From: a candidate division FCPU426 bacterium
Lineage (GTDB): Bacteria; Oederibacteriota; Muellerivitia; Muellerivitales; Muellerivitaceae
NCBI GenBank assembly: GCA_030041545.1
Contig: JASHNQ010000013.1
Span: forward strand, 1 to 64,000
Reading direction: 5' to 3'
Length of the DNA: 64,000 nt
In this document: piece after piece, positions 1 to 64,000 of the stretch
How the letters are laid out: each line of letters begins with the position of its first letter
Numbering within the stretch: position 1 is the stretch's first letter
Notes under the pieces: model-generated
Seen by the model: only the letters and a program-made list of their open reading frames with translations
Told to the model about the DNA's origin: nothing
Database searches by the model: none
Translations under genes and position numbers: made by a program

Positions 1-2
1 GG

Positions 3-839
3 GTGTTGCTGAAACCCTCGGACCGGTTTTCCCTCGGGCTCGCCCTGAAAAACCTGGGAGTGGATAGCGGCGGAGGGAACCTTCCCGCGCAGCTTCCGTG
101 GGGCGCGGCCTATCGCTTGTCCCTGGCGGATGAGGACGCCCATTCCCTCCTTCTCAGCGCCGGGGGCAACGCCGTTTTCCAGGGCGTGAGCACCTTGAAC
201 GCGGGGTTTGAATACGGATTCCAAAAAACCTGTCTTGTGAGGGCGGGTTACGTGCAGGACCTTGAGAACAACCCATTGGGAGGGGTCCAAGGGCTGGATT
301 TTGGGGCCGGCGTTCGGTTGGGCGGGTTCCAGTTCGATTATTCCTTTTCTTTCGAGGGCGATTTGGGCAACATCCAGCGGTTCTCCCTGAGCCTTTTCTT
401 CGCGCCGGAGAAGGGGACCCAAACGCTGACCTCCGCCGGTCCCCCGGCGCCGGTTCCCGTCCTGACCCCGCCTTGGATTCCGGGCCTCTCCTTTCCGGAA
501 ACCGGAATGTCCTTGGAAACCGTCCCCCCCCATTCTTCCGCCAGCGCCCATCCCGCGGAACGGCCGGTCTTGATGAGGTTTAAGATCACTTCCCCGGAGG
601 GACTGTCCGCCCAGCAACTTTTCGACCAGGCCGAATGGAAATTGAGGCTTGGATTGAAGGAGGAAGCCATGGACCTTTACCTCAAGGCCGTGGGCAAGGA
701 CCCGGATTTTGAACAGGCTTGGAACCGGCTGGGACGACTTTATTTCGATATGTCGCTGGATTCCTACCGGAGAGCCCTGCAATTGGACCCCCAAAACGAG
801 CTTTTAAAGGATTGGCTGGACCATTTCCGGCAGCCTTAA
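3..839 (+). CDS. PorV/PorQ-like outer-membrane beta-barrel protein with C-terminal TPR (5-prime truncated)
   Basis: The reading frame is open to the left edge, so the real start lies outside the window. Residues 1-135 are alternating polar/hydrophobic strands rich in Gly and aromatics (RFSLGLALKNLG, LDFGAGVRLGGFQFDYSFS), as in the last strands of PorV/PorQ or UPF0164-type outer-membrane proteins. A Pro-rich linker (about 140-190) follows. The last 75 residues form about two TPR-like helical repeats (LFDQAEWKLRLGLKEEAMDLYLKAV, then FEQAWNRLGRLYFD). Barrel plus periplasmic TPR would suit envelope assembly or secretion, which is inference. A + strand stem-loop at 1016-1051 may end this transcript. 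Confidence 0.6.
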   Translation: MLLKPSDRFSLGLALKNLGVDSGGGNLPAQLPWGAAYRLSLADEDAHSLLLSAGGNAVFQGVSTLNAGFEYGFQKTCLVRAGYVQDLENNPLGGVQGLDFGAGVRLGGFQFDYSFSFEGDLGNIQRFSLSLFFAPEKGTQTLTSAGPPAPVPVLTPPWIPGLSFPETGMSLETVPPHSSASAHPAERPVLMRFKITSPEGLSAQQLFDQAEWKLRLGLKEEAMDLYLKAVGKDPDFEQAWNRLGRLYFDMSLDSYRRALQLDPQNELLKDWLDHFRQP

Positions 840-1015
840 AAAGCCGAAAATTCCTTCAAAATCGTGATTTTGAAAGGATTTTTTGGATTAAAAGGCGGGA
901 AGGCCGTCTGGAGGTTGTGAAGGGTCAAGGACCGATCGGGATGAGAGGCCTTCCTTCACGGTATTAGCGCGTTTTATAAGCGATAGAAATAGGCAGCCGC
1001 CAAAGCATTGGGCAG

Positions 1016-1051
1016 CCCCGTGGCTGAAAAGCCACGGGGTTTCATTTTTTT
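1016..1051 (+). terminator. Rho-independent terminator
   Basis: A perfect 10-bp stem (CCCCGTGGCT / AGCCACGGGG) closes a GAAA tetraloop and is followed by TTTCATTTTTTT on the + strand. It lies 175 bp after the left-edge gene and touches the stop codon of the convergent permease gene. The preceding 840-1015 holds a weaker A/T hairpin near 852-876 and no convincing gene. Confidence 0.75.
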
Positions 1052-1835
1052 AAGACCCCGTGCTTTGGTAATGCTTCAGGCCCCAATCCCAGGCGGCCTG
1101 GGCCGCGGCGGCGGAAAGCACCGCCACCAGGGGCGCCGCCAAAACACATCCGGGGGAAGCCATCTTCCCGAATACCCAATTGGCGGGAAGGTAGTTGAAG
1201 GCCCCGTAGGGCAGCAGGACCAAAAGGCCGTAGTGAACCCATCCGGGATAGATGCCCAAGGGATAACGGCTCGCCTGAAGCAAGGTGTGGGGGATCATGA
1301 GGGTGTAACTGTAGGGTCCCACGAACTTAAAGGAAAGACTGCAGAAAATCACGAGGGCGGACATGTAAATGACACCGCCGGAGAGGGCCCACAGGGGCAC
1401 CAAGGCCCAGTCCCACCAGGGCATGTGGAGGGTGTAAAGGGAAAAAACGGTAAAGACCAAGCCGGTCAGCAAATTTCCAAAGGAATGGAGCTCGGGCCGG
1501 GAAATGAGCAGGAAGGGAAGGGAGGGGACAGGGTAAACCAGGAGGCGGTCCAGGTCGCCCATGACGATGTAATAGGGCACCATCCAGATGTGGTTGAAAA
1601 AAAGCTCCGAAGCGCCCAAGGACATAGCGGTCAACCCAAAAAGTAAAAGGACCTGCGTTTGGTTCCAACCCTCGAGATTCGTGGTTTGGTGAAAGATCAC
1701 CCAAAGGAAGGCTAAACCCGCCAGTTGGAGCATGCTGGAAGTCAAAAGGCCCAGCGCGAAATCGAGCTTGTACTCCAGCTTGGCCTGGAGGGAGGCGGCG
1801 AAGGTGGCCCAATAAATTCTCAGTGATTCTCGCAC
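1050..1835 (-). CDS. ABC-2 family transporter permease (PF06182/DUF990 type), second permease
   Basis: Last gene of a three-gene minus-strand ABC operon. The 261-aa protein has about six hydrophobic helices (FALGLLTSSMLQLAGLAFLWVIF near the N-terminus, then several more), with a charged N-terminus of the type seen in the uncharacterised ABC-2 exporters with two unlike permeases (the COG3694/COG4587 group). The start is GTG at 1835, preceded on the minus strand by GAGGCGGGG. It lies 115 bp after the first permease gene, and a palindromic repeat fills that gap. Substrate unknown; lipid, glycan or drug export are all possible. Confidence 0.8.
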   Translation of the reverse strand: MRESLRIYWATFAASLQAKLEYKLDFALGLLTSSMLQLAGLAFLWVIFHQTTNLEGWNQTQVLLLFGLTAMSLGASELFFNHIWMVPYYIVMGDLDRLLVYPVPSLPFLLISRPELHSFGNLLTGLVFTVFSLYTLHMPWWDWALVPLWALSGGVIYMSALVIFCSLSFKFVGPYSYTLMIPHTLLQASRYPLGIYPGWVHYGLLVLLPYGAFNYLPANWVFGKMASPGCVLAAPLVAVLSAAAAQAAWDWGLKHYQSTGS

Positions 1836-1877
1836 CCCCGCCTCGATCCCCCAACGCCGTGGTTTTTAATGATGGAC

Positions 1878-1936
1878 ATTTTCGCCTTGCGAAAATCACC
1901 AAGATTAATAATTCAAAATTCGAAATTTAAAATTCC
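1878..1936. repeat. Palindromic intergenic element, AATTCAAAATT arm type
   Basis: An 8-bp perfect hairpin (ATTTTCGC-CTT-GCGAAAAT, 1878-1896) is followed by an arm of short words (AATTCAAAATTCGAAATTTAAAATT in part). Only the right arm is recognisable. It separates the two ABC permease genes. Confidence 0.7.
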
Positions 1937-1950
1937 GCGATTTTTGCGGA

Positions 1951-2826
1951 TCAGCCTCCCTGGATTTCCAACTGCCCCAGGGCCTTCCGCATGACGAAGT
2001 GGCCCGCCGCGTAAAGGCCGATGCCCCAAAGCGCTTGTTCCCCCAAAAGTTGAAGCGCGGCGGCGCCTTCCACCCTGCCCAGGTAAATGGAAACGGGCGT
2101 GAAAATGACATGTTGGAAAGGCAGCCAACGGCCCACGGCCAAAAGGACGGGTGGATAAAGGGTCAAGGGAGCCGAAAGGCCGGAAAAGGTTTGGTGCAAT
2201 GAGATACGGGAAGCGAAGATTCCGTAACCGCTGTAAGTATAAAAGGCGCCCTGGATGAATAGAAAAACAATGGAGTACTGGACCAGAAAAGCCAGGAAAA
2301 GGCTGACAATGAAAAGGCCCAAGGCTTGAGGGCCCTTGGGAAGGACTTGGCCGCCCAGGAAATAAAACACCACGGCCAGGATTCCCAATCCCACGAAACC
2401 GTTGAAAAGGCTGTCGCTCAAGGCCTGTACGGCCTGGGAAAGCTGGAAATCGAGGGGTTTCAACAGGTCGGTGGCGATCAAGCCCAGCCGGATGCGCTGG
2501 CCCACCCTCTGGTCGATATTGATGCTCAGGGCGTAGTTCAGGCAGAAAGCCAGGGCCAGATAGGCGAACATCTCCCGGCGGGGAAGGGAAAGGGAGGAAC
2601 CGTTTTGGCTATAAACGTGGTTCCAGACCAAGACGGTGACGCCGTAAGTGAGGGCCGCGGTGAAAAGCCCGATCAAAGTCGAGGCCTTGTAGGCGAAATT
2701 GGCCTTTAAAGCCCGGTTCAAGTAGGTCAGGTAACCACGGAAACTTTCCGAAAAGCTGAGGGGTCGGGCCAGGGGACGCATGAAAACTCCAATAAAGTCA
2801 GTTATGAATTCCGCCCTCATCGACAT
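1951..2826 (-). CDS. ABC-2 family transporter permease (PF06182/DUF990 type), first permease
   Basis: A 291-aa membrane protein with about six helices (STLIGLFTAALTYGVTVLVW; FVGLGILAVVFYFLGG; ALGLFIVSLFLAFLVQY among them), typical of DUF990 permeases that pair with a second permease and a COG4586-type ATPase. The ATG start at 2826 directly follows the TAA of the ATPase gene, so translation is probably coupled. A second in-frame ATG two codons later (MRAEF) is equally possible. The two permeases should form the heterodimeric transmembrane part of the exporter. Confidence 0.8.
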   Translation of the reverse strand: MSMRAEFITDFIGVFMRPLARPLSFSESFRGYLTYLNRALKANFAYKASTLIGLFTAALTYGVTVLVWNHVYSQNGSSLSLPRREMFAYLALAFCLNYALSINIDQRVGQRIRLGLIATDLLKPLDFQLSQAVQALSDSLFNGFVGLGILAVVFYFLGGQVLPKGPQALGLFIVSLFLAFLVQYSIVFLFIQGAFYTYSGYGIFASRISLHQTFSGLSAPLTLYPPVLLAVGRWLPFQHVIFTPVSIYLGRVEGAAALQLLGEQALWGIGLYAAGHFVMRKALGQLEIQGG

Positions 2827-3855
2827 TTAAAACTCAAAATTTTTTTCGCCTTCCGGCTGCCTATAGATGCGAGCGACGATCGTCTCGATGTCGGTCTTTT
2901 CCAGGTTGATGTCCACGACCTGCAATTGTTGCAGGATCAACTGGATCAGGGCGGGCGCGGTTCCCTCTTCCCGGTATTCCACCACCACCCGGCGCCCCTC
3001 GGCTTCCACGACCTTCCCCCCCGAATTCCCGACTGAGCGGGAGAGGGATTGGGCCGCTGAAGGATCCACGGGTTTGTGGGTTTCCGCCACAATACGGCGG
3101 TCGCTGGCGTATTTTTGCTCGAAAGCCCGGATGGAGCCGTCAAACAGCAGCTTCCCCTTGTCCAACAAAAGGAGCCGGTCGCAGGTCTCGGTAATGTCCT
3201 TCAAATCGTGGGTGGTGATCAGGAGGGTGACTCCAAACTTGGCTTGGATGTCGGTGATGAACTCCCGTACCTGCTCCTTGACCGAAAGGTCCAGCCCGAT
3301 GGTGGGCTCATCCAGGAAGGCGATGGCCGGGGCATGCAGAAGGGCCGCCGCCAGGTCGCAGCGCATGCGCTGCCCCAAGGAAAGATGCCGCACCGGCGTT
3401 CCTAAAAGGGGTTCCAATCCCAAGCGGCGGAGGGCTTCCCCATAGACGGTCTTATAAACGTCCTCCGGGATACGGTACATTGTCTTGAGCAACTTGAACG
3501 TTTCCTGTACCGGTATGTCCCATAAAAGCTGGGGCCGCTGGCCGAAGACCACGCCGATGTTCAAAGCCAATTGGCGGCGTTCTTTCCATGGCACCCGGCC
3601 CAGGACTTCAAGCCTGCCTCCCGTGGGCACAATGATCCCCGTGAGCATTTTCAACGTAGTGGATTTGCCGGCCCCGTTTTCGCCGATCAAGCCCACTTTT
3701 TCCCCACGGGCGATCGAAAAGGAGAGCCCTTGAACCGCTTGGACTTGCTCGAATCGGCTGGAAAAGAGGCCCTTGACCGCCCCCAGGAGCCCCGGTTGCC
3801 GGAGACGACGCTGGTAGCTTTTTGAGAGGTTGTCCACCGTGAGGGCGTTTTCCAT
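2827..3855 (-). CDS. ABC transporter ATP-binding protein (COG4586-like)
   Basis: 342 aa. It has Walker A GENGAGKST, signature LSLGQRM, Walker B IAFLDEPTIGLD and an H-loop TTHD, all intact. The leader LSKSYQRRLRQPGLLGAVKGLF and the VPWKERR segment are typical of ATPases that travel with DUF990 permeases. A C-terminal extension of about 90 residues after the nucleotide-binding domain is also normal for this family. It is first in the operon, under a good minus-strand promoter at 3902-3930. The last codons (EKNFEF) coincide with an AAAACTCAAAATTTTT word of the intergenic repeat family, so the extreme C-terminus may be repeat-derived. Confidence 0.92.
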   Translation of the reverse strand: MENALTVDNLSKSYQRRLRQPGLLGAVKGLFSSRFEQVQAVQGLSFSIARGEKVGLIGENGAGKSTTLKMLTGIIVPTGGRLEVLGRVPWKERRQLALNIGVVFGQRPQLLWDIPVQETFKLLKTMYRIPEDVYKTVYGEALRRLGLEPLLGTPVRHLSLGQRMRCDLAAALLHAPAIAFLDEPTIGLDLSVKEQVREFITDIQAKFGVTLLITTHDLKDITETCDRLLLLDKGKLLFDGSIRAFEQKYASDRRIVAETHKPVDPSAAQSLSRSVGNSGGKVVEAEGRRVVVEYREEGTAPALIQLILQQLQVVDINLEKTDIETIVARIYRQPEGEKNFEF

Positions 3856-3901
3856 CGGAAGTCCTTAAAAAAACAAACGGCTAAAACCGCATAGGGGGAG
3901 C

Positions 3902-3930
3902 ATCTTATTATTAGGAAAAAACCGTGTCAA
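3902..3930 (-). promoter_or_regulatory. Promoter of the ABC exporter operon
   Basis: Reading the minus strand, TTGACA (3930-3925), a 17-nt spacer and TAAGAT (3907-3902). Transcription would start near 3895, about 40 nt before the ATPase ATG. Confidence 0.6.
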
Positions 3931-3968
3931 TGCGGCCTTGTTTTTCGTTATCCCATCCCTTATTAAGT

Positions 3969-3983
3969 GGGTCATATTGACCC
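3969..3983. promoter_or_regulatory. Perfect palindrome, candidate operator upstream of the BON genes
   Basis: GGGTCA-TAT-TGACCC is a perfect inverted repeat in the divergent region. Its right half supplies a possible -35 (TTGACC) for the + strand, with AATAAT at 4002-4007 a rather distant -10. The arrangement suggests a dimeric repressor site; no regulator is identified. Confidence 0.4.
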
Positions 3984-4049
3984 TCGACGACAAAGAATCA
4001 CAATAATTAACCAGGAAAGGAAATAAGAAACAGGTTAAGGAGGCTTCCA

Positions 4050-4310
4050 ATGAATCCCCTTCGCGTACCTGATGAAACAGACGCCCAATTAGAAGGTGAA
4101 ATCAGCCGCAATGTCCGAGAAAAAGGGAAAGACTACTGGGTGAAAATCATCGTCCGGGATGGATACGTCAACCTTTGTGGCATGGTGAACCGGAAAGAGG
4201 ATAAGCGCGAAATCGAGGTGATCGCCCAGACCACGCCGGGCACTCGCCTGGTCACCAACCATCTTCGGATTAAGCCCTGGGAGGAAAAAAGAACCATAAC
4301 GCATTTTTAA
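4050..4310 (+). CDS. BON-domain protein (small, first copy)
   Basis: 86 aa. One BON-type domain covers residues 10-75: ISRNVREKGKDYWVKIIVRDGYVNLCGMV, then the second helix-strand unit KREIEVIAQTTPGTRLVTNHLRI, matching the alpha-beta-beta BON layout with its central glycine. No signal peptide is visible, so it is either cytoplasmic or exported by another route. BON domains bind phospholipid or other surfaces in OsmY-like proteins. AAGGAGG precedes the ATG by 7 nt. A paralogue follows 100 bp downstream. Confidence 0.8.
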   Translation: MNPLRVPDETDAQLEGEISRNVREKGKDYWVKIIVRDGYVNLCGMVNRKEDKREIEVIAQTTPGTRLVTNHLRIKPWEEKRTITHF

Positions 4311-4412
4311 TTGAAAATCAAACCGGGTTAACCGCTCTCCTTTGAAAGAAATGAAAGGCGGACGTACCATTTAAGTGACAGCTTGTTTTACAAAAAATTA
4401 AGGAGGCCTGGC

Positions 4413-4646
4413 ATGGCAAACCCCTATATTTCCGATCCCAAAGACGTTGAATTGGAAGCAGCCGTCAGCCGTGAAGTGCGCGGATTGGGCATGGGTATCC
4501 GCGTCAGCGTTAAAGGCGGGCATATCACGGTCTCCGGCACGGTCGATGATTTTGAAACCAAGCGCGACGTCATGGAGGTCGTCCGGGGCGTCGCGGGCGG
4601 TCGGCCCATCACGAACAACATCCGGGTGGCGCGAGTGGCGGATTGA
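4413..4646 (+). CDS. BON-domain protein (small, second copy)
   Basis: 77 aa from the ATG at 4413, chosen because TAAGGAGG (4399-4406) sits just upstream; a longer frame from 4383 would place the ribosome site inside the gene. A single BON domain (LEAAVSREVRGLGMGIRVSVKGGHITVSGTV, then KRDVMEVVRGVAGGRPITNNIRV in parts) fills the protein. It is clearly related to the preceding gene (ends of the domain TRLVTNHLRI versus RPITNNIRV), so the pair looks like a tandem duplication. Confidence 0.82.
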   Translation: MANPYISDPKDVELEAAVSREVRGLGMGIRVSVKGGHITVSGTVDDFETKRDVMEVVRGVAGGRPITNNIRVARVAD

Positions 4647-4651
4647 AACCC

Positions 4652-4736
4652 AGTTTTGAGTTATGAGTCCTTAGTTTTGAGTTGATGAGATTTTTGTTTG
4701 GCTTTGCCAAACAAAAAACATTCAAAAACTTCGAAC
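4652..4736. repeat. Palindromic intergenic element, TTTTGAGTT arm type
   Basis: Left arm AGTTTTGAGTTATGAGTCC and onward; core TTTTTGTTTGGC-TTT-GCCAAACAAAAA (perfect 12-bp stem, 4691-4717); short right arm TTCAAAAACTTCGAAC. The core resembles a bidirectional terminator. It lies after the second BON gene. The remaining 155 bp before the FKBP gene include a possible TATACT -10 at 4850-4855. Confidence 0.8.
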
Positions 4737-4891
4737 CGCGGCCACCACACTTCGCACCGCTTTCCCGGTCTTCCCCTTTTTAACTTAAAAAAAACGTCCT
4801 TTTCGTCCTTGAACCGTAAATTTTGGTTCAGGCTTGTCCAGGTTGGGGTTATACTCTCGCCGTTTCGAACATTTTTGAACGGAGGAAGGGA

Positions 4892-5359
4892 ATGGCTCTT
4901 CGTTACGCGGCCTTGGGCCTTTTGGTTGTGGTTGGGATCGTGTTTTTCATTTCGGCCTGCGCCAAAAAGGGAACACAGGCGGCCGATGCTTCGGGTGCGG
5001 CGGCTTCCTCGGCCGGCGCCACGGTCACCACCGCCTCAGGGCTCCAATACGTTATTTTAAACCCGGGAAACGGGCCGGAGGCAAAGGCCGGAGAAAACGT
5101 CACCGTGCATTACACCGGCTGGCTCACCGACGGCACCAAGTTCGACAGTTCGTTGGACCGGGGGCAGCCTTTCAGCTTCGCCTTGGGCGCGGGACAGGTC
5201 ATCAAGGGATGGGACGAAGGCGTGGCCGGAATGAAGGTCGGCGAAAAACGCAAGCTCATCATCCCTTCCAACCTGGGATATGGCCCGCAGGGCGCGGGCA
5301 ACGTGATCCCGCCCAACTCCACCCTTGTTTTTGAAGTCCAGCTTTTGGGCGTCCAGTAA
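4892..5359 (+). CDS. FKBP-type peptidyl-prolyl cis-trans isomerase lipoprotein
   Basis: 155 aa from the ATG at 4892, preceded by GGAGGAAGGG; an upstream in-frame ATG at 4823 lacks a ribosome site and would bury the signal peptide. Residues 1-24 are a lipoprotein signal ending ISAC, so the mature protein should be membrane anchored. After an Ala/Ser/Thr linker, one FKBP domain runs from about residue 47 to the end: [38 protein letters not shown] and [25 protein letters not shown] contain the usual active-site aromatics. It probably assists folding of exported proteins. The PFK gene starts 3 bp later. Confidence 0.93.
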
Positions 5360-5362
5360 GCC

Positions 5363-6463
5363 TTGCCTTCCACGCGCGTGAAATGCGTCGGCATCCTGAC
5401 CGGCGGCGGCGACTGCCCCGGCTTGAACGCCGTCATCCGCGCGGTGGTTAAAAACGCGTCCCAACATAAAGTGGACGTCATTGGCATCCACGACGGTTTC
5501 CTGGGCCTGGTGGAAAAAAACACGCGGCTTTTGGGCGCGGACGACGTTTCCAACATCCTTACCCTCGGCGGCACCATCCTGGGCTCCTCCAACAAGGACA
5601 ATCCCTTCCACCTGATGGAAAAGGACGCGGCGGGGAAAGTCCATTCCCATGACCGCAGCAAGGACATCCTGAGAAACCTCAAACGCATGGGCATCGAGGC
5701 CCTGGTGGTCCTGGGCGGCGACGGCAGCATGACCGTGGCCCATAAGCTGGCCGTCATGGGCGTCCGGATCATCGGCGTACCCAAGACCATCGACAATGAC
5801 CTGGTGGGCACGGACCAGACCTTCGGTTATGACACCGCGGTTTCCATCGCCACCGAGGCCGTGGACCGCCTCCATACGGTGGCGGCCTCCCACCACCGGG
5901 TCATGATCATCGAGGTCATGGGCCGTTACGCGGGCTGGCTGGCCCTGGGCGCGGGGCTGGCGGGCGGGGGCGACATCATCCTCATCCCGGAAATACCCTA
6001 CGAGGAGAAAAAAATCGGGGACGCCATTTGGGCCCGCCGTAAAAAAGGGAAGAAAAGCAGCATCATCGTCATCGCGGAAGGCGCCCATCCCAAGGGCGGC
6101 CAAATGGTGGTCGACCGCGTCAATCCCCTTTCGGCGGAAAGAATCCGGCTGGGAGGCATCAGCCGGGAGCTGGCCCACCACCTGGAAACCCAATCCAACA
6201 TTGAATGCCGATCGGTCATCCTGGGCCATGTGGTGAGGGGAGGAACCCCCACGGCCTTTGACCGGAACCTGGCCACCCTTTTCGGGGTGCACGCCATGGA
6301 ACTGGTCTTAAAAGGCCGGTTCGGCCGCATGGTGGCCTTAAGGAACACCCACATGTCTTCGGTTCCCCTGGCACAAGTCCAGGGGAAATCCCGGAAGGTG
6401 CCCTTGGGACACGAATGGATCAAGACGGCCCAAAGCACCGGCGTTGAATTTGGGGTTGAATGA
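5363..6463 (+). CDS. 6-phosphofructokinase (ATP or PPi donor unresolved)
   Basis: 366 aa. Conserved PFK motifs: GILTGGGDCPGLNAVIR, VVLGGDGSMTVA, PKTIDNDLVGTDQTFGYDTAV, MGRYAGWLA and GHVVRGGTPTAFDR. It phosphorylates fructose 6-phosphate in glycolysis. The donor-determining residues are mixed: Gly in GGDGS, as in ATP enzymes, with Lys in PKTIDND, as in PPi enzymes. This combination occurs in some ATP-dependent group III enzymes such as those of trypanosomatids. Start: TTG at 5363, or GTG at 5378, which gives the more usual N-terminus MKCVGILTGG. Either way it is 3-18 bp after the FKBP gene. Confidence 0.93.
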   Translation: MPSTRVKCVGILTGGGDCPGLNAVIRAVVKNASQHKVDVIGIHDGFLGLVEKNTRLLGADDVSNILTLGGTILGSSNKDNPFHLMEKDAAGKVHSHDRSKDILRNLKRMGIEALVVLGGDGSMTVAHKLAVMGVRIIGVPKTIDNDLVGTDQTFGYDTAVSIATEAVDRLHTVAASHHRVMIIEVMGRYAGWLALGAGLAGGGDIILIPEIPYEEKKIGDAIWARRKKGKKSSIIVIAEGAHPKGGQMVVDRVNPLSAERIRLGGISRELAHHLETQSNIECRSVILGHVVRGGTPTAFDRNLATLFGVHAMELVLKGRFGRMVALRNTHMSSVPLAQVQGKSRKVPLGHEWIKTAQSTGVEFGVE

Positions 6464-6464
6464 A

Positions 6465-6941
6465 TTGACGGCGGATGAACTAATCAAGATCCTTGGCCTG
6501 AAGCCCCATCCGGAGGGCGGTTATTACCGCGAAACTTACCGTGGGCCGGGACTCATCCCCGATTCCGCACCCCCTCGGTTTTACTCCACCGCCATTTATT
6601 ATTTACTGGTTCCCGGGGCCGTCTCCCAATTGCACCGCCTCTCCTGCGATGAATTATTCCACTTTTACATGGGCGATCCGGTGACCTGGGTTTTGCTGAC
6701 TACCGCGGGCAAGATGGAAAAGGTCGCGTTGGGACAGGACCTCCCCCAAGGCCAACGGTTGCAAATGCTCGTCCCGGCGGGAACGTGGTTCGGAGGTTAT
6801 TTGAATGAAGGCGGCCGATACGCCCTGATGGGAACCACCGTGGCGCCCGGCTTTGAGTTTGAAGATTTTGAATTGGCCGGGCGGGATGAGCTCTTAAAGG
6901 CTTTTCCTGAGGCGGAAAAAGAAATCCTTAAACTAACTTGA
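6465..6941 (+). CDS. Cupin superfamily protein, DUF985 (Cupin_5)
   Basis: About 158 aa from TTG 6465 (MTADELIKILGLKPHPEGGYYRETYRG in parts), which gives the canonical DUF985 N-terminus. Further TTG codons upstream at 6444, 6450 and 6456 overlap the PFK gene. The cupin fold is shown by STAIYYLLVPGAVSQLHRLSCDELFHFYMGD (metal/His strand), LQMLVPAGTWFGGYL and LMGTTVAPGFEFEDFELA. Family members are small beta-barrel proteins of mostly unknown substrate. It starts directly after the PFK stop, so it is probably co-transcribed. Confidence 0.85.
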   Translation: MTADELIKILGLKPHPEGGYYRETYRGPGLIPDSAPPRFYSTAIYYLLVPGAVSQLHRLSCDELFHFYMGDPVTWVLLTTAGKMEKVALGQDLPQGQRLQMLVPAGTWFGGYLNEGGRYALMGTTVAPGFEFEDFELAGRDELLKAFPEAEKEILKLT

Positions 6942-7006
6942 AACCTTTAAGCGGCTTTAATAGTAGTATTGGGAAGCATCCGACCCTTCATTCCAAGGAG
7001 GTTGAG

Positions 7007-7423
7007 GTGAAAAAGTTAGCGGCGCTTCTTTTAACACTGGGCTTCATGGCGGCTTATTCGGCCGGCTGGGCCGACGACATGGACATGAATCAGGGCGGCA
7101 AGCCCCAGAAAGTCACCCTGACCGGTACCCTCGTGGACGTGGCCTGCTACCTGGACGACGGCGACTCCGGGAACGACCACATGGGAATGAAGGGCTGTGG
7201 AACCCAGTGCCTCAAAGGGGGCAGCCCGGCGGGCTTGCTGGTGGGGAAGAAGCTTTACATCCTGGCCTTCCCGGCGCCGGTTTTCGCCGATTACGTGGGG
7301 CAACAAGTGGAATTGACCGGGGACCTCTACGGCGCCAGCAACCTGATCCCCACCAAGGCCGCGTCCATCGACAAGGACGGCAAGAAGACCACGATCAACA
7401 TCAAGGGCAAGGCCATGATGTAA
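7007..7423 (+). CDS. Exported protein with a Cys-containing OB-like domain
   Basis: 138 aa from GTG 7007, with AAGGAGG at 6995-7001. The frame is open further upstream, but the signal peptide (KKLAALLLTLGFMAAYSAGWA, cleavage near 22-24) fixes the start. The mature part has VTLTGTLVDVACYLDDG, then a segment with His and two Cys (DHMGMKGCGTQCLKGG), then LVGKKLYILAFPAP and GQQVELTGDLYG. This is the layout of small periplasmic domains with a CYL...CGxxC pattern. Cys and His could bind metal or form a disulfide. The exact function is unknown. Confidence 0.75.
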   Translation: MKKLAALLLTLGFMAAYSAGWADDMDMNQGGKPQKVTLTGTLVDVACYLDDGDSGNDHMGMKGCGTQCLKGGSPAGLLVGKKLYILAFPAPVFADYVGQQVELTGDLYGASNLIPTKAASIDKDGKKTTINIKGKAMM

Positions 7424-7429
7424 AGGCGG

Positions 7430-7458
7430 CCGACAGCTCACGGCCCACAGTTGACAGG
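7430..7458. repeat. Short half-element of the GACAGCTCACAG family
   Basis: GACAGCTCACGGCCCACAGTTGACAGG carries four degenerate copies of the ACAG word seen in the longer elements near murB-ddl and after ridA. No complementary arm follows; a terminator comes next. Confidence 0.5.
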
Positions 7459-7465
7459 TCCAACT

Positions 7466-7505
7466 AAAAAAACGCCTCCGGTCTTCGCCTGGGGTGTTTT
7501 TTTAT
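7466..7505. terminator. Bidirectional-looking terminator hairpin
   Basis: AAAAAACGCCTCCGG, a short loop, then CCTGGGGTGTTTTTTT. The stem has about 10 pairs including G-U pairs, with a T-run on the + strand and an A-run before it. It separates the exported protein gene from the next transcription unit. Confidence 0.7.
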
Positions 7506-7526
7506 TTAAGGCAGCGGGAACCCCTG

Positions 7527-7539
7527 TAAAATGCGGCCA
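7527..7539 (+). promoter_or_regulatory. Possible leaderless promoter: -10 element directly before the hisN-like start
   Basis: TAAAAT (7527-7532) is followed by only six bases and then the ATG at 7539. No Shine-Dalgarno sequence is present, and transcription from this -10 would begin at or next to the ATG. The -35 is weak. Confidence 0.45.
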
Positions 7540-8321
7540 TGACAAATAAAATAACCGCCCGACAACTTCCCCATTTCCTTTCCACGGCCAAGGCCGCCGC
7601 CCAAAAGGGAGGGCAAAGGGCGCTTAAGTACTTCCGCAAAAATGTAACTATCGTCAGGAAGGTGGACCGGTCACCCGTAACCCGGGCGGACCGGGAGGCG
7701 GAACAAGTCATCCGGGGAATCCTCCAGAAAGCCTTCCCAAGCCACCAGCTGTGCGGGGAAGAGTACGGTTGGGACCCAAACCTTCAAGCTGATTTCAAAT
7801 GGTGGATCGACCCCGTGGACGGCACCCGCCAGTTTATCCGGGGCTTGCCTTTCTGGGGGACGCTGGTCGCCCTGGAACACCAGGGGGAAGTGGTGGCGGG
7901 GGTCATCCACCATCCGACCCTTGATTTGACCCTTTGGGCCGCAAAGGGTATGGGCTGTTATGCCAACGGCCGCAAGGCCCATGTTTCCAAGATACCGAGC
8001 TTGAAGGGAGGAACTTTCACGTATGGTGGCCTTCGCCTGACCCATCCTTCCTACCGTAAGAAACTGACGGATTTGACCGCCACCTGTTACGACGACCGGG
8101 GCTTCGGAGACTGTTTCGGCCATTCCCTCGTCATCCAGGGCATGGTGGAAGCCATGTTGGACCCGGCGGTGAAACCCTACGACGTGGCGGCCATCAAGAT
8201 CTGCGTGGAAGAAGCCGGCGGCCGGTTTACCGACCTGAAGGGACGGGGGTCCATTTACGGCGGGAACGCGCTTTCCAGCAACGGGTTGGTTCACGCCCAA
8301 ATCCTCAAAGCTGTCCGTTAA
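7539..8321 (+). CDS. Inositol-monophosphatase-family phosphatase, histidinol-phosphatase-like
   Basis: 260 aa. IMPase-superfamily motifs are complete: the metal-ligand glutamate in CGEEYG, the WWIDPVDGTRQFIRGLPFWGT motif, and a late Asp in VKPYDVAAIKICVEEAGG. Sequence around the DPVDGTRQFI and PVTRADREAE motifs looks closest to HisN-type L-histidinol-phosphate phosphatases (Mg-dependent), but inositol, AMP or PAP phosphatases share these motifs. It lies alone between a terminator and the GlsB gene. No ribosome site is visible. Confidence 0.85.
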   Translation: MTNKITARQLPHFLSTAKAAAQKGGQRALKYFRKNVTIVRKVDRSPVTRADREAEQVIRGILQKAFPSHQLCGEEYGWDPNLQADFKWWIDPVDGTRQFIRGLPFWGTLVALEHQGEVVAGVIHHPTLDLTLWAAKGMGCYANGRKAHVSKIPSLKGGTFTYGGLRLTHPSYRKKLTDLTATCYDDRGFGDCFGHSLVIQGMVEAMLDPAVKPYDVAAIKICVEEAGGRFTDLKGRGSIYGGNALSSNGLVHAQILKAVR

Positions 8322-8333
8322 ATAAGGTTTATA

Positions 8334-8379
8334 ATGCTTTTGGACCTTCGGTCCAAAAGCATCCTAAACTCAAAACTTC
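8334..8379. repeat. Palindromic intergenic element, perfect 13-bp hairpin plus right arm
   Basis: ATGCTTTTGGACC-TTC-GGTCCAAAAGCAT (8334-8362) is perfect, followed by a short TAAACTCAAAACTTC arm. It lies just after a TATAAT (8330-8335), so a transcript for the GlsB-like gene would start with this hairpin in its leader. Confidence 0.75.
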
Positions 8380-8396
8380 TTTTTGAGGTGCTCTCA

Positions 8397-8663
8397 ATGG
8401 GCAATTGGCACGACGCTCACAGCCTGATCGGAATCGTGTTGGTCGGGATATTGACGGGCTGGCTGGCCAGCGAATTAGTCCATGGAAAAGGTATGGGCAT
8501 CATCCCCGATATGGTGGTGGGCATCCTGGGCGCCCTCCTGGGCGGATTTCTAGCTAATTTCTTCCATATCCCCATGGACAACTGGCTGGAGATTCTCGGC
8601 GTTTACGTCCTGGGGGCGGTGGTGCTCCTGGTCGGAATCCGCCTGATAAAACCTGCCAATTGA
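8397..8663 (+). CDS. GlsB/YeaQ/YmgE family stress-response membrane protein
   Basis: 88 aa from ATG 8397 with GAGGTG just upstream; a longer frame from 8334 would translate the hairpin. Three hydrophobic helices (LIGIVLVGILTGWLAS; MVVGILGALLGGFLANFF; ILGVYVLGAVVLLVGIRLI) with glycine-zipper character match the Transgly_assoc (PF04226) family of small inner-membrane proteins. The biochemical role of the family is not established. Confidence 0.85.
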   Translation: MGNWHDAHSLIGIVLVGILTGWLASELVHGKGMGIIPDMVVGILGALLGGFLANFFHIPMDNWLEILGVYVLGAVVLLVGIRLIKPAN

Positions 8664-8672
8664 CGGATAACC

Positions 8673-9296
8673 ATGTATATCCCTTCCGCGTTTCAGGAAA
8701 AGCGCCCTGAAAAGCTTTACGAACTCATCAAGGCCTACAGCTTTGGAACACTTTTTTCCGGCGTGGAAGGCAGCTTGCAAGCCAGCCACCTGCCGTTTTT
8801 GCTTGATGAAAAGGCCGGGCCACGGGGAACCCTGACCGGCCATATGGCCAAGGCCAATCCTCATTGGAAATCCTTGGAAGGCCGGGAAGCGCTGGTGGTT
8901 TTTCAGGGCCCTGATGCTTATATCTCACCTACGTGGTACGAAGAGACTGAGGCCGTTCCTACCTGGAATTACGTGGCCGCGCATGTTTACGGCCAATATG
9001 GTTCAGTCACGGATGAAGGTAAACTTCGGCAAATCCTTAAGCAAATGGTCGAGGTCTATGAATCCCCCCTGTCGAAGCCTTGGGACATGAAAGGGTTGCC
9101 TGAGGCTTATTTGGACAAGATGATGAAAGGGATCGTTGGGTTTGAAATCCCGGTAAGCCGCATAGAAGGCAAATGGAAGCTCAGCCAGAACCACCCCGAA
9201 GAGCGGCGTCAAAAGGTCATCCGGTCTTTGGAAAAACAGGGAACACCGAACTCACTGGCTATCGCGAAATTAATGGCTGAAAAGGACAAAAGGTGA
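8673..9296 (+). CDS. PaiB-like FMN-binding protein
   Basis: 207 aa. Family landmarks: MYIPSAFQEKRPEKLYELI at the start, SHLPFLLD, GHMAKANPHWKSL, VVFQGPDAYISPTWYE and VPTWNYVAAHVYG, typical of the PaiB FMN-binding split-barrel family. PaiB in Bacillus subtilis is a negative regulator of sporulation and protease genes. Here a flavin-dependent or regulatory role is all that can be inferred. The next gene overlaps its stop by 4 bp (GTGA), so the two are translationally coupled. Confidence 0.88.
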   Translation: MYIPSAFQEKRPEKLYELIKAYSFGTLFSGVEGSLQASHLPFLLDEKAGPRGTLTGHMAKANPHWKSLEGREALVVFQGPDAYISPTWYEETEAVPTWNYVAAHVYGQYGSVTDEGKLRQILKQMVEVYESPLSKPWDMKGLPEAYLDKMMKGIVGFEIPVSRIEGKWKLSQNHPEERRQKVIRSLEKQGTPNSLAIAKLMAEKDKR

Positions 9297-10045
9297 TCCA
9301 AAAGAAAAAAATCGTGGTGGTGATGCCCGCTTACAACGCGGCGAAGACCTTGAAAAAGACCTACGATGATATCGACAAGGCCGTTGTGGACGAAATTATC
9401 CTGGTGGACGACGCCAGCCTGGACGAAACGGCCCGCTTGTCGAAAAAACTCAAGATTCAGACCTTCATCCATCCCAAAAACCGGGGTTACGGCGGCAACC
9501 AAAAAACCTGCTATGCCGCGGCCCTGAAGCGCAAAGCCGATATCGTCATCATGCTCCATCCGGATTACCAGTATACCCCCAAACTGGTCCCCGCCATGGC
9601 TTACATGCTGGCTTCCGGCGAATACGACGTGGTTTTGGGTTCGCGCATTTTGGGGGGGCAGGCCCTCAAGGGCGGAATGCCGCTTTACAAATACATCAGT
9701 AACCGTTTCCTCACCTTCGCCCAAAACGTCCTCATGAGCGCCAAGCTTTCCGAATACCACACAGGATACCGGGCCTTCACACGGCAGGTGTTGGAAGCCA
9801 TTCCCATGGAAAAGAACTCGGACGACTTCATCTTCGACAACCAGATGCTTTCGCAGATTCATTACCTGGGTTTCCGGATCGCCGAAGTCACCTGCCCGTC
9901 CAAGTATTTCGCCGAAGCTTCCTCCATCAATTTCGTTCGCAGCAGCAAATATGGGTTGGGCTGTCTCTGGACCGCTCTGAAGTTTCGCTTGAGTAAGATG
10001 GGCTTTCATATCAACCTTTTTGATTTTAAAAAAACCACATCATAA
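9293..10045 (+). CDS. Glycosyltransferase family 2 (dolichol-phosphate-mannose-synthase-like)
   Basis: 250 aa, GTG start inside the stop of the preceding gene. GT2 fold: VVVMPAYNAAKTL, EIILVDDASLDET (first Asp motif), NRGYGGNQKTCYAAAL, IVIMLHPDYQY (second, DxD-like position), then GSRILGGQALKGGMPLYKY and a late TGYRAFTRQVLE. These last motifs are typical of the soluble DPM1/UDP-glucose group that glycosylates polyprenyl phosphate. No C-terminal membrane helices are present. The acceptor is probably undecaprenyl phosphate, by family inference. Confidence 0.9.
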   Translation: MIQKKKIVVVMPAYNAAKTLKKTYDDIDKAVVDEIILVDDASLDETARLSKKLKIQTFIHPKNRGYGGNQKTCYAAALKRKADIVIMLHPDYQYTPKLVPAMAYMLASGEYDVVLGSRILGGQALKGGMPLYKYISNRFLTFAQNVLMSAKLSEYHTGYRAFTRQVLEAIPMEKNSDDFIFDNQMLSQIHYLGFRIAEVTCPSKYFAEASSINFVRSSKYGLGCLWTALKFRLSKMGFHINLFDFKKTTS

Positions 10046-10068
10046 ATTCTTCGTCCGAGGGAGGGATT

Positions 10069-11556
10069 ATGTCCAAACTGATCCTCGCCATCGACCAGGG
10101 TACCACCGGCACCCGGACCTATCTTTTTAACCATTCGGGAAAAGTTGTCGGGGGCGCCTACCGGGAATTCACCCAATATTTCCCCAAACCGGGTTGGGTG
10201 GAGCATGACGCCAACGAAATCTGGCGGACGGTGGAGGAAACGGGGAAAAAGGCCCTCAAATCCGCCGGCGTGAAGCCCTCCCGAATCGCGGCCATCGGCA
10301 TCACCAACCAGCGGGAAACTACGGTGATTTGGGACCGCAAAACCGGCAAACCCATCCACCGCGCCATTGTCTGGCAATGCCGCCGGACAGCCCACCGTTG
10401 CGACCAATTGAAGGCCCAGGGCAGGGAGAAACTGTTTTTGAATAAAACGGGCCTGGTCATCGACGCTTATTTTTCCGGCACCAAGGTGGAATGGATGCTT
10501 CAAAACGTGCCCGGGGCCGCCAAGAAAGCGGCCCAAGACAAATTGGCCTTCGGAACCATCGATACCTGGCTTTTATGGAACCTTACCGGGGGCAGGTCAC
10601 ATGCCACCGACTATTCCAACGCCTCCCGAACGCTTCTCTTTAATATCCAAACCAAACAATGGGATTCCCAATTATTGAAAATCCTGCACGTGCCGGCTTC
10701 GCTTTTGCCCAAAGCTCAGGCTTCGGCCAGCCGGTTTGGGGTCACCTCGGCCCGGAGTTACCTTGGCGCGGGCATTCCCATTACCGGCATCGCGGGGGAC
10801 CAACAAGCGGCGCTTTTCGGCCAAGGATGCCATGAGCCCGGAACCTTGAAGAACACTTACGGAACCGGCTGTTTCCTGCTTTTGAACCTGGGGAAGAAGC
10901 ACATTCTTTCGAAGAATAAACTTTTGACCACCTTGGCTTGTGATGGAAGGGGAAGGCCGGTTTACGCATTAGAAGGCGCGGTCTTTATCGGGGGGGCGGC
11001 TATTCAATGGGTCCGGGATGGATTGCAGCTCATTAAAACTTCACCGGAATCGGAAGAGCTCGCCAAAAAGGTCCCGGATACGGGTGGGGTTTACCTGGTG
11101 CCAGCCTTTGTCGGCTTGGGCGCGCCCTATTGGGATGCCCATGCAAGAGGGGCTTTAGTTGGCCTGACCCGGGGAACTAAAAAAGAACACGTAGTCCGGG
11201 CCGCCTTAGAATCCCTGGCCTATCAAACCCGCGACGTGGTGGATGCGATGTTGAAGGATTCCCATTTAAAGTTGAAGGAACTCCGGGTGGATGGCGGCGC
11301 CTGCAAGAACAATTTGCTTATGCAGTTCCAGGCGGATATCCTCAACGTCAAAATCAACCGCCCTAAAGTGGTGGAAACCACCGCCATGGGCGCGGCTTTC
11401 CTCGCGGGATTGGAGTTGGGCTATTGGAGGAACGGTTCTGAAATCCAAAAAATGCGCAGGACCGATAAAGTATTCCAACCTAACATGCGGGAAACCGAAC
11501 GATACCCGTTATGGAATGGATGGAAAACCGCCATCCGGCAAGTCCTGACAACTTGA
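10069..11556 (+). CDS. glpK: Glycerol kinase
   Basis: 495 aa, the usual length. FGGY-kinase motifs: ILAIDQGTTGTRTYLF, GITNQRETTVIWDRKTGKP, IAGDQQAALFGQGCHEPG, NTYGTGCFLLLN and the C-terminal ELRVDGGACKNNLLMQFQADIL. It phosphorylates glycerol to sn-glycerol 3-phosphate. AGGGAGGG lies 5 nt before the ATG. No glpF or glpD is adjacent. The convergent lipoprotein gene ends 9 bp after its stop, without an obvious terminator between them. Confidence 0.96.
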   Translation: MSKLILAIDQGTTGTRTYLFNHSGKVVGGAYREFTQYFPKPGWVEHDANEIWRTVEETGKKALKSAGVKPSRIAAIGITNQRETTVIWDRKTGKPIHRAIVWQCRRTAHRCDQLKAQGREKLFLNKTGLVIDAYFSGTKVEWMLQNVPGAAKKAAQDKLAFGTIDTWLLWNLTGGRSHATDYSNASRTLLFNIQTKQWDSQLLKILHVPASLLPKAQASASRFGVTSARSYLGAGIPITGIAGDQQAALFGQGCHEPGTLKNTYGTGCFLLLNLGKKHILSKNKLLTTLACDGRGRPVYALEGAVFIGGAAIQWVRDGLQLIKTSPESEELAKKVPDTGGVYLVPAFVGLGAPYWDAHARGALVGLTRGTKKEHVVRAALESLAYQTRDVVDAMLKDSHLKLKELRVDGGACKNNLLMQFQADILNVKINRPKVVETTAMGAAFLAGLELGYWRNGSEIQKMRRTDKVFQPNMRETERYPLWNGWKTAIRQVLTT

Positions 11557-11565
11557 TTCGGAGAT

Positions 11566-12159
11566 TTATTTTTTAAGCGAGCTTTTAATCGCAGATAATA
11601 TTTCGCTTTCCTCAACCGTCGTTGGCTGGACATCCCGCAAAGTTTTTCTGGCCACTACTTGCGGGTTTACCGCGTCAACCTCCGCCAGCGTTTCCTCCGC
11701 GCCCTGCGGAACCAGGTGCACTTGAAAATCCGCGATGAATTCCAAGGGCGTTTCCCAGAAATCCGTATAAACCGCCGACTTGCAAACCGGGTTACGGTTG
11801 CAGCTGATAAACACGTCATTTTCGTTCACGGGATTCTTGAAAATTTTAATTTCGGCCGGATGACGGTCGCCCTTCCAATACAAAGTAAAGGTGGGTGGAA
11901 AATTGGGAGGTTTTGGAAAGATACCTTGGGGATTTTCCTTAAAGACCCGGTTGATTGCCTTTTGGATCTTATAAACCGAACCCTTGAGGACCATTTGAGT
12001 GGGGTACGGTTGTAGAAGAGGGTGAATTACCACCCTGGGCTGACCACAGCCTGAAAGTCCTAAAATCACTAAAAAAAGCCAAATTTTGAAGGTTTTTTCA
12101 GCCTGTTGCGATCGCAAAACCCCATCTCCCCATTGGAAATTCTTCAAAACCTGCCTCAT
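11566..12159 (-). CDS. Lipoprotein of unknown function
   Basis: 197 aa. A lipobox LGLSGC (Cys at about residue 38) follows a hydrophobic stretch IWLFLVILGLSG. The 25 residues before it are unusually long, so the real start may be the in-frame TTG near residue 15. The body (about 60-170) has no recognised domain. Two Cys in FISCNRNPVCKSAVY could form a disulfide. The tail is charged, ending ILSAIKSSLKK. It is divergent from mraZ with a 166-bp shared upstream region. Confidence 0.65.
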   Translation of the reverse strand: MRQVLKNFQWGDGVLRSQQAEKTFKIWLFLVILGLSGCGQPRVVIHPLLQPYPTQMVLKGSVYKIQKAINRVFKENPQGIFPKPPNFPPTFTLYWKGDRHPAEIKIFKNPVNENDVFISCNRNPVCKSAVYTDFWETPLEFIADFQVHLVPQGAEETLAEVDAVNPQVVARKTLRDVQPTTVEESEILSAIKSSLKK

Positions 12160-12220
12160 CTTACACCGTCTTGACGTTCCAGCCTCTATGTAAAATCCCC
12201 CATTTTTCAGGAAAATCCGC

Positions 12221-12249
12221 TTGACGCTGTCCCGAAGTGGTTCAATAAT
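12221..12249 (+). promoter_or_regulatory. Promoter of the dcw cluster (PmraZ)
   Basis: TTGACG (12221-12226), a 17-nt spacer and AATAAT (12244-12249); each hexamer matches 5 of 6 consensus bases. The start site should be near 12256, giving a leader of about 70 nt before the mraZ GTG. Confidence 0.75.
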
Positions 12250-12281
12250 GGCGCAAAGTGGCAGATAGTGGTAAAAAGTGG
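12234..12281 (+). promoter_or_regulatory. MraZ operator: five phased GTGG boxes
   Basis: GAAGTGG (12234), ATAATGG (12245), AAAGTGG (12255), ATAGTGG (12265) and AAAGTGG (12275). The last four start exactly 10 bp apart. MraZ is known to bind direct repeats about one helical turn apart upstream of its own gene (TGGGN in E. coli, AAAGTG-type in mollicutes). The array covers the spacer, the -10 and the initial transcribed region, as expected for autorepression. Confidence 0.8.
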
Positions 12282-12325
12282 TGAAATTCTAAAAACCCAT
12301 TATTTTTCAAGGCTTTGGAGGCCTC

Positions 12326-12784
12326 GTGTTTCGAGGGATCTTCCACAACTCAGTAGATGACAAGGGGCGCACGAGCATTCCGGCGCGGTTCCGCGAACAA
12401 ATCCGCGACAGCCATGAAACGCCACTGGTTTTGACCTTGGGGTTCGACCAATGCCTTTTTCTTTACCCCATGGATGCCTGGAAAAAGATCGAGGAGAAGC
12501 TGGCTTCCTTGGACACCTTGAACTCGGAAGTCCGCCAGTTCCAGCGCACGATTTTGAAAGCCACCGATGAGGTGGAGATGGACCAGCAGGGGCGCATCGT
12601 GATTTCGCCGGTGTTGAGGAAGGAAGGCGGCATTCACAAGAGCGTGGTGATCGTAGGGATGCTTCACCGCATCGAAATCTGGGATAAGGAGAAATACGAG
12701 AACTACCACGCCCAGACGACGCAATCGCTTGAACTTTTGGGACAGAAGCTCTCTGACAAGGGCATACAGTCGCTTACGCTCTAG
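12326..12784 (+). CDS. mraZ: Transcriptional regulator MraZ
   Basis: 152 aa with two SpoVT-AbrB-like halves: FRGIFHNSVDDKGRTSIPARFRE (residues 2-24) and VEMDQQGRIVISPVLRKEG (about 88-106). MraZ forms ring oligomers that bind repeats in the dcw promoter. The start is GTG at 12326 with GGAG at 12317-12320. It is the first gene of the cluster. The 96-bp gap to the next gene is filled by a palindromic repeat, unlike the usual tight mraZ-rsmH junction. Confidence 0.95.
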   Translation: MFRGIFHNSVDDKGRTSIPARFREQIRDSHETPLVLTLGFDQCLFLYPMDAWKKIEEKLASLDTLNSEVRQFQRTILKATDEVEMDQQGRIVISPVLRKEGGIHKSVVIVGMLHRIEIWDKEKYENYHAQTTQSLELLGQKLSDKGIQSLTL

Positions 12785-12860
12785 TTTTGAGTTTCGGAAA
12801 TTTTTAATTTCCTATCGGAAATTAAAAATAACAACAATTTAAAACTTACAACTTAGAACT
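12783..12860. repeat. Palindromic intergenic element, TTTTGAGTT arm type (mraZ-STAS junction)
   Basis: AGTTTTGAGTTTCGG, core ATTTTTAATTTCC-TATC-GGAAATTAAAAAT (perfect 13-bp stem, 12800-12829), then TTTAAAACTTACAACTTAGAACT. The left arm begins in the mraZ stop codon. Confidence 0.8.
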
Positions 12861-12880
12861 GTCTTTAGGGGGATGAAGAG

Positions 12881-13234
12881 ATGGAAATCGGAATCGAGAT
12901 CAAGGAAAAGTTTTCTTGGATCCACGTGAACGGCGATTTGAGCGAGGGCGACTTGGGAAAGTTGGGGAATGCGGTTGAAACTTTGATGAAAAAGGGCTAC
13001 TTGCACGTGGTTTTGGATTTGACGGACGTTCCTTACATGAACGCCAAAGGGTTGGGGGCCCTGGTCAACCATTGGACCCACGTGCGCTTCAAGAGGGGGG
13101 ATCTCCGCATTGTCGGCCCTAACAGCCGCCTCCTGCACCTGTTCCGGGTCATGGGCGTGGACGCGCTTTTCGACATCTACCAGGATGTCCACGAAATGAT
13201 GGAGAAAACGGGAAGGCTTCCCGCCATCGCTTAA
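12881..13234 (+). CDS. STAS-domain protein (anti-sigma-antagonist fold) in the dcw cluster, first
   Basis: 117 aa, a complete STAS domain: strand IKEKFSWIHVNGDLSEGDLGKLGNAV, core LHVVLDLTDVPYMNAKGLGALVNHW, then LRIVGPNSRLLHLFRVMGVDALFDIY. SpoIIAA-type antagonists have DSSG with a phosphorylatable Ser at the helix start. Here the same position reads NAKG, so serine-kinase switching is unlikely. It sits between mraZ and rsmH with GGGGG just upstream of the ATG, and is followed by a second STAS gene. A binding or scaffold role in division control is inference. Confidence 0.85.
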   Translation: MEIGIEIKEKFSWIHVNGDLSEGDLGKLGNAVETLMKKGYLHVVLDLTDVPYMNAKGLGALVNHWTHVRFKRGDLRIVGPNSRLLHLFRVMGVDALFDIYQDVHEMMEKTGRLPAIA

Positions 13235-13289
13235 TGGCGGCTGCCGGGGGTTCGTCGTCGGCTGTTGACAAGAAGGGAAAGGAAAAGAC

Positions 13290-13625
13290 TTGGCTATCTA
13301 CATAACCAACGAAGCCATAATCGTGCTGCGCCTGTCGGGGGACGTCGGGGTTTCCGACATGGACGCGCTTTTGCGCAAGATGACGGACTTGGTCCTGGAG
13401 AACAAGAATAAAGTCGTCCTGAACTTCCGCCAAGTAAGGCACGTTTCCCTGAACGCCATCTCCAAGCTGGCCGAGCGCAACCAGCGCTTCCGGGCCCTGG
13501 GCGGGGAGATCAAACTGGCCGGACTGACGCCCTACGTCGCCAACCTGTTCAAGTTGGTCGGGGCTTATTCCGGCTTTGACATATCCCTCGATGAGGAAGA
13601 AGCACTCGCCCGCTTTGAAAGCTGA
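13290..13625 (+). CDS. STAS-domain protein in the dcw cluster, second
   Basis: 111 aa, TTG start at 13290 with AAAGGAAAAG upstream. STAS pattern: AIIVLRLSGDVGVSDMDALLRKM, NKVVLNFRQVRHVSLNAISKLAERNQRF, GGEIKLAGLTPYVANLFKLVG. The switch motif position reads SLNA, so the phosphorylatable Ser is absent here too. It is only distantly similar to its neighbour. Its last 35 bp overlap the start of rsmH, so the STAS pair is firmly embedded in the operon. Confidence 0.83.
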   Translation: MAIYITNEAIIVLRLSGDVGVSDMDALLRKMTDLVLENKNKVVLNFRQVRHVSLNAISKLAERNQRFRALGGEIKLAGLTPYVANLFKLVGAYSGFDISLDEEEALARFES

Positions 13626-14577
13626 ACCGATTCATACACCGGTTCTCCTCAAAGAAACGGTGGAATGGTTGTCGCCCCCTCCCGACGGGGTGGTGCTGGA
13701 CATGACGGTCGGGATGGGCGGCCACGCGTCGGAGCTCTTGAAACGCCTTCCGCGGGGCCGTTTGGTTGGTTTGGACCAGGATGCCGATGCCCTTCAACAC
13801 GCTGGCCGAGCACTCAGGAAAGACCCCCGGGTCTCCCTGTTCAAGGCTAACTTCGCCGACATCCGGTGGGTGCTGAAAGACCTTTCGATCAGCGAGGTGG
13901 ACAGCGTGTTGATGGATATCGGCGTATCTTCCCTCCAGTTGGACACGGCCGGGCGCGGCTTTTCCTTCAGCCACGACGGCCCCCTCGATATGCGCATGGA
14001 CACCCATTCGGGCCATACCGCCGCTTGGGTCATCAATACTTACCCGCAAGAAAGGCTCTCCCAAATCATCTTCGAATACGGCGAGGAGCCCAAGGCCCGC
14101 GCCCTGGCCCGCGCCATCGTGAAGGCCCGGGAGCAAAAACACTTGGAAACCACCGGGGAGCTAGCCTCGCTGGCCTTGAGGGTTTTGGGTAAGCCACGCC
14201 CCCGGCGGGGGGAGGCTTCCCGCCACCCCGCCACCCGCCTTTTCCAAGCCCTCCGCATCGAGGTCAACCGGGAACTGGAAGCGCTGGAAGAAGGCTTGAA
14301 GGCCGCCCTTTCCTTCTTGAAACCGGGCGGCCGTATCGCCGTCATCACCTTCCATTCCCTGGAGGACCGCATCGTCAAACAGTCCTTCAAAACCGAGGCC
14401 ACCGACTGCCTTTGCCCTCCCGATATCCCCCGATGTGTCTGCGGCCACAAGGCCTCGCTCAGGATCCTGACCGGCAAGCCGGTGATGGCCGCCGAGGAGG
14501 AGTTGGAACAAAATCCCCGCGCCCGAAGCGCGAAGCTCCGAGTCGCGGAAAAACTTAAGCTGACGGTTGGCGGCTGA
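13591..14577 (+). CDS. rsmH: 16S rRNA (cytosine1402-N4)-methyltransferase RsmH
   Basis: 328 aa from the ATG at 13591, a typical length. Motifs: HTPVLLKETVEWL, VVLDMTVGMGGHASELL (SAM-binding), MDIGVSSLQLDTAGRGFSF, DMRMD, LFQALRIEVNRELEAL, and the C-terminal HSLEDRIVKQSF and NPRARSAKLRVAEK. It methylates C1402 of 16S rRNA in the P-site. An upstream in-frame TTG at 13576 would lengthen it by five residues. Its stop lies in a GGCTGACAGCTCACAGG word of the intergenic repeat family (14572-14588). Confidence 0.96.
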   Translation: MRKKHSPALKAEPIHTPVLLKETVEWLSPPPDGVVLDMTVGMGGHASELLKRLPRGRLVGLDQDADALQHAGRALRKDPRVSLFKANFADIRWVLKDLSISEVDSVLMDIGVSSLQLDTAGRGFSFSHDGPLDMRMDTHSGHTAAWVINTYPQERLSQIIFEYGEEPKARALARAIVKAREQKHLETTGELASLALRVLGKPRPRRGEASRHPATRLFQALRIEVNRELEALEEGLKAALSFLKPGGRIAVITFHSLEDRIVKQSFKTEATDCLCPPDIPRCVCGHKASLRILTGKPVMAAEEELEQNPRARSAKLRVAEKLKLTVGG

Positions 14578-14629
14578 CAGCTCACAGGAAAGGCCAAGGC
14601 GAAAATTGCAATCCAGTGAAACCCTGAAC

Positions 14630-15034
14630 ATGGGGATGAAAAAAGCGGGGGAAATCCTCGACGCTGGCCTTTTTTGGCGCGGCAACCTAGCCAAAGCCGT
14701 CAAGCGCCGAGATTTCAAGGGCACCCTCTGGAGCGTCCTGGCCCTCAGCGCCTTCCTTTTCTTTTACGTTTGGCAGCACATGCAGGCCGTCAAACTGGGG
14801 TATGAGGTGCAGGGTTTGAAAATGGAAAAACAGGAATTAACCAACCAGTATTACTACCTCAAGTTCCAAATGTACGACGTGAACAGCCTTACCCACGTGG
14901 AAAAGGTGGCACGGGAGCAACTGGGGATGGTGACGCCCCTGGCGGACCAGATCGTGATCTTGGACGACGGCACCTTTTACCCGCGGTGGTTCTCCTTTTG
15001 GACCAGCGCCATGAAAAAAAACGACGACAAGTGA
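14630..15034 (+). CDS. ftsL: Cell-division protein FtsL (FtsL/FtsB type)
   Basis: 134 aa from ATG 14630; ATG 14636 and an upstream TTG at 14567 are alternatives, none with a clear ribosome site. Bitopic layout: a basic cytoplasmic segment (LAKAVKRRDFKG), one helix near residues 33-50 (LWSVLALSAFLFFYVW), then a coiled-coil (VKLGYEVQGLKMEKQELTNQYYYLKFQ) ending in VEKVAREQLGMVTP, the hallmark of the FtsL/DivIC fold. It would join FtsB and FtsQ in the divisome. The assignment rests on topology, motif and position. Confidence 0.85.
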   Translation: MGMKKAGEILDAGLFWRGNLAKAVKRRDFKGTLWSVLALSAFLFFYVWQHMQAVKLGYEVQGLKMEKQELTNQYYYLKFQMYDVNSLTHVEKVAREQLGMVTPLADQIVILDDGTFYPRWFSFWTSAMKKNDDK

Positions 15035-15041
15035 GCCGCCC

Positions 15042-15257
15042 ATGAACGCGCAGAAGCCCAACCCGGTTAAACCGAAGGAAACTCAGCCACCCGTGAGCGA
15101 AAAAAATGGGATCGACCCCAGCCCAACGACAAACGAAAAGGGCCGGCCCTCACGGATTTCCAACCGGTCTTTTCGCCCGAATCCATCCCATTCACCATCC
15201 CCTGCGGCTCGACCCTTTTTTGATTTGGAATCATCGGTTGCTTCGGAGGCCTTATGA
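15042..15257 (+). CDS. Small Pro/Ser-rich ORF coupled to ftsI
   Basis: 71 aa, ATG 7 bp after the ftsL stop, with its own stop overlapping the ftsI ATG (ATGA). The composition is low complexity: Pro, Ser, Asn, Lys and Arg, no hydrophobic segment, a central basic stretch RPSRISNRSFRPNPSHSPS. I recognise no family. It may be a disordered divisome accessory peptide, or simply translated spacer that couples ftsL to ftsI. The exact fit at both ends supports translation. Confidence 0.5.
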   Translation: MNAQKPNPVKPKETQPPVSEKNGIDPSPTTNEKGRPSRISNRSFRPNPSHSPSPAARPFFDLESSVASEAL

Positions 15258-17395
15258 GCGGGTTGAGACATTACAACCAAATCCAAAGGCGGATCCTGCT
15301 GCTGCAGGGTGCCCTCATGGCGTCGGTGCTTTGCGTGGAAGGCCGCTTGGTCTACCTTCAGGTCTTCAAGCATGTGGAATTCCGCCAATTGGCCTACCAC
15401 CAGCAATACACGCCGAAGGAGACCAGCCCTTCCCGGGGCGTCATCGAGGACCGGTCGGGGGCCTTGCTTGCCATGAATATCGGCTTGTTCAATGTGTGCG
15501 CCCATCCCAACCAGATCACCGACAAGGCGTCCACGGCCGAGGCCCTGTCCCGCGCCCTGGGAACGCCTTACGACGAGGTCCTTTCCAGGATTTCCGGCGA
15601 CAAGCCCTTTGCCTGGGTGGCCCGCCAAGTGCCTTATGAACGGTCCCGGGCGGTGGAAAGCCTGAAACTGCAGGGTGTGGAGGCCTCCCGCGAGCAAAGG
15701 CGGTTTTATCCCGACCACGAGATGGCCGCCCATGTGCTGGGTTTCGCGGGCATCGACGACCAGGGGCTGGACGGCTTGGAGCGGGAATATAACAACAGCC
15801 TTACCGGGAAAAGCGGGCTGGTTCTGACCGAAAGGGACGCCCGGGGCCGGGTGGTTTTATCCGACAACGAAACCAAAATGGCCGCCGTGGACGGCCTGAA
15901 CGTGGTGACCACCCTGGACAAGACGATCCAGCACATCGCCCAGGTGGAATTGGAGAAAGCCTACCAGAAATACCGCTGCAAGGCGGCCTCCATCGCCGTC
16001 ATGGACCCCCGCACGGGCGAAATCTTGGCCTTGGCCAACTGCCCCAACTTCGACCCCAACCACTTCAACGAGGCGCCCGGGGAATATTGGAAGGACCGAA
16101 TGGTGAACGACGAATTCGAGCCCGGCAGCACCTTCAAACTGGTGGCGGCCGTGGGCGCATTGGAAGAAGGCGCCGTGAACGAGGACGACAGGTTTTTTTG
16201 CGAAAACGGCGCCTACCACACCGATTACGGGAGGGTGGTAACGGACCACGAGAAGTACGGCTGGCTGACCTTCCGGGAAATCTTCGGATATTCCAGCAAC
16301 ATCGGCATGGTGAAGGTGGCCGCCAAGCTGGGGGAAAAAAACCTCTACCGTTATTGCCAGAGGTTCGGCTTCGGCGTGACCACCGGCGTCGACCTTCCGG
16401 GGGAGGTTTCCGGCATCCTGCGGCCCCTGGATAAGTGGAGCGGGCTTTCCATGACCACTATCCCTTACGGCTACGAGGTTTCGACGACGCCCATCCAGAT
16501 GCTGGCCGCCTACGCGGCCATCGCCAACGGCGGAGTCCTGATGCGGCCCCACGTGGTGAAGGAATTGGTGGATTCCAACGGCAAGGTGGTCCGGGAATTC
16601 GAGCCCCAAAAAATCCGCCGTGTTTGCTCGCCCAAAACCGCAAAGCGCATCACCGAAATGATGAAGTGGGTCGTGGAAAAGGGCACGGGGACGGCCGTGG
16701 CCCTTCCTTCCTACGATATCGCGGGGAAGACCGGCACCGCCTACAAGTTCATGAACGGCCGATACTCCAAGTACGACTACGTTTCCTCCTTCATCGGTTT
16801 CGTGCCGGCGGAAAACCCCCAATTCGCCATCTACGTCTCCTTGGACGATCCCCGCGGGCTTTATTGGGGCGGCTACACGGCCGGGCCGGTTTTTAAGGAA
16901 GTGGCCAAACGGGCCCTGGTGTACGACCTGGTGCCGGGCAAGGACCAGGCGCCGGCCGTGGCGCAGGGCGGGGGGCGGCATTCCGTCCCCTCGTTCAAGG
17001 GTCTGACCCGCGAACAAAGCCGGTGGCTGGCCCAGGAAAGCGGGCTTCGGATCAAATTCAACGGTCCCGGGGACCGGGTGGTGGACCAATCCCTGCCCGC
17101 CGGCGGGAAGTTGGCGCCCGAAAACAACAAACCCATCAAGATGGTCTTAACGCTGGGGACGCCCGCGGCGTCCCTCGCCCAGGGCGTCATGCCGGATTTA
17201 AGGGGGAAAACCAAACGCCAAGCCCTGGCCCTTTTGGCCCCGCTGGGGGTGCGCGTGAACTTCAAGGGGGAAGGAGTGGTGCGTTCGCAGTTTCCGCCCG
17301 CCGGACGGACGGTCCGGGACGGTGTCCCTTGCGATTTGAGCTGCGAGGTGCCGGTAGCCAAAACGGCCTCCGGCGGGGGGGAGGGCCATTCGTGA
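15254..17395 (+). CDS. ftsI: Penicillin-binding protein FtsI (PBP3-type transpeptidase) with PASTA domains
   Basis: 713 aa. Short cytoplasmic N-terminus, one membrane helix (ILLLQGALMASVLCVEGRLVYL), a dimerisation domain starting SRGVIEDRSGALLAMN, and a transpeptidase domain with catalytic Ser292 (GSTFK), SSN (347-349) and KTG (492-494). Two C-terminal PASTA repeats start near residues 577 (SVPSFKGLTREQSRWLAQESGL) and 643 (VMPDLRGKTKRQALALLAPLGV). PASTA domains sense muropeptide or control activity in Gram-positives; having them on a diderm FtsI is less usual. It cross-links septal peptidoglycan with FtsW. The murE GTG overlaps its stop by 4 bp. Confidence 0.95.
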   Translation: MSGLRHYNQIQRRILLLQGALMASVLCVEGRLVYLQVFKHVEFRQLAYHQQYTPKETSPSRGVIEDRSGALLAMNIGLFNVCAHPNQITDKASTAEALSRALGTPYDEVLSRISGDKPFAWVARQVPYERSRAVESLKLQGVEASREQRRFYPDHEMAAHVLGFAGIDDQGLDGLEREYNNSLTGKSGLVLTERDARGRVVLSDNETKMAAVDGLNVVTTLDKTIQHIAQVELEKAYQKYRCKAASIAVMDPRTGEILALANCPNFDPNHFNEAPGEYWKDRMVNDEFEPGSTFKLVAAVGALEEGAVNEDDRFFCENGAYHTDYGRVVTDHEKYGWLTFREIFGYSSNIGMVKVAAKLGEKNLYRYCQRFGFGVTTGVDLPGEVSGILRPLDKWSGLSMTTIPYGYEVSTTPIQMLAAYAAIANGGVLMRPHVVKELVDSNGKVVREFEPQKIRRVCSPKTAKRITEMMKWVVEKGTGTAVALPSYDIAGKTGTAYKFMNGRYSKYDYVSSFIGFVPAENPQFAIYVSLDDPRGLYWGGYTAGPVFKEVAKRALVYDLVPGKDQAPAVAQGGGRHSVPSFKGLTREQSRWLAQESGLRIKFNGPGDRVVDQSLPAGGKLAPENNKPIKMVLTLGTPAASLAQGVMPDLRGKTKRQALALLAPLGVRVNFKGEGVVRSQFPPAGRTVRDGVPCDLSCEVPVAKTASGGGEGHS

Positions 17396-18867
17396 AATTC
17401 CTGGCCCTCTCCAAAACCATCAAGGGCGCCAAGGCCGTGGGCAAGGGCAACCCGGTATTGACGGGCATCTCGGAAAACTCCAAAGCCGCCCAGCCAGGCG
17501 AGCTTTTCGTCTGTATCCCGGGATCCAGGGCCGACGGAAGGGCCTATGCCGAGGAAGCGGTGCAATTGGGCGTCCGGGCCGCCGTGGTCCAAGGCGAACC
17601 TTTGCGGGGCTTGGAAGTCCCCCAACTGGTGGTCAAGGACAGCCGGGAGGCCCTGGCCCGCCTGGCCCATGCTTACTACGGGAACCCTTCGAAAAAAGTC
17701 AAGGTTATCGGCGTGACCGGCACCAAGGGAAAAACCACCACCACCTACCTGATCCGCTCCATCCTTCAAAGGGCGGGCCAGGAAGCGGGCTTGATCGGCA
17801 CCATCGCCTACCAGGTGGGCTCCAAGGTTTATGAGGCCAACAATACCACGCCCTCGTCCCTGACCTTGGTGAAGCTGTTGGACGAGATGCGGCGGCAAAA
17901 ATGCAAATGGGCGGTGATGGAGGTTTCCTCGCACGCGCTGGAGATGAAGCGGGTCTTGGGGGTGGAGTTCACGGGAGCGGTCTTCACCAACCTGGGACGG
18001 GATCACTTGGATTACCACAAGAATTTCACCAATTATTTCCTGGCCAAGCGGCGGCTTTTTAAGGAATTCAAGACCGTCAAGGCCCGCGCCATCAACGCGG
18101 ATGACCCCTATGGCCGGAAGCTGCTGCGGGAACTCAGAACCAAGGCCGTGGGCTACGGGATCAAGTCCAAGTGCGCCTATCACGCCACCCACGTGGAACA
18201 TAAACCCGGCTTGATCCGATTCGAAGTGCAGGGACAAAAATTCGAAGCGCCCCTGACAGGCCTCTTCAACGTTTACAACTCGCTGGCCGTCCTGTCGGTC
18301 TTGAGAGAGCTGGGCCTTTCCTGGGAAGCGCTGAAGGACGGGTTGAAACACGCGCCCGCGGTCCCGGGACGTTTCGAGGAAGTCTCGGCCGGGCAGGATT
18401 TCACGGTGCTGGTGGATTATGCCCATACCCCCGACGCCTTGAAGCAGGCCCTGACCGCCTCCCGGGAGATTTTGGGGAAAAAAAGCCCGCACCGGTTGAT
18501 CTCGGTTTTTGGGTGCGGCGGGGACCGGGACAAAACCAAGCGCCCCTTGATGGGGAAGATTTCCTCCCGATTGGCCGACGTGACGGTGGTGACTTCGGAC
18601 AATCCTCGAACGGAAAATCCCTCGGCCATTTTGGAAGACATCCTGCGGGGGATCCCCCGCCCTCTTTTACAAAACAGCCATCGTAAGGTTTGGGTGGAAG
18701 AGGAACGGGGCGTGGCCATCCAAAAAGCCCTGTCCATGGCCCAAAAGGGGGATCTGGTCCTGATCGCGGGCAAGGGCCACGAGACGTACCAGATCATCGG
18801 CAGCGAGAAGCGCCACTTCGACGACCGGGAAATAGTGCGGCGGATTTTAAAGGAAAACCGAAAGTGA
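17392..18867 (+). CDS. murE: UDP-MurNAc-L-Ala-D-Glu:meso-diaminopimelate ligase MurE
   Basis: 491 aa from GTG 17392 (GTGA overlap with ftsI). An in-frame extension to 17023 is only a shadow inside ftsI. Mur-ligase motifs: GVTGTKGKTTTT (108-119), VMEVSSHALEMKRV and FTNLGRDHLDYHKNF (carbamylated-Lys and catalytic region), and the C-terminal VDYAHTPDALKQAL and FGCGGDRDKTKRPLM. DNPR at 403-406 predicts meso-diaminopimelate as the added amino acid, not lysine. It ends just before an A/T-rich palindromic element. Confidence 0.97.
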   Translation: MKFLALSKTIKGAKAVGKGNPVLTGISENSKAAQPGELFVCIPGSRADGRAYAEEAVQLGVRAAVVQGEPLRGLEVPQLVVKDSREALARLAHAYYGNPSKKVKVIGVTGTKGKTTTTYLIRSILQRAGQEAGLIGTIAYQVGSKVYEANNTTPSSLTLVKLLDEMRRQKCKWAVMEVSSHALEMKRVLGVEFTGAVFTNLGRDHLDYHKNFTNYFLAKRRLFKEFKTVKARAINADDPYGRKLLRELRTKAVGYGIKSKCAYHATHVEHKPGLIRFEVQGQKFEAPLTGLFNVYNSLAVLSVLRELGLSWEALKDGLKHAPAVPGRFEEVSAGQDFTVLVDYAHTPDALKQALTASREILGKKSPHRLISVFGCGGDRDKTKRPLMGKISSRLADVTVVTSDNPRTENPSAILEDILRGIPRPLLQNSHRKVWVEEERGVAIQKALSMAQKGDLVLIAGKGHETYQIIGSEKRHFDDREIVRRILKENRK

Positions 18868-18946
18868 AACACGAAGCCACGAAGCCACGAAGAAAAACCA
18901 TTTTTAAAAAGATTTTAAAACCTTCGTGTCTTTGTGGCTTCGTGTT
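18868..18946. repeat. Palindromic intergenic element, CACGAAG arm type (murE-murF junction)
   Basis: AACACGAAGCCACGAAGCCA continues to 18892, and the right arm at 18922-18946 is its reverse complement at 22 of 25 positions. The 29-bp centre is A/T-rich (AAAAACC ... GATTTTAAAACC). The element fills the gap; the murF start lies 16 bp after it. Confidence 0.85.
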
Positions 18947-18962
18947 GGATTTGGCAGTTTAA

Positions 18963-20303
18963 GTGCTTCCGTGGACTTTGAGGGAGGTGGAGGCGCTCAC
19001 GAACGGGCGCCTGGTGAAAGGCGACCCGGAAACGCCGGTTTTGGGCGTGACGCACGACTCCCGGGCCGTGAAACTGGGCGACCTCTTCGCGGCCATCCAA
19101 GGGAGCCGGTTGGATGGTCACGGGTTCGTGAGGGAGGCGGCGCAAAAGGGCGCCAAGGCGGCGGTGGTTTCCCGCATCCTGCCGGCATACCTCCCCCAAG
19201 TCCTGGTCAAGGATACCACCGAAGCCCTGGGCCAAATGGGAAAGGCCCAGAGGCTCCAGTGGAACGGCCCGGTGGTGGCGGTGACGGGCAGCGTGGGCAA
19301 GACCACGGTCAAGGATATGACGGCTCACCTGCTTTCGGGGTCCTTCCGGGCCTTAAAGACCGAGGGAAACCTGAACAACCAATGGGGCCTGCCGCTGACC
19401 CTGTTGAAACTGACCAAGGAGCATGAGGCGGCCGTGGTGGAACTGGGCATTAACCACCCCGGGGAAATGGAAAGGCTTTCTGAGATCGCCAGGCCCGACG
19501 TGGCCGTGGTGACAGCCATCGGGGAAGCGCACCTGGGGTTTTTCAAGGACCGCCGCCACTTGGCGCGGGAAAAACAAACGATAGCGGCCCATTTAAGGGA
19601 AGGAGGAACCAACCTCTTGAACGCGGACGACGCTTTGCTGAAGAAGAACGTGGAGAACGTGATGACCTTCGGGCTGAAATTGGGCCAGGTGCGGGCCGTC
19701 CACCTGGAGGCCGACGGGCTGGGGACGCGGTTTGAGATCCAGGCGCAGGGTGAAACCGTGGCCACGCGGCTTTCCATGCCGGGCGCCCACAACGTGCGCA
19801 ATTCCATGGCGGCGGTGGCGGCCGGCCTGGCCTTGGGCATCCCCTTGAAGGCCCTGGCCCAACGCTTGAAGAGCTTTGTTTCCGAAGCGCCCATGCGCAT
19901 GGAGATCAAGAACCTGGGTGGAATCCTTTTCGTCAACGACGCGTACAACGCCTCGCCGACCTCCATGGAGGCGGCCTTGGTTACCTTCGCCGGCATGCAA
20001 GGCCCCCGGCGCAAATGGGCGGTCCTGGGGGACATGCTGGAACTCGGGGAATTCTCGCCCGAGACCCATTACCGCATCGTGAAAAGGGCGGTGGACAGCG
20101 GTTTGGAGGGGTTGCTATTGATGGGGCCCCGCATGCAGAGGGCCTTCAACGGCCTGACGGAGGAGCAAAAAAGCAAGGTTCGCGCCTTCGGGGAAACGGC
20201 AGAGGCAAGGGCTTTCCTGCGGCGGTCGGTGGAGAGGGGCGACGCGGTCCTCTTGAAGGCCTCGCGGGGAATGAGGTTGGAAAGAATCCTCGAAGGATTT
20301 TGA
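18963..20303 (+). CDS. murF: UDP-MurNAc-tripeptide:D-Ala-D-Ala ligase MurF
   Basis: 446 aa, GTG start. VTHDSRAVKLGDLFAAIQGSRLDGH is the family N-terminal domain. TGSVGKTTVKDM (108-119) is the P-loop, LNNQWGLPLTLL and ELGINHPGEMERL follow, and the C-terminal domain has FVNDAYNASPTSMEAAL and WAVLGDMLELGEFS. It adds D-Ala-D-Ala to the UDP-tripeptide, made here by the Ddl encoded in the same cluster. No ribosome site is visible before the GTG, perhaps because the repeat occupies that space. Confidence 0.96.
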   Translation: MLPWTLREVEALTNGRLVKGDPETPVLGVTHDSRAVKLGDLFAAIQGSRLDGHGFVREAAQKGAKAAVVSRILPAYLPQVLVKDTTEALGQMGKAQRLQWNGPVVAVTGSVGKTTVKDMTAHLLSGSFRALKTEGNLNNQWGLPLTLLKLTKEHEAAVVELGINHPGEMERLSEIARPDVAVVTAIGEAHLGFFKDRRHLAREKQTIAAHLREGGTNLLNADDALLKKNVENVMTFGLKLGQVRAVHLEADGLGTRFEIQAQGETVATRLSMPGAHNVRNSMAAVAAGLALGIPLKALAQRLKSFVSEAPMRMEIKNLGGILFVNDAYNASPTSMEAALVTFAGMQGPRRKWAVLGDMLELGEFSPETHYRIVKRAVDSGLEGLLLMGPRMQRAFNGLTEEQKSKVRAFGETAEARAFLRRSVERGDAVLLKASRGMRLERILEGF

Positions 20304-20304
20304 C

Positions 20305-20499
20305 ATGCTCGACCTGAAGCGGTTCCTGGACGGCTTGGCGGACGAGAACCACCCCTTCCGCAAAGGGCCGGACTTGAGGCAAGGATCGGCCCTGCCTCCG
20401 GCGGAAACCATGGAGAAGGTGTGGGGGCCTTTCCGGAGGGATGCCGGGTGGAGGGAACAACAGATGCGGTTTTATTTCATGCGGCTTAACAAGAACTGA
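20305..20499 (+). CDS. Small conserved-position ORF between murF and mraY
   Basis: 64 aa, ATG one base after the murF stop. Soluble and charged (LDLKRFLDGLADENHPFRKG, then ETMEKVWGPFRRDAGWREQQMRFYFMRLNKN in parts), with a helical C-terminus rich in Arg, Trp and Phe. No family is recognised. Codon use resembles its neighbours (many G/C third positions), and the tight spacing argues for real translation. A repeat element follows directly. Confidence 0.6.
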   Translation: MLDLKRFLDGLADENHPFRKGPDLRQGSALPPAETMEKVWGPFRRDAGWREQQMRFYFMRLNKN

Positions 20500-20514
20500 A
20501 AAGAAAGGAAAACT

Positions 20515-20621
20515 TCGAATTTTGAATTATAAATTTTGAATTTTAAATTGTTGATGGTTTTCAACGAATTTCGCTGAAAACCTTCCGAAATTCAAAATTA
20601 AAAATTGAGAATTCAAAATTG
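20515..20621. repeat. Palindromic intergenic element, AATTTTGAATT arm type (before mraY)
   Basis: GAATTTTGAATTATAAATT and onward, core GGTTTTCA-ACGAATTTCGC-TGAAAACC (20556-20582, inner CGAA/TTCG pairing too), right arm ending GAGAATTCAAAATTGG. It ends against the putative GGAGCGAAG ribosome site of mraY. Confidence 0.85.
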
Positions 20622-20634
20622 GAGCGAAGCGACA

Positions 20635-21723
20635 ATGCTCTACCGCTTGTTGTATCCATTAGCCGGCCATTTCATCGGCTTCAATGTTTTCCGTTACGTG
20701 ACGTTCCGCAGCGTCTATGCCGCCGTCACGGCTTTCGGGCTTTGCCTGCTGTGGGGACGCGCGGTGATCGCCCGCATCCAGTCGGCCCAGCTGGGCGAGA
20801 AGATCCGCCGGGACGGCCCGGCGGGCCATTCCTCCAAGGCGGGAACGCCCACCATGGGGGGCATCCTTATTCTTTTGGCGATTCTCCTCAGCAGCCTTCT
20901 TTGGGTGAGGTGGGACTCGAAATTCTTTTGGCTGGCCTTCTTTTCCATTCTCTGGTTCGGGTGCATCGGATTCCTGGACGACCTCATCAAACTCAAGGGC
21001 ATCGGCAAAAGCCGGGGCATTCCCGGCGGGTGGAAGTTGATGCTCCAGGGAATCGGCGCCATCCTCATCGTTTACGGTTATTTGTACATCCTGCCGGACG
21101 AATTTCCCTTGAAAACCTCCATCACCCTCCCTTTCTTTAAACACCCCCTCAACCTGGACGTCCTCTATCCGGTTTTCGCGACCCTGGTTATCGTGAGCGC
21201 CTCCAATTCGGTCAACCTGACGGACGGATTGGACGGACTGGCCATCGGTTGCACCACCTTCGCGGCCATGGCCTTCGTGGTGGTTACCTACGTGTCGGGC
21301 AACGTGAAGTTCAGCGAATACCTCAAGATCATCCAAGTGCCCGGTTCCAGCGAGCTCACGGTGCTTTGCGCGGCCCTGGTGGGCGCGGGGCTGGGGTTCC
21401 TTTGGTTCAACGCGCCGCCCGCGCAAATCTTCATGGGCGACACCGGCTCGCTGGCCTTAGGCGGCCTCTTAGGGACCATCGCGGTGATGGTGAAGCAGGA
21501 AATCCTCCTCATCATCGTAGGCGGCATCTTCGTGGCCGAGGCGCTTTCGGTGATCATCCAGGTGACTTCCTTCAAGATGAGCGGCAAGAGGGTCTTCAAG
21601 ATGGCGCCCCTGCACCACCATTTCGAGCTGTCGGGGGTTCCCGAATCCAAACTCATCGTGAGGTTCTGGATCATCGCGATCATTTTGACCTTGCTGACGT
21701 TGAGTACCCTGAAGCTGCGTTGA
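20635..21723 (+). CDS. mraY: Phospho-MurNAc-pentapeptide transferase MraY
   Basis: 362 aa from ATG 20635, preceded by GGAGCGAAGCGA. Ten-helix membrane enzyme with family motifs: SKAGTPTMGGILIL, GFLDDLIKL, NSVNLTDGLDGLAIGC, WFNAPPAQIFMGDTGSLALGG, and the HHHFE motif in MAPLHHHFELSG. It transfers phospho-MurNAc-pentapeptide to undecaprenyl phosphate to make lipid I. An upstream in-frame ATG at 20605 lies inside the repeat and is unlikely. Confidence 0.96.
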   Translation: MLYRLLYPLAGHFIGFNVFRYVTFRSVYAAVTAFGLCLLWGRAVIARIQSAQLGEKIRRDGPAGHSSKAGTPTMGGILILLAILLSSLLWVRWDSKFFWLAFFSILWFGCIGFLDDLIKLKGIGKSRGIPGGWKLMLQGIGAILIVYGYLYILPDEFPLKTSITLPFFKHPLNLDVLYPVFATLVIVSASNSVNLTDGLDGLAIGCTTFAAMAFVVVTYVSGNVKFSEYLKIIQVPGSSELTVLCAALVGAGLGFLWFNAPPAQIFMGDTGSLALGGLLGTIAVMVKQEILLIIVGGIFVAEALSVIIQVTSFKMSGKRVFKMAPLHHHFELSGVPESKLIVRFWIIAIILTLLTLSTLKLR

Positions 21724-21743
21724 GGAATAGAGAAAGGAGATAG

Positions 21744-21849
21744 GTTTGAAGTTCGCAGTGTGAAGTTCGAAGTGAAGGAAGGTTTTTCAATGGAAATCCA
21801 TTGAAAAACCAACAATAACTTCGAACCCCTAACTTCGAACTCCTAACTT
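21744..21849. repeat. Palindromic intergenic element, GAAGTTCGAAGT arm type (mraY-murD junction)
   Basis: Left words GAAGTTCGCAGTGTGAAGTTCGAAG in part; core GGTTTTTCAATGGA-AA-TCCATTGAAAAACC (21781-21810, perfect 14-bp stem); right words AACTTCGAACCCCTAACTTCG and onward. It is followed at once by the GAGCGAAGCGA 11-mer also found before mraY. Confidence 0.85.
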
Positions 21850-21859
21850 GAGCGAAGCG

Positions 21860-23257
21860 ATGCACTACGTACACGGAAAACAGGTGGCGGTCCTCGGGTT
21901 GGGCCGGTCCGGCTTCGCGGCGGCCCGGCTTTTGTCCGTCCACGGGGCCCACGTGGTGGTCCTGGACGACAAGACGCCGGAAAAACTTTCGGCCTGGATC
22001 GAGCGGGCCGAGCAACTGGCCCACGTGAAGCTCCTGCTGGGCGGCATCGACCCCGCCACCGTGGCCAACGTGGACCTCGTGGTGGTTTCACCCGGCGTTC
22101 CGGCGAACCACCCGGCCCTGGAGGCGGCCCGGGAGAAGGGAATCACGGTGATCGGTGAAATGGAGCTGGCTTTCGGCTATTGCCCGGCGCCGGTGACGGC
22201 CATCACGGGCACCAACGGCAAGACCACCACCACCACCCTGACGGCCGCCATGATCCAGGCCTCGGGAAAGAAGGCCGTCGCCTGCGGCAACATCGGGAAG
22301 GCCTTCGCGGAGGCGGTTTTCGAGCTTTCTTCGGAGGATTGGGCGGTGCTGGAAGTTTCCAGCTTCCAACTGGAAACCATCGAGGAATTCCGGCCACGGA
22401 TCGCCGCGGTCCTGAACGTGACGCCGGACCACCTGGACCGGCACGAGGGCATGCAGGACTACGTGGAGACCAAGGGGCGGATCTTCGAAAACCAAAAACC
22501 GGGGGAGGCCGCCCTGCTGAATGTTTCCGACAAGTACACCCCCATCCTTTCCAGCCTGGTCAAAAGCCGGCTTTATTTCTTCGGCTTTGCGGCAAACAAG
22601 CCGGCCCCCAAACCCGGTTGTTACGCCGTGGACGGCAACATCGAGCTTTGGGGCCGCCCCTTGCTCCCCTTGTCGGAATTGAAAATACCCGGGCCTCACA
22701 ACGTGGAAAACGCCTGCGCGGCGTCCCTGATGGCCTCCCTTTGCGGGGTTCCGGACGAATCCATCGCGAAGACCCTCCGGGACTTCACGGGGGTGGAGCA
22801 CCGGCTGGAGCCGGCGGGTGAAATCAACGGCATCCGTTTCGTGAACGACTCCAAGGGAACCAACGTGGATTCGGTGCTGAAGGCCCTGGAAAGCTTCGAA
22901 AGGCCCATCGTGCTCATCCTGGGCGGCCGGGACAAGGCGGTGGATTTCACGAAGCTGTCCCCGCTGGTGAAGCAAAAGGTGACCCGTATCGTGGCTTTCG
23001 GGGAATGCAAGCAGAAGGTCGTGCAGCAGCTTTCCTCCGCCGCCACGGTGGTGGAGGCGGGCACCCTGGAGGAAACGGTGAACGGAGCCTACGCGGCCTG
23101 CGAGAAAGGCGGGGTGGTGTTGTTTTCACCCGGTTGCGCCAGTTTCGACATGTTCCAGAACTACGAGGACCGCGGAAGGCAGTTCAAGGCCGTGGTCGCC
23201 AAGATGGCCCAGCAAAAGGCCATAGGAGACAGTTCGCAGCTCACAGGTCACAGGTGA
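21860..23257 (+). CDS. murD: UDP-MurNAc-L-alanine:D-glutamate ligase MurD
   Basis: 465 aa from ATG 21860. N-terminal Rossmann part VAVLGLGRSGFAAARLL, P-loop TGTNGKTTTTTL (about 116-127), LEVSSFQLETIEEF, LNVTPDHLDRHEGMQDY, C-terminal FVNDSKGTNVDSVLKAL and ILGGRDKAVDF, and the SPGCASFDMFQNYEDRG signature. It adds D-glutamate. The last ten residues (GDSSQLTGHR) are encoded by an ACAG-word repeat, so the tail is probably an acquired extension after the normal end. Confidence 0.96.
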   Translation: MHYVHGKQVAVLGLGRSGFAAARLLSVHGAHVVVLDDKTPEKLSAWIERAEQLAHVKLLLGGIDPATVANVDLVVVSPGVPANHPALEAAREKGITVIGEMELAFGYCPAPVTAITGTNGKTTTTTLTAAMIQASGKKAVACGNIGKAFAEAVFELSSEDWAVLEVSSFQLETIEEFRPRIAAVLNVTPDHLDRHEGMQDYVETKGRIFENQKPGEAALLNVSDKYTPILSSLVKSRLYFFGFAANKPAPKPGCYAVDGNIELWGRPLLPLSELKIPGPHNVENACAASLMASLCGVPDESIAKTLRDFTGVEHRLEPAGEINGIRFVNDSKGTNVDSVLKALESFERPIVLILGGRDKAVDFTKLSPLVKQKVTRIVAFGECKQKVVQQLSSAATVVEAGTLEETVNGAYAACEKGGVVLFSPGCASFDMFQNYEDRGRQFKAVVAKMAQQKAIGDSSQLTGHR

Positions 23258-23264
23258 CAGGAAA
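23227..23264. repeat. Half-element of the ACAG-word family overlapping the murD 3-prime end
   Basis: GACAGTTCGCAGCTCACAGG and on to GTGACAGG: degenerate 8-bp words like those near murB-ddl and after ridA. It starts inside murD and contains its stop codon. Confidence 0.65.
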
Positions 23265-23277
23265 GACATGAAAGAAA

Positions 23278-23313
23278 AGACCTTCCCTGAAAGCCGTGGA
23301 CTATCAAAGGTCT
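23278..23313 (+). promoter_or_regulatory. Hairpin in the murD-ftsW leader
   Basis: AAGACCTT (23278-23285) pairs perfectly with AAGGTCTT (23306-23313) and is followed by ATTTTAGG. It precedes the small ORF at 23338 and could be an attenuator or weak terminator. Confidence 0.4.
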
Positions 23314-23337
23314 TATTTTAGGAAAGGAGTTTCATTC

Positions 23338-23421
23338 TTGCGTTCGGATTCTGAGACCAACGCTTACCAACGCCTTTTCAACACCTCCGACGCCGTGCTC
23401 GGAATCCGAACGGAAGGATGA
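23338..23421 (+). CDS. Candidate 27-aa small ORF (leader peptide?) between murD and ftsW
   Basis: TTG start at 23338 with GGAAAGGAGT 8 nt upstream, 27 codons, TGA at 23419. The peptide starts MRSDSETNAYQRLF and ends GIRTEG. Third codon positions are mostly G or C, as in the surrounding genes. The first and last 15 bases of the region form an inverted repeat (CGTTCGGATTCTGAG at 23341-23355, CTCGGAATCCGAACG at 23398-23412, 14 of 15 pairing), so the coding region itself folds. It may be a regulatory leader, or a chance frame within a structured RNA. Confidence 0.35.
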   Translation: MRSDSETNAYQRLFNTSDAVLGIRTEG

Positions 23422-23440
23422 ACGTCCAAAGGCAGTGTCG

Positions 23441-23539
23441 GGTTTTGAGTTCTAAGTTTTGAGTTGATGAACGTTCCCCAATGAAATTCATTGGGAAACA
23501 AACCACAACTTAAAACTACAAACTTAAAACTAAGAACTG
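23441..23539. repeat. Palindromic intergenic element, TTTTGAGTT arm type (before ftsW)
   Basis: GGTTTTGAGTTCTAAGTTTT and onward, core GTTCCCCAATGAA-A-TTCATTGGGAAAC (23473-23499, 12 of 13 pairs), right arm AACTTAAAACTACAAACTTA and onward to AAGAACTGA. It ends about 10 bp before the ftsW ATG. Confidence 0.85.
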
Positions 23540-23548
23540 AGGTCCAAG

Positions 23549-24715
23549 ATGGGTTTTAAAAACAAAGAACAAGCTTCGCCGGACTTCCTGATGTTCCTGC
23601 TGACGCTGATTTTGGTCACGGTGGGGCTCATTATGATCTACAGCGCCTCGGCCATCCTGGCCCACGACCGCTACGGAAGCTCCTATTACTTCTTCGGCCG
23701 CCAGCTGCTCTGGGTTCTGGCGGGGAGCGCCGCCATGTGGGTGGTTTCGAGGGCGGACCTGGAGTCCCTGCGCGCCTTGGCCATCCCGGGGTTATTCATG
23801 GCCCTCTTCCTGATGGCTTTGGTTTGCGTGCCAGGCATCGGGAAGACGGTGGGCGGGGCCCAAAGGTGGTTCCGCCTGGGGCCTTTTTCTTTCCAACCCT
23901 CGGAGGTTCTTAAAATCGCCCTGGTTTTCTACTTGGCGGATTCCCTGGAGCGGCGGCGGCAAACCCTCTCGAACCTCTCGGGGCTGTTCCCCTACCTGGT
24001 GATCCTGGGGATCTGCATGCTGCTTTTGGAAAAACAACACGACTTCGGGACGGCCGTGCTTTTGGCGCTGGTCACCATCCTCCTGCTCTTCCTGGCCGGG
24101 ATACAGTGGGCTTTTTTCCTGATCCCCCTGTCCATCCTGGTTCCGGTCTTCATCTTCCTGGTGGAGTCGGCCAGTTACCGCATGAAGCGCATCACGGCCT
24201 TTTTAAACCCCTGGGAAGACCCGCAGGGCGCCGGGTTCCAGCTGATCCAAAGCCTGATCGCCGTGGGCAACGGCGGGCCGCTAGGGGTGGGGCTTTCCAA
24301 CAGCTCCCAAAAGCTTTTTTACCTGCCCGCGCCCCATACGGATTTCATCTTCGCCATCATCGCCGAGGAATTGGGCCTTTGGGGGGCGGGGACCCTGGTT
24401 TTTCTCTTCGCTATCTTTATCTTGCGGGGTTTCAAGGTGGCCGCGGTATGGGGCCAAAGGGAGGGCGGGATGTTCCTATCGCTCCTGGCCGCCGGTGTTA
24501 CGGGGATGATCGGATTCCAAACCTTGATCAACTTAGGAGTGGTGACGGGGATCCTGCCCACCAAGGGCATCCCCCTGCCGCTCATTTCTTACGGCGGCTC
24601 CTCCATGGTTTTCACGCTGGTTTCCATCGGGATTCTCTTCAATATCTCCCGGGGAATCAAAATGCCTTTGTCCTTGACGGCAGGGGATGGGTACGGGGCT
24701 TTAGGGGCCAGTTAA
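23549..24715 (+). CDS. ftsW: Septal peptidoglycan glycosyltransferase FtsW (SEDS family)
   Basis: 388 aa, about ten membrane helices. SEDS landmarks: LVTVGLIMIYSASAI in the first helix, GGAQRWFRLGPFSFQPSEVLKIAL, the long loop ending RITAFLNPWEDPQGAGFQ, then GVGLSNSSQKLFYLPAPHTDFIFAIIAEELGL and KGIPLPLISYGGSSM. It polymerises lipid II at the septum with FtsI. The C-terminus is short. The upstream gap of 291 bp is the largest inside the cluster. Confidence 0.95.
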   Translation: MGFKNKEQASPDFLMFLLTLILVTVGLIMIYSASAILAHDRYGSSYYFFGRQLLWVLAGSAAMWVVSRADLESLRALAIPGLFMALFLMALVCVPGIGKTVGGAQRWFRLGPFSFQPSEVLKIALVFYLADSLERRRQTLSNLSGLFPYLVILGICMLLLEKQHDFGTAVLLALVTILLLFLAGIQWAFFLIPLSILVPVFIFLVESASYRMKRITAFLNPWEDPQGAGFQLIQSLIAVGNGGPLGVGLSNSSQKLFYLPAPHTDFIFAIIAEELGLWGAGTLVFLFAIFILRGFKVAAVWGQREGGMFLSLLAAGVTGMIGFQTLINLGVVTGILPTKGIPLPLISYGGSSMVFTLVSIGILFNISRGIKMPLSLTAGDGYGALGAS

Positions 24716-24756
24716 AGGCAGGGGAAAAACAATGAAAATGGTGAAAGGTGTAAAAA

Positions 24757-25902
24757 GTGGAAGGGAACAAGAAGCGGATCATCATCACCGGCGGAGGCAC
24801 GGGGGGGCATATTTTCCCTGGTATCGCCATCGCGCGGGAATTGTCGAGGCGCCCGGAGGTCCAAGTGCTTTACGTGGGTAAGGCCGAGGGGTTGGAATCC
24901 AAATGGGTCCCGGACTCGGGGTTCGAGTTTGAGGGCATCCAAGCCAGCGGTTTCCCACGGGGACTGTCGGTGAGGCTTTTCACCTTTTGGCTGGATTCCG
25001 CCAAAGGGATGGCCCAGGCGGGCCGTATTCTGCGGCATTTCCGGCCGGATGCGATTTTTTCAACGGGAGGTTACGTGTCGGTGCCGGTGTCGCTGGCTGC
25101 GGCTTTGAGGGGCATCCCGGTGGGGCTTTTCGAGCCCAACGTGGAGCCCGGATGGGCGGCCCGGTTTTTATCTTTTTTCTCAAGGAGGATTTTCGTCGGG
25201 TTTGAGGACACTTTAAAACGCCTTTCGAAAAGGAGAACCCAATGGACGGGAATTCCGGTGCGGGAAGAAATCGTGACGGCGGACAAGGGGAAGGCGCGGG
25301 AGAGTTTCGGGTTGAGCCCGGATACGACCACTCTCCTGATGCTGGGCGGCAGCCAGGGGGCACATACGCTCAACCAGCACATGACGGATGTGATCAAGTT
25401 TTTGGGGGAGGGGGACCAGAAGGTGCAGGTGATCATGATGACCGGCTGGAACGACTACCGCAAGACGGTGGACCAACTGGAAAACTGCGGTCTCAAGGTA
25501 ATCCTGAGGCCCTTTATCAGCAACATCCACGAGGCCTACGCGGCGGCCGACCTGGTGGTGGCCCGCGCCGGGGCCATGACCTGCGCCGAAGCCCTAAGCC
25601 GGGGATTGCCGGCTCTTTTTATTCCCTATCCCCACGCTTCCGGACACCAGGAGATGAATGCGAGGGCCTTGGAGAAGGCTGGATCGGCAGTCGTGATTAC
25701 CGAAAAGGAGTTGGACGACGAAAGCCTCACCCGGACGCTGATTTCCCTCCTTTCGGATGAGGGGAAACTGAAAGCGATGGGCGAGGCCGCCCGCAAATTG
25801 GCCAAGCCGGGAGCGGCCGCCGACATCGTGAAAAGCCTCCTCGAAATGGCGGAAAGAAAGAATCAACCGCGAAGGCGCGAAGAACGCGAAGGAAGACTTT
25901 GA
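24757..25902 (+). CDS. murG: UDP-GlcNAc:lipid I N-acetylglucosaminyltransferase MurG
   Basis: 381 aa from GTG 24757 (no closer in-frame ATG). GT28 motifs: ITGGGTGGHIFPGIAIARELSRR, FSTGGYVSVPVSLAAALRGIPV, LLMLGGSQGAHTLNQ, and ADLVVARAGAMTCAEALSRGLPALFIPYPHA with GHQEMNA. It makes lipid II. The last 13 residues (from NQPRRREEREGRL) are encoded by the CGCGAAG repeat that begins the next junction, so this strongly charged tail is repeat-derived. Confidence 0.95.
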   Translation: MEGNKKRIIITGGGTGGHIFPGIAIARELSRRPEVQVLYVGKAEGLESKWVPDSGFEFEGIQASGFPRGLSVRLFTFWLDSAKGMAQAGRILRHFRPDAIFSTGGYVSVPVSLAAALRGIPVGLFEPNVEPGWAARFLSFFSRRIFVGFEDTLKRLSKRRTQWTGIPVREEIVTADKGKARESFGLSPDTTTLLMLGGSQGAHTLNQHMTDVIKFLGEGDQKVQVIMMTGWNDYRKTVDQLENCGLKVILRPFISNIHEAYAAADLVVARAGAMTCAEALSRGLPALFIPYPHASGHQEMNARALEKAGSAVVITEKELDDESLTRTLISLLSDEGKLKAMGEAARKLAKPGAAADIVKSLLEMAERKNQPRRREEREGRL

Positions 25903-25975
25903 AAGATGAAACAAAAAATGGAATTGAATCTAAAGAATTTTTGTTTTCTTCGCGATTTTAGCGTCTTCGCGGTGA
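25866..25975. repeat. Palindromic intergenic element, CGCGAAG arm type (murG-murC junction)
   Basis: ACCGCGAAGGCGCGAAGAAC and onward (inside murG), an A/T-rich centre, then CTTCGCGATTTTAGCGTCTTCGCGGT as the complementary arm. The same family occurs on the other side of murC. Confidence 0.85.
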
Positions 25976-25987
25976 AAGAGGCTGGTT

Positions 25988-27391
25988 GTGAAGGTTAAAA
26001 CCAAAATCCAAACCCTGCCCTTCGCCAACGTCCGGAGGGTCCATTTCATCGGCATCGGCGGGGCCGGCATGAGCGGCATCGCGGCGGTGCTCCTGAGCCT
26101 GAACTATGAGGTGACGGGCTCGGACCTGAAGGCCTCGGAGGTGACGGACCGCCTGGTGGAAATGGGCGCCAAGATCCACTTCGGCCACAAGGCGGCCAAC
26201 GTGGCCGGGGCGGACGTGGCGGTTTACTCGGCCGCCGTGCCCATGGACAACCCGGAAATCCAGGAGGCCCACAAACGGGCCATCCCCGTCATCGCGCGCA
26301 CCGAAATGCTGGCCGAGTTGATGCGCCTCAAATACGGTATCGCCATCTCGGGCACCCATGGCAAGACCACCACCACCTCCATGATCGGGCTGGTCATGAC
26401 CGAGGCGGGACTGGACCCCACCCTCGTCATCGGCGGCCAGGTGGACGTGTTCAAGTCCAACGCCAAACTGGGAAAGGGCGACTACCTGGTGGCCGAGGCC
26501 TGCGAAGCCTTCGGCGAGTTCTTCCTGCTGTCGCCCGTGATCTCCATCGTCACCAATATCGACGACGATCACTTGGACTATTACGGCTCCATCGATAAGG
26601 TGCGGGACGCCTTCGTGACTTTCGCCAACAAGGTGCCTTTTTACGGATGCGTCATCCTCGGCGCGGACGACAAGCAGGCGCGGATGATCCTGCCCCAGAT
26701 CAAGCGCCGGGCCATCACCTACGGGTTTTCCAAGGATGCCCAGGTCTTGGCCCGCAAGGGTCGGTTTGAAAAGGACGGATCAACCTTTGAAGTGGCATTC
26801 CAGGGCAAAAAACTGGGGACAGTTAAACTCAACGTGCCGGGGCGGTTCAACATCCAAAACGCCCTGGCCGCGGTGGCCGTGGGCCTCGAACTCAAAGTTC
26901 CCTTCAAGAAGATCGCGGCGGGCCTGGCGCGGTTCCACGGCGCCAAACGGCGGTTTGAGATCAAGGGGACCTATAAGGGAGCCGCCGTGGTGGACGACTA
27001 CGCCCACCATCCCACGGCCGTGGCCGAAACCCTGAAGGCGGCCCGGAATTTCGCGGGCAACAAGAAGCTCCTGGTGGCGTTCCAGCCCCATCTTTTTTCC
27101 CGCACCCAGCTTTTGCGCGACAAGTTCGGAAAATCCTTCGGCGACGCGGACGAGGCGGTGATCACGGCCATCTATCCCTCCCGGGAAAAGCCCATTCCCG
27201 GGGTCACGGGCATGACCTTGGTGGAGGCTATCCGGGAGAACGGGCATCCTGACGTTCGTTACATCGAAGACCGGACGGCGTTGTTGGAATATCTGAAGGG
27301 CCGTTTAACCGACCGATACGTGTTAGTGACCATGGGCGCGGGGGACATCTGGAAAGTGGGGACCGACCTCGTGCAGAAGCATAAGGGTTAA
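25988..27391 (+). CDS. murC: UDP-MurNAc:L-alanine ligase MurC
   Basis: 467 aa, GTG start 12 bp after the repeat. RRVHFIGIGGAGMSGIAAVLL is the family N-terminus, SGTHGKTTTTSM (about 121-132) the P-loop, then EACEAFGEFFLLSP, VTNIDDDHLDYYGS, and the C-terminal VVDDYAHHPTAVAETLKAAR and FQPHLFSRTQLL. It adds the first L-Ala of the stem peptide. Of the Mur ligases here it is the only one bracketed by two copies of the same repeat family. Confidence 0.97.
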   Translation: MKVKTKIQTLPFANVRRVHFIGIGGAGMSGIAAVLLSLNYEVTGSDLKASEVTDRLVEMGAKIHFGHKAANVAGADVAVYSAAVPMDNPEIQEAHKRAIPVIARTEMLAELMRLKYGIAISGTHGKTTTTSMIGLVMTEAGLDPTLVIGGQVDVFKSNAKLGKGDYLVAEACEAFGEFFLLSPVISIVTNIDDDHLDYYGSIDKVRDAFVTFANKVPFYGCVILGADDKQARMILPQIKRRAITYGFSKDAQVLARKGRFEKDGSTFEVAFQGKKLGTVKLNVPGRFNIQNALAAVAVGLELKVPFKKIAAGLARFHGAKRRFEIKGTYKGAAVVDDYAHHPTAVAETLKAARNFAGNKKLLVAFQPHLFSRTQLLRDKFGKSFGDADEAVITAIYPSREKPIPGVTGMTLVEAIRENGHPDVRYIEDRTALLEYLKGRLTDRYVLVTMGAGDIWKVGTDLVQKHKG

Positions 27392-27402
27392 AAAAACATA
27401 AT

Positions 27403-27512
27403 TTACCGCGAAGGCGCGAAGAACGCGAAGAAAGGCTTTAAAGAAATGAAAAGAGATCGAATCCAAAAAGGTTTTTTTGATTTTCTTCGCGAACTTCGCA
27501 CCTTCGCGGTAA
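27403..27512. repeat. Palindromic intergenic element, CGCGAAG arm type (murC-murB junction)
   Basis: TTACCGCGAAGGCGCGAAGA and onward; right arm TTCTTCGCGAACTTCGCACC and onward to GCGGTAA. The arms pair at 26 of 29 positions around a centre of about 50 bp. The left arm is nearly identical to that of the murG-murC copy. Confidence 0.88.
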
Positions 27513-27527
27513 AGGTTTGGTTTTGAC

Positions 27528-28496
27528 GTGTTAACGCTGGAAAGGGAAACCGTGGATTTCAGGGAACTGGAACATTTGATCAAGGGCAAGGTGGAATTCG
27601 ACCACCCGATGGCACCTTATACCACCTATCACTTGGGCGGGAAGGCGGCGGCTTTTGTGGAACCCCAGACGATCCATGACCTGGCCGAGCTCCTGAGGTG
27701 CCTGACCCACGCGGGGGCGCCTTACCTGATGCTGGGCGGCGGAAGTAACGTACTTTTCGCCGACGAGGGTTTCCAAGGGGTCATGATCCGCTTAGGCCGG
27801 GGTTTCCAAGGCCTTCATATCGAAGGCGACCGGGTACGGGCCAAGGCCGGCACCAAGCTCGTGACGGTCCTCGCCAAGGCCCGGGAAGCGGGATTGGGTG
27901 GGGTGGAGTTTTTCGCCGGCATCCCCGGCACCATCGGCGGGGCGGTGGTGGGCAACGCGGGCGCAAAAAAGGCCTGGATTGGCCCGACCGTGGAGGAATT
28001 GACCATCGTGACACCCCACGGACAGGTAAAACGCTTGGAAAAAACCGATTACACGTACGGCTACCGGAACTCCTCCCTGAAGTTGAGCGGCAACGCGCTG
28101 GTGGAGGTGGTCTTGAGGCTCAAAAAGGAGCCAAGGGCCGGGATCGAGAAGAAAGTGAAGGAATACTTCAAGGTGCGCCGGGGAAAGCAGCCCAAGACGG
28201 AAAAGAACGCGGGCAGCGTATTCAAGAACCCCGAAGGGAACTTCTCGGGAAGGCTGACCGAATCCGTGGGGTTGAAGGGGTTCAAGGTCGGCGGCGCCAG
28301 GGTCAGCGAGGTCCACGCCAACTTCATCATCAACGAAGGCGCCGCCACCGCCCATGACGTAGTGGCCGTGATGCGGGAAATCCAAAAGAGGGTTTGGAAG
28401 GAGTGCCAGATCCAACTGGAGCCCGAGATTCTTCCCCTCGGCGACTGGAATTGGGAAGAAATCAAGGACGTGTTTTGGAACATGAAAGGCAGCTGA
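27528..28496 (+). CDS. murB: UDP-N-acetylenolpyruvoylglucosamine reductase MurB
   Basis: 322 aa, GTG start. FAD-binding motifs: APYTTYHLGGKAAAFVEP, LMLGGGSNVLFADEGF, EFFAGIPGTIGGAVVGNAG and YGYRNSSLK; substrate part KNAGSVFKNPEGNFSGRL and VSEVHANFIINEG. The SVFKNP/VHANFI arrangement without the extra tyrosine loop fits type II MurB. It reduces UDP-GlcNAc-enolpyruvate to UDP-MurNAc. Its stop (GCAGCTGACAG) opens the next repeat. Confidence 0.96.
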   Translation: MLTLERETVDFRELEHLIKGKVEFDHPMAPYTTYHLGGKAAAFVEPQTIHDLAELLRCLTHAGAPYLMLGGGSNVLFADEGFQGVMIRLGRGFQGLHIEGDRVRAKAGTKLVTVLAKAREAGLGGVEFFAGIPGTIGGAVVGNAGAKKAWIGPTVEELTIVTPHGQVKRLEKTDYTYGYRNSSLKLSGNALVEVVLRLKKEPRAGIEKKVKEYFKVRRGKQPKTEKNAGSVFKNPEGNFSGRLTESVGLKGFKVGGARVSEVHANFIINEGAATAHDVVAVMREIQKRVWKECQIQLEPEILPLGDWNWEEIKDVFWNMKGS

Positions 28497-28566
28497 CAGT
28501 CGTCAGTCGTTAGCTGGCAGTTTCGAAGCATTTACTAACGACTGGGGACCGACAACTGATAGCTGG
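28489..28566. repeat. Palindromic intergenic element, CTGACAGTCGTCAGTCG arm type (murB-ddl junction)
   Basis: GCAGCTGACAGTCGTCAGTC and onward, then ACTAACGACTGGGGACCGAC and ACTGATAGCTGG as a degenerate complement. Words are 7-8 bp. It overlaps the murB stop codon. Confidence 0.75.
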
Positions 28567-28622
28567 TTGAATGCGACGCCTACGACAACACGGTTGGGAA
28601 ATTCATAATACCGGAGCGTGAG

Positions 28623-29558
28623 ATGAAAGTCGGCGTATTGATGGGGGGGTGGAGCCCGGAAAAAAGGGTTTCCATGATGTCCGGGAAAGGCGTGGTGGAA
28701 GGGTTGAAAAAGGCCGGAATCCAGGCCGTGCCGCTGGTTTTGACCACAATGGATAAGGACGAAAAACGGCTGGAAAAGAGGCTCAAGTTCGCCAAGTTGG
28801 ACGCGGTTTTTATCGCCTTACACGGGGGGTTCGGGGAGGACGGAACTTTGCAGGCATTGTTGGACAAATGGGGAATTCCCTATACCGGTTCGGGGGCCCT
28901 GGCCTGCGGATTGGCCATGCACAAAGGCTGCTCCAAGCTCGTTTTTGAGGCCAACGGGATTCCAACGGCCCCTTGGCAGGCCCTGCATAAGAGTTTGGAG
29001 AAGGCGAAGTGGCTCAAGGAAATCAAGCTGGGCTTTCCCCTGGCGGTCAAACCCGCCGACGTAGGCTCAGCCATCGGGGTGACCATCGTGAGAAAGAAGG
29101 ATGAACTGGTGAACGCCGTCCAAAAGGCGTTCAAGTACAGCCAATGGTCCATCGTGGAAAAATTCGTCCCGGGGGTGGAGGTGACCGTCACGGTCCTGGG
29201 TGAAAGGGCCCTGCCCGTCGTTGAAATCGTGCCGAAAAACGAATTTTACGACTTTGACGCCAAATACACGCCCGGTCATTCGGACCACGTCGTCCCGGCC
29301 CGGATTTCGCCCAAGAGCGCACAAAAAGTGAAGGCCAACGCGATTCGGGCGGGGAAGGCCATGGGCTGCGAGGACTATTACCGGGTGGACTTCATCGTTC
29401 CCGGGAAAGGGGAGCCCCAGATCCTGGAGGTGAACACGGCGCCGGGCATGACCGCCACCAGCCTGGTGCCGGACGCAGCCAAGGCCGCCGGGATACCTTT
29501 CCCGAAGTTCTTAAAGACGGTGGTGGAGATGGCGCTCCAAAGGGAGAAGAAAGCCTGA
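28623..29558 (+). CDS. ddl: D-alanine:D-alanine ligase
   Basis: 311 aa, ATG with GGAGCG upstream. ATP-grasp fold: VGVLMGGWSPEKRVSMMSGKGV, FIALHGGFGEDGTLQALLD, YTGSGALACGLAMHKGCSKLVF, WSIVEKFVPGVEVTVTVLG, and metal-binding ILEVNTAPGMTATSLVPDAA. It makes the D-Ala-D-Ala used by MurF. Its stop codon shares one base with the ftsQ ATG. Confidence 0.95.
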   Translation: MKVGVLMGGWSPEKRVSMMSGKGVVEGLKKAGIQAVPLVLTTMDKDEKRLEKRLKFAKLDAVFIALHGGFGEDGTLQALLDKWGIPYTGSGALACGLAMHKGCSKLVFEANGIPTAPWQALHKSLEKAKWLKEIKLGFPLAVKPADVGSAIGVTIVRKKDELVNAVQKAFKYSQWSIVEKFVPGVEVTVTVLGERALPVVEIVPKNEFYDFDAKYTPGHSDHVVPARISPKSAQKVKANAIRAGKAMGCEDYYRVDFIVPGKGEPQILEVNTAPGMTATSLVPDAAKAAGIPFPKFLKTVVEMALQREKKA

Positions 29559-30577
29559 TGTATTACCGGGGTTCACGGGTTCCTTTAAGCGAGAAATCGC
29601 CCCGGTTCCATACGGCGGGCGTGGCCTACGGCACCCGCTTCCAGGCGGCCAAGAGGGAATGGAAAGGCGGAAAAGACCTTTTCCTCGGTTGGGGGGGGGG
29701 CAAAGAAAAGCCAACGCCGGTCCGAAGCCAGGCCGCCCATGCCTTTTACCGGCCCGGGGTTACGCCGGTGGAGGATACTCCGGCCTATTCGGGCCGGAAA
29801 AAGGCCTGGACGCCCCCCCGGATGCCGGGGCTTTCCCGCTTCGCTTGGGGCCTCAAATGGGCCGGGCTGGCGCTCCTGGCGTTGGCCGTGGTTTGGTCAA
29901 AAAACAAAACCACCGCCATGCTCCAGGACGTGGCGGGTTTGAGGCTGGAAAGGGTGAGCGTGGACGGAAACCATTACCTGACCGACGACGAGGTCATCCA
30001 AACCGCGGCGCTGCCGCTGGGGGAAAGCATGTTCAAGCTGGACCTAAACGGGGCCCTGGAAAGGGTCCAAAAGATGGACTGGGTGGAGGGCGCCTTCATT
30101 GAAAGGCGCTTGCCCCGTTCCATCGTGATTTCCGTGCGCGAACGAAAGCCCGCGGCCCTTTTGGACGACGGCGACCTTTACGGCGTGGATCCGCAAGGCA
30201 GGGTTTTACCCCCTTCGCCGGCCCTTTTGCGGGAAGACCTGCCGCTGATTTCCGGGTTGACGGCCAAGGCCGACGAGTTGGGGAACACCACCACGATGGA
30301 TTCCCTGAAACCGGCGTTGGACTTTTTGTCCTTCCTCCGAAAAAAGGACCCGGTTTTGGCCCAGGACGTTTCGGAGGTCAACCTTTCGGAGGCGGATTCG
30401 TTGAAAGTGACGTTCATCGACGGCGTCCAGGCCGATTTCAACCCTACGGTCGATGAGACCGACCTGAGGCGGATGGCCCTGGTCTTGAGCGATTTAAGCG
30501 GCAAGGGAAAACACGCGGCCACCATGGATTTCCGGTACCGCGGCATGGTGTTGGTGAAAACAAGGGAGGCCCCATGA
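29558..30577 (+). CDS. ftsQ: Cell-division protein FtsQ
   Basis: 339 aa. It has a long basic cytoplasmic region of about 105 residues, one membrane helix near 107-124 (GLKWAGLALLALAVVW), then a POTRA domain (LRLERVSVDGNHYLTDDEVIQTAALPLGESMFKLD in parts; WVEGAFIERRLPRSIVISVRERKPAALL) and the FtsQ-type beta domain. It is longer at the N-terminus than the E. coli protein. It should scaffold FtsL/FtsB. Its stop overlaps a 51-aa ORF by 4 bp. Confidence 0.9.
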   Translation: MYYRGSRVPLSEKSPRFHTAGVAYGTRFQAAKREWKGGKDLFLGWGGGKEKPTPVRSQAAHAFYRPGVTPVEDTPAYSGRKKAWTPPRMPGLSRFAWGLKWAGLALLALAVVWSKNKTTAMLQDVAGLRLERVSVDGNHYLTDDEVIQTAALPLGESMFKLDLNGALERVQKMDWVEGAFIERRLPRSIVISVRERKPAALLDDGDLYGVDPQGRVLPPSPALLREDLPLISGLTAKADELGNTTTMDSLKPALDFLSFLRKKDPVLAQDVSEVNLSEADSLKVTFIDGVQADFNPTVDETDLRRMALVLSDLSGKGKHAATMDFRYRGMVLVKTREAP

Positions 30578-30729
30578 AACCACAGCGGGTTTTGCGGAAT
30601 TACCGGAAAAAACTCAAAAGGATGGTGGCGTCCCCCCTCAGGACCATGGACCGGGCCAAGCAGGTGAACCTCAAAATGATCAAGGTTTGTTTCGGGCCCT
30701 GCCGCTGCTTCTCGGCGGCCAAACGCTAG
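30574..30729 (+). CDS. Unannotated 51-aa basic Cys-containing protein between ftsQ and ftsA
   Basis: ATGA overlap with the ftsQ stop (ATG 30574), TAG at 30727. The peptide is highly cationic (QRVLRNYRKKLKRM near the start) and ends in a compact Cys motif VCFGPCRCFSAAKR (three Cys, CxxxCxC). Codon use matches ftsQ and ftsA. No known family comes to mind. A membrane-surface or nucleic-acid-binding peptide is possible; metal binding by the Cys cluster is speculative. It is followed by a 32-bp perfect inverted repeat. Confidence 0.6.
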   Translation: MKPQRVLRNYRKKLKRMVASPLRTMDRAKQVNLKMIKVCFGPCRCFSAAKR

Positions 30730-30743
30730 AAAGGCAGAAAAGC

Positions 30744-30832
30744 GAATTTTAAATTACGGTTTATTTTCAGCCGGTAAAACCGGCTGAAAATAAACCGTAA
30801 TTTAAAATTCAAAATTCATAATTCAAAATTTC
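30744..30832. repeat. Long perfect palindrome of the AATTTTAAATT type (before ftsA)
   Basis: Arms 30744-30775 and 30779-30810 are perfectly complementary over 32 bp with an AAA loop (centre CAGCCGGT-AAA-ACCGGCTG). An extra right-arm word stretch follows (AAAATTCATAATTCAAAATT). It ends about 11 bp before the GGGGGTGG ribosome site of ftsA. Confidence 0.92.
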
Positions 30833-30855
30833 TTTTTTTGAAGGGGGTGGATGGG

Positions 30856-32109
30856 ATGGCTAAGGAAATCAAGCAGGACATCGTGGTGGGACTGGACCTG
30901 GGCACGACAAAGGTGTGCACCATCATCGGCGAGCAGGACGACGAGGGGCAGGTGCACATCATCGGGGTCGGCACCACACCCTCCACGGGCCTGAAGAAAG
31001 GCTCGGTGGTCAACATCGAGCAGACCATCGCTTCCATCAAGAAATCCGTGCAGGACGCCGAACGGATGGCGGGCGTGGAGGTTTCCTCCGTCTTCGCGGG
31101 CGTGGCGGGGGGGCATATCAAGGGCCTGAACAGCCGGGGGGTCATCGCGGTATCCCGCAAGGATAAGGAAATCACCGAGGATGACCGGGAGAGGGTCATC
31201 GAGGCGGCCCAGGCCATCGCCATCCCCCTGGACCGGGAGATCATCCACGTGATCCCCCAGGAATACATCGTGGACGACCAGGACGGCATCAAGAACCCCG
31301 TGGGCATGTCGGGAGTGAGGCTGGAATCCGAGGTGCACGTGGTGACGGGGGCCGTGACCAGCGTGCAGAACATCGTGAGGAGCGTGGAGCGGGCCGGGTT
31401 GCAGGTGGCGGACATCATCCTGCAGCCCCTGGCATCGGCCGAGGCCATCCTCTCGGCCGACGAAAAGGAGTTGGGCGTGGTGCTGATCGACATCGGTGGC
31501 GGGACCACCGACATCGCGGTCTTCATCAACGGAGCGCTCTGGCACACGGGCATCATCACCCTGGGCGGGACGCTGGTGACCAGCGACGTGGCGGTAGGGC
31601 TCCGTACGCCCAACACCGAGGCCGAAAGCATCAAGATCCAGTACGGATGCGCCTATACGGCCATGGTGAAGGAAGAGGAGGAGATCACCGTGCCCGGCGT
31701 TGGCGGCCGTCCCGACCGGCGCATGCCGCGCCGGGTGCTCTCGGAGATCATCGAGGCCCGGATGGAGGAAATCTTCGAGCTGGTGGGCGCGGAGCTGAAA
31801 AAACACGGTTTCGAGGACCGCATCCCGGCCGGGGCGGTCATTACGGGAGGCGCGGCCCTGATGGAAGGCACGGCCGAACTGGCCGAGAAGATCCTCCAAC
31901 TGCCGGTCCGAATCGGCTCACCCAAGCGGGTGGGGGGGCTCACCGACGTGGTGTCCAACCCCGGCTATTCCACGGCCGTGGGGCTGGTGCTGATGGGAAC
32001 ACAGGCCCAAAACCAGCAGGGCGCCAGGAGGGGGGCCGGTTTTTCGGGCGGCGACGCCTTCGGCCATATCCTGGCCCGCATGAAGAAATGGTTCGGCGAC
32101 TCCATATGA
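30856..32109 (+). CDS. ftsA: Cell-division protein FtsA
   Basis: 417 aa from ATG 30856 with GGGGGTGG upstream; the frame continues to a TTG at 30838. Actin-fold motifs: IVVGLDLGTTKVCTIIGE (phosphate 1), VLIDIGGGTTDIAVFINGALW (phosphate 2), and ITGGAALMEGTAELAEKIL (adenosine). SHS2/1C-type region about 85-165. The C-terminus ARMKKWFGDSI is a short amphipathic helix, the expected membrane-targeting tail. It tethers FtsZ to the membrane. A 15-codon ORF that repeats WFGDSI overlaps the stop. Confidence 0.95.
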   Translation: MAKEIKQDIVVGLDLGTTKVCTIIGEQDDEGQVHIIGVGTTPSTGLKKGSVVNIEQTIASIKKSVQDAERMAGVEVSSVFAGVAGGHIKGLNSRGVIAVSRKDKEITEDDRERVIEAAQAIAIPLDREIIHVIPQEYIVDDQDGIKNPVGMSGVRLESEVHVVTGAVTSVQNIVRSVERAGLQVADIILQPLASAEAILSADEKELGVVLIDIGGGTTDIAVFINGALWHTGIITLGGTLVTSDVAVGLRTPNTEAESIKIQYGCAYTAMVKEEEEITVPGVGGRPDRRMPRRVLSEIIEARMEEIFELVGAELKKHGFEDRIPAGAVITGGAALMEGTAELAEKILQLPVRIGSPKRVGGLTDVVSNPGYSTAVGLVLMGTQAQNQQGARRGAGFSGGDAFGHILARMKKWFGDSI

Positions 32110-32153
32110 TTTCCGGGAAGCTCACCACGGGGTGGTTCGGCGATTCGATTTGA
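32106..32153 (+). CDS. Micro-ORF repeating the FtsA C-terminal motif
   Basis: ATGA overlap with the ftsA stop, then 15 codons: MISGKLTTGWFGDSI. The last six residues are the same as the FtsA tail, and the DNA (TGGTTCGGCGATTCGATTTGA against TGGTTCGGCGACTCCATATGA) matches at 18 of 21 positions, 44 bp apart. It reads in the -1 frame relative to ftsA, so it would need re-initiation or frameshifting. It could be a separate micropeptide or a relic of a duplicated 3-prime end. Confidence 0.4.
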   Translation: MISGKLTTGWFGDSI

Positions 32154-32212
32154 AAGACATCGTTTCAGGTTTGGAGGGAGGTGCGAGGCGATATTAATTT
32201 TTGATGGGGGAT

Positions 32213-32320
32213 AGTTTTAAGTTCGAAGTTTTCAGTTCTAAGTCGAGGAAGGTTGTTTTAATCGAGGATTAAAACAACCAACAACAACTCAAAACTTAGA
32301 ACTCAAAACTCAACACTGAA
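32213..32320. repeat. Palindromic intergenic element, mixed TTTTAAGTTCGAAG arm type (ftsA-ftsZ junction)
   Basis: AGTTTTAAGTTCGAAGTTTT and onward, core GGTTGTTTTAATC-GAG-GATTAAAACAACC (32251-32279, perfect 13-bp stem), right words AACTCAAAACTTAGAACTCA and onward. The ftsZ leader follows. Confidence 0.88.
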
Positions 32321-32342
32321 TCTCAAAGAGGGGGATAAAGAA

Positions 32343-33506
32343 ATGATCGAGTTCGCGGAAGACGATGTGACGCAATACCTGGCCCACTTGAAGATCATCG
32401 GGGTGGGCGGCGGCGGGTGCAACGCCGTCAACAAGATGATCGAAGCCGGGATCGAAGGGGTGGAATGCATCGCGGCCAACACGGACTACAAGTCCTTAAG
32501 GCGCAGCAAGGCCATCAAGAAAATCCAGCTGGGCAAATCCCTGACCAAGGGCCTGGGCTCGGGCGGCAACCCCGCCATCGGCAAGGAAGCCGCGCTGGAA
32601 TCCAACGACGAGATCACCAAATGCCTGGAGGGCGCCGACATGGTGGTGGTGGCTGCGGGCATGGGCGGCGGCACGGGCACGGGGGCGGCCCCGGTGGTGG
32701 CCGAAATCTCGAAAAAGCTGGGCATTTTAACGGTGGGCGTGGTGAGCCGGCCCTTCGAGCACGAGGGACCGGTGCGAAAGGCCCAGGCCGAGGACGGGCT
32801 GCGCGCCATGATGCCCCACGTGGACGCCATCGTGGTGGTCCCCAACGAGCGGATCAATATGGTCTGCGAGATGGACGTGGACCTGGCTTCCGCCTTCGCC
32901 CGCGTGGATGAGGTGCTGGTGCAGGCCATCCAGGGCATATCGGGGATCATCCACTCGGAGGGCATCATCAACCGCGATTTCGCGGACGTGCGGCGCATCC
33001 TGACCGCCAAAGGCAAGGTCTTGATGGGCATGGGCACGGGCACGGGCGAGGATCGCGCCATGAAGGCGGTGCAAAAGGCGGTCAACAGCCCGCTTTTGGA
33101 GGACGTTGACATCGCCGGGGCCACCACGGTCCTGGTCATGGTGACCGCCGGCCCGAACTTCACCCTCAACGAGTTTAATCAGATCAACGGCTTCCTGCAG
33201 AAGGCCGCCCGCCCCGGGGCCGAAATCGTTCCCGGCATCGTGCGGGACGACAACCTGAAGGACGGCCTGAGGGTCACCATCATCGCCACGGGTTTCGAGG
33301 CCCAGAAGGACCCCGAGCAAATGGCCACGGTGATCGACCTGAAGAATTTCGTGACGCCCAACTTCAACACGGCCAAGGCCAGCTCGTCCCAAGCCGCTCC
33401 CTTGGAGGAGCTGGAAGGGAACATGACGCTGAAATTGTCCGACGGGCAGTACGACATTCCGGCCTACCTGCGGCGCAGGCTGGCCAGCAAGCCGTTCCAA
33501 AATTAA
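32343..33506 (+). CDS. ftsZ: Cell-division GTPase FtsZ
   Basis: 387 aa, GAGGGGG ribosome site. Tubulin-fold motifs: KIIGVGGGGCNAVNKM, AANTDYKSL, the GTP loop GMGGGTGTGAAP (about 105-116), synergy-loop region VNSPLLEDVDIAGATTVLV. A short linker leads to the C-terminal peptide YDIPAYLRRRL that binds FtsA. The Z-ring protein is the last dcw gene here. Its own upstream gap of about 190 bp, with a strong hairpin, could allow separate control. Confidence 0.97.
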   Translation: MIEFAEDDVTQYLAHLKIIGVGGGGCNAVNKMIEAGIEGVECIAANTDYKSLRRSKAIKKIQLGKSLTKGLGSGGNPAIGKEAALESNDEITKCLEGADMVVVAAGMGGGTGTGAAPVVAEISKKLGILTVGVVSRPFEHEGPVRKAQAEDGLRAMMPHVDAIVVVPNERINMVCEMDVDLASAFARVDEVLVQAIQGISGIIHSEGIINRDFADVRRILTAKGKVLMGMGTGTGEDRAMKAVQKAVNSPLLEDVDIAGATTVLVMVTAGPNFTLNEFNQINGFLQKAARPGAEIVPGIVRDDNLKDGLRVTIIATGFEAQKDPEQMATVIDLKNFVTPNFNTAKASSSQAAPLEELEGNMTLKLSDGQYDIPAYLRRRLASKPFQN

Positions 33507-33509
33507 ATT

Positions 33510-33562
33510 CAGTCGATAGTCGACAGTCCGCGTCGAGAGCAAGGCAAAGACGAAAGACTGAG
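33510..33562. repeat. Half-element of the CAGTCG-word family after ftsZ
   Basis: CAGTCGATAGTCGACAGTCC, ending CGAAAGACTGAG. CAGTC at the left pairs with GACTG at the right, and GTCGAC is internally palindromic. No long perfect core. Confidence 0.5.
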
Positions 33563-33576
33563 AAGAAAGAAAAAGG

Positions 33577-34812
33577 ATGTTGAAAGAACGGTTGGGCAAA
33601 ATAGGCAAGGTCCTTGGGTTGGCGGCGGCACTCCTGCCGCCGATGGCCTTGGGCGCGGACCCGGTGGCGATGACACCCGGTTCCACCCCCGTAGCGGCTC
33701 CGGCCGTCGCCGGCTCCGACGAGCCTTTCTATGTGCTTTGCTACCACCGGTTCCTTCGCCATCCGGATGAGGCTGAGGATTTGGCCCAGGCCCAATACCA
33801 AATGCCCATCGAAGAATTCAAGTGGCAGATGCGGTACCTGCAGGACAATGGGTTCCATCCCATTTCCCAGGAGCAACTGATGGGGTACTGGTTTCAAGGG
33901 AAACCCCTCCCCTTGAAGCCGGTCCTCATCACCTTTGACGACGGCTTCCGCACAATTTATACGGACGCTTTTCCCATCCTTAAAGCCCTCCAATACCCTT
34001 CCGTTTTTTTTCTTTACGCCCATTTCATCGAGTATGGGGAATTGGCCCTTCAAAAAAGGGAGAAAGACGGCCAAAAGCGCAAGGCCCCATTGTCCACGGA
34101 AGCCCTTACGGACAACGATATTTTTGAGATGGAGAAATCCGGCATGGCCGTGGAATCCCATACGGCCAACCACCTGAACATGGGTATGGTCGGGGAAAAA
34201 CTGGATGACGCCGCGGCCCAAAAACTATGGACCTACGAATTGTCGGAGCCTTTGACCTTCATCGGAAAACGGTTCAAGGAAAATCCGGACTGGCTGGCCT
34301 ATCCTTACGGCGTTTACGACCCCGGCATCCTCAAGATCGTCCAGGATTTAGGATACAAGCTGGCCTTCACGGTCAACCCCGGCCCCAACGACCGCACCGT
34401 GCCGCCTTTGATGCTCAAGCGAAACCTTATCCTTTATCCCATCAGCCACGAGCGGTTTGCGGGCATTTTCAAGGACAAGGTCCTGCACCTAAAAAATTTC
34501 TCGCCCGCCGACGGCGACTTAATCGACAGCCAGGAGCCGGTCATTACGGGCCAAATCCTGGATGACGTCATGCCCAAGTCGGTCCAGCTCCAGATCGGAA
34601 ACCATGTCCTGAAGGCCCAATATGACCCTCAGACCCATATCTTCCGCCACTCCGTGGGCGCGCCTTTGCCCCGGGGAGGGCACATCCTGACCGCACGGGC
34701 CACGGATAAGAACGGACGCACGCGGGTTTACAACTGGTATTTCCGCATTAAACACTTACCGCTGGAAAAAAATTCCAAGGGGGAGGGGGTTGCGGATGCG
34801 GTTGAAAACTAA
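33577..34812 (+). CDS. Exported polysaccharide deacetylase (NodB-homology)
   Basis: 411 aa with a signal peptide (cleavage near 26-27, ALGA-DP). The NodB domain (about 50-290) has YVLCYHRF, LITFDDGF (Asp121-Asp122) and SHTANH (His195, His199), the expected metal ligands, plus LAYPYGVYD. The C-terminal 110 residues form an Ig/Y-Y-Y-like beta region (VQLQIGNHVLKAQYD, HILTARATDKNGRTRVY). It probably deacetylates peptidoglycan or another envelope glycan, in keeping with the amidase and PgeF genes that follow. The amidase start overlaps its end by 17 bp. Confidence 0.88.
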   Translation: MLKERLGKIGKVLGLAAALLPPMALGADPVAMTPGSTPVAAPAVAGSDEPFYVLCYHRFLRHPDEAEDLAQAQYQMPIEEFKWQMRYLQDNGFHPISQEQLMGYWFQGKPLPLKPVLITFDDGFRTIYTDAFPILKALQYPSVFFLYAHFIEYGELALQKREKDGQKRKAPLSTEALTDNDIFEMEKSGMAVESHTANHLNMGMVGEKLDDAAAQKLWTYELSEPLTFIGKRFKENPDWLAYPYGVYDPGILKIVQDLGYKLAFTVNPGPNDRTVPPLMLKRNLILYPISHERFAGIFKDKVLHLKNFSPADGDLIDSQEPVITGQILDDVMPKSVQLQIGNHVLKAQYDPQTHIFRHSVGAPLPRGGHILTARATDKNGRTRVYNWYFRIKHLPLEKNSKGEGVADAVEN

Positions 34813-36124
34813 AATCCCTCTTGCGGCACTGGCGATCCTGCTCTTGGGCGCTGGGGGAGCATTTTCATCCCTCGGGGCGGACGCGCTCGTAACCCTCCAA
34901 TGCGCCAACCAGGCCGGCCAAGCCCAAGTGCAGGTCCTTCACGGCATGGGCGGCAAGTCCTACCTGCCCCTGATGGACTTGGCCCGTTTTTACGGGATCC
35001 AGGTCCAGTTTGATTCCCAGACGCGGAAAGTCACCCTTTCGAAAGACGGAATGCAAGCCCAATTGGTCCTTTCCCAGCCTTTTTTCATGGTGAAAGACCC
35101 ACCCGGCTCCTACCCCTTGGAACCGGCCGAGATCGTCTCCGGCCAGTTGGCTGTTTCACCGGAAGCGGCGGAAGACTTGATAGGTACCTTGTTGAACCTC
35201 GACGTGCGTTATTTGGCGGACCAAAACCAATTAGTGGCGGGCGCCGTGAAAAAAGAGGAAATCCGACAGGAAATACAGGATCAAGCCCGACCCCTTCCAA
35301 CCTCCGCACCCGCTCCCGAGGCGGCGATTGCCCAGGATGGAACCGCCGCTAGGCCGACGGAGGAAGAAGAGAACGATGCCGAGGCGCAACCCCTGCCAGC
35401 GGCACGGTTGGGCGGGGAGACCGCGCCGGAAAAAGAGGTTTATCACGTCCGGCGGATCATCATCGATCCCGGACACGGTGGGAAAGACAGCGGGGCCAAG
35501 GGAATCGACGGGCAATACTGTGAAAAAGAGGCCACCCTGGACATCGCTCAACGGGTGGCCGCCATCCTCCAGCGGGATCCCAAGCTTGAAATTTTCATGA
35601 CCCGCACGGCCGATTATTTTGTCACCCTCAAGTACCGTACCGAATTCGCCAATTTGCACCAGGGGGACCTTTTCGTCTCCATCCACTGCAACGCCAATCC
35701 CCACAGTAAGACCACCGGAACGGAAACCTATGTTTACAGCGCCAGGCCTTCCAACAAGCTGGCGGCGGTGGCGGCCGTAAGCGAAAACGGATTCAATAAC
35801 GACCTGGTTAACTTATTCGCCGACCTCCACCAGCGGACTTTCACGACGCGAAGCCAAAAATTGGCCGAGGAGGTGGACCGCCGTATCCGGGACAGGCTCA
35901 ACCAGCACATCCGGCGCATCCAGCACGCTCCCTTCTACGTGCTGCGGCAAGTGGATATGCCTTCGATTTTGGTGGAAACGGCTTTCATCAGCAATCCGAA
36001 GGAGGAAAGGAAATTGGAGGACCCCCAATGGCGGGAAAGAATCGCCCAATCCATCGCGGATGGCATCCTGTCTTACCGCGACATCGTGGAGAACACCGGT
36101 GAAAACCAAGAAGCTCGGCGCTGA
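34796..36124 (+). CDS. N-acetylmuramoyl-L-alanine amidase (Amidase_3)
   Basis: 442 aa from ATG 34796 (GGGGGAGGGGG just upstream). Signal peptide (KIPLAALAILLLGAGGAF), then a copper-amine-oxidase-N-like or AMIN-like domain at about 35-155 (KSYLPLMDLARFYGIQVQFDSQTRKVTL in parts), an acidic Pro/Ala linker (165-215), and a zinc Amidase_3 domain: RRIIIDPGHGGKDSGA, EKEATLDIAQRVA, LFVSIHCNANPHS, SILVETAFISNPKEERKL. It splits stem peptides from MurNAc, typically at daughter-cell separation, which fits a place next to ftsZ. Confidence 0.93.
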   Translation: MRLKTKIPLAALAILLLGAGGAFSSLGADALVTLQCANQAGQAQVQVLHGMGGKSYLPLMDLARFYGIQVQFDSQTRKVTLSKDGMQAQLVLSQPFFMVKDPPGSYPLEPAEIVSGQLAVSPEAAEDLIGTLLNLDVRYLADQNQLVAGAVKKEEIRQEIQDQARPLPTSAPAPEAAIAQDGTAARPTEEEENDAEAQPLPAARLGGETAPEKEVYHVRRIIIDPGHGGKDSGAKGIDGQYCEKEATLDIAQRVAAILQRDPKLEIFMTRTADYFVTLKYRTEFANLHQGDLFVSIHCNANPHSKTTGTETYVYSARPSNKLAAVAAVSENGFNNDLVNLFADLHQRTFTTRSQKLAEEVDRRIRDRLNQHIRRIQHAPFYVLRQVDMPSILVETAFISNPKEERKLEDPQWRERIAQSIADGILSYRDIVENTGENQEARR

Positions 36125-36935
36125 GGCGCTTCAACAGGAACAAGGCGGCATCGCCGTCCTTTCGTTTCCCCGCCTGGCCGACCCCAAGGTCTTAAGGCAC
36201 GCGGTTTCAACGCGCCTGGGCGGGGTGAGCCGGGGCGGCTACCAATCCCTCAACCTCAGCCTTAAAGTCCGGGATGACCCCGGCCGGGTGCAGGAGAACC
36301 GTGGGCTCTTATCCCGCGCGGCCGGCATGGGTTTGGACGCGCTGGTTTACGTGGACCAAGTCCACGGCGACCGTGTGGTTAAGCTGGATGCCGCCAACCG
36401 CCCGCCGGGAGGGGGTTGTCTCGGGGAAGGCGACGCGATCATCACCAACGAAAAAGGCGTCCCGCTCATGCTGCTGGTCGCCGACTGCCTTCCTATCTTT
36501 TTTTACGATCCGACCCACCAGGCCGCCGGATTGGCGCACGCGGGCTGGCGGGGAACGGTAAGCCATGTGGCCGCCAAGACGCTTTTGGCCATGGGGGAAG
36601 CCTATGGAACCCGGCCTGAGGAAACGAAGGTGGCCCTGGGCCCCTGCATCGGCCCCTGTTGTTATGAGGTGGGAGTGGAGGTTTATCGGGAATTCACCGA
36701 GGTCTTCCCCTGGGCAGGAGAGGTCTTTCGACGCTCATCCCCCGGGCATTGGAAATTGGACTTGGCGCAAGCCAATGCCTGTCAATTGATGGAAATGGGC
36801 CTAAAAGAAGGGAATTTAATAAGATCCGGCTTGTGTACGATCCGTCATAACGACCTCTTCTATTCCCACCGGGCGGAAGCGGGTGAGGAAGAAAAAACCG
36901 GACGTTTTGGTGCTTTTATTATGTTAAACAGTTAA
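36099..36935 (+). CDS. pgeF: Peptidoglycan editing factor PgeF (YfiH/laccase-domain)
   Basis: 278 aa from GTG 36099; the frame is open upstream inside the amidase gene. Family motifs: HAVSTRLGGVSRGGYQSLNLS, VYVDQVHGDRV, LLVADCLPIFFYDP, AGLAHAGWRGTVSHVA, LGPCIGPCCYEVG, and the late CTIRHNDLFYSHRAE. The His/Cys ligands of the metal site are all present. PgeF hydrolyses misincorporated L-Ser-type UDP-MurNAc peptides in E. coli. It overlaps the amidase gene by 26 bp, so the two are coupled. Confidence 0.92.
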   Translation: MKTKKLGAEALQQEQGGIAVLSFPRLADPKVLRHAVSTRLGGVSRGGYQSLNLSLKVRDDPGRVQENRGLLSRAAGMGLDALVYVDQVHGDRVVKLDAANRPPGGGCLGEGDAIITNEKGVPLMLLVADCLPIFFYDPTHQAAGLAHAGWRGTVSHVAAKTLLAMGEAYGTRPEETKVALGPCIGPCCYEVGVEVYREFTEVFPWAGEVFRRSSPGHWKLDLAQANACQLMEMGLKEGNLIRSGLCTIRHNDLFYSHRAEAGEEEKTGRFGAFIMLNS

Positions 36936-36975
36936 CTCGTGGTAATATTATTATAACGTTAAAAGGAGTGCAAAG

Positions 36976-37668
36976 ATGAAAAAATTATTGATTCGGTTAG
37001 TTTTAATTTTGTTGGCGAGTTTTTTCGCAAACTGGACTTTGGCCCAAACGGTTGAACTCCCCCAAAGCGCCAATGATTACTATCAATCCGCCCTTCAATC
37101 CTACCTGACGGGTGATTTCGACCAAGCTATCCTTTGGGATTCCAAGGCCCTGCAAGTCGATCCCCAGGACAAAAAGGCCGGAGAACTCCTAAGCCTCCTG
37201 ATTTCCGAAAAAGACACGGCCAATAAAACCGTCATCTGGATCGGCGGAAAACCCACGGTGGTTGAGCAGGGAGCCGCCAACGCCGTGCCCCAAGCGCCCG
37301 TCACCTTATTCAAGGAAAAGGTGGTCCGGTCCCCCTCCGCCGACAGCCAGAGATTGGCAGAGTTGGAAACCCGCGTCCAAACCGTGGCTTTCCTCATGGA
37401 AAGGGACTCTTTCAGCCAATACCGCGAGTTAAGCGGCGCCCAAGCCCAAACCACCAAACGGTTGGACGACATTTCCTTCGGCCTGAGGGATTTGGGCCTG
37501 GGTATGAGAGTTTCCAATATCTTGTTTGTGCTGGCCTTGGCCGTGGCTTGCCTTGCCTTATGGAAAAGCTGGAAGAACGGTTTGGAAATCAAAAAGCGCC
37601 CGGAGGACTTTAGCCCAGCCTCCCACGCCGAAGAACGGAGCCGGGTGGTTCATATCCGTCGGATGTAA
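36976..37668 (+). CDS. Exported TPR/coiled-coil membrane protein of unknown function
   Basis: 230 aa, AAAAGGAGT before the ATG. Signal peptide (1-23, FANWTLAQ), then a TPR pair (SANDYYQSALQSYLTGDFDQAILWDSKALQVDP in parts), a stretch SQRLAELETRVQTVAFLMERDS likely coiled-coil, and a late membrane helix (ISNILFVLALAVACLALW, about 175-195) with a basic cytoplasmic tail. The layout suggests an inner-membrane protein with a periplasmic TPR. A/T-rich DNA before it (TATTATTATAAC at 36946-36957) probably holds its promoter. Confidence 0.7.
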   Translation: MKKLLIRLVLILLASFFANWTLAQTVELPQSANDYYQSALQSYLTGDFDQAILWDSKALQVDPQDKKAGELLSLLISEKDTANKTVIWIGGKPTVVEQGAANAVPQAPVTLFKEKVVRSPSADSQRLAELETRVQTVAFLMERDSFSQYRELSGAQAQTTKRLDDISFGLRDLGLGMRVSNILFVLALAVACLALWKSWKNGLEIKKRPEDFSPASHAEERSRVVHIRRM

Positions 37669-37725
37669 TTTTCGTGGAATCGTCGGCTGGGGGAGTTCGT
37701 GGCGAACTGGATCAAGGAAATTTTA

Positions 37726-37884
37726 ATGCGGCTTTACCTGATCGACCGGCCTATCGCCTCAAGGGGCCGGGGGGACCGCCGCAAGGATGAAAGGCGGTGG
37801 GGCGGCCCCGAGGGGGACATGCCCCGGCGGCGCCCGGATCCCCGCCGAAAGAGGGACCGCAGGAAGAAGACCCGCAGGGGTTGA
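37726..37884 (+). CDS. Very Arg-rich small protein
   Basis: 52 aa from ATG 37726 (AAGGAAA 8 nt upstream); the frame extends to a GTG at 37699 (MANWIKEIL). About one residue in three is Arg or Lys (RGRGDRRKDERRWGG and MPRRRPDPRRKRDRRKKTRRG in parts). It could bind nucleic acid or membrane surfaces, but basic low-complexity ORFs arise easily in high-GC DNA. It is placed 57 bp after the TPR gene. Confidence 0.4.
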   Translation: MRLYLIDRPIASRGRGDRRKDERRWGGPEGDMPRRRPDPRRKRDRRKKTRRG

Positions 37885-37942
37885 AGGTTAGCCTGGCCAT
37901 CCATTTTTCCTCGATCGGGTTTTTAATCCACGAACGTACCGG

Positions 37943-37971
37943 ATGACAGCGCTTCTTTCGCCCGTTATGAT
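37943..37971 (+). promoter_or_regulatory. Possible leaderless promoter
   Basis: ATGACA (37943-37948), a 17-nt spacer, TATGAT (37966-37971), then six bases and the GTG start at 37978. There is no Shine-Dalgarno sequence between. Confidence 0.55.
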
Positions 37972-37977
37972 TTCCCC

Positions 37978-38301
37978 GTGAAATCCGACAGGCCCATCCT
38001 ATTAACCATCCTTTGCATCCTCGGTTTTTTTGGCTGTCTCCTCGGTATGATCATCGTTTATTCCCCCGCAGTCCAAAAAACGGGAATGGCTTACGCCCTT
38101 TTCCGCTCTTTGGGGTTCGCTTTCCTGGCGGTTTGTTTCTTTGGACTTTGGTCCTTGCGACGCTGGTCGCTTTGGGCTTTGGGCACCTATTTCTTGGTGA
38201 ACCAGGCGGTCTGTTGGGCCTTCGGCACTTGGGACAAGGGAACCCTGGGGCCCTTGTTGGTGTTGGCCATTAGTTTGATTTACTACCGGAGGATGAGGTG
38301 A
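37978..38301 (+). CDS. Small four-helix membrane protein of unknown function
   Basis: 107 aa, GTG start. Four predicted helices: ILLTILCILGFFGCLLGMIIVY, ALFRSLGFAFLAVCFFGLW, SLWALGTYFLVNQAVCWAF, and LGPLLVLAISLIYY. The tail is RRMR. This resembles many small DUF-type membrane proteins, and no family is certain. The OGG1-like gene starts 1 bp after its stop. Confidence 0.65.
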   Translation: MKSDRPILLTILCILGFFGCLLGMIIVYSPAVQKTGMAYALFRSLGFAFLAVCFFGLWSLRRWSLWALGTYFLVNQAVCWAFGTWDKGTLGPLLVLAISLIYYRRMR

Positions 38302-38302
38302 C

Positions 38303-39250
38303 ATGGCCGAAGGCGTTTTATCCCTGCCCGACCCCTTTTCCCTAGGGCTGACTTTCCTTTGCGGGCAATGCTTCCGATGGGAAGGGCCCGACGCCCAGGG
38401 ACGGTTCCAGGGCGTGGCGGGCGGCGCCTATTGGACGGTCTGGAAGGAAGAAAACCAGCTCCATTGGGAATGCAGCGTGGAGGCGGTCGATGGAAAGCCA
38501 GCCCCGGATTGGCTGGCCCATTACCTAAGCCTGGACGACGACATCGGGGGCTGGGTCCGGTCGGCGGAAAACCATAAGGTTTTGGGCCGCCCAGTGCGGT
38601 TGCTCAAGGGCCTGCGGTTGCTCCGGCAAGACCCTTGGGAATGCGTGGTTTCCTACATGTTCGCCCAAGGGCTTTCGGTGGCGGTGATCCGCCAAGCCAT
38701 CCACAAATTCTGCAGGAAATATGGCCGTCCTGTCCAGGGAGCGCCTGGGTACCATGCCTTTCCCGAACCGAGGGACTTGACGCATCTTTCAGCCGATTTT
38801 TTAAGGCCTTTCACCAATAACCACCGGGCCCGGGCGGACCGGATCATCCGGATGGCCCGGGCGGTGGAAGCCCAAGTGATCGTTTTAGATCATTTAAGGG
38901 GCATTTCCTGTGACGAAGCCAGGGAAGCCCTGATGGCATTGGATGGAATCGGCCCTAAAATCGCCGATTGCATCCTGCTCTTTTCCCTGGACCATCCTTC
39001 GGCTTTCCCCGTGGACCGTTGGGTTTTAAGGGCGATGAAGAGGCATTTCCGGTCCGTCCACCTTTTAGGGGTGGGGGAGGAGGCGCCTACCCCTTCCCAA
39101 TACCCCAAAATCGTCCAAAGAGCCCGGAAGGCCTTTGGGGACCGCTGCGGTTTGGCCAGTGAGTACCTTTTTTTGTACCTCCGGCTGTTAGAGGATAAAA
39201 AACTCAAAGCGGAACTGTCCCCTTATTGCCAAACTCTTGACCGGTTTTGA
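38303..39250 (+). CDS. OGG1-type 8-oxoguanine DNA glycosylase
   Basis: 315 aa. N-terminal OGG_N features (FLCGQCFRW, like GQSFRW of OGG1), a DNA-binding helical middle (YMFAQGLSVAVIRQAIHKFCRKYG), and the HhH-GPD motif LDGIGPKIADCILLFSLDHPSAFPVDRWV with catalytic Lys219 and Asp238, 19 residues apart as in human OGG1. It would excise 8-oxoG opposite C and cut the strand by beta-elimination. The OGG1 form is commoner in eukaryotes but known in scattered bacteria. It is one base after the membrane-protein gene. Confidence 0.88.
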   Translation: MAEGVLSLPDPFSLGLTFLCGQCFRWEGPDAQGRFQGVAGGAYWTVWKEENQLHWECSVEAVDGKPAPDWLAHYLSLDDDIGGWVRSAENHKVLGRPVRLLKGLRLLRQDPWECVVSYMFAQGLSVAVIRQAIHKFCRKYGRPVQGAPGYHAFPEPRDLTHLSADFLRPFTNNHRARADRIIRMARAVEAQVIVLDHLRGISCDEAREALMALDGIGPKIADCILLFSLDHPSAFPVDRWVLRAMKRHFRSVHLLGVGEEAPTPSQYPKIVQRARKAFGDRCGLASEYLFLYLRLLEDKKLKAELSPYCQTLDRF

Positions 39251-39337
39251 GTTGCCCAAATCTTCGCGGAAAAAGCGGTTCCGGCTAAAACCGCTTTAAC
39301 CCACCTTGAAAGGCTTTATAAAAAGCGGCGGTAAAAA

Positions 39338-39343
39338 TATAAT
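39338..39343 (+). promoter_or_regulatory. Probable -10 for the two-component operon
   Basis: TATAAT with TTTATA 17 bp upstream (39315-39320). It lies after a 9-bp hairpin (AAAGCGGTT / AACCGCTTT, about 39273-39298) that could end the preceding gene on either strand. Confidence 0.4.
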
Positions 39344-39411
39344 AAGACTGCTTGGGAAAAGGCGGCGGGCGGTCACTCCGCCCTTGAAACCATTCAAGTA
39401 CGGGATCAATC

Positions 39412-40824
39412 GTGAAACCTGTCATTTTGGTCGTCGATGATGAAGAAAGCGTCCGGGAATCCTTCCGATTGGCGCTACAGGATAAGTACGAATTGTCCTG
39501 CGCGGAGGATGCCAAAGCCACCCTCCGGATCCTTAAGAGCCAAAATTTTGACCTATGCCTCCTGGACATCATGCTTCCCGACGGCTCCGGCATCGACCTT
39601 CTCCGGCAGATCAAGCGCCGGGACGAATCACTGGATGTCATCATGGTGACCGCCCTCACGGGCGTGGACACAGCTTTGGACGCCATGAAGCTGGGGGCTT
39701 ACGATTACATCACCAAACCCTACAAGATCGGGGAATTGTACGAGGTGATCGAACGGGTTTTGGAGAAAAGGGCCTTAGAGAAGGAGAACCGTTTTTTAAG
39801 GGAGGAACTCAGCGCCCGGAAACCCGTCTGCCTGATCGGCTCCAGCAGGGCCGTCCAAGAGCTGACGAAAAAAATAGCGGGGATCGCCAAGGCCGATTTG
39901 CCGGTCCTTCTCCAAGGGGAGATGGGAAGCGGCGTCGAGGAAGCGGCACGGGAGCTGCATGCCCAAAGCCTGAGGCATCGGGGACCCTTCATCACCGCCC
40001 CCTGCGCGTCCTTTTCCAAGGCCCAGTTGGAGAAAGAGCTTTTCGGCGAGGAGGGCGACGAAGCCAGGAATAAGTCCCCGCAGATCGGCAAGTTGGAGTT
40101 CGCCGACGGGGGAACCCTCTTCCTGGACCAAGTGGACCGCCTGCCGGCGGATACGCAGGACAAATTGCTGGCGGTTTTCTCGGACCGGAAATTTTTCCGA
40201 CTTGGTAGCCAGGCCGCCATACCCTTGGACATCCGTGTCATCGCCTCCGCCGATTCGGACTTGGAGGCGCACCTCAACCGGGGAATTTTTCGAGGGGATT
40301 TGCACCAATTTTTGAGCTCTTTTTCCCTTGTCCTGCCGCCCCTTCGGGAGCGACGCGAGGATATTCCGGAGCTGGTGGATTATTTCCTGAAGCTGGCCAA
40401 CCCAAAGGCCAAGATACCCGTTAAGTCCATCCAAAAGGAAGCCGTCCAGTTTTTAACCCAATACGGATGGCCGGGAAACCTGAAGGAACTGGAAAACAGC
40501 GTTGAAATGATGGTTTTGTTCGCCGGAAAGGAAACCCTGACCTTGGAAGACATCCCCTTGGACATCCTAGTCAAACAGATCGATTTGGCGAAGACCAAGG
40601 AGGAAGCCAAGCTTTCGCTCAAGCGGGTCCGGCGCCAGTTTGAACGCCAGTATATCCGCAAGGTGTTGGAACGCACGAGGGGCAATCAAACCCGCACCGC
40701 CGCCACCTTGGGGCTCCACCGTAACACCCTGATTTGGAAACTGAAGGAACTTAACCTCGAGGAAGATTACAAGCGGATCGTCAAGAAACGGCGGGAGCGC
40801 GGCGTGGGCTTCCGCAATTTATAG
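39412..40824 (+). CDS. NtrC-like response regulator with degenerate AAA+ domain
   Basis: 470 aa, GTG start. The receiver is normal: VVDDEES, phospho-Asp52 (LLDIMLP), Thr in MVTALTG, Lys in DYITKPY. The AAA+ region follows NtrC order but is worn: Walker A reads GEMGSGVE (the Lys is lost), the GAFTGA loop that touches sigma-54 is absent (ELFGEEGDEARNKSPQIGKLEF), and Walker B reads LFLDQVDRL, with Gln for the Glu. The Fis-type helix-turn-helix (GNQTRTAATLGLHRNTLIWKLKEL) is intact. It is more likely a DNA-binding regulator for ordinary sigma factors than a sigma-54 activator. Confidence 0.9.
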   Translation: MKPVILVVDDEESVRESFRLALQDKYELSCAEDAKATLRILKSQNFDLCLLDIMLPDGSGIDLLRQIKRRDESLDVIMVTALTGVDTALDAMKLGAYDYITKPYKIGELYEVIERVLEKRALEKENRFLREELSARKPVCLIGSSRAVQELTKKIAGIAKADLPVLLQGEMGSGVEEAARELHAQSLRHRGPFITAPCASFSKAQLEKELFGEEGDEARNKSPQIGKLEFADGGTLFLDQVDRLPADTQDKLLAVFSDRKFFRLGSQAAIPLDIRVIASADSDLEAHLNRGIFRGDLHQFLSSFSLVLPPLRERREDIPELVDYFLKLANPKAKIPVKSIQKEAVQFLTQYGWPGNLKELENSVEMMVLFAGKETLTLEDIPLDILVKQIDLAKTKEEAKLSLKRVRRQFERQYIRKVLERTRGNQTRTAATLGLHRNTLIWKLKELNLEEDYKRIVKKRRERGVGFRNL

Positions 40825-40877
40825 CTTCCCGGGGTTGCCCGCCAACGGTTCATTTTGAAAATCTATTTGAGGTTCTT

Positions 40878-41984
40878 TTGGATTGGACCAAACTTTTTCG
40901 GCTATTGCCCCGCCGGTTTCCCCGGAGTAACGATCCGCCCACCCGGTTTGCAATTGTTGAAAAATGGCTGCAAAAAAGCCTACGCTTCCGGGCGGCGGCC
41001 TTGCTGGTCCTCCGGAACGGGGCCTTTGAACGCCTTGTTCCCCCCGCAAAAGTGGTTCTTGCCAAGGGAAGCCCTGAATTCCATCATTTGGTTTCCGGCA
41101 AGCCGTGGGTCACGCCCCCCAAAGTCCGTAAAGGAACTCGGCCGGTTTTTTGGCCGGTTTTCGCCGGTGGGAAGGTCATCGCCTGCTGGACCTTAGGCCC
41201 CCGTCCCTCCCGGACCCCTTTGACCGCAGATGAAAAACGATTCTTGGAATTTCTGTCCGATTGGACCGCCTTATGGTTGGAACAAAGGCGGCTTTGGGCC
41301 GAATTAGAAAGCTCCAACCGGCAAGCCATCCTTGGATGGATGTCGGCCGCAATGGCGCATGAAATCCGGAACCCCTTGTCCGCCCTGAGCACCTTGATCC
41401 AACTTCTCCCGCAAAAAGGAGCCGACCCCCAATTCAGGGAATCACTCCAAAAAACGGCGGCAAAGGAAATCGACCGCCTCATCCGGCTCACGGAGGATGT
41501 ACTCGGCTTTTTGAGGGTTGATCTGCAAGAAATGCGGAAATTGGATTTTCAGGATTTAGCCGACCATGCGGTGCGGCTTGTCCGTCCCTTATTTGCTTCC
41601 AAAGGGGCCGAATTGGCGGTTGAAATTCCAAAACCCATTTTTCTTACCGGAAACGAAGGGCAACTGGAATGCCTCATCCTTAATTTGCTTCAAAACGCCC
41701 TAAACGCCGTGGGAAAGGGAGGAAAGGTAGAAATTTCGGCCAAAATCCATACAGCCTCATCCCAAGTAAAAGTCCCGATACTTTTTACGGTCAAGGATAA
41801 TGGAAAGGGCATTCCTAAAGAGGAATTGTCGCTCATTTTCACGCCTTTTTATTCCTCCACCAAAGGTGGTAGTGGGTTAGGGCTGGCCATCTGCCAGAAA
41901 ATCGTTATGAATCATAGGGGCCGAATGGAAGTGGAAAGCGCCTTGGGCGAAGGCAGTGTTTTTGCCGTCTATTTGCCGGGTTGA
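40878..41984 (+). CDS. Sensor histidine kinase (cytosolic, GAF-like N-terminus)
   Basis: 368 aa, TTG start. No membrane helix. Residues 20-135 look GAF-like (FRAAALLVLRNGAFERLV, DEKRFLEFLSDWTALWLEQRRL). HisKA has AAMAHEIRNPLSALSTLI (His161), and HATPase_c has NLLQNALNAV (N), VKDNGKGIP (G1), FTPFYSS (F) and GGSGLGLAICQKIV (G2). It should phosphorylate the NtrC-like protein encoded 53 bp upstream and perhaps the regulator encoded downstream. The input signal is unknown; the cytosolic form suggests an internal cue. Confidence 0.92.
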   Translation: MDWTKLFRLLPRRFPRSNDPPTRFAIVEKWLQKSLRFRAAALLVLRNGAFERLVPPAKVVLAKGSPEFHHLVSGKPWVTPPKVRKGTRPVFWPVFAGGKVIACWTLGPRPSRTPLTADEKRFLEFLSDWTALWLEQRRLWAELESSNRQAILGWMSAAMAHEIRNPLSALSTLIQLLPQKGADPQFRESLQKTAAKEIDRLIRLTEDVLGFLRVDLQEMRKLDFQDLADHAVRLVRPLFASKGAELAVEIPKPIFLTGNEGQLECLILNLLQNALNAVGKGGKVEISAKIHTASSQVKVPILFTVKDNGKGIPKEELSLIFTPFYSSTKGGSGLGLAICQKIVMNHRGRMEVESALGEGSVFAVYLPG

Positions 41985-42161
41985 TCGTAATGTCCTGGAG
42001 ACATGGCGGGTTAAATTAATGTTATCTTTTCTTTGGGTTAAGGAATCAGCCATTCCCCTTGGAATGACGATAGATGAACTCCCTTCTTGCCACAAAAAAA
42101 ACCCTTTTCCCGTTTTTTCTGCTAAATTTAAAAGGCGTTGATTGGAAGTTTGGGAGTGGAA

Positions 42162-42746
42162 ATGGGTAAAAGCACCTTGCGGGTTTTGGTTTTGGAAGAT
42201 GACGCCTATTTCCGAAACGTTCTTCAAAACGTTTGTGGCGAACTGGGGGAAGCCTTTGCGGTGGGGGATCCCAAATCGGCCTTGAATCTCCTGGCCAAAC
42301 ATCCCTTCCACCTTTTGTTAGTGGATTGGCACCTCAACAAATCGGATTTGTCCTCGTTTTATTCCGCCATCGAGCATTTCCATCCCAACGTACCTTGGGT
42401 GGCTTTATTCACGGTTCCAAACCTGGCGTCGGTCATTTCCGCCATGAAAGCCGGCGCCGCTGATATCCTTTGGGCGACCCAAGACGCCGGAGCGCTGAAG
42501 GAAAAAATAAAAGGTTCCCTTCATAAACCTAGGGTTCCTTTTTATGCCCATTCCTTCGTATCCCGCTTGACTGAATCCCTGACGGAAAGGGCCGTATCCC
42601 AAAAAATTCCCCTTTTTCAGGCCCGCCGTGAATTTTCCACAACATTCCTTCGGCAAATTTTGAACCAGCAAAAACTGAGACAGACTCAATTGGCGGTTTT
42701 CTTGGGCGTCAGTCCCAGGACCTTACACCGATATTTATCGGCTTAA
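42162..42746 (+). CDS. Response regulator with atypical receiver and Fis-type HTH
   Basis: 194 aa from ATG 42162; the frame is open to a TTG at 42138. The receiver has VLEDDAYF (acidic pair) and Asp55 (LLVDWHLN), but the usual Lys near the end of the domain is missing (AADILWATQDAGAL), so phosphorylation signalling may be altered. The C-terminal LRQTQLAVFLGVSPRTLHRYLSA is a Fis-like helix-turn-helix of the NtrC type with no AAA+ domain between. With the neighbours it makes a three-gene set: RR, HK, RR. Confidence 0.82.
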   Translation: MGKSTLRVLVLEDDAYFRNVLQNVCGELGEAFAVGDPKSALNLLAKHPFHLLLVDWHLNKSDLSSFYSAIEHFHPNVPWVALFTVPNLASVISAMKAGAADILWATQDAGALKEKIKGSLHKPRVPFYAHSFVSRLTESLTERAVSQKIPLFQARREFSTTFLRQILNQQKLRQTQLAVFLGVSPRTLHRYLSA

Positions 42747-42830
42747 GCGCGCCTGCGGCCATGGCTTTTTTGAATGAAGCCAAAGGGCGGGACAAAAACC
42801 TTAAAAACCCTTTAAAAACGCAGAAAATCC

Positions 42831-42859
42831 TTGCCAAGGGCCTTTTGCTTTAGTATAAA
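42831..42859 (+). promoter_or_regulatory. Promoter of the HU-family gene
   Basis: TTGCCA (42831-42836), a 17-nt spacer, TATAAA (42854-42859). The start site should be near 42866, 27 nt before the TTG start codon and just before AGGAGGTGG. Confidence 0.75.
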
Positions 42860-42892
42860 TTTAAGCGGATTTTGAAATCCAGGAGGTGGACG

Positions 42893-43168
42893 TTGACCAA
42901 AAGCGAATTGTTGGGGACGTTGGCGAACGAAACGGGCTTGAAAAAGAAGGATGTGGACAATGTTCTTCAAGCCTTGAGGAGCACGATTTACAAGACTTTG
43001 AAAAAAGAATACAAGATCAAGCTGGACGGTTTGGGCGTATTCCAATTGAAGGATCGCAAAGCCCGGATGGCCCGGAATCCCCGTACCGGTGAGATGGTCA
43101 ATGTTCCGGCCAAGAAAGTCGTCAAGTTCCGCGTGTTGAAGGATTTAAAGGAAGCCGTATTGTCGTAA
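42893..43168 (+). CDS. HU/IHF-family DNA-binding protein
   Basis: 91 aa from TTG 42893, fixed by AGGAGGTGG (42881-42889). TKSELLGTLANETGLKKKDVDNVLQAL is the helical base. IKLDGLGVFQLKDRKARMARNPRTGEMVNVPAKKVVKFRV holds the DNA-binding arm (RNPRTGEM..VPA). It bends and compacts DNA. It stands alone between a strong promoter and a terminator, so it is probably highly expressed. Confidence 0.95.
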   Translation: MTKSELLGTLANETGLKKKDVDNVLQALRSTIYKTLKKEYKIKLDGLGVFQLKDRKARMARNPRTGEMVNVPAKKVVKFRVLKDLKEAVLS

Positions 43169-43196
43169 AAACATCCGCCTTTTTGTCGCCCAAGAG

Positions 43197-43234
43197 AAAG
43201 CACCCTGTTTTCGCCGAAAGCGGGGTGCTTTTTT
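43197..43234 (+). terminator. Rho-independent terminator of the HU gene
   Basis: AAGCACCCTG (43198-43207) pairs with CGGGGTGCTT (43221-43230), with one G-T pair, followed by a T-run (TTTTTT to 43234). Confidence 0.85.
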
Positions 43235-43280
43235 GTTTTGAGGGGTTGGACTAAGACTTCCATCCGCCTTCGCCCTAGTA

Positions 43281-43402
43281 CCACGGGCTACGCCCGTGGG
43301 GAAAGCGGGAAGGCTACGGTGGATTTTGCCAAGTAGTGAAAGGATGCCCGCCGAAGCCTTGGCGTAGGCGGGCCTTAAAGGTACCACGGGCTCTGCCCGT
43401 GG
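43281..43402. repeat. REP-like hairpin cluster
   Basis: Two near-identical hairpins, CCACGGGC-TAC-GCCCGTGG (43281-43299) and CCACGGGC-TCT-GCCCGTGG (43384-43402), both preceded by GTA, flank a third of another family (GCCCGCC ... GGCGGGC, 43346-43373, with CCTTGGCGTA inside). Between them are fragments such as AAGGCTACGGTGG. The order resembles a BIME/REPIN block. It lies between the HU terminator and the GT-C-like gene. Confidence 0.8.
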
Positions 43403-43422
43403 GGCTCCATTGGGGGAAATTC

Positions 43423-45717
43423 TTGCGATTTAAAATCCCATTTTCCCTTAGGAAATTGGAATATTCTTGGGGCTTCCTGCTGCTTTTGGCGTGGGTTCTT
43501 TGGGATTTTGGCTGTTTTTTTGCTCCCCTTTTGCATTCGTGGTATTTCCCCAAGACGCTCTTGGATACAAGCCATTTCCCGGCAAACTCCTTTGTCCAAA
43601 AAGCCGGAATTTGGATGGGCTGTTTCACGGCTTTTTCCACAGGGTTTTGGTGCGCGGGAATTTTATGGAGTTGCGGGCGGCGCCTGCGGAAATGGTTGGC
43701 CCTTCCCGCTGAAAACGCAGGTTTAGGTTTGAGCCTGGACTTGGGGTTGGGGTTCGTGGTTTTGAACTTCTTTTGGACGGGCTTGGGGCTGGTCCGACTT
43801 TGGGTGGAACCCCTTTGGCTGGCGGTTGGGGTTGCCTTGTCGGTTTTGTGGGTGAAGGACCTGCTCCAATTGCCTTGGAAAAGCCCAAAATTCCACTTCC
43901 CACGGGGGCTGTCCCCCGCCATGGCGGGAGCTTGCTTGGCCGTGGGTTTGGTTTATTATGGCTTTTTACTGATCCACGGATTCCTTCCGGAAACCTTTTA
44001 CGATTCGCTGAATTATTTCCTCGGAATACCCCAATTTTGGCTTGACCGGCACGGCGTCACAGACGATCCCGGCCATTTATATTCAGGCTTTTTCCATGGA
44101 GGTTCCCTGTGTTTTATGTACGCTTTCGTGCTGGGCGGGACGGAGGGCGCCAAGATCCTCGGCGTGCTGGTCCTTGGTTTTTGCGCGATTTTAGCCGGGG
44201 GCTGGGCCCATGCCAAGGCGGGTTGGCAGGCCGGGGCCGTCGCGGGTATGGCGGTTTTGACGTTTCCCCTCCTCTACCTCAACTCCGGGGCCGTGCGGGT
44301 GGACGGCCTCCTCGTCTTTTCCATGTTCCTTTACTTTTTTTGCCTGGAAAAGGCCTTGGACTGCCAGGCATCCCAATGGTTCGCCGCAGCGGCGGTTTTC
44401 GCGGGATGGGCCCTTTCCATCAAGCCCCCGGCCTTGGCGGGCATTGGGGCCGCCCTCCTGGCCGCCGCCTGGGTTTACCGGGCCTCCCTTTGGAAAACCA
44501 AAACCTTTTGGACGGCTCTCACGGGGTTTTTCGCCCTGGAAGCAGGCCCTTGGCTTTTGAAAAATTTCACCTTTACGGGCGATCCCTTTTTTCCATATGC
44601 GGCCTCGTGGTTTAATGGCCGAACCCTTCCGGATTGGGGCGTCCAAGGCTTGCTTGGCGAAAACCAGCAGTTCCTTCCCATGGGACAGGGGTGGTGGTCG
44701 GTCCTGACCCTGCCGTGGCGGTTGAGCATTCCCCAGGCGGGGGACAAGCAATGGCTGGGGCCGCTTTTCTTGGGCTTCAGCCCCGCGTTGCCCGCTTTGG
44801 CCTTGGGAAAAGGGAAAAGCACAAAGTTCCTTTCGCTGACTGCGGTATTGACGGTGGCATCGGGTTTGTGTTTTTCCCATATGCTGCGTTTCTGGATGCC
44901 GGGGTTCGCCCTGGCCCTTCTTTTATTTTCAACTATTTTCTTCGCGGAAAAAGAAGCCGCTTGGGGGCGGCTTTGGGCGTCGGCTGTTTTGGGAAGCGCT
45001 GTTTTATGTTTTGGAAGTTTCTTGGACTTAAGCGCGGTTTATTTCGACGGAGCGGGCCTCTGGAGCGGCCGGGAAAGCCGGGAAGCCTACCTCAACCGCA
45101 TGCTCCCCGACTCTTATGAACCGCTGGCGCAATGGACCGCCGAGAATTTACCGGCGGACGCCCGGCTTTTGATCGTAGGGGACGCCCGGGGGGTTTATTA
45201 CGGGCGCCCTTTCGAGGCGCAATCCGTATTCGACGAACCGGTGCTTTCGCAGTCGGCCCGCCTGGCGAAGGACCCCTCCGGCATCTTAAAACGGCTTCGG
45301 CAAATGGGGATCACCCATTTGGTCGTCAACATCCCTGAGGGAATGCGGGTTTCCACCTATCAATACGACTTGAATCCCTTGGAATGGAAAAAGCTCGACG
45401 ACTTTGTCCGAAGGGGCTTAAAACTTCTTTATTGGAAAAACTTCCAGGCGGTCTATGAGGTGGAGGGCGGAATCGGCCCTTCTTCCGGCGCGCCGGCGGT
45501 GGACCCCCTTTCCTTTTTCACCCCGCAGGCCCGTGAATTCAACCGGGATATTGAAGCCCGAAACTACCTTGGAGCCCAAAAGGCGTTGAAGGAACAATTA
45601 ACGCTCCTTCCCGACGACGGTTATTGGCAAAACGAGAAGAGTCTGCTGGACAAAGCCTTGAAAGAATCCATTCCGGCCTTAGAGCCTGCAACAAAACCCC
45701 AAAACAAGGCAATTTGA
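43423..45717 (+). CDS. Multi-spanning GT-C-like membrane protein (first of two paralogues)
   Basis: 764 aa from TTG 43423 (GGGGGAAA upstream); the open frame to 43336 would translate the REP block. About 12-13 membrane helices occupy residues 1-560. An acidic/Pro loop follows the early helices (FLPETFYDSLNYFLGIPQFWLDRHG), as in ArnT/PMT-like GT-C transferases. Then comes a soluble C-terminal part with LPADARLLIVGDARGVYYGRPFEAQSVFDEP and a late helical TPR-like end. The probable role is sugar transfer from a polyprenyl carrier, by fold inference only. Confidence 0.7.
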   Translation: MRFKIPFSLRKLEYSWGFLLLLAWVLWDFGCFFAPLLHSWYFPKTLLDTSHFPANSFVQKAGIWMGCFTAFSTGFWCAGILWSCGRRLRKWLALPAENAGLGLSLDLGLGFVVLNFFWTGLGLVRLWVEPLWLAVGVALSVLWVKDLLQLPWKSPKFHFPRGLSPAMAGACLAVGLVYYGFLLIHGFLPETFYDSLNYFLGIPQFWLDRHGVTDDPGHLYSGFFHGGSLCFMYAFVLGGTEGAKILGVLVLGFCAILAGGWAHAKAGWQAGAVAGMAVLTFPLLYLNSGAVRVDGLLVFSMFLYFFCLEKALDCQASQWFAAAAVFAGWALSIKPPALAGIGAALLAAAWVYRASLWKTKTFWTALTGFFALEAGPWLLKNFTFTGDPFFPYAASWFNGRTLPDWGVQGLLGENQQFLPMGQGWWSVLTLPWRLSIPQAGDKQWLGPLFLGFSPALPALALGKGKSTKFLSLTAVLTVASGLCFSHMLRFWMPGFALALLLFSTIFFAEKEAAWGRLWASAVLGSAVLCFGSFLDLSAVYFDGAGLWSGRESREAYLNRMLPDSYEPLAQWTAENLPADARLLIVGDARGVYYGRPFEAQSVFDEPVLSQSARLAKDPSGILKRLRQMGITHLVVNIPEGMRVSTYQYDLNPLEWKKLDDFVRRGLKLLYWKNFQAVYEVEGGIGPSSGAPAVDPLSFFTPQAREFNRDIEARNYLGAQKALKEQLTLLPDDGYWQNEKSLLDKALKESIPALEPATKPQNKAI

Positions 45718-45800
45718 ACCACAGAGTTCACGGAGTACACAGAGAAAGACATGAAAACCCGGTCAAAAATAAATTATTTACTCTGTCATAAAGAGTTTTT
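45718..45800. repeat. Repeat of the CACAGAG-word type
   Basis: ACCACAGAGTTCACGGAGTA and onward (8-9 bp words), with TTTACTCTGTCAT as a weak complementary end. It fills the gap between the two paralogous genes. Confidence 0.6.
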
Positions 45801-45829
45801 TCGTAAGTCCTTGGAGAGGTGAGGAAAGC

Positions 45830-48109
45830 GTGAACTCTAATCCACCTCCGGCGGTTGCGGAAAAGCGGGGCGGTTTTCCGTTGTTCGCGGCGGCCTCGGT
45901 TTGGGCCGCCTTGGTTTTTTTCCGTTATTTTTTTTCGCCCTCCCACCCGCTTTTTCAGGCCCTTCCTTTCCTTGGAAAGCTCCTGGATGTCGATCCCTTG
46001 CTCCCCGGCTCGTCCGCCCGTTTTTGGGAAACCCAACTGGGGTCGCTGCGGATTGGGCTGACGGTTTTCTGCGTTTCGGGGGCCACTTGGGCTTCCGGGG
46101 CCAGGCTGCGGCAATGGATGGGCCTTCGCTTGCCGGATTCTTGGGTGCGATGGGCTTTCGACTTTGGGCTGGGTGTTTGCGGCCTCAATTTTTTTTGGGT
46201 AGGGACGGGCCTGGTAGGACTTTGGTATCCCCCTGTCTGGTGGGGGACCGCAGTCCTACTTCTGGGCCTCTTTGGGATCGGGCTTTTTAGCCTTTTGAAA
46301 AAGGGGTTCCGGTTCTCCTTTCCCGACAGCGCCAGCCTCATCTTCCTTGGGGCAATGGGGGCCTTTTACTCGCTTTTTTCCATCCTGCAAAACCTGGCCC
46401 CCGAGACTTTTTACGATTCCATGGTGTACCACCTGGCCGTGCCCGCCTATTGGCTCTCCCACCACGGCCTGGCCGACTTTCCGACCAATTTTTTCGCCAA
46501 CTACCCCTATGGCGCCGAGGTTTATTTCCTCAACGGCCTGGCTTGGCAGGGGACCGAATCGGCCAAAATGTTGCATGTGGTTTGCGTAGGGGCCTGCGGG
46601 CTTTTGGCCGGGGGATGGGCGCGGGAGATGGCGGGCGCGAAGGCGGGCTGGCTGGTCTTGGGGCTGGTCCTCACCTTTCCCCTTTTAGAGGTCAACAGCT
46701 GGTCGACCGAAGTGGAAGGCTTCCTGGCCCTGGCCGTGGTCCTAATGATTTATTCCTTGAACCGGCTGGTAGTTGAAAAAGAGGGACCTTGGGTTTGGGC
46801 CCTGGCCACCGGGCTTTTCGCGGGACTGGCGCTTTGCGCCAAATACACGGCTTTTTTGGCGGTAGGCGGATCGTTTTTTGTTTTGCTTTTCCAGAAGGTT
46901 GAATTTTTCAAAAGGAGCCGGCCGGGGATATGGCTTCTCCTGTTTTTTGGAACCTTCCTCTTGCTGAGCCCGTGGATTTTGAAAAACCTCGTTTATACCG
47001 GCAATCCCATTTTTCCCTATGGGATGACCCATTTCCCGGGCCGTCATCTGCCCCCCTTGGGTTATGAGAGGCTTTTGCAGGAACAGCATGCCCGTGTGAC
47101 CACGGACGGTTGGTCCTGGTTGCTACTGCCCTGGACCCTCACCATGGCCAATCCCGACAGCTACAACTTTTGCGGACCCCTGGCCTTGGCCATGGTTCCT
47201 TTTCTGTTCCTGTTCCGCTTCCAGCATCCCGCTTTGAGGTTCCTGGCAGCCCTCACCCCGCTTCTTTTGGCGGCCGGGTTCGCGGTCACCCATATCCTGC
47301 GCTTCGTGCTTCCCGTTTTCGTCCTTTTTTACGTCCTGGCCGGGACCGTGCTGTGGGGGAGCGGCCAACCCGCTTGGGGAAAGGTTGGGGCTTGGGCCGC
47401 CGGCTTTTGCGCCGTGCTTTGTTTCGCCTATATGAGCCTCATCAGCCACTATTATTATTCCTGCGCCGGCATCTGGCTGGGGAGGCAGACCCGCGCCGAA
47501 TACCTCATGGGCCCGGGCAAGATCACGCCCTACTACGACATGGCCCAATGGGTCAACCGCAACCTTCCGGGGGATGCCCGCCTTTTGGTGGCGGGGGACG
47601 CGCGCGGGCTTTATTATGAGAGGCCCTTCCTGACCAACAGCGTTTTTGACGAACAGGTTCTCTCCCAAGCCGCACAGGAGGAAGAAAACGCCGAAGGGAT
47701 CGCCCGGCGCCTGAAGGAGTTGGGCGTAGAGGACGTCGTGGTCAACGGGAACGAGGGCATCCGGGTGGCCGCCGATTACCACCATTACGACCTGACTCCC
47801 GGCCAATGGGCCAAGCTCGACGGGTTCATCCAGGAATACACGGATCTGGTATACCAGCAAAACCTCCAAGGGGTTTACCGCATCCTGCCCCAACCCCGGA
47901 CGGCGCCGGCCGGGGGAACCCTGGACTTGATCCTGTTTTTTTCCAAGCCCGCGTCCCAATTCGTCAAGGACGTCCAAAAACACCGATGGAAGGAAGCGGA
48001 GGACGATTTGAAGGAAACTTTGGAGCTTTACCCTTTCTCGGCCTTTTGGAAACGGCAGAAAGAGCAATTCGACAAGGCCATGAAACAAGTTCTGGGTTCT
48101 AAAATTTAA
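45830..48109 (+). CDS. Multi-spanning GT-C-like membrane protein (second paralogue)
   Basis: 759 aa, GTG start after GGAGAGGTGAGG. Same plan as the preceding protein: LAPETFYDSMVYHLAVPAYWLSHHG matches FLPETFYDSLNYFLGIPQFWLDRHG, FTFPLLEVNSWS parallels VLTFPLLYLNSG, and LPGDARLLVAGDARGLYYERPFLTNSVFDEQ matches the soluble domain of the first copy. Tandem duplication is clear. Its last residues (VLGSKI) fall in a TTCTAAAATTTAACACTC repeat word. It is followed by an O-antigen ligase-like gene. Confidence 0.72.
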   Translation: MNSNPPPAVAEKRGGFPLFAAASVWAALVFFRYFFSPSHPLFQALPFLGKLLDVDPLLPGSSARFWETQLGSLRIGLTVFCVSGATWASGARLRQWMGLRLPDSWVRWAFDFGLGVCGLNFFWVGTGLVGLWYPPVWWGTAVLLLGLFGIGLFSLLKKGFRFSFPDSASLIFLGAMGAFYSLFSILQNLAPETFYDSMVYHLAVPAYWLSHHGLADFPTNFFANYPYGAEVYFLNGLAWQGTESAKMLHVVCVGACGLLAGGWAREMAGAKAGWLVLGLVLTFPLLEVNSWSTEVEGFLALAVVLMIYSLNRLVVEKEGPWVWALATGLFAGLALCAKYTAFLAVGGSFFVLLFQKVEFFKRSRPGIWLLLFFGTFLLLSPWILKNLVYTGNPIFPYGMTHFPGRHLPPLGYERLLQEQHARVTTDGWSWLLLPWTLTMANPDSYNFCGPLALAMVPFLFLFRFQHPALRFLAALTPLLLAAGFAVTHILRFVLPVFVLFYVLAGTVLWGSGQPAWGKVGAWAAGFCAVLCFAYMSLISHYYYSCAGIWLGRQTRAEYLMGPGKITPYYDMAQWVNRNLPGDARLLVAGDARGLYYERPFLTNSVFDEQVLSQAAQEEENAEGIARRLKELGVEDVVVNGNEGIRVAADYHHYDLTPGQWAKLDGFIQEYTDLVYQQNLQGVYRILPQPRTAPAGGTLDLILFFSKPASQFVKDVQKHRWKEAEDDLKETLELYPFSAFWKRQKEQFDKAMKQVLGSKI

Positions 48110-48139
48110 CACTCAAAATTTCCTTTGAGGGGGTTGTCT

Positions 48140-50026
48140 TTGGTCAACCGTCTCCAAGCCATTCTCGTAGCGCTCCTTATCCTTTGGGTGCCTTTGGCCT
48201 TTTACGGCCGGGCGGCGGACGGGTTCACGCTCACCAAGGAATTGGTGGCCGCCGTGGCCATCGCTTTTTTCGCGGCACGGACGGCTTGGGAAGGCCGGTG
48301 GATATTCCGGCAGCCCTTGTTCCAGGCTATGTTCCTATTCACCGCCTGGATGATTTTGGATTCCCTGGCCGTGGGTAGCCTCCACATGGAAGTCCTCAAA
48401 GGTTCGGTCCATCTTCTCCTGATTTGTGGAACCCTTCTGGCTGTGGTTTTTGCCGCTTCGCGGGGTTTTTCTTATGAGAAATTGCTCCGTTACGCCCTCT
48501 TGGCCGCGACCTTGGTTTCCCTTTACGGACTCGTCCAAAGCTTTGGAGTGGACCGGGGCAATTGGACCACCCAGTTTGAAAAACGGGCTTTTTCCACCCT
48601 AGGCAATCCGGATTACTTGGGCGGCTATTTGGCCGCCCTCCTTCCCGCGGCTTTCCTCCTCCGGTTACGGGAACACGCCCGCAAAGGCGCCTGGTTATGG
48701 TTGAACGCCACCCTCCTGATGGGGGGCGCTCTCTTGGCCACCCGTGTGCGGGGGGCGGAAGCTGCGGCCCTGGCCGGATTTTTGGCCCTTGGCGCCTGCC
48801 TTCTTTCCCCCTGGGGAAGGCCATTGGCCAAGCCGAACCAGCTTTTCCTCAAAGCTACCCTGGCCTTGGCCCTTTTCCTGGGCGTTATTTGGGGGGCTTT
48901 GCATTGGAAGGATTTCGGCCGTTCACCAATTTCGGTCCAGCAACGCATGGACACTTACCGGGTCACGTGGGAAATGGTGAAGGACCACCCTTGGTTCGGC
49001 ATCGGAGTGGGGCAGCTTGGGATAAGATTCCCCGCCTACCAGGCCAAACCCTGGGCCGCGAGCGATTATGCCGAGCATCCCTATACCTACACCGAGCACG
49101 TCCACAACGAATTCCTGCAATTCTGGGTAGAGGGAGGAGTGCCCGGCCTTTCGCTTTTCCTGGCGGTGCTGGGGGTTTTTACCGGGGCTGTGGCGAATTT
49201 TTTAAGGAACCCTGAATCAAGGGCTGAAGAAAAGGAACTGATGATGGGGCCGGTGGCGGGCGTGGCCGCCTTGCTGGTTCAATCCCTCAGCAATTTTCCG
49301 CTCCAAGTCGTCCCCACCGCCGTGCTCTTCGGGTTTTACCTGGCCGCCCCCTTGGCGTTGCGCAGGCCTCCCGCCCTTGTTTCTTCCCATGTCTCAACGG
49401 CTCAGAAAACCGGGTTGGCTCTTCTTGTTTCATTCATTGCCGTCGTGGGCTTCAGGGCCATTGGAGCCTCCATCGCTTTCCGCGACACGATGGGGGAATG
49501 TTCCGCCGGCCACGGGCAACTGGCGGCTTATTACGGTTCCAGGCTGATCGTCCTTTCACCCTTGAATCCAAAAGCTTGGAACGCCTACGGAAAGGCCTTG
49601 GAAACGGCGGGAAAACAGGACGAAGCTTACCAAGCCTATCAAAAGGCTTTGGATTTGAACCCCAACTATGTTGAGAACCTCCTGCCTATGGCGGAAATAC
49701 GGGTTAAGGAGGAACGTTTCCCGGAGGTGGTGGACCTATGCCAAAGGGCTTTGGCCGTGACGCCCAACTACCCGGCGCCCCTTTGGCCCCTGGCGGTCGG
49801 CCTTTTCGAGTTGAAGCGCTACGAGGAATCCGCCAAGGCTTTCCAGGATTATTTGGTTTATAACCCGAACGACTTCCAGACTTACTTGGATTTGGGGGTT
49901 TGCTACATCCAGTTGAAGCGCAAGCCCGATGCCGTAGCGGCGTGGAAAAAGGCCTATGCCTTGAACCCGACGGACCCCGAAGTGGTCCAATACTTGAAAT
50001 CCCAAGGCGTAAATCCGACTCCCTAA
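48140..50026 (+). CDS. O-antigen ligase/polymerase family protein with C-terminal TPRs
   Basis: About 628 aa; TTG 48140 is chosen because GAGGGGG lies at a proper distance, and TTG 48125 or 48134 are alternatives. About ten helices, with the Wzy_C signature region TVRMDTYRVTWEMVKDHPWFGIGVGQLGIRFPAY in parts (QQRMDTYRVTWEMVKDHP) and a periplasmic HNEFLQFWVEGGVPGLSLFL. Residues about 480-628 are four TPRs (AWNAYGKALETAGKQDEAYQAYQKALDLNP). It would ligate or polymerise a lipid-linked glycan at the outer face of the inner membrane. It is the third glycan gene in a row. Confidence 0.85.
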   Translation: MVNRLQAILVALLILWVPLAFYGRAADGFTLTKELVAAVAIAFFAARTAWEGRWIFRQPLFQAMFLFTAWMILDSLAVGSLHMEVLKGSVHLLLICGTLLAVVFAASRGFSYEKLLRYALLAATLVSLYGLVQSFGVDRGNWTTQFEKRAFSTLGNPDYLGGYLAALLPAAFLLRLREHARKGAWLWLNATLLMGGALLATRVRGAEAAALAGFLALGACLLSPWGRPLAKPNQLFLKATLALALFLGVIWGALHWKDFGRSPISVQQRMDTYRVTWEMVKDHPWFGIGVGQLGIRFPAYQAKPWAASDYAEHPYTYTEHVHNEFLQFWVEGGVPGLSLFLAVLGVFTGAVANFLRNPESRAEEKELMMGPVAGVAALLVQSLSNFPLQVVPTAVLFGFYLAAPLALRRPPALVSSHVSTAQKTGLALLVSFIAVVGFRAIGASIAFRDTMGECSAGHGQLAAYYGSRLIVLSPLNPKAWNAYGKALETAGKQDEAYQAYQKALDLNPNYVENLLPMAEIRVKEERFPEVVDLCQRALAVTPNYPAPLWPLAVGLFELKRYEESAKAFQDYLVYNPNDFQTYLDLGVCYIQLKRKPDAVAAWKKAYALNPTDPEVVQYLKSQGVNPTP

Positions 50027-50162
50027 GGCAGGAAGGTGGGGCGGGAAAACTCGACAAAAATAAAGCCTTTGTCCTCAAAAGTTGTCTTCCTCATTTCCCA
50101 ATGTTAAATTAAATGTTAGATAAGGTGTTTCCTGGTTTTGGCCGGGGAACGCTAGAGAGGCA

Positions 50163-50253
50163 GTTTTGAGTTATGAGTTCTAAGTTCTGAGTTGTCGTTA
50201 TTTTTGGATTCTCGAACGAATCCAAAAATTTCCTTCACTCAAAACTCAAAACT
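50163..50253. repeat. Palindromic intergenic element, TTTTGAGTT arm type (before relA/spoT)
   Basis: GTTTTGAGTTATGAGTTCTA and onward, core ATTTTTGGATTC-TCGAAC-GAATCCAAAAAT (50200-50229, perfect 12-bp stem), right arm CACTCAAAACTCAAAACTTA. It ends against the ATG of the RelA/SpoT gene. The preceding 50027-50160 holds no gene I can see. Confidence 0.85.
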
Positions 50254-50267
50254 TAATGGTTTGTCAA

Positions 50268-52466
50268 ATGGGTATCCAGGCACTTCTTGAAAAATCGTCG
50301 TCCGCCGGCGCTGCCGCGCCCGAATCCTTCCTCGACCGCCCCCTGATCCAAAAAGCCTATGAGTTCGCCAAAAAGGCCCACGAGGGCCAGCAGAGGCTCT
50401 CCGGCGACGCCTACCTGACCCACCTGGTAGGGGTGGCCGACATCCTGGCGGACCTGCACATGGATTCGGTCACGATCGCCGCGGGCCTGTTGCACGACAT
50501 ATTGGAAGACACCAAGGTCACCTACGACCAGCTCAAGGCGGAGTTCGGCGAGGAGATCGCCAACCTGGTGGAGGGTGTCACCAAGATCTCCACCCGCCAG
50601 TTCCAGGATACGGCCATCCGGCAGGCCGAAAGCACCCGCAAGATGCTTATCGCCATGGCCAAGGACGTGCGGGTCATCCTTATCAAGCTGGCTGACCGCA
50701 CCCACAACATGCGCACTTTGGATTTCCTGCCCCCCGACCGGCAGGAAAAGCTGGCGCGGGAGACCCTGGACATCTACGCCCCCCTGGCCCACCGGTTGGG
50801 GATGTCCAGGATCAAGAGCGAGCTGGAGGACCTCTCCTTGCGGTACCTGGAGCCGCAGGTCTACCAGGACTTGGTCAAGAAAGTGGCCATGAAGCGGTCC
50901 GAGCGGGAAAAAGTACTGGCCCAGGTGATCGAGGGGATCGAGGCGAAGCTCAAGGAGACGGGCATCACGGCCCAGGTCCAGGGCCGGTCCAAACACTTCA
51001 CCAGCATCTACCACAAGATGAAGCAGCAGCAAAAAAATTTCGACGAGATTTACGACCTCATGGCCATCCGGGTTTTGGCCAACACCGTCAAGGAATGCTA
51101 CGAGGTGCTGGGGATGGTGCACACGGTCTGGAAGCCGCTTCCGGGCCGCTTCAAAGACTACATCGCCATGCCCAAGAACAACATGTACCAGAGCCTGCAC
51201 ACGACCGTCATGGGGCCGGGGGGTCAGCCCCTGGAAATCCAGATCCGCACCTATGAGATGCACCGCACCGCCGAGGAGGGAATCGCGGCCCATTGGATCT
51301 ACAAGGAAGGCCGAAGCGCCGAGAAGGAGGACCAGAAGTTCGCCTGGATGCGGCAGCTGCTGGACCTGCAGCAGGACATCAAGGACAGCAGCGAGTTCGC
51401 CGAGGCCATGAAGGTGGACCTCTTCGACGACGAGGTCTTCGTCTTCACGCCCAAGGGCGACGTGAAGGAACTGCCCAAGGGCTCCACGGCGCTCGATTTC
51501 GCCTACGCCGTGCACACCGACGTGGGCACCCATTGCATGGGGGTCAAGGTGAACGGCCAAATGGTCCCCTTAAGGTACGCGCTCAAGAACGGCGACATCG
51601 TGGAGGTGCTGACCCAGTCCTCGCGCACGCCCAGCCGCGACTGGTTGAAGATCGTGGCCACCAGCCGGGCCAAGAACAAGATCCGGCACTGGTTCCGCAC
51701 CCATCTTTCGGCCGACGAGATCGACCAGGGCCGCGGCTTGCTGGAAAAGGAGGCCGCGCGGATGGGCGTGGATTTGGGCGTGGCCCTGAAGTCCGGCGCC
51801 TTGGAAGGGATCCTGGAGGATTTCGGATGCCACAGCGTGCAGGAACTGTTGGCCAACACGGGCCACGGTGAAATCTCGCCGCGGCAAATTTTGAACAAAC
51901 TCATCGCGAAGACCCAGCCTGCCGAGCACCCTAAGCTGGAAAAACAGGAGGAGAAGGCGCCCGAACCCAAGGTGGCGGTCAAAGGGACGGCTCCCGCCGC
52001 GCCCGGCCTGGCGCCGGCCACGGGCATCTCCATCGGCGGCCAAAAGGATTTCCTCATCCGCTTCGCCCGCTGTTGCACGCCCGTGCCCGGCGATCCCATC
52101 GTGGGTTACATCACCCGGGGCCGGGGCGTCTCCGTCCACCGCACCGACTGCCCCAACACCCTGCTCCTGCCCGAGCGCGAGGGCCGCATGATCCCCGTTT
52201 CCTGGGAAGGCAACGCCGGCCAGGTTTACGAGGTGGCCATCGAGGTCAAGGCCAAGGACCGGGAAAAACTCCTCTCCGACATGCTCCTGGCCATCTCGGA
52301 GGAGGGGGTCATCATCAACGAGGCCAACGCCAAGGCCTCGGAGGCCGGATGGGCCCAAGGTTATTTCGTGATCGCCGTTTCCCAGTCCGACCAGTTGGAG
52401 AAAGTGCTCAAGAAACTGCAAAGGGTGAGGGGCGTGGTCAGCGCCCGCCGAACGGAACCACGCTAA
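50268..52466 (+). CDS. Bifunctional (p)ppGpp synthetase/hydrolase, RelA/SpoT family
   Basis: About 732 aa from ATG 50268; ATG 50256 directly abuts the repeat. HD hydrolase domain: YLTHLVGVADIL, AAGLLHDILEDT, KLADRTHNMRTL. Synthetase domain: RSKHFTSIYHKMKQQQKNFDEIYDLMAIRV in parts and RFKDYIAMPKNNMYQSLHTTV. Then TGS (DEVFVFTPKGDVKELPKGSTALDFAYAVH), a linker, a conserved Cys region (IRFARCCTPVPGDPIVGYITRGRGVSVHR) and a C-terminal ACT domain. Both active sites look complete, so it should make and degrade the alarmone. Residues about 555-590 form an unusual Pro/Ala/Lys linker. Confidence 0.96.
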   Translation: MGIQALLEKSSSAGAAAPESFLDRPLIQKAYEFAKKAHEGQQRLSGDAYLTHLVGVADILADLHMDSVTIAAGLLHDILEDTKVTYDQLKAEFGEEIANLVEGVTKISTRQFQDTAIRQAESTRKMLIAMAKDVRVILIKLADRTHNMRTLDFLPPDRQEKLARETLDIYAPLAHRLGMSRIKSELEDLSLRYLEPQVYQDLVKKVAMKRSEREKVLAQVIEGIEAKLKETGITAQVQGRSKHFTSIYHKMKQQQKNFDEIYDLMAIRVLANTVKECYEVLGMVHTVWKPLPGRFKDYIAMPKNNMYQSLHTTVMGPGGQPLEIQIRTYEMHRTAEEGIAAHWIYKEGRSAEKEDQKFAWMRQLLDLQQDIKDSSEFAEAMKVDLFDDEVFVFTPKGDVKELPKGSTALDFAYAVHTDVGTHCMGVKVNGQMVPLRYALKNGDIVEVLTQSSRTPSRDWLKIVATSRAKNKIRHWFRTHLSADEIDQGRGLLEKEAARMGVDLGVALKSGALEGILEDFGCHSVQELLANTGHGEISPRQILNKLIAKTQPAEHPKLEKQEEKAPEPKVAVKGTAPAAPGLAPATGISIGGQKDFLIRFARCCTPVPGDPIVGYITRGRGVSVHRTDCPNTLLLPEREGRMIPVSWEGNAGQVYEVAIEVKAKDREKLLSDMLLAISEEGVIINEANAKASEAGWAQGYFVIAVSQSDQLEKVLKKLQRVRGVVSARRTEPR

Positions 52467-52470
52467 AGCC

Positions 52471-52575
52471 GGTTTTGAGCCATGAGTTTTTAGTTATGAG
52501 ATGTTGAAAGATTTTTGAACCTGTGGTTCAAAAATCCACCTTAACTCAAAACTCAACACTCAAAACTTAAAATGA
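52471..52575. repeat. Palindromic intergenic element, TTTTGAGTT arm type (after relA/spoT)
   Basis: GGTTTTGAGCCATGAGTTTT and onward, core GATTTTTGAACC-TGT-GGTTCAAAAATC (52510-52536, perfect 12-bp stem), right arm AACTCAAAACTCAACACTCA and onward to AAAATGAG. Confidence 0.88.
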
Positions 52576-52605
52576 GCGACGTAAATTTCGTTTGGGAATG
52601 AAAAT

Positions 52606-53004
52606 ATGGACCGAAAAATAATCCGTGCTGAGGGTGCACCCGCGCCAATAGGTCCGTACTCCCAGGCCATTGAGGCGGCCGGGTTCCTATTCTGCTCCGG
52701 GCAAATCCCCCTGGATCCCAAGACGGGCGTGTTAATTCAGGGGGACATGGTGGCCCAAACCAAAAGAATATTGGATAATTTCGACGCGGTGTTGAAGGCC
52801 GCCGGATCCTCGCTGAGTAACACCGTGAAATTGACGGTTTACCTGACCCAATTGGGGGATTTTGACGCCCTCAACAAGGTGCTGGCGGAAAAGTTTCCCG
52901 ACGCCCCACCGGCCCGGGCCGTGGTGCAGGTTTCAGCCCTGCCCAAGGGCGCTTCGGTGGAGATGGATTTGATCGCTATAAAGGCGGTCCACAGCCCTCG
53001 ATAA
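52606..53004 (+). CDS. RidA family reactive-intermediate deaminase
   Basis: 132 aa, the normal length. Family motifs: GAPAPIGPYSQAIEAAGFLFCSGQIPLDP, QTKRILDNFDAVLKAAGSSL, VKLTVYLT and PPARAVVQVSALPKGASVEMDLIAI. The Arg in PARA and the aromatic near GPYSQA form the imine/enamine-hydrolysing pocket of RidA trimers. It clears 2-aminoacrylate-type intermediates. No clear ribosome site precedes the ATG. Confidence 0.94.
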   Translation: MDRKIIRAEGAPAPIGPYSQAIEAAGFLFCSGQIPLDPKTGVLIQGDMVAQTKRILDNFDAVLKAAGSSLSNTVKLTVYLTQLGDFDALNKVLAEKFPDAPPARAVVQVSALPKGASVEMDLIAIKAVHSPR

Positions 53005-53041
53005 ACTCAGGGCCTGATAAATTGCCATGAGATGGTCGAAT

Positions 53042-53125
53042 GGCTGACAGTTCACAGCTGGCAGCCAAGCTGGAGAGGTGGAGTTTTAAGCGTTCCTGCG
53101 AACTGTTAACTGTGATCTGTGAACT
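53042..53125. repeat. Palindromic intergenic element, ACAG-word type
   Basis: CTGACAGTTCACAGCTGGCA on the left and AACTGTTAACTGTGATCTGT on the right are degenerate reverse complements around a centre of about 40 bp. Confidence 0.7.
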
Positions 53126-53143
53126 TCTTTTGAAAGGTTTTCA

Positions 53144-54505
53144 GTGCCCGACACCTATTGCACCCTCCATACCGGCAAGCGTGCCGTGGGTTTTTGCTCC
53201 AAATGCAACAAACCCTATTGCGAGGATTGCCTGGACATGGAAACGGGCAAGCCCCTTTGCCGGGACTGCCTGAAAAACAAAACCGCCCCCGGCTTGCCGA
53301 GTGTTCCACCCGGCGGGGCCCCTCCCCAACCCGCCACTCCGGCCCCCATGGTGGGATCACCCTTGAATTTCAAGGGAAAGGGATTGGACGATGATCCACT
53401 TGGACTTTTCAGCGGCGGTGGTCCAAAAATCGAGCCTCCCCGACTGAATACGCCTCCCATGCCCGCCATGCCGCCGGCCGCCCAGTACCCGGCTCCACCG
53501 GCACCCGCTCCCCTTAAGCCGCCCCCGGCCAAGCCGGCCTCACCCTTGCCCGGCTTGGACCCCTTGGGAAAAATTTCATCGCCTTCGGAAAAGCCGCCAG
53601 GTTCCACCCCGAAGACTCCCATGGACTTGGATACCCTGATCCGGGAGCCCCAACCCCTGAGGCCCCCTTTTCCCCAGGCCTCACCAGCCCACCACCTTCC
53701 GACGTCTTCTTCCCCCATTCCAACACCCTCGCCGGCGACCCCCTCCACGCCTTTCCCGCTCGAGACGCTAGGCTTGGAAACATCGAAGAAAAAGAAAGTT
53801 TTTTCGCTGGTTAAAATTTGGGCCAAGTACCTCCTGCGCCGCGCCTACGGATGGTTCAACCCACTGGCTAAAAGGCTGAGGGTCCCAACCTTCGTCGTGA
53901 TCGCGGTTTTCGCCGTCCTCCTGGTTGGCGGAGGGGTGGGCCTGGGTTCGCTCCTCAACCAGCCATCGGTTCCGGTGGTGGATTCCATCCAGCCCCTCCA
54001 TTTCGTCGAGGTCAGCTCCAACCAGGTCAGTGAAATGGACATCACGGCCTATACCGACCTCCAGAACCAGCTTCAAACCATGGGTTTCCAACCCATCCTC
54101 CAAATGACCGTCCCCCAGCTGCCTTCACCCAATTTTTTCGATGTGGGCATGAAGGAGGACGCCGGCGTCTACAGCGAAATCATCAAAATACCGGGCCAGT
54201 TGGCCCCCCATCTTTCCTTTGTCACCGTATTCACGAACGGCGTCTGGTTTTCCAGCAACGCCTGGCAGGGAACCAACCAAGACCTGACTTATTTATTCAG
54301 CGAATACTATCCCAACGACACGCCCGACCAGCTTTACGTGCAGCACATGCAGACCCTGGCGCAGCTCAAGCAGGACAAGGATTGGGACGTCCAAACCACC
54401 ATGAGCGAAAACCGCTACATGTCCGCCCTCTCGGACCACCTCCGGTGGTTCCTGGACAAGAAGGGAATCCAGGCCGACCAGGCCAATTTCAACTTGTGGC
54501 ATTGA
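53144..54505 (+). CDS. B-box-like zinc-finger protein with Pro-rich region and one membrane helix
   Basis: 453 aa, GTG start (AAAGG upstream). Residues 5-45 have the ordered ligands CxxH...CxxC...CxxC...CxxC (YCTLHTGKRAVGFCSKCNKP, YCEDCLD, LCRDCLKN), a B-box-type zinc fold. A long Pro/Ala/Ser region (about 48-205) follows, then a membrane helix (VPTFVVIAVFAVLLVGGGVGLGSLL, about 247-271), and an extracytoplasmic domain of about 180 residues of no known family. Similar zinc-finger/linker/TM proteins occur in Deltaproteobacteria and Planctomycetes. The function is unknown. Confidence 0.75.
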   Translation: MPDTYCTLHTGKRAVGFCSKCNKPYCEDCLDMETGKPLCRDCLKNKTAPGLPSVPPGGAPPQPATPAPMVGSPLNFKGKGLDDDPLGLFSGGGPKIEPPRLNTPPMPAMPPAAQYPAPPAPAPLKPPPAKPASPLPGLDPLGKISSPSEKPPGSTPKTPMDLDTLIREPQPLRPPFPQASPAHHLPTSSSPIPTPSPATPSTPFPLETLGLETSKKKKVFSLVKIWAKYLLRRAYGWFNPLAKRLRVPTFVVIAVFAVLLVGGGVGLGSLLNQPSVPVVDSIQPLHFVEVSSNQVSEMDITAYTDLQNQLQTMGFQPILQMTVPQLPSPNFFDVGMKEDAGVYSEIIKIPGQLAPHLSFVTVFTNGVWFSSNAWQGTNQDLTYLFSEYYPNDTPDQLYVQHMQTLAQLKQDKDWDVQTTMSENRYMSALSDHLRWFLDKKGIQADQANFNLWH

Positions 54506-54509
54506 AAAG

Positions 54510-54695
54510 CAGTTGCTAGGTCTAGGCGCTGGGTAGTGGGGATCATGTATAAGGCTCCAGGTTCGAGGCCAAGGGTTCAAGAGTTACTGATGTTCGCATT
54601 ATTGAGTCACACCGAACGCTTTTCCAGATATAGCGTTTGGTGTCACCCTAATATTGGAACATCAATAATCTTATGCTAGAACCTAGCACCTAACC
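54510..54695. repeat. Large nested inverted repeat upstream of guaB
   Basis: Outer words TGCTAGGTCTAGGCGCTGGG on the left and CTAGAACCTAGCACCTAACC on the right; inner TGATGTTC (54588-54595) pairs with GAACATCA (54657-54664); core GTCACACCGAACGCT (54606-54620) pairs with AGCGTTTGGTGTCAC (54632-54646) at 13 of 15 positions plus one G-T pair. No gene is visible within it. Confidence 0.75.
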
Positions 54696-54717
54696 CCTTG
54701 CCCCTGCTTTGACGCCG

Positions 54718-54747
54718 TTGACAACCTCTTCATTCCCTGACTATATT
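54718..54747 (+). promoter_or_regulatory. Promoter of guaB
   Basis: TTGACA (54718-54723), an 18-nt spacer and TATATT (54742-54747). A start site near 54754 leaves a 20-nt leader with GGAG (54763-54766) before the ATG. Confidence 0.75.
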
Positions 54748-54749
54748 AA

Positions 54750-56243
<1,494 letters not shown>

Positions 56244-56245
56244 CT

Positions 56246-56289
56246 GTCATTGCGAGGAATGCGCGCCGAATGGCGCGCGCGGTAATGAC
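56246..56289. repeat. GTCATTGCGAG-type palindromic repeat
   Basis: GTCATTGCGAGGAATGCGCG and onward to TAATGACGAAGCAACCTC. Inner stem GCGCGCC-GAAT-GGCGCGC is perfect; outer GTCATT pairs with AATGAC. This GTCATTGCGAG...GAAGCAA(T/C)CTC motif is a repeat known from many unrelated bacterial genomes. Confidence 0.85.
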
Positions 56290-56330
56290 GAAGCAACCTC
56301 AGTTTAAATGAGCCTTTCCAGTGATCGCTT

Positions 56331-56396
56331 TCAGGTATCAGGTGTTAGGTTGAAGACTAAAACCCAAATCTGGCACCTGACTCCTGAGACCTGCCT
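56331..56396. repeat. Palindromic intergenic element, CAGGT-word type (before guaA)
   Basis: TCAGGTATCAGGTGTTAGGT on the left and GGCACCTGACTCCTGAGACC on the right, degenerate reverse complements; the centre is AAGACTAAAACCC. The guaA ribosome site (GGAG) follows. Confidence 0.75.
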
Positions 56397-56408
56397 TTCG
56401 GAGTTTTC

Positions 56409-57959
56409 ATGCAACACGATACCGTTATCGTCCTCGACTTCGGCGCCCAATACAGCCAGTTGATCGCCCGCCGGGTCCGCGAGTGCAAGGTTTACTGCGA
56501 GATCCTGCCTTTCTCCGCGTCCGTCGAAAAAATCCTCGAAAAAACCCCCAAAGGCATCATCCTCTCGGGCGGCCCTTCCAGCGTTTACGCGCCCGGGGCG
56601 CCCCATGTTTCCCCGGAGCTCTTCGAGCTGGGCATTCCCGTCCTTGGCATCTGCTACGGCATCCAGATGATCTCCTGGGCGCTGAAAGGCAAGGTCCAAA
56701 AAGCCCATAAGCGGGAGTTCGGCCTGGCGCCCCTGCATATCAAGGATCACCATACCCTCTTCGCCGGGCTGCCCTCCACCTTGAAGGCCTGGATGAGCCA
56801 CGGGGACCAAGTGGTGAAGCTGCCGCCGGGTTACAAGGTGTTGGCCTCCACCGACAATTGCCCCCTGGCCGCGGCGGCCAGCAAAGCCAAGAAAATTTAC
56901 GGCATCCAGTTCCACCCGGAGGTGGTCCATACCGAAAAAGGCACCCAAATCCTGGAAAACTTCGTCCGGAAGGTCTGCGGGTGCAAGCCCACCTGGAGCA
57001 TGGAGAACTACGAGAGAACCGCCATCCGGCAGATCCGCGAGATGGCGGGGAAGGGACGGGTGCTTTGCGGGGTCTCGGGCGGGGTGGATTCCACCGTGGC
57101 GGCCGCCCTGATCCACCGCGCCGTGGGAAAACAGCTTTCCTGCGTCTTCGTCAACAACGGGGTCCTTCGCATGGGCGAGGCGGAGCAGGTGCGGGCGATG
57201 TTCAAGAAGAAACTCAAGATCGACGTCCACTACGCCGACGCCGGGGACGAGTTCCTAAAGGCCCTGGAAGGGATCTCGGACCCGGAACAAAAGCGCAAGA
57301 CCATCGGCCGCACCTTCATCCGGGTCTTTGAAAAGTCCGCCCGGGAGCTCATGAAGAAAAAGGGTAGGTTTGACTTCCTAGCCCAGGGCACCCTCTACCC
57401 CGACGTCATCGAGAGCGTGTCGGTCAAGGGCCCCTCGGCCACCATCAAAAGCCACCACAACGTGGGCGGCCTGCCGGAGGACATGAAATTCAAGCTCGTG
57501 GAACCCCTGCGGGAGCTCTTTAAGGACGAGGTGCGGGCCCTCGGGGCCAAGCTGGGCATCCCCAAGGACATGCTCTGGCGCCAGCCTTTCCCGGGTCCAG
57601 GCCTGGCGGTGCGCCTCATCGGCGAGATCACCCGGGAGAAACTGGAAATTCTCCGCAAGGCCGACGCCATCGTCATCGAGGAAATCCAGAAGGCCGGCCT
57701 TTACTATTCCATCTGGCAGTCCTTCGCGGTGCTGACACCCCTCAAGACCGTGGGCGTGATGGGCGACGAGCGCACCTACGATCACGTTTGCGCCGTCCGG
57801 GCGGTTCATTCCGCCGACGGCATGACCGCCGACTGGGTCCAGCTTCCCCACGAACTCTTGGGCCGCATCTCCAACCGCATCATCAACGAGGTGCGGGGCA
57901 TCAACCGGGTGGTTTACGATATAACGAGCAAACCCCCTGGAACGATCGAGTGGGAGTGA
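56409..57959 (+). CDS. guaA: GMP synthase (glutamine-hydrolysing)
   Basis: 516 aa. The N-terminal class I amidotransferase has [12 protein letters not shown] (Cys82) and [14 protein letters not shown] (His, Glu). The ATP-pyrophosphatase domain has [22 protein letters not shown]. The C-terminal dimerisation domain has [14 protein letters not shown] and the final [17 protein letters not shown]. It aminates XMP to GMP. The last 37 bp of the gene are repeated exactly 110 bp downstream; the 3-prime end of guaA is a recognised integration site for genomic islands. Confidence 0.97.
57921..57957 (+). repeat. Direct repeat copy 1: 3-prime end of guaA
   Basis: 37 bp beginning ATAACGAGCAAACCCC and ending GAGTGGGAGT, followed by the TGA stop. 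It codes [12 protein letters not shown]. Confidence 0.95.
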
Positions 57960-57970
57960 AACGGACACAC

Positions 57971-57994
57971 GATCGTAATACCGGGCTCGTTATA
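57971..57994 (-). repeat. Shortened inverted copy of the guaA-end repeat
   Basis: Read on the minus strand: ATAACGAGC, CCGGTATT, ACGATCG. The two ends match the two ends of the 37-bp direct repeat; the middle is shorter and different. Confidence 0.5.
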
Positions 57995-58030
57995 GTGCCG
58001 ATCTCATTGAACCCTCATAAAAAATCGGTC

Positions 58031-58067
58031 ATAACGAGCAAACCCCCTGGAACGATCGAGTGGGAGT
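58031..58067 (+). repeat. Direct repeat copy 2 of the guaA 3-prime end
   Basis: Identical to 57921-57957 over all 37 bp, followed by TAA instead of TGA. It is not translated as part of a longer gene. The spacing between copies is 110 bp. Confidence 0.95.
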
Positions 58068-58074
58068 AAAACTA

Positions 58075-58173
58075 GGTGTCCGGTCCCAGGTGCCGGGTTT
58101 TAGCTAAAACCAACGCGGACGAGCCGTTTATTTTTATCTTAACTGACAACTGATACCTGAAACCTGACACCTG
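58075..58173. repeat. Palindromic intergenic element, CAGGTGTC-word type (before dnaE)
   Basis: AGGTGTCCGGTCCCAGGTGC on the left; ACTGACAACTGATACCTGAA and onward to GACACCTGG on the right. TTTTAGCTAAAA is a small central palindrome. It ends just before the dnaE -10. Confidence 0.75.
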
Positions 58174-58182
58174 GTTCTCCGT

Positions 58183-58195
58183 TATAATCCACCCA
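58183..58195 (+). promoter_or_regulatory. Possible leaderless promoter of dnaE
   Basis: A consensus TATAAT (58183-58188) is followed by six bases and the ATG. No Shine-Dalgarno is present. The -35 is not convincing (CTGACA lies too close, with a 13-bp spacer). Confidence 0.5.
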
Positions 58196-61100
58196 TGGCA
58201 CGCCCGGAATTCATCCACCTCCACCTCCACAGCCAGTTTTCCCTCCTGGAAAGCACGATCCGCTTCGAGCCCCTCATGGCCCGATTGAAGGAACTCCAGA
58301 TGCCGGCGGTGGCTTTGACCGACAAGGCCAACTTGTTCGGCGCCATCGGCTTCTACCAAACCGCCCTCGACCACGGCTTGAAGCCCATCCTGGGCTGTGA
58401 AATCTGGGTGGCACCCGAGTCCCGATTCGAGAAAAGCAACGGCTCCGGCCGGCTGGAAGCGGTTTACCCCCTCGTGCTTTTGGCCGAGAACGAGGAGGGC
58501 TTCAAGAACCTGATCAAGCTTTCCTCGGCGGGATACCTGCAGGGTTTCCACCGCGTGCCGCGGGTGGACAAGGCCCTTCTCTCCCGCCACGCCCAAGGCC
58601 TTTTGGCGCTTTCGGGGGGGGCCGAAGACGAAATCGGCCGGTATCTCCTCAAAGAGGAAGCGCCGGTCGCCCTCAAAGTCGCGGGGGAATACCAGGAAAT
58701 CTTCGGCAAGGACCGGTTCTTCCTCGAGATCGAGGACCACGGCAAGCCTACGGACCGTGCCATTCAAAAACAGCTTTTCGAAGTTTCCCAAAAGGCCGCG
58801 ATCCCCCTGGTGGCCGCCAACGACGTGCGCTACCTCCAGCGGGAAGAAGCGCCCTACCACGAGGTCCTTACCTGCCTGGGACGCGGGGAAGCGCTTTCCG
58901 ACCCCCATCATTTTTCCCTGGGCACGGCGGAGTATTACTTGAAGAGCGCGGAGGAAATGACGCGGCTTTTCGCCGAGCTGCCCGAGGCCCTACGCAGCAC
59001 GGTGGAGATCGCCGAGCGCTGCCACCTGACCCTCGAGTTTGGAAAAACCTATATGCCCTCTTTTTCGGTGCCGGAGGCCGCTCTCTCGGAGGACGCCTAC
59101 CTGGAAAAGATTTGCCGGCAAGGGTTGCCCGTGCGCTACGGCGCCAAGGCGGGGGATCCTGAAATCCTGCAACGCATGATCGACGAACTGGCGGTCATCC
59201 AAAAAACGGGCTTCTCCGGCTACTTCCTCATCGTTTGGGACATTATCGCCAAGGCCCGGGAAAGGGGCATCCCCGTGGGGCCGGGCCGCGGGTCGGCGGC
59301 GGGCAGCCTGGTCGCTTACTTAACGGGTATCACCGACGTGGACCCGATCCGTTATGACCTGCTTTTCGAGCGCTTCATCAACCCGGAGCGGGTTTCGGCG
59401 CCGGACATCGACGTGGACGTCTGCGACCGCAGACGGGGCGAGGTTTTGGAATACATCACCCAAACCTACGGACAGGAACGGGTGGCCTCCATCGTGACCT
59501 TTGGCACCATGGCGGCCAAGGCGGTGGTGCGCGACGTGGGGCGGGTTTTGGAAGTGCCCCTTCCTGAGGTGGACCGCATCGCCAAGATGATCCCCGGCGG
59601 CCCCAAGGTGAGCCTGGAGGACGCGGTGGAAAGGATGCCGGAGCTCCGGGCCATCGCCGCCGAGGAAGGGCCTTTCCGGAAGCTCTGGGACGTTTCCCGC
59701 GCCCTGGAGGGGCTGGTTCGGCACGTTTCCACGCACGCGGCGGGCATCCTCATCGGCAGCGGGCCGCTCCTTGAAAAAATCCCGCTGTGCAAGGGCGCGG
59801 GGGACGAAGTCCTGACCCAGTACGACATGAACGCGCTCAAGGACGTGGGGCTCCTCAAGCTGGACATACTGGGCCTCCGGACCCTCACGGTCATCGACGA
59901 CACGCTCCACCTTATCCGCCAGCGGCGCAAGGAGAAAGTCCAGCTGGACCAGATTCCCCTGGAGGACGAGGCCACCTACCGGATGCTGCGGGAGACCAAG
60001 ACCGCGGGCGTGTTCCAACTGGAGTCCCGGGGCATGCGGGATTTCCTGCGCAAGCTGGAACCTACGGCCTTGGAGGATCTTATCGCGCTCAACGCCCTCT
60101 ACCGTCCCGGCCCCCTGGGCAGCGACATGGTGGACGACTTCTTCCACCGCAAGAAGGGCCTGGTCAAGGTGGAATACCTCCATCCCAAGCTGGAGCCCAT
60201 CCTCAAGTCCACCTACGGCGTCCTGCTTTACCAGGAACAGGTCATGCGGGTGGCTAAGGACCTGGCGGGGTTCACCCTGGGCCAAGCGGACCTGTTGCGC
60301 CGGGCCATGGGCAGCAAAAACCCCGAGAAAATGGAGCAAATGCGCGGGAAGTTCCTTTCAGGCGCCCGGGAAAGGGGCATCCCCAGCGAAACCGCCGAGG
60401 CCATCTTCAACCAAATGGCGAAGTTCGCGGGCTACGGCTTCAACAAGTCCCACAGCGCGGCCTACGCCCTGGTGGGCTACCAGACGGCCTACCTCAAGGC
60501 CCATTACCCGCCCGAGTTCATGGCCGCGTTATTGACCAGCGAAGCGGGGAACCAGGACAAGATTTCCCAATACGTCTTCGAATGCAAAAAGCTGGGGGTG
60601 AAGGTTTCGCCCCCCGACGTCAACGAGAGCGGGGCGGATTTCATGGTCACACCGGCTGGCGAGGTTCGCTTCGGACTTTCCGCCATCAAGAACCTGGGAA
60701 CGCCGGCCATCGCGGCCATCCTCGAGGCAAGGGAAAAAGGGGGGGCGTTCAAGTCCCTTTCCGATTTTTGCCGGCGGGTGGACTTGAGGCCCTTCACGCC
60801 CAAGATGGTGGAATGCCTGATCCTGGCCGGGGCTTTTGACTTCACCGGATATTCCCGGGCGGCTCTCACAGAGGCGGCCGAAAAGACCTTCCGGCAGTCC
60901 CAAGGCCTCCAGGCGGATTCCCAGAGGGGCCAGACATCCCTTTTCGGGGAGGAGGAGGGGGAATCGCCCGAAACCCTCCCGGCCGCCAAGGAGTTCACCC
61001 CGGCCCAGATCCTCTCCGGCGAAAAGGAAGTGCTGGGCTTTTACCTTTCCGGCCACCCGCTCTCGGAGCACGAGTGGGAGCTGGAGCACTACGTCACCCC

Positions 61101-61635
61101 CCTGCATGAGTTGGAGGACCTTCCCGACGGTTTCGAGATCCGCGTGGCTGGATTGATCCGGGGTTTTTCCAAAAGCCTGGTGAAGAAGACCAAGGAGGTT
61201 TACGGCCGTTTCGTATTGGAGGACCTTCATTCCCACGCCGAGGTCATCGCCTGGCCGGAGGTCTACCGCAAGCACGAAAAACTCCTGGCCAAGGACCACC
61301 TGGTGGCCCTGAAGGGAAGGTTGGACAAGTCGGGCGAAAGGATCCAAATTATCGCCAATGAGGCCATCGAATTGGAAGGCATGGCCGCCAAATGGGCCAA
61401 GGGCGTGCGCCTACTGATGAACGTGGTTGGCCTGGACGACGGCCTTCTTCCCAAGGTCAAGCAGGTCTGCGAGCGGCACCCAGGCAACGCCAAGGTGTAT
61501 TTCCACATGCAGACGACGCACCACGGGCTCATGGTGGTGGAGGCGGGGGATAACCTGCGCGTCAAGCCTTCCCGGAGTTTTTTAAGGGAGATCGCGGCGC
61601 TTTTAGGTGAGGAAGGAATAGAGATTGAGCTTTAA
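58195..61635 (+). CDS. dnaE: DNA polymerase III alpha subunit
   Basis: 1146 aa, the DnaE1 size. The PHP domain starts IHLHLHSQFSLLES; polymerase motifs are PVGPGRGSAAGSLVAYLTGITDVDP and APDIDVDVCDRRRGEVLEY, with catalytic Asp near 404-408. The fingers have GLLKLDILGLRTLTVI and GVFQLESRGMRDFLRKLEP, and the thumb/palm has LLYQEQVMRVAKDLAGFTLGQADLLRRAMG. A C-terminal OB fold (FEIRVAGLIRGFSKSLVKKTKEVYGRFVLEDL in parts) follows. It is the replicative polymerase. No proofreading exonuclease is fused, so a separate epsilon subunit or PHP editing is needed. Confidence 0.97.
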   Translation: MARPEFIHLHLHSQFSLLESTIRFEPLMARLKELQMPAVALTDKANLFGAIGFYQTALDHGLKPILGCEIWVAPESRFEKSNGSGRLEAVYPLVLLAENEEGFKNLIKLSSAGYLQGFHRVPRVDKALLSRHAQGLLALSGGAEDEIGRYLLKEEAPVALKVAGEYQEIFGKDRFFLEIEDHGKPTDRAIQKQLFEVSQKAAIPLVAANDVRYLQREEAPYHEVLTCLGRGEALSDPHHFSLGTAEYYLKSAEEMTRLFAELPEALRSTVEIAERCHLTLEFGKTYMPSFSVPEAALSEDAYLEKICRQGLPVRYGAKAGDPEILQRMIDELAVIQKTGFSGYFLIVWDIIAKARERGIPVGPGRGSAAGSLVAYLTGITDVDPIRYDLLFERFINPERVSAPDIDVDVCDRRRGEVLEYITQTYGQERVASIVTFGTMAAKAVVRDVGRVLEVPLPEVDRIAKMIPGGPKVSLEDAVERMPELRAIAAEEGPFRKLWDVSRALEGLVRHVSTHAAGILIGSGPLLEKIPLCKGAGDEVLTQYDMNALKDVGLLKLDILGLRTLTVIDDTLHLIRQRRKEKVQLDQIPLEDEATYRMLRETKTAGVFQLESRGMRDFLRKLEPTALEDLIALNALYRPGPLGSDMVDDFFHRKKGLVKVEYLHPKLEPILKSTYGVLLYQEQVMRVAKDLAGFTLGQADLLRRAMGSKNPEKMEQMRGKFLSGARERGIPSETAEAIFNQMAKFAGYGFNKSHSAAYALVGYQTAYLKAHYPPEFMAALLTSEAGNQDKISQYVFECKKLGVKVSPPDVNESGADFMVTPAGEVRFGLSAIKNLGTPAIAAILEAREKGGAFKSLSDFCRRVDLRPFTPKMVECLILAGAFDFTGYSRAALTEAAEKTFRQSQGLQADSQRGQTSLFGEEEGESPETLPAAKEFTPAQILSGEKEVLGFYLSGHPLSEHEWELEHYVTPLHELEDLPDGFEIRVAGLIRGFSKSLVKKTKEVYGRFVLEDLHSHAEVIAWPEVYRKHEKLLAKDHLVALKGRLDKSGERIQIIANEAIELEGMAAKWAKGVRLLMNVVGLDDGLLPKVKQVCERHPGNAKVYFHMQTTHHGLMVVEAGDNLRVKPSRSFLREIAALLGEEGIEIEL

Positions 61636-61664
61636 CCGCGTCATTTGGATGCGAAGGCGATAGC

Positions 61665-62462
61665 ATGAAAAGTATCTTTTTGCTTTTGATGATTTTAGGA
61701 CTTGCCCGGCCCTTGTGGGCTCAGACGGACGACAAGACCGCTCAATTCCTGAAAAAGTTGAACCTTTCCTATTACTGCCCCAGCCGGGAAGGGCTGAAGG
61801 GTTTCACCTGCGATTTGACCGTCTCCGTTTCTGAGGTTTACAAGAAGGACCTGATGGGCCTCGGGGTGGACGCGAAACTGGCGAAAGCCCTGGACGGCCA
61901 AAAACTGACCCTTTCGGTAACGGCGGACGGACAATATACCCTCGACACCGTTACGCCGAAGCCTTCGGGCGACGCTCATTTTGACAGTGAACTGAATCTT
62001 CAATTGGCCCATATCCGTAAAGACTTGCAGTCCGTCATCGAAACGTGGGTGAACGATGTTTTTGAGCCCGGTTTCGACGGGGACAGCTTCAACAATGACT
62101 TCACCGTGGTGAACGGCCCGAATGGATTTACGGTGGAGGAGAAAATCATCCAGGACGGCTCGCTTTTGAAAATGGATTATGGCCCAAAATCAAGATTGGA
62201 AAAAATGACCGTCATCAAGAACGGCGCGATATTGTTGATTATGAATTTATCTTATTCCCTACAACCGAAAGGATACCAGATGGATTCCTATTCGGGAGAT
62301 GTGCCAAAAATGAATTTAAGGGAATCGGACACGTTTACTTACGGCAGCGTGGGCGGCTACCGGCTGCCTTTGAGGATTGTCAAGGAAGTCCAGCTGCCGC
62401 CCACGCTTCAAAAAGGGGCTTCCATTACCTGCGACTTTTCCAATTACAGCCTGAGCCAATAA
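61665..62462 (+). CDS. Exported protein of unknown function
   Basis: 265 aa, ATG with GAAGGCGA upstream. Signal peptide 1-19 (FLLLMILGLARPLWA-QT). The mature protein is mostly beta-strand: two Cys near the start (YYCPSREGLKGFTCDLTVSVSEVY) and one near the end (ITCDFSNYSL), then VTADGQYTLDTVTP, NGFTVEEKIIQDGSLLKMDYG, YGSVGGYRLPLRIVKEVQLPP. The overall course resembles outer-membrane lipoprotein-sorting-like (LolA/LolB) folds, but no motif proves it. It is convergent with the next gene, one base apart. Confidence 0.6.
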   Translation: MKSIFLLLMILGLARPLWAQTDDKTAQFLKKLNLSYYCPSREGLKGFTCDLTVSVSEVYKKDLMGLGVDAKLAKALDGQKLTLSVTADGQYTLDTVTPKPSGDAHFDSELNLQLAHIRKDLQSVIETWVNDVFEPGFDGDSFNNDFTVVNGPNGFTVEEKIIQDGSLLKMDYGPKSRLEKMTVIKNGAILLIMNLSYSLQPKGYQMDSYSGDVPKMNLRESDTFTYGSVGGYRLPLRIVKEVQLPPTLQKGASITCDFSNYSLSQ

Positions 62463-62463
62463 T

Positions 62464-64000
62464 TTATTTCTTCGCCTGTTCGATCAACTGATCCAAACCC
62501 TGGACCGAGGGATTTTTTTCCGGCGTCGGGTTCAGGCTTCTCACCGTTTCAAAGTCCCTCAAGGCCAGGGATTTCTTGTTTTCCTCAAGGTAAAGAACGC
62601 CCCGCGCGTAGTAAGCCTCGGCACTGGTGGTATTCCCCTGGATGGCCGCCCCCGCTAACCCGAAAGCCCCCGCCTTGTCTCCGGAGCGGTATTCCTGAAA
62701 GGCCATTTGCGCCAATATCTTGGAAGTGAAAAAAGGGTCTAATTCAAATGCCTTTTGCATCCGCTGGGAAGCTTCCACCGTTCTCCCGATTTTTTGGAGC
62801 GCCAGGGACCAATTCACGTTAAAGAATGGGCTGGACGGGTTCCAGTGAACGGCGTTCGCATAAGCTTGTTCCGCCTGGGCCGAGTAGGAGGGGTCGAAGC
62901 GGCCCAGGGCATCCTCCATGCGGCCCTCATCGTTGTAGTAATAGGCGTTATAAGGGCTCATTTGAACCGCTTTTTGATAGCAAGCGAGGGCTTGCAGATC
63001 CCAATCACGGGCGTTGGCGGGATCCAATTGGGCCCTTTGCTCGTAGGCCAAGCCAAGGTACAGGTGATATTTCACCTCCAAGGGGCACAATTGGACCGCC
63101 TTTTTCATGTTTTGGATCCCAAAGTTGGAATAATCCAGGTAGGCCTCGGCGGAGACTTGGGAATCGGGGTTTTTAAGGGCCTCGGAGACCGCGCTGGCCT
63201 CCCCAAAGGCGATGTCGGCGCCAAGGCGGTTCAAGGGAAACCAGGAAAGAAGGAGTAAAAGCAGGATTAAAAACGGCTTTTCAAGGATGTTAAAGAAGTT
63301 TGACCTAAATTCCCTCTCCCCTTGGCTGTGGTTTTGAGGGTACACAGGGGTATTTCCCTGTGAGAGCTTTTCGGGAGATAGGTTAGGGTGGGGGGTGGCG
63401 TCATTCCCCTTGTTCACCCCCACCCCGCCCTCTCCCGTCAAGGGAGAGGGGGATAAACCGCGGTCATTCCACTGCGCGATCGCCAAAAGCAAAAACCAAA
63501 GCAAGTTGATGCCCGCAACACCGAAACTGAAGAAGTTTTGTACTTGATATGCGAGGGCCGAGGCGAAAACCGCCCCCAAAGTCCAGCGCTCCGGGGAAGC
63601 GGCGTTTTGATAGGCCCTCCATCCCATGAAAACGAAGGTTCCCAAGACGCCCAGGTAGGCCGCTAGGCCCAAAAAGCCGGTGGTGCTAGCCATCTGAAGA
63701 AGCTCGTTGTGGGCCATGCGCGAACTCATGAACATGCCGTCAATCTCATTAAAGCCAATACCGCTGTAATAAGGGAAAGCGATCTTAAAGGTGTCCAATC
63801 CCACTCCCAAAACGGGTTTGGCCTCCGCCATTTTGACCGCGGGCCCCCAAATATGCAGGCGGGAGGTGGCAAGGCTCTGGCCCATGTGGAGCACGGAATC
63901 CAAAAGCCGGATAAAAAAACCGTGGCCCAAGAAAACCAGCAGGGCCAAAAGCACGGAAAGAACTGAAATTAAGTGAATTTTCGGGATTTTGGACCCTATT
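62464..64000 (-). CDS. O-antigen ligase family protein with TPRs (5-prime end beyond the window)
   Basis: The minus-strand frame is open to base 64000, so the N-terminal helices are outside. Visible: membrane helix VLLALLVFLGHGFFI, the Wzy_C part (LATSRLHIWGPAVKMAEAKPVLGVGLDTFKIAFPYYSG; MAHNELLQMASTTGFLGLAAYLGVL) and three more helices. A linker follows, made by a palindromic DNA repeat (63303-63452). Then come another helix and at least five TPRs to the end (YQKAVQMSPYNAYYYNDEGRMEDAL). It shares architecture with the gene at 48140 but is not a close copy. Confidence 0.85.
   Translation of the reverse strand, partial: IGSKIPKIHLISVLSVLLALLVFLGHGFFIRLLDSVLHMGQSLATSRLHIWGPAVKMAEAKPVLGVGLDTFKIAFPYYSGIGFNEIDGMFMSSRMAHNELLQMASTTGFLGLAAYLGVLGTFVFMGWRAYQNAASPERWTLGAVFASALAYQVQNFFSFGVAGINLLWFLLLAIAQWNDRGLSPSPLTGEGGVGVNKGNDATPHPNLSPEKLSQGNTPVYPQNHSQGEREFRSNFFNILEKPFLILLLLLLSWFPLNRLGADIAFGEASAVSEALKNPDSQVSAEAYLDYSNFGIQNMKKAVQLCPLEVKYHLYLGLAYEQRAQLDPANARDWDLQALACYQKAVQMSPYNAYYYNDEGRMEDALGRFDPSYSAQAEQAYANAVHWNPSSPFFNVNWSLALQKIGRTVEASQRMQKAFELDPFFTSKILAQMAFQEYRSGDKAGAFGLAGAAIQGNTTSAEAYYARGVLYLEENKKSLALRDFETVRSLNPTPEKNPSVQGLDQLIEQAKK
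63303..63452. repeat. Palindromic repeat inserted in frame in the O-antigen ligase gene
   Basis: CCCTCTCCCCTTGG near 63312 and TCAAGGGAGAGGG near 63438 are inverted, with an internal ACAGGGGTATTTCCCTGT hairpin (about 63344-63361) and GGGTGGGGGGTGG / CACCCCCACCCC. On the minus strand it is translated as SPSPLTGEGGVGV and TPHPNLSPEKLSQG, peptides that mark a common bacterial repeat when it lands in coding DNA. No stop is introduced. Confidence 0.75.

Follow-up and report, generated by a model that had tools for sequence, protein, structure and literature searches.

A five-box candidate MraZ operator in the dcw promoter of a candidate division FCPU426 bacterium, with a distal box in a recurrent slot 21 bp upstream of the triple

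The window, a 64,000-nt stretch of DNA, carries upstream of mraZ an array of five boxes that is very probably an MraZ operator, in which boxes 3–5 would form the canonical triple, box 2 would share its bases with the −10 element, box 1 would be auxiliary, and the whole would mediate negative feedback. The operator is, in its predicted role, an ordinary autoregulatory one, and is uncommon in having five boxes. The features of the region, with matches counted against AAAGTGG and with the promoter elements and ribosome-binding site assigned from sequence alone, are as follows.

12221–12226, + strand: −35 element TTGACG, of which TTGAC is kept in 8/8 family genomes
12234–12240, + strand: box 1, GAAGTGG, predicted auxiliary distal MraZ box in the −35/−10 spacer, 6/7 matches
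12244–12249, + strand: −10 element AATAAT, inside box 2, 17-bp spacer from the −35 element
12245–12251, + strand: box 2, ATAATGG, degenerate and merged with the −10 element, 5/7 matches
12255–12261, + strand: box 3, AAAGTGG, first box of the canonical triple, 7/7 matches
12265–12271, + strand: box 4, ATAGTGG, canonical triple, 6/7 matches
12275–12281, + strand: box 5, AAAGTGG, canonical triple, 7/7 matches
12317–12321, + strand: GGAGG, likely ribosome-binding site of mraZ
12326–12784, + strand: mraZ, GTG start, 152 aa, predicted autorepressor with two PF02381 domains

A preliminary description had placed five boxes at 12234, 12245, 12255, 12265 and 12275, the last four at exact 10-bp intervals, and both the sequence and the shuffle scores bear this out. 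Successive boxes are 11, 10, 10 and 10 bp apart; boxes 2–5 are contiguous at 10-bp steps, box 1, 11 bp from box 2, is not, and the distance from box 1 to box 3 is exactly 21 bp, or two helical turns at 10.5 bp. Summed over the five boxes there are 31/35 matches to AAAGTGG. Boxes 3–5 account for 20/21 and provide, ahead of mraZ, the three or more directly repeated AAAGTGK-like words, in steps of 10 bp, that characterize an MraZ operator. When the whole window was shuffled 60 times with dinucleotides preserved and both strands were scanned for five-box arrays with steps of 10 or 11 bp, the best score was 25 versus the observed 31, and 0/2000 shuffles of positions 12160–12325 reached the observed three-, four- or five-box score; a chance origin of the array is ruled out by these shuffles.

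The promoter is of the σ70 type, with TTGACG and AATAAT separated by 17 bp, and box 1 lies inside the spacer. The −10 hexamer and box 2 have five bases in common; for this reason, and because it reads ATGG instead of GTGG, box 2 is by sequence the weakest box. From the position of the −10 element, transcription is predicted to start at about 12256, within box 3. The array overlaps the −10 element and this predicted start of the dcw promoter, in agreement with the earlier claim that it extends over the spacer, the −10 element and the start site.

The downstream gene, which begins 45 nt after box 5, is a true mraZ. Its product has two PF02381 stretches in one protein (115 bits versus a curated cut-off of 23), and residues D11, K13, R15, D86 and R90, which belong to the D..K.R and D..GR motifs with a role in DNA binding, are invariant in 40/40 aligned proteins. 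The monomer model (pLDDT 91.4) adopts the MraZ fold and can be superimposed on Mycoplasma MraZ (1n0e_C; Z 21.3, rmsd 1.7, 137 aligned) and on Mycoplasma genitalium MraZ, which has the same fold (9sz7_H; Z 20.1, rmsd 1.5, 138 aligned). Two STAS genes, mraW, ftsL and a penicillin-binding protein gene with PASTA follow 3′ of mraZ and mark the dcw operon, and the nearest named relatives are candidate division FCPU426 MAGs.

The loose pattern GTGGN{5,7}GTGGN{5,7}GTGG has 29 matches in the 3.8-Mb genome, versus 40 for the reversed control, and 12258–12281 is the only one of the 29 in which both gaps are 6. Furthermore, ATGGN6RTGGN6GTGG occurs once, at the operator, and its control not at all. A wider MraZ regulon in this genome is rejected for the triple patterns scanned, since the loose triple is no commoner than the control and the strictly phased site is single. 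Given the match to the consensus and the fact that only one GTGG triple of the genome is strictly phased, autoregulation of dcw is the likeliest role of the array. The identity of mraZ, the consensus match, the single strictly phased triple and the phylogenetic footprint described below all argue for the original proposal that the dcw promoter contains an MraZ operator.

In the mechanism that we propose, ring-forming MraZ would read one box per subunit. Boxes 3–5 would constitute a triple of high affinity that spans the transcription start and the beginning of the transcript, while box 2 would serve both as −10 element and as weak box. Box 1, located in the spacer on the same DNA face and two helical turns upstream of box 3, would provide an auxiliary contact. 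MraZ on the triple plus box 1 would span the entire −10 region and exclude RNA polymerase, so that the negative feedback acting on mraZ and the genes that follow would become tighter or steeper.

The array resembles the MraZ operators described previously. E. coli MraZ represses its own operon, and the boxes are its sites, according to the part of PMC8475190 available, and the operators described in the available parts of PMC5282649 and PMC7761207 have three or four contiguous boxes. In Mollicutes, the MraZ binding site upstream of mraZ is (AAAGTGKN3)3 (Fisunov 2016, as quoted in PMC5282649), with the same 7-bp word and 3-bp spacer as in the window; it consists of three contiguous boxes, to which the window adds two, one merged with the −10 element and another lying two turns upstream of the triple. 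The Burkholderia cenocepacia dcw operator has, in the available part of PMC7761207, four repeats of 7 nt, separated by 3 nt, that overlap the transcription start. Repeat length, spacer and overlap with the start are as in the window, except that all four repeats lie downstream of the −10 element, whereas boxes 1 and 2 of the window lie in the spacer and the −10 element. The E. coli K-12 mraZ promoter, read directly, has, downstream of the −10 element, three boxes in exact steps of 10 bp, like the triple of the window, but its array (a chain of three by our scan) has no upstream extension. Cryo-EM structures of Mycoplasma genitalium MraZ with its promoter (9r4j and 9sz7) include, by their titles, one with a four-box promoter, released in 2026, compared with five boxes in the window.

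The phylogenetic footprint of the family, comprising eight genomes with our own included (L003–L010), shows that boxes 2–5 are conserved: 21/28 of their columns are invariant versus 0/12 spacer columns (Fisher p 9e-6). The slot of box 2 reads ATGG in 8/8 genomes. Box 1 is kept in 3/3 genomes of the genus, where 6/7 of its columns are invariant versus 2/10 other spacer columns (Fisher one-sided p 0.013), and is absent from the other five of the eight family genomes. Its restriction to the genus suggests that the genus added, or alone kept, the fifth box, and its absence from 5/8 family genomes suggests that it is not needed for the basic switch. The preliminary description had listed the five boxes without distinction, and their equivalence as sites is not supported, with box 2 doubling as −10 element and box 1 being a genus-level addition.

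The loss of box 1 from most of the family is also what would be expected of a plain three-box operator, in which only boxes 3–5 are bound, box 2 is a −10 element followed by GG, and box 1 is a GTGG in the spacer that arose by chance or is drifting. Two features of the footprint speak against this reading, which we consider improbable. Specifically, box 1 is retained throughout the genus while its flanks change, and box 3 itself reads ATGG in two relatives (L009 and L010), indicating that a box can tolerate ATGG even where a −10 element does not call for it.

The footprint and the spacing bear as well on the proposal that spaced G-rich repeats act as a G-quadruplex DNA structure. The available part of PMC11796246 claims this for the Staphylococcus aureus mraZ promoter, with a G4-forming motif downstream of that promoter and conserved G4-forming motifs in the mraZ promoters of other species. 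In the window, however, the runs are only GG, 8 bp apart, conservation tracks the box phase and the A-rich 5′ half of the boxes rather than the G runs, and a quadruplex gives no reason for the exact 10- and 21-bp spacing. We regard a quadruplex as highly implausible here, and an array of MraZ boxes remains the preferred reading.

The possible dual nature of box 2 was addressed through the register of the −10 element, predicted in anchored mraZ promoters outside a contig set of mainly Bacteroidetes and Flavobacteria. When the −10 element starts 11 bp before the triple, a GG behind it would complete a box in phase with the array. GG follows the −10 element in 9/13 promoters of this register (6/13 from our own family) and, with our own family removed, in 3/7 (p 0.02), compared with 3/50 promoters in all other registers. 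Although the sample is small, the GG tracks the register of the −10 element to the array, which favours a dual role, with box 2 as a compromise of weak box and −10 element, and is at odds with the three-box reading. Box 2 as promoter sequence alone became less likely after this test, which includes seven promoters outside our own family.

To place the box number in context, we surveyed 199 mraZ upstream regions for the longest chain with steps of 10 or 11 bp and at least two strict boxes. The regions are a non-random sample, comprising 74 from the contig set (most titled Bacteroidetes or Flavobacteria), 30 relatives' loci, 14 extra loci, 80 among the matches listed in an mraZ search of 389 genomes (316/389 matched), and E. 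coli. The longest chain has three boxes in 120/199 regions, two in 27, four in 16 and five in 8; 28/199 regions have no array by the survey definition. Three boxes, the commonest array and that of E. coli K-12, are what the three-box reading would predict. Three of the eight five-box chains are from the window's own genus.

By these counts, five-box candidate MraZ operators are uncommon (8/199), and six-box ones exist. The contrast that the preliminary description drew between five boxes and the three or four of most described operators is supported for this sample, while uniqueness of five boxes is ruled out by the further five- and six-box arrays. In particular, upstream of mraZ, with offsets given relative to the triple, five boxes lie at −22, −11, 0, 10 and 20 in G197 and G063, and at −21, −11, 0, 10 and 20 in G319; G906, G1006 and G1030 have five strict boxes at exact 10-bp steps, and G802 and G875 have six (0, 10, 20, 30, 41 and 52). 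The closest analogue of the window is G062, with RTGG at −32, −21, −10, 0, 10 and 20 and ATGG at −10.

The position of box 1 recurs in other families. Regions were anchored on an exact GTGK triple at 10-bp steps, which made 131/199 usable, and boxes were counted by upstream offset. Our own family and the mainly Bacteroidetes and Flavobacteria contig set were left out of the family count; a first profile treated each of 64 regions as a separate family, although three families were, or may have been, represented twice, and a recount by family gave 62. GTGK is present at −21 in 7/62 families and at −10 in 7/62, whereas the 35 other upstream offsets average 0.31 families and do not exceed 3. The count at −21 was reached by 0/1000 dinucleotide shuffles at −21 and by 1/1000 at any of 34 offsets. 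Within the contig set, many of whose members are related, GTGK occurs at −21 in 15/53. The slot at −31/−32 is weaker, with RTGG at −31 in 4/62 families. The enrichment of the −21 slot in unrelated families further weakens the view of box 1 as a chance GTGG.

A genome scan blind to mraZ, for GTGG upstream of a GTGG triple, gave the same offset. Repeat-rich genomes were excluded from the tallies (nine from the 389-genome scan, five and three in the tallies for the phyla of G229 and G222), and the places listed are the first ones of each genome. In the 389-genome scan there are 16 places at −10, 14 at −21, five each at −11 and −22, and at most three elsewhere; all 14 places at −21 are upstream of mraZ (G166, G196, G062 and G366 among them). 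The phylum of G229 (345 genomes) has 23 places in two families at −21, 12 in two at −20, six in two at −32, and at most three at other offsets; one family in this phylum uses −20. The phylum of G222 (299 genomes) has 29 places in 14 families at −10, nine in six at −21, five in three at −18, and three in three at −22. Since −18 and −22 are also used there, −21 is preferred in that phylum and not exclusive.

Linkage to mraZ at −21 was checked for the nine places in G222's phylum and for 2/23 in G229's. Of the places fetched, 17/20 and 19/20 are upstream of mraZ, and the rest come from stretches that are cut or hold no mraZ. Altogether, 17 families besides that of the window have GTGG at exactly −21. 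They span at least three phyla, namely the window's own and those of G229 and G222; the latter two are taken as different because no family label is common to both. The literature searched, much of it unrelated to MraZ and without the two founding papers, named no such distal box at −21 or elsewhere, and we do not claim its absence from print.

In the 15 promoters where GTGK or ATGG occupies −21, the predicted −10 element starts at −7 in six, at −11 in three, at −12 in two, and once each at −8, −13, −14 and −24 (the last doubtful). The varying start suggests that the extra box is in phase with the array and not with the −10 element.

Other arrangements of extra boxes were also seen. Family f282 (G469 and ten further genomes) has an extra GTGG at −20 with a nearly fixed sequence between, and G450 is linked to mraZ. 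Four genomes of one family in G229's phylum (G574, G720, G626 and G429) have GTGG at −32 and −21 in addition to the triple, that is, five boxes with one slot skipped; G574 is linked to mraZ. On the downstream side, a lone GTGG at +41, 21 bp after the last box, mirrors the −21 slot in 5/64 regions (L155, L157, L158, L139 and L144) and is also present in G789, G829 and G824 (L257–L259).

The distal box of the window thus points to a recurrent two-turn slot upstream of the triple. We give roughly even chances to the generalization that MraZ operators across bacteria carry a hidden lone box in the promoter spacer, exactly 21 bp upstream of the triple, while the −10 element occupies the intervening slot; the ring would stay in phase across the promoter by skipping one contact, and the −10 element would be free to evolve. 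On this sequence evidence, the window's genus has both the distal box and a −10 element still readable as a box.

The preliminary description had suggested a larger arc of the MraZ ring or cooperative repression, and on the reading proposed here the arc of one ring may extend to the distal box. Alternatively, the distal box might serve a second MraZ ring or a ring-to-ring contact, a possibility that we consider doubtful. The frequent isolation of the distal box by an empty slot, and the two-turn spacing on either side of the triple that the +41 boxes create, would suit two rings, while the continuous five- and six-box arrays need no second ring. Few regulators of bacterial division genes are as widely kept as MraZ, and structural work is now asking how a repressor shaped as a ring engages boxes laid out in a line. 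A distal box set apart from the triple makes such an operator a direct test of the subunit number on DNA and of ring opening versus site skipping, as well as of base sharing between −10 element and operator.

Three minor observations concern the surrounding genes. A divergent 197-aa ORF on the minus strand (11566–12159), with a lipoprotein-like start and no Pfam match, has its intergenic region in common with the dcw promoter. The two genes between mraZ and mraW (12881–13234 and 13290–13625) encode STAS-domain, anti-sigma-antagonist-like proteins; a STAS match occupies the mraZ–mraW slot in 21/30 relatives' loci and in 0/11 of loci L039–L049, with two copies in 7/8 family loci, and the genes are, by their predicted domains and distribution, a lineage-specific insert in the dcw operon. 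Finally, a MAG titled Proteobacteria (L034, JAJPJW010000184.1) carries an FCPU426-like mraZ locus with 94% identity and is probably mislabelled.

Follow-up and report, generated by a model that had tools for sequence, protein, structure and literature searches.

The stretch of DNA analyzed here (64,000 nt; hereafter the window) lies on contig C24 of a genome of 3.8 Mb (98.5% complete), and it carries a dcw cluster in the order mraZ, STAS1, STAS2, rsmH, ftsL, PBP, murE, murF, mraY, murD, ftsW, murG, murC, murB, ddl, ftsQ, ftsA, ftsZ (Table 1). The PBP (ftsI-like), murE and murF genes were identified by reading the ORF sequences, unlike their Pfam-scanned neighbors. Apart from the one or two genes added at position 2, gene content and gene order match the canonical cluster, which begins mraZ-rsmH-ftsL. 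The STAS genes are thus additions to a complete cluster and replace no missing gene. An earlier note on this DNA had placed two STAS genes between mraZ and rsmH, with the second overlapping rsmH; the Pfam and NCBIfam profiles and the coordinates confirm this arrangement. The candidate start codons of rsmH (TTG at 13576, ATG at 13591 and TTG at 13615) all lie within STAS2, so that its 3' end overlaps rsmH by 50, 35 or 11 nt depending on the start chosen.

Table 1. Features of the mraZ-rsmH region and the remainder of the dcw cluster in the window.
Feature	Position	Strand	Basis and details
Sigma-70-like promoter	12221..12249	+	TTGACG, 17 nt, AATAAT; consensus scan, 10/12 matches
MraZ-box-like operator	12255..12286	+	AGTGG x3 at 10-bp spacing (12257, 12267, 12277); tandem repeat AAAGTGGTAA x3.2
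mraZ	12326..12784	+	TIGR00242, 143.7 bits (cut-off 98); PF02381, 115 bits
13-bp inverted repeat, mraZ-STAS1 gap	12800..12829	+	Arms ATTTTTAATTTCC / GGAAATTAAAAAT, 4-nt loop, AT-rich
STAS1, extra STAS gene	12881..13234	+	117 aa; PF01740, 55.3 bits, 6.2e-15
STAS1 switch loop, NAKG	13040..13051	+	Gap-free alignment to SpoIIAA and RsbV; Ala at the Ser58 position
STAS2, phylum-wide dcw STAS gene	13290..13625	+	111 aa, TTG start; PF01740, 46.5 bits, 3.4e-12
STAS2 switch loop, SLNA	13446..13457	+	Gap-free alignment to SpoIIAA; Leu at the Ser58 position
rsmH (mraW)	13576..14577	+	TIGR00006, 347 bits; Pfam and NCBIfam
Remaining canonical dcw genes, ftsL to ftsZ	14567..33506	+	ftsL and mraY through ftsZ by Pfam

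Both STAS1 and STAS2 are single-domain, STAS-only ORFs that score above the Pfam gathering score for PF01740 (22.6 bits) and have a predicted STAS fold, which identifies them as STAS domain proteins. STAS1 also passes the cut-off for the anti-sigma factor antagonist family TIGR00377, and STAS2 fails it. Neither is fused to a transporter domain, as a STAS domain of the SulP/SLC26 type would be. Their neighbors in the window are dcw genes; no gene for an RsbT/RsbW kinase or a SpoIIE phosphatase is found in the window's dcw cluster, and no mlaF, mlaE or mlaD ABC transporter gene lies beside them. A few genes downstream of the cluster, at 39412-40824, a response regulator is encoded that combines a sigma-54 activator domain with a Fis domain.

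To what extent the arrangement is shared was read from 45 genomes of FCPU426/Goldbacteria, the candidate phylum to which the window's organism belongs and the survey was confined, representing 16 families (f1-f16; the window's family is f1). Both mraZ and rsmH were located in 40 of them, and a co-directional STAS gene occupies the interval in 33 of these 40 (families f1, f3 and f6-f16), including one, G030, in which a contig break separates two STAS genes, one on each side. Within this one phylum the gene therefore has the conserved, co-directional position across lineages that characterizes a member of the dcw cluster, and its retention in relatives rules out the chance insertion that the earlier note had allowed for. 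A search for the pair beside mraZ in other genomes, as the earlier note had suggested, showed that a STAS gene in this slot is common but that the pair is limited to f1. The usual state of the phylum is a single STAS gene, of which STAS2 is the counterpart; STAS1 is found in seven of the eight f1 genomes, the window's included, and is absent from G024, the first branch of the family. In G024 (contig C10), the 378-nt gap between mraZ and the STAS gene (L047:807-1184) contains repeated GATGAAC-type words where the other f1 genomes have STAS1. We considered whether this gap holds a remnant of STAS1 and rejected the idea, as it has no STAS-like reading frame.

In the other seven genomes, mraZ abuts rsmH with no STAS gene between them: G023 (f2), G003 and G006 (f4), and G007, G008, G010 and G011 (f5). 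On the RsmH tree, the absence corresponds to two changes, one in the f4+f5 clade and one in G023, and because the tree places G023 as sister to f1, a loss is likely in f2. For f4+f5 the reading depends on the root of the RsmH tree, and the absence could be either a loss or the state before a gain that followed the split of these families from the rest. Relocation of the dcw STAS gene in the STAS-less lineages can be rejected for G023 and G010, in which the STAS matches carry SSAG and are ordinary paralogs; a search of G003, G006, G007, G008 and G011 for STAS genes elsewhere gave no match.

Several features suggest how the genes are expressed. The promoter-like site is weak alone, since about 0.8 comparable matches are expected by chance in the region; it directly precedes the MraZ boxes. 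A further AGTGG is present at 12236, ahead of the operator repeats, and of 22 genomes examined nearly all have AGTGG/GTGG repeats ahead of mraZ. The window's repeats resemble the direct repeats, AAAGTG[T/G], to which MraZ binds in the Mollicutes (PMC8475190). There is no terminator-like site within the window's mraZ-rsmH stretch. Good ribosome-binding sites precede the STAS genes, which have, in many families, stop/start overlaps with rsmH of the ATGA or TGATG type (the overlap in f1 is longer). Together, the repeats, the promoter-like site, the lack of a terminator-like site, the ribosome-binding sites and the overlaps suggest that the STAS gene is probably part of a translationally coupled operon controlled by MraZ. 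The MraZ N-termini themselves are divergent in f13 (G033, G034, G035) and f16 (G041-G044), with weak Pfam scores and with DLKDR, DSKDR, DDKNR and similar sequences in place of the D-x-K-G-R motif; their DNA binding may be altered.

As RNA, the inverted repeat of the mraZ-STAS1 gap folds at -19 kcal/mol (z -2.4). It was considered as a conserved regulator and rejected because its sequence is unconserved in G028, G026, G027 and G029; it has no Rfam match and is probably incidental. Different strong hairpins are found in the same gap in G029 and G030.

The closest known relatives of STAS1 and STAS2 are SpoIIAA and RsbV, which they resemble in fold, length, single-domain architecture, and best sequence and structure matches. 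AlphaFold2 models of STAS1 and STAS2 have mean pLDDT values of 83.6 and 89.6, respectively, and the best PDB matches of both are SpoIIAA in complex with SpoIIAB; the STAS2 model also matches RsbS (TM 0.88). In the HMMER alignments, MDSSGL of SpoIIAA corresponds to MNAKGL in STAS1 and VSLNAI in STAS2 with no gaps across the switch; therefore, the residue at the position of the phosphorylated Ser58 is alanine in STAS1 and leucine in STAS2. This supports the earlier reading of the DSSG switch as NAKG and SLNA, with the phosphorylatable serine absent from both.

To place these proteins among the STAS domains of the phylum, we built a maximum-likelihood tree of 87 domains with the four switch columns removed. 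The dcw STAS proteins, comprising 32 of the single or STAS2 type and seven STAS1, are separated from 48 paralogs with support of 97/87, and by this tree they are one lineage, distinct from the other STAS proteins of the phylum. STAS1 forms a long-branched clade inside or beside the dcw lineage; with about 110 columns the finer structure is unsure, and joining STAS1 to the f1 STAS2 proteins, the grouping that fits an origin of STAS1 by tandem duplication of STAS2, is not rejected (p-AU 0.30).

Comparison of the window with G028, G027, G026 and G029 yields dN/dS values of 0.07-0.11 (STAS1) and about 0.14 (STAS2). The same comparisons give 0.14-0.16 for rsmH, which the STAS genes thus equal or undercut, and 0.03-0.07 for mraZ where computable. 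Against the more distant G025, dN/dS is 0.31 for both STAS genes. Judged by these substitution patterns, STAS1 and STAS2 are working proteins under strong purifying selection, and chance or decay is excluded by the conservation of the gene across the phylum together with the low dN/dS (0.07-0.14) against the nearer relatives. The same selection on amino acids, along with the dcw-specific conserved residues described below and the fact that seven genomes dispense with the gene, makes it most improbable that the STAS ORF is mainly a translational spacer, coupling or setting the translation of rsmH while its protein has little function, even though the STAS-rsmH overlap is tight in many families.

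The loss of the switch serine extends to the whole dcw lineage. At the Ser58 position, the 39 dcw STAS proteins have leucine (11), valine (10), alanine (11, seven of them the complete set of STAS1 members), isoleucine (3), methionine (2), arginine (1) or serine (1), while 50 paralogs have serine in all but one case, a proline. A switch serine or threonine is hence found in 1/39 dcw STAS proteins versus 49/50 paralogs (Fisher p 7e-23, a descriptive value, as the rows are related and the paralogs were sampled by score). Restoration of the serine in orthologs, which the earlier note had named as counting against its reading, is thus limited to the dcw STAS protein of G013 (NSTG); the dcw STAS of G032, outside the 39-row count, has NVSG. 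In addition, the dcw lineage has conserved residues of its own: His51 (30/32), directly before the switch, where 48 of 50 paralogs have tyrosine; Glu62 (28/32), where paralogs have serine or glycine; and Tyr82 and Asn85 (24/32 each) and a basic residue at position 28 in most members, three positions at which the paralogs mostly have glutamate. These residues fit a different but conserved interface, onto which they would map.

With the switch serine missing in 38 of 39 proteins and no RsbW/SpoIIAB-type kinase in the window's operon, the dcw STAS proteins depart from canonical SpoIIAA/RsbV antagonists; they differ as well in having no adjoining phosphatase gene, in their dcw location and in their own set of conserved residues. 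In the window's own genome, the remaining six STAS genes have the motifs SSAG, SSAG, SSAG, SSGG, SSSG and SSNC, and one of them (contig C78) adjoins a large ORF with HATPase_c_2 and SpoIIE domains, indicating that a normal-looking partner-switch module exists outside the dcw cluster. A second conserved link between a STAS gene and a housekeeping gene, also outside dcw, is seen in genomes of f1 and f2, where a STAS gene with a canonical SSAG switch follows an ftsY-like gene at a distance of 12-24 nt (L004:1486-1836 in G000:C2, L137:1462-1812 in G024 and L150:1468-1818 in G023).

In two genomes from separate lineages, G031 (1.6 Mb) and G001 (4.7 Mb), no STAS gene was found besides that of the dcw cluster, and neither SpoIIE nor a convincing RsbW was found. 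Profile searches of G031 (assembly 89% complete) gave zero matches to HATPase_c_2 and zero to SpoIIE; in G001 (assembly 93% complete) SpoIIE was not found and the HATPase_c_2 matches are weak and probably of the histidine-kinase type. Given these completeness values, kinase genes could sit in the unassembled parts of both genomes. Stressosomes were a further candidate, as RsbS is a strong structural match and f1 has two STAS genes side by side, and phosphorylation-independent signaling is documented in the Bacillus subtilis stressosome (PMC3944199). The dcw STAS proteins, however, are associated with no RsbT kinase gene, and they have neither an N-terminal sensor domain nor the phosphosites; those of the window are small (117 and 111 aa) single-domain proteins with no kinase gene nearby, and most of the phylum has one STAS gene. 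The earlier suggestion that the pair may link division-gene expression to a partner-switching or stressosome-like complex is thus not upheld: a module of either kind is rejected as a general explanation, given the absence of RsbT, RsbW and SpoIIE genes from the cluster and the findings in G031 and G001. Since the serine was lost and the gene was kept in these two genomes without a phosphatase or a convincing kinase, the dcw STAS is not a canonical phospho-switch antagonist or a stressosome.

A constitutively active anti-sigma antagonist is another candidate. A STAS protein without the serine cannot be phosphorylated, and so it could stay bound to an RsbW-type anti-sigma factor, free the sigma factor and tie its activity to growth and division. 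The closest solved relatives of the dcw STAS are indeed SpoIIAA and RsbV complexed with their kinases, and the window's genome has HATPase_c_2, SpoIIE and further STAS genes. We nevertheless consider this explanation unlikely: it does not account for G031 and G001, in which the gene is kept as the only STAS, and at positions 28, 82 and 85 most dcw STAS proteins carry K/R, Tyr and Asn/His, where the SSAG paralogs have mainly acidic residues. Still less likely is a displaced phosphosite, whereby a serine or threonine at the position of SpoIIAA Ser59 (as in NVSG, NATG and NMTG) replaces Ser58. Such a residue is found in 21 of 32 dcw STAS proteins, but in f1 it is mostly asparagine (STAS2) or lysine/asparagine (STAS1), in f8, f9, f3 and f10 it is alanine, proline, lysine and valine, respectively, and G031 has NVSG yet no match to either kinase or phosphatase domain.

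STAS proteins can also act as binding subunits in the absence of a phospho-switch, as MlaB does in binding the MlaF ATPase. By analogy, the dcw STAS could have a structural role in division, as the earlier note also proposed, and serve as a divisome scaffold for FtsZ, FtsA or a Mur enzyme; the gene sits in a complete dcw cluster, and non-switching STAS subunits are present in other systems. We regard this as doubtful. Every dcw STAS locus seen is between mraZ and rsmH and never near ftsA or ftsZ, several lineages manage without the gene, and in sequence the protein matches MlaB only marginally (E 0.16), with the dcw STAS genes located outside any mla operon.

The reading we prefer, at about even odds, is that the dcw STAS is a phosphorylation-independent adaptor whose partner is encoded in the same operon, with MraZ and RsmH the most plausible candidates. 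On this reading, the operon for division and cell-wall synthesis acquired a STAS gene in this lineage, and its product, which keeps the STAS fold and has given up the phospho-switch, would act as a constitutive, non-phosphorylated protein-binding adaptor. By binding MraZ or RsmH, it could tune dcw transcription or the activity of RsmH; in f1, a second copy, STAS1, would have been added, perhaps forming a hetero-pair with STAS2. These two partners are favored because the gene is always between theirs and because MraZ and MraW/RsmH of Escherichia coli are reportedly antagonistic (as cited in PMC8475190). Operon membership alone is no proof of a role with either protein, and neither mraZ nor rsmH needs the STAS gene to exist, as f2, f4 and f5 keep both without it. 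Distances among dcw STAS proteins carry no MraZ-specific signal (partial correlation 0.01); a signal with RsmH (0.56) may be explained by the shared species tree. A more specific version, in which the dcw cluster gained a switch-less STAS that physically links the repressor MraZ and the 16S rRNA methyltransferase RsmH as a phosphorylation-free regulator of division-gene expression, was retained in most of the phylum and later became a hetero-pair in f1, is a tentative proposal that we think rather improbable as a whole.

A reconstruction of dcw evolution, reaching back beyond the last bacterial common ancestor, inferred losses and moves but "likely no gene gain" (PMC8871954). That study followed 17 known genes in 85 representative species, and a lineage-specific addition could therefore escape it. 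A review of STAS-only proteins centers on the phosphorylated serine (PMC8256260), and a limited literature search, covering part of the papers on dcw evolution, found none that joins STAS with mraZ or the dcw cluster. Few bacterial gene clusters are as stable as dcw, and the insertion of a gene at position 2, with its retention in most of a phylum, clearly departs from that pattern. With their serine-keeping paralogs, the dcw STAS proteins form a clean natural set for studying STAS function without phosphorylation; they also provide a way into the roles of MraZ and RsmH, which are poorly understood, and suggest that the cell-division genes have a new partner that works independently of phosphorylation.
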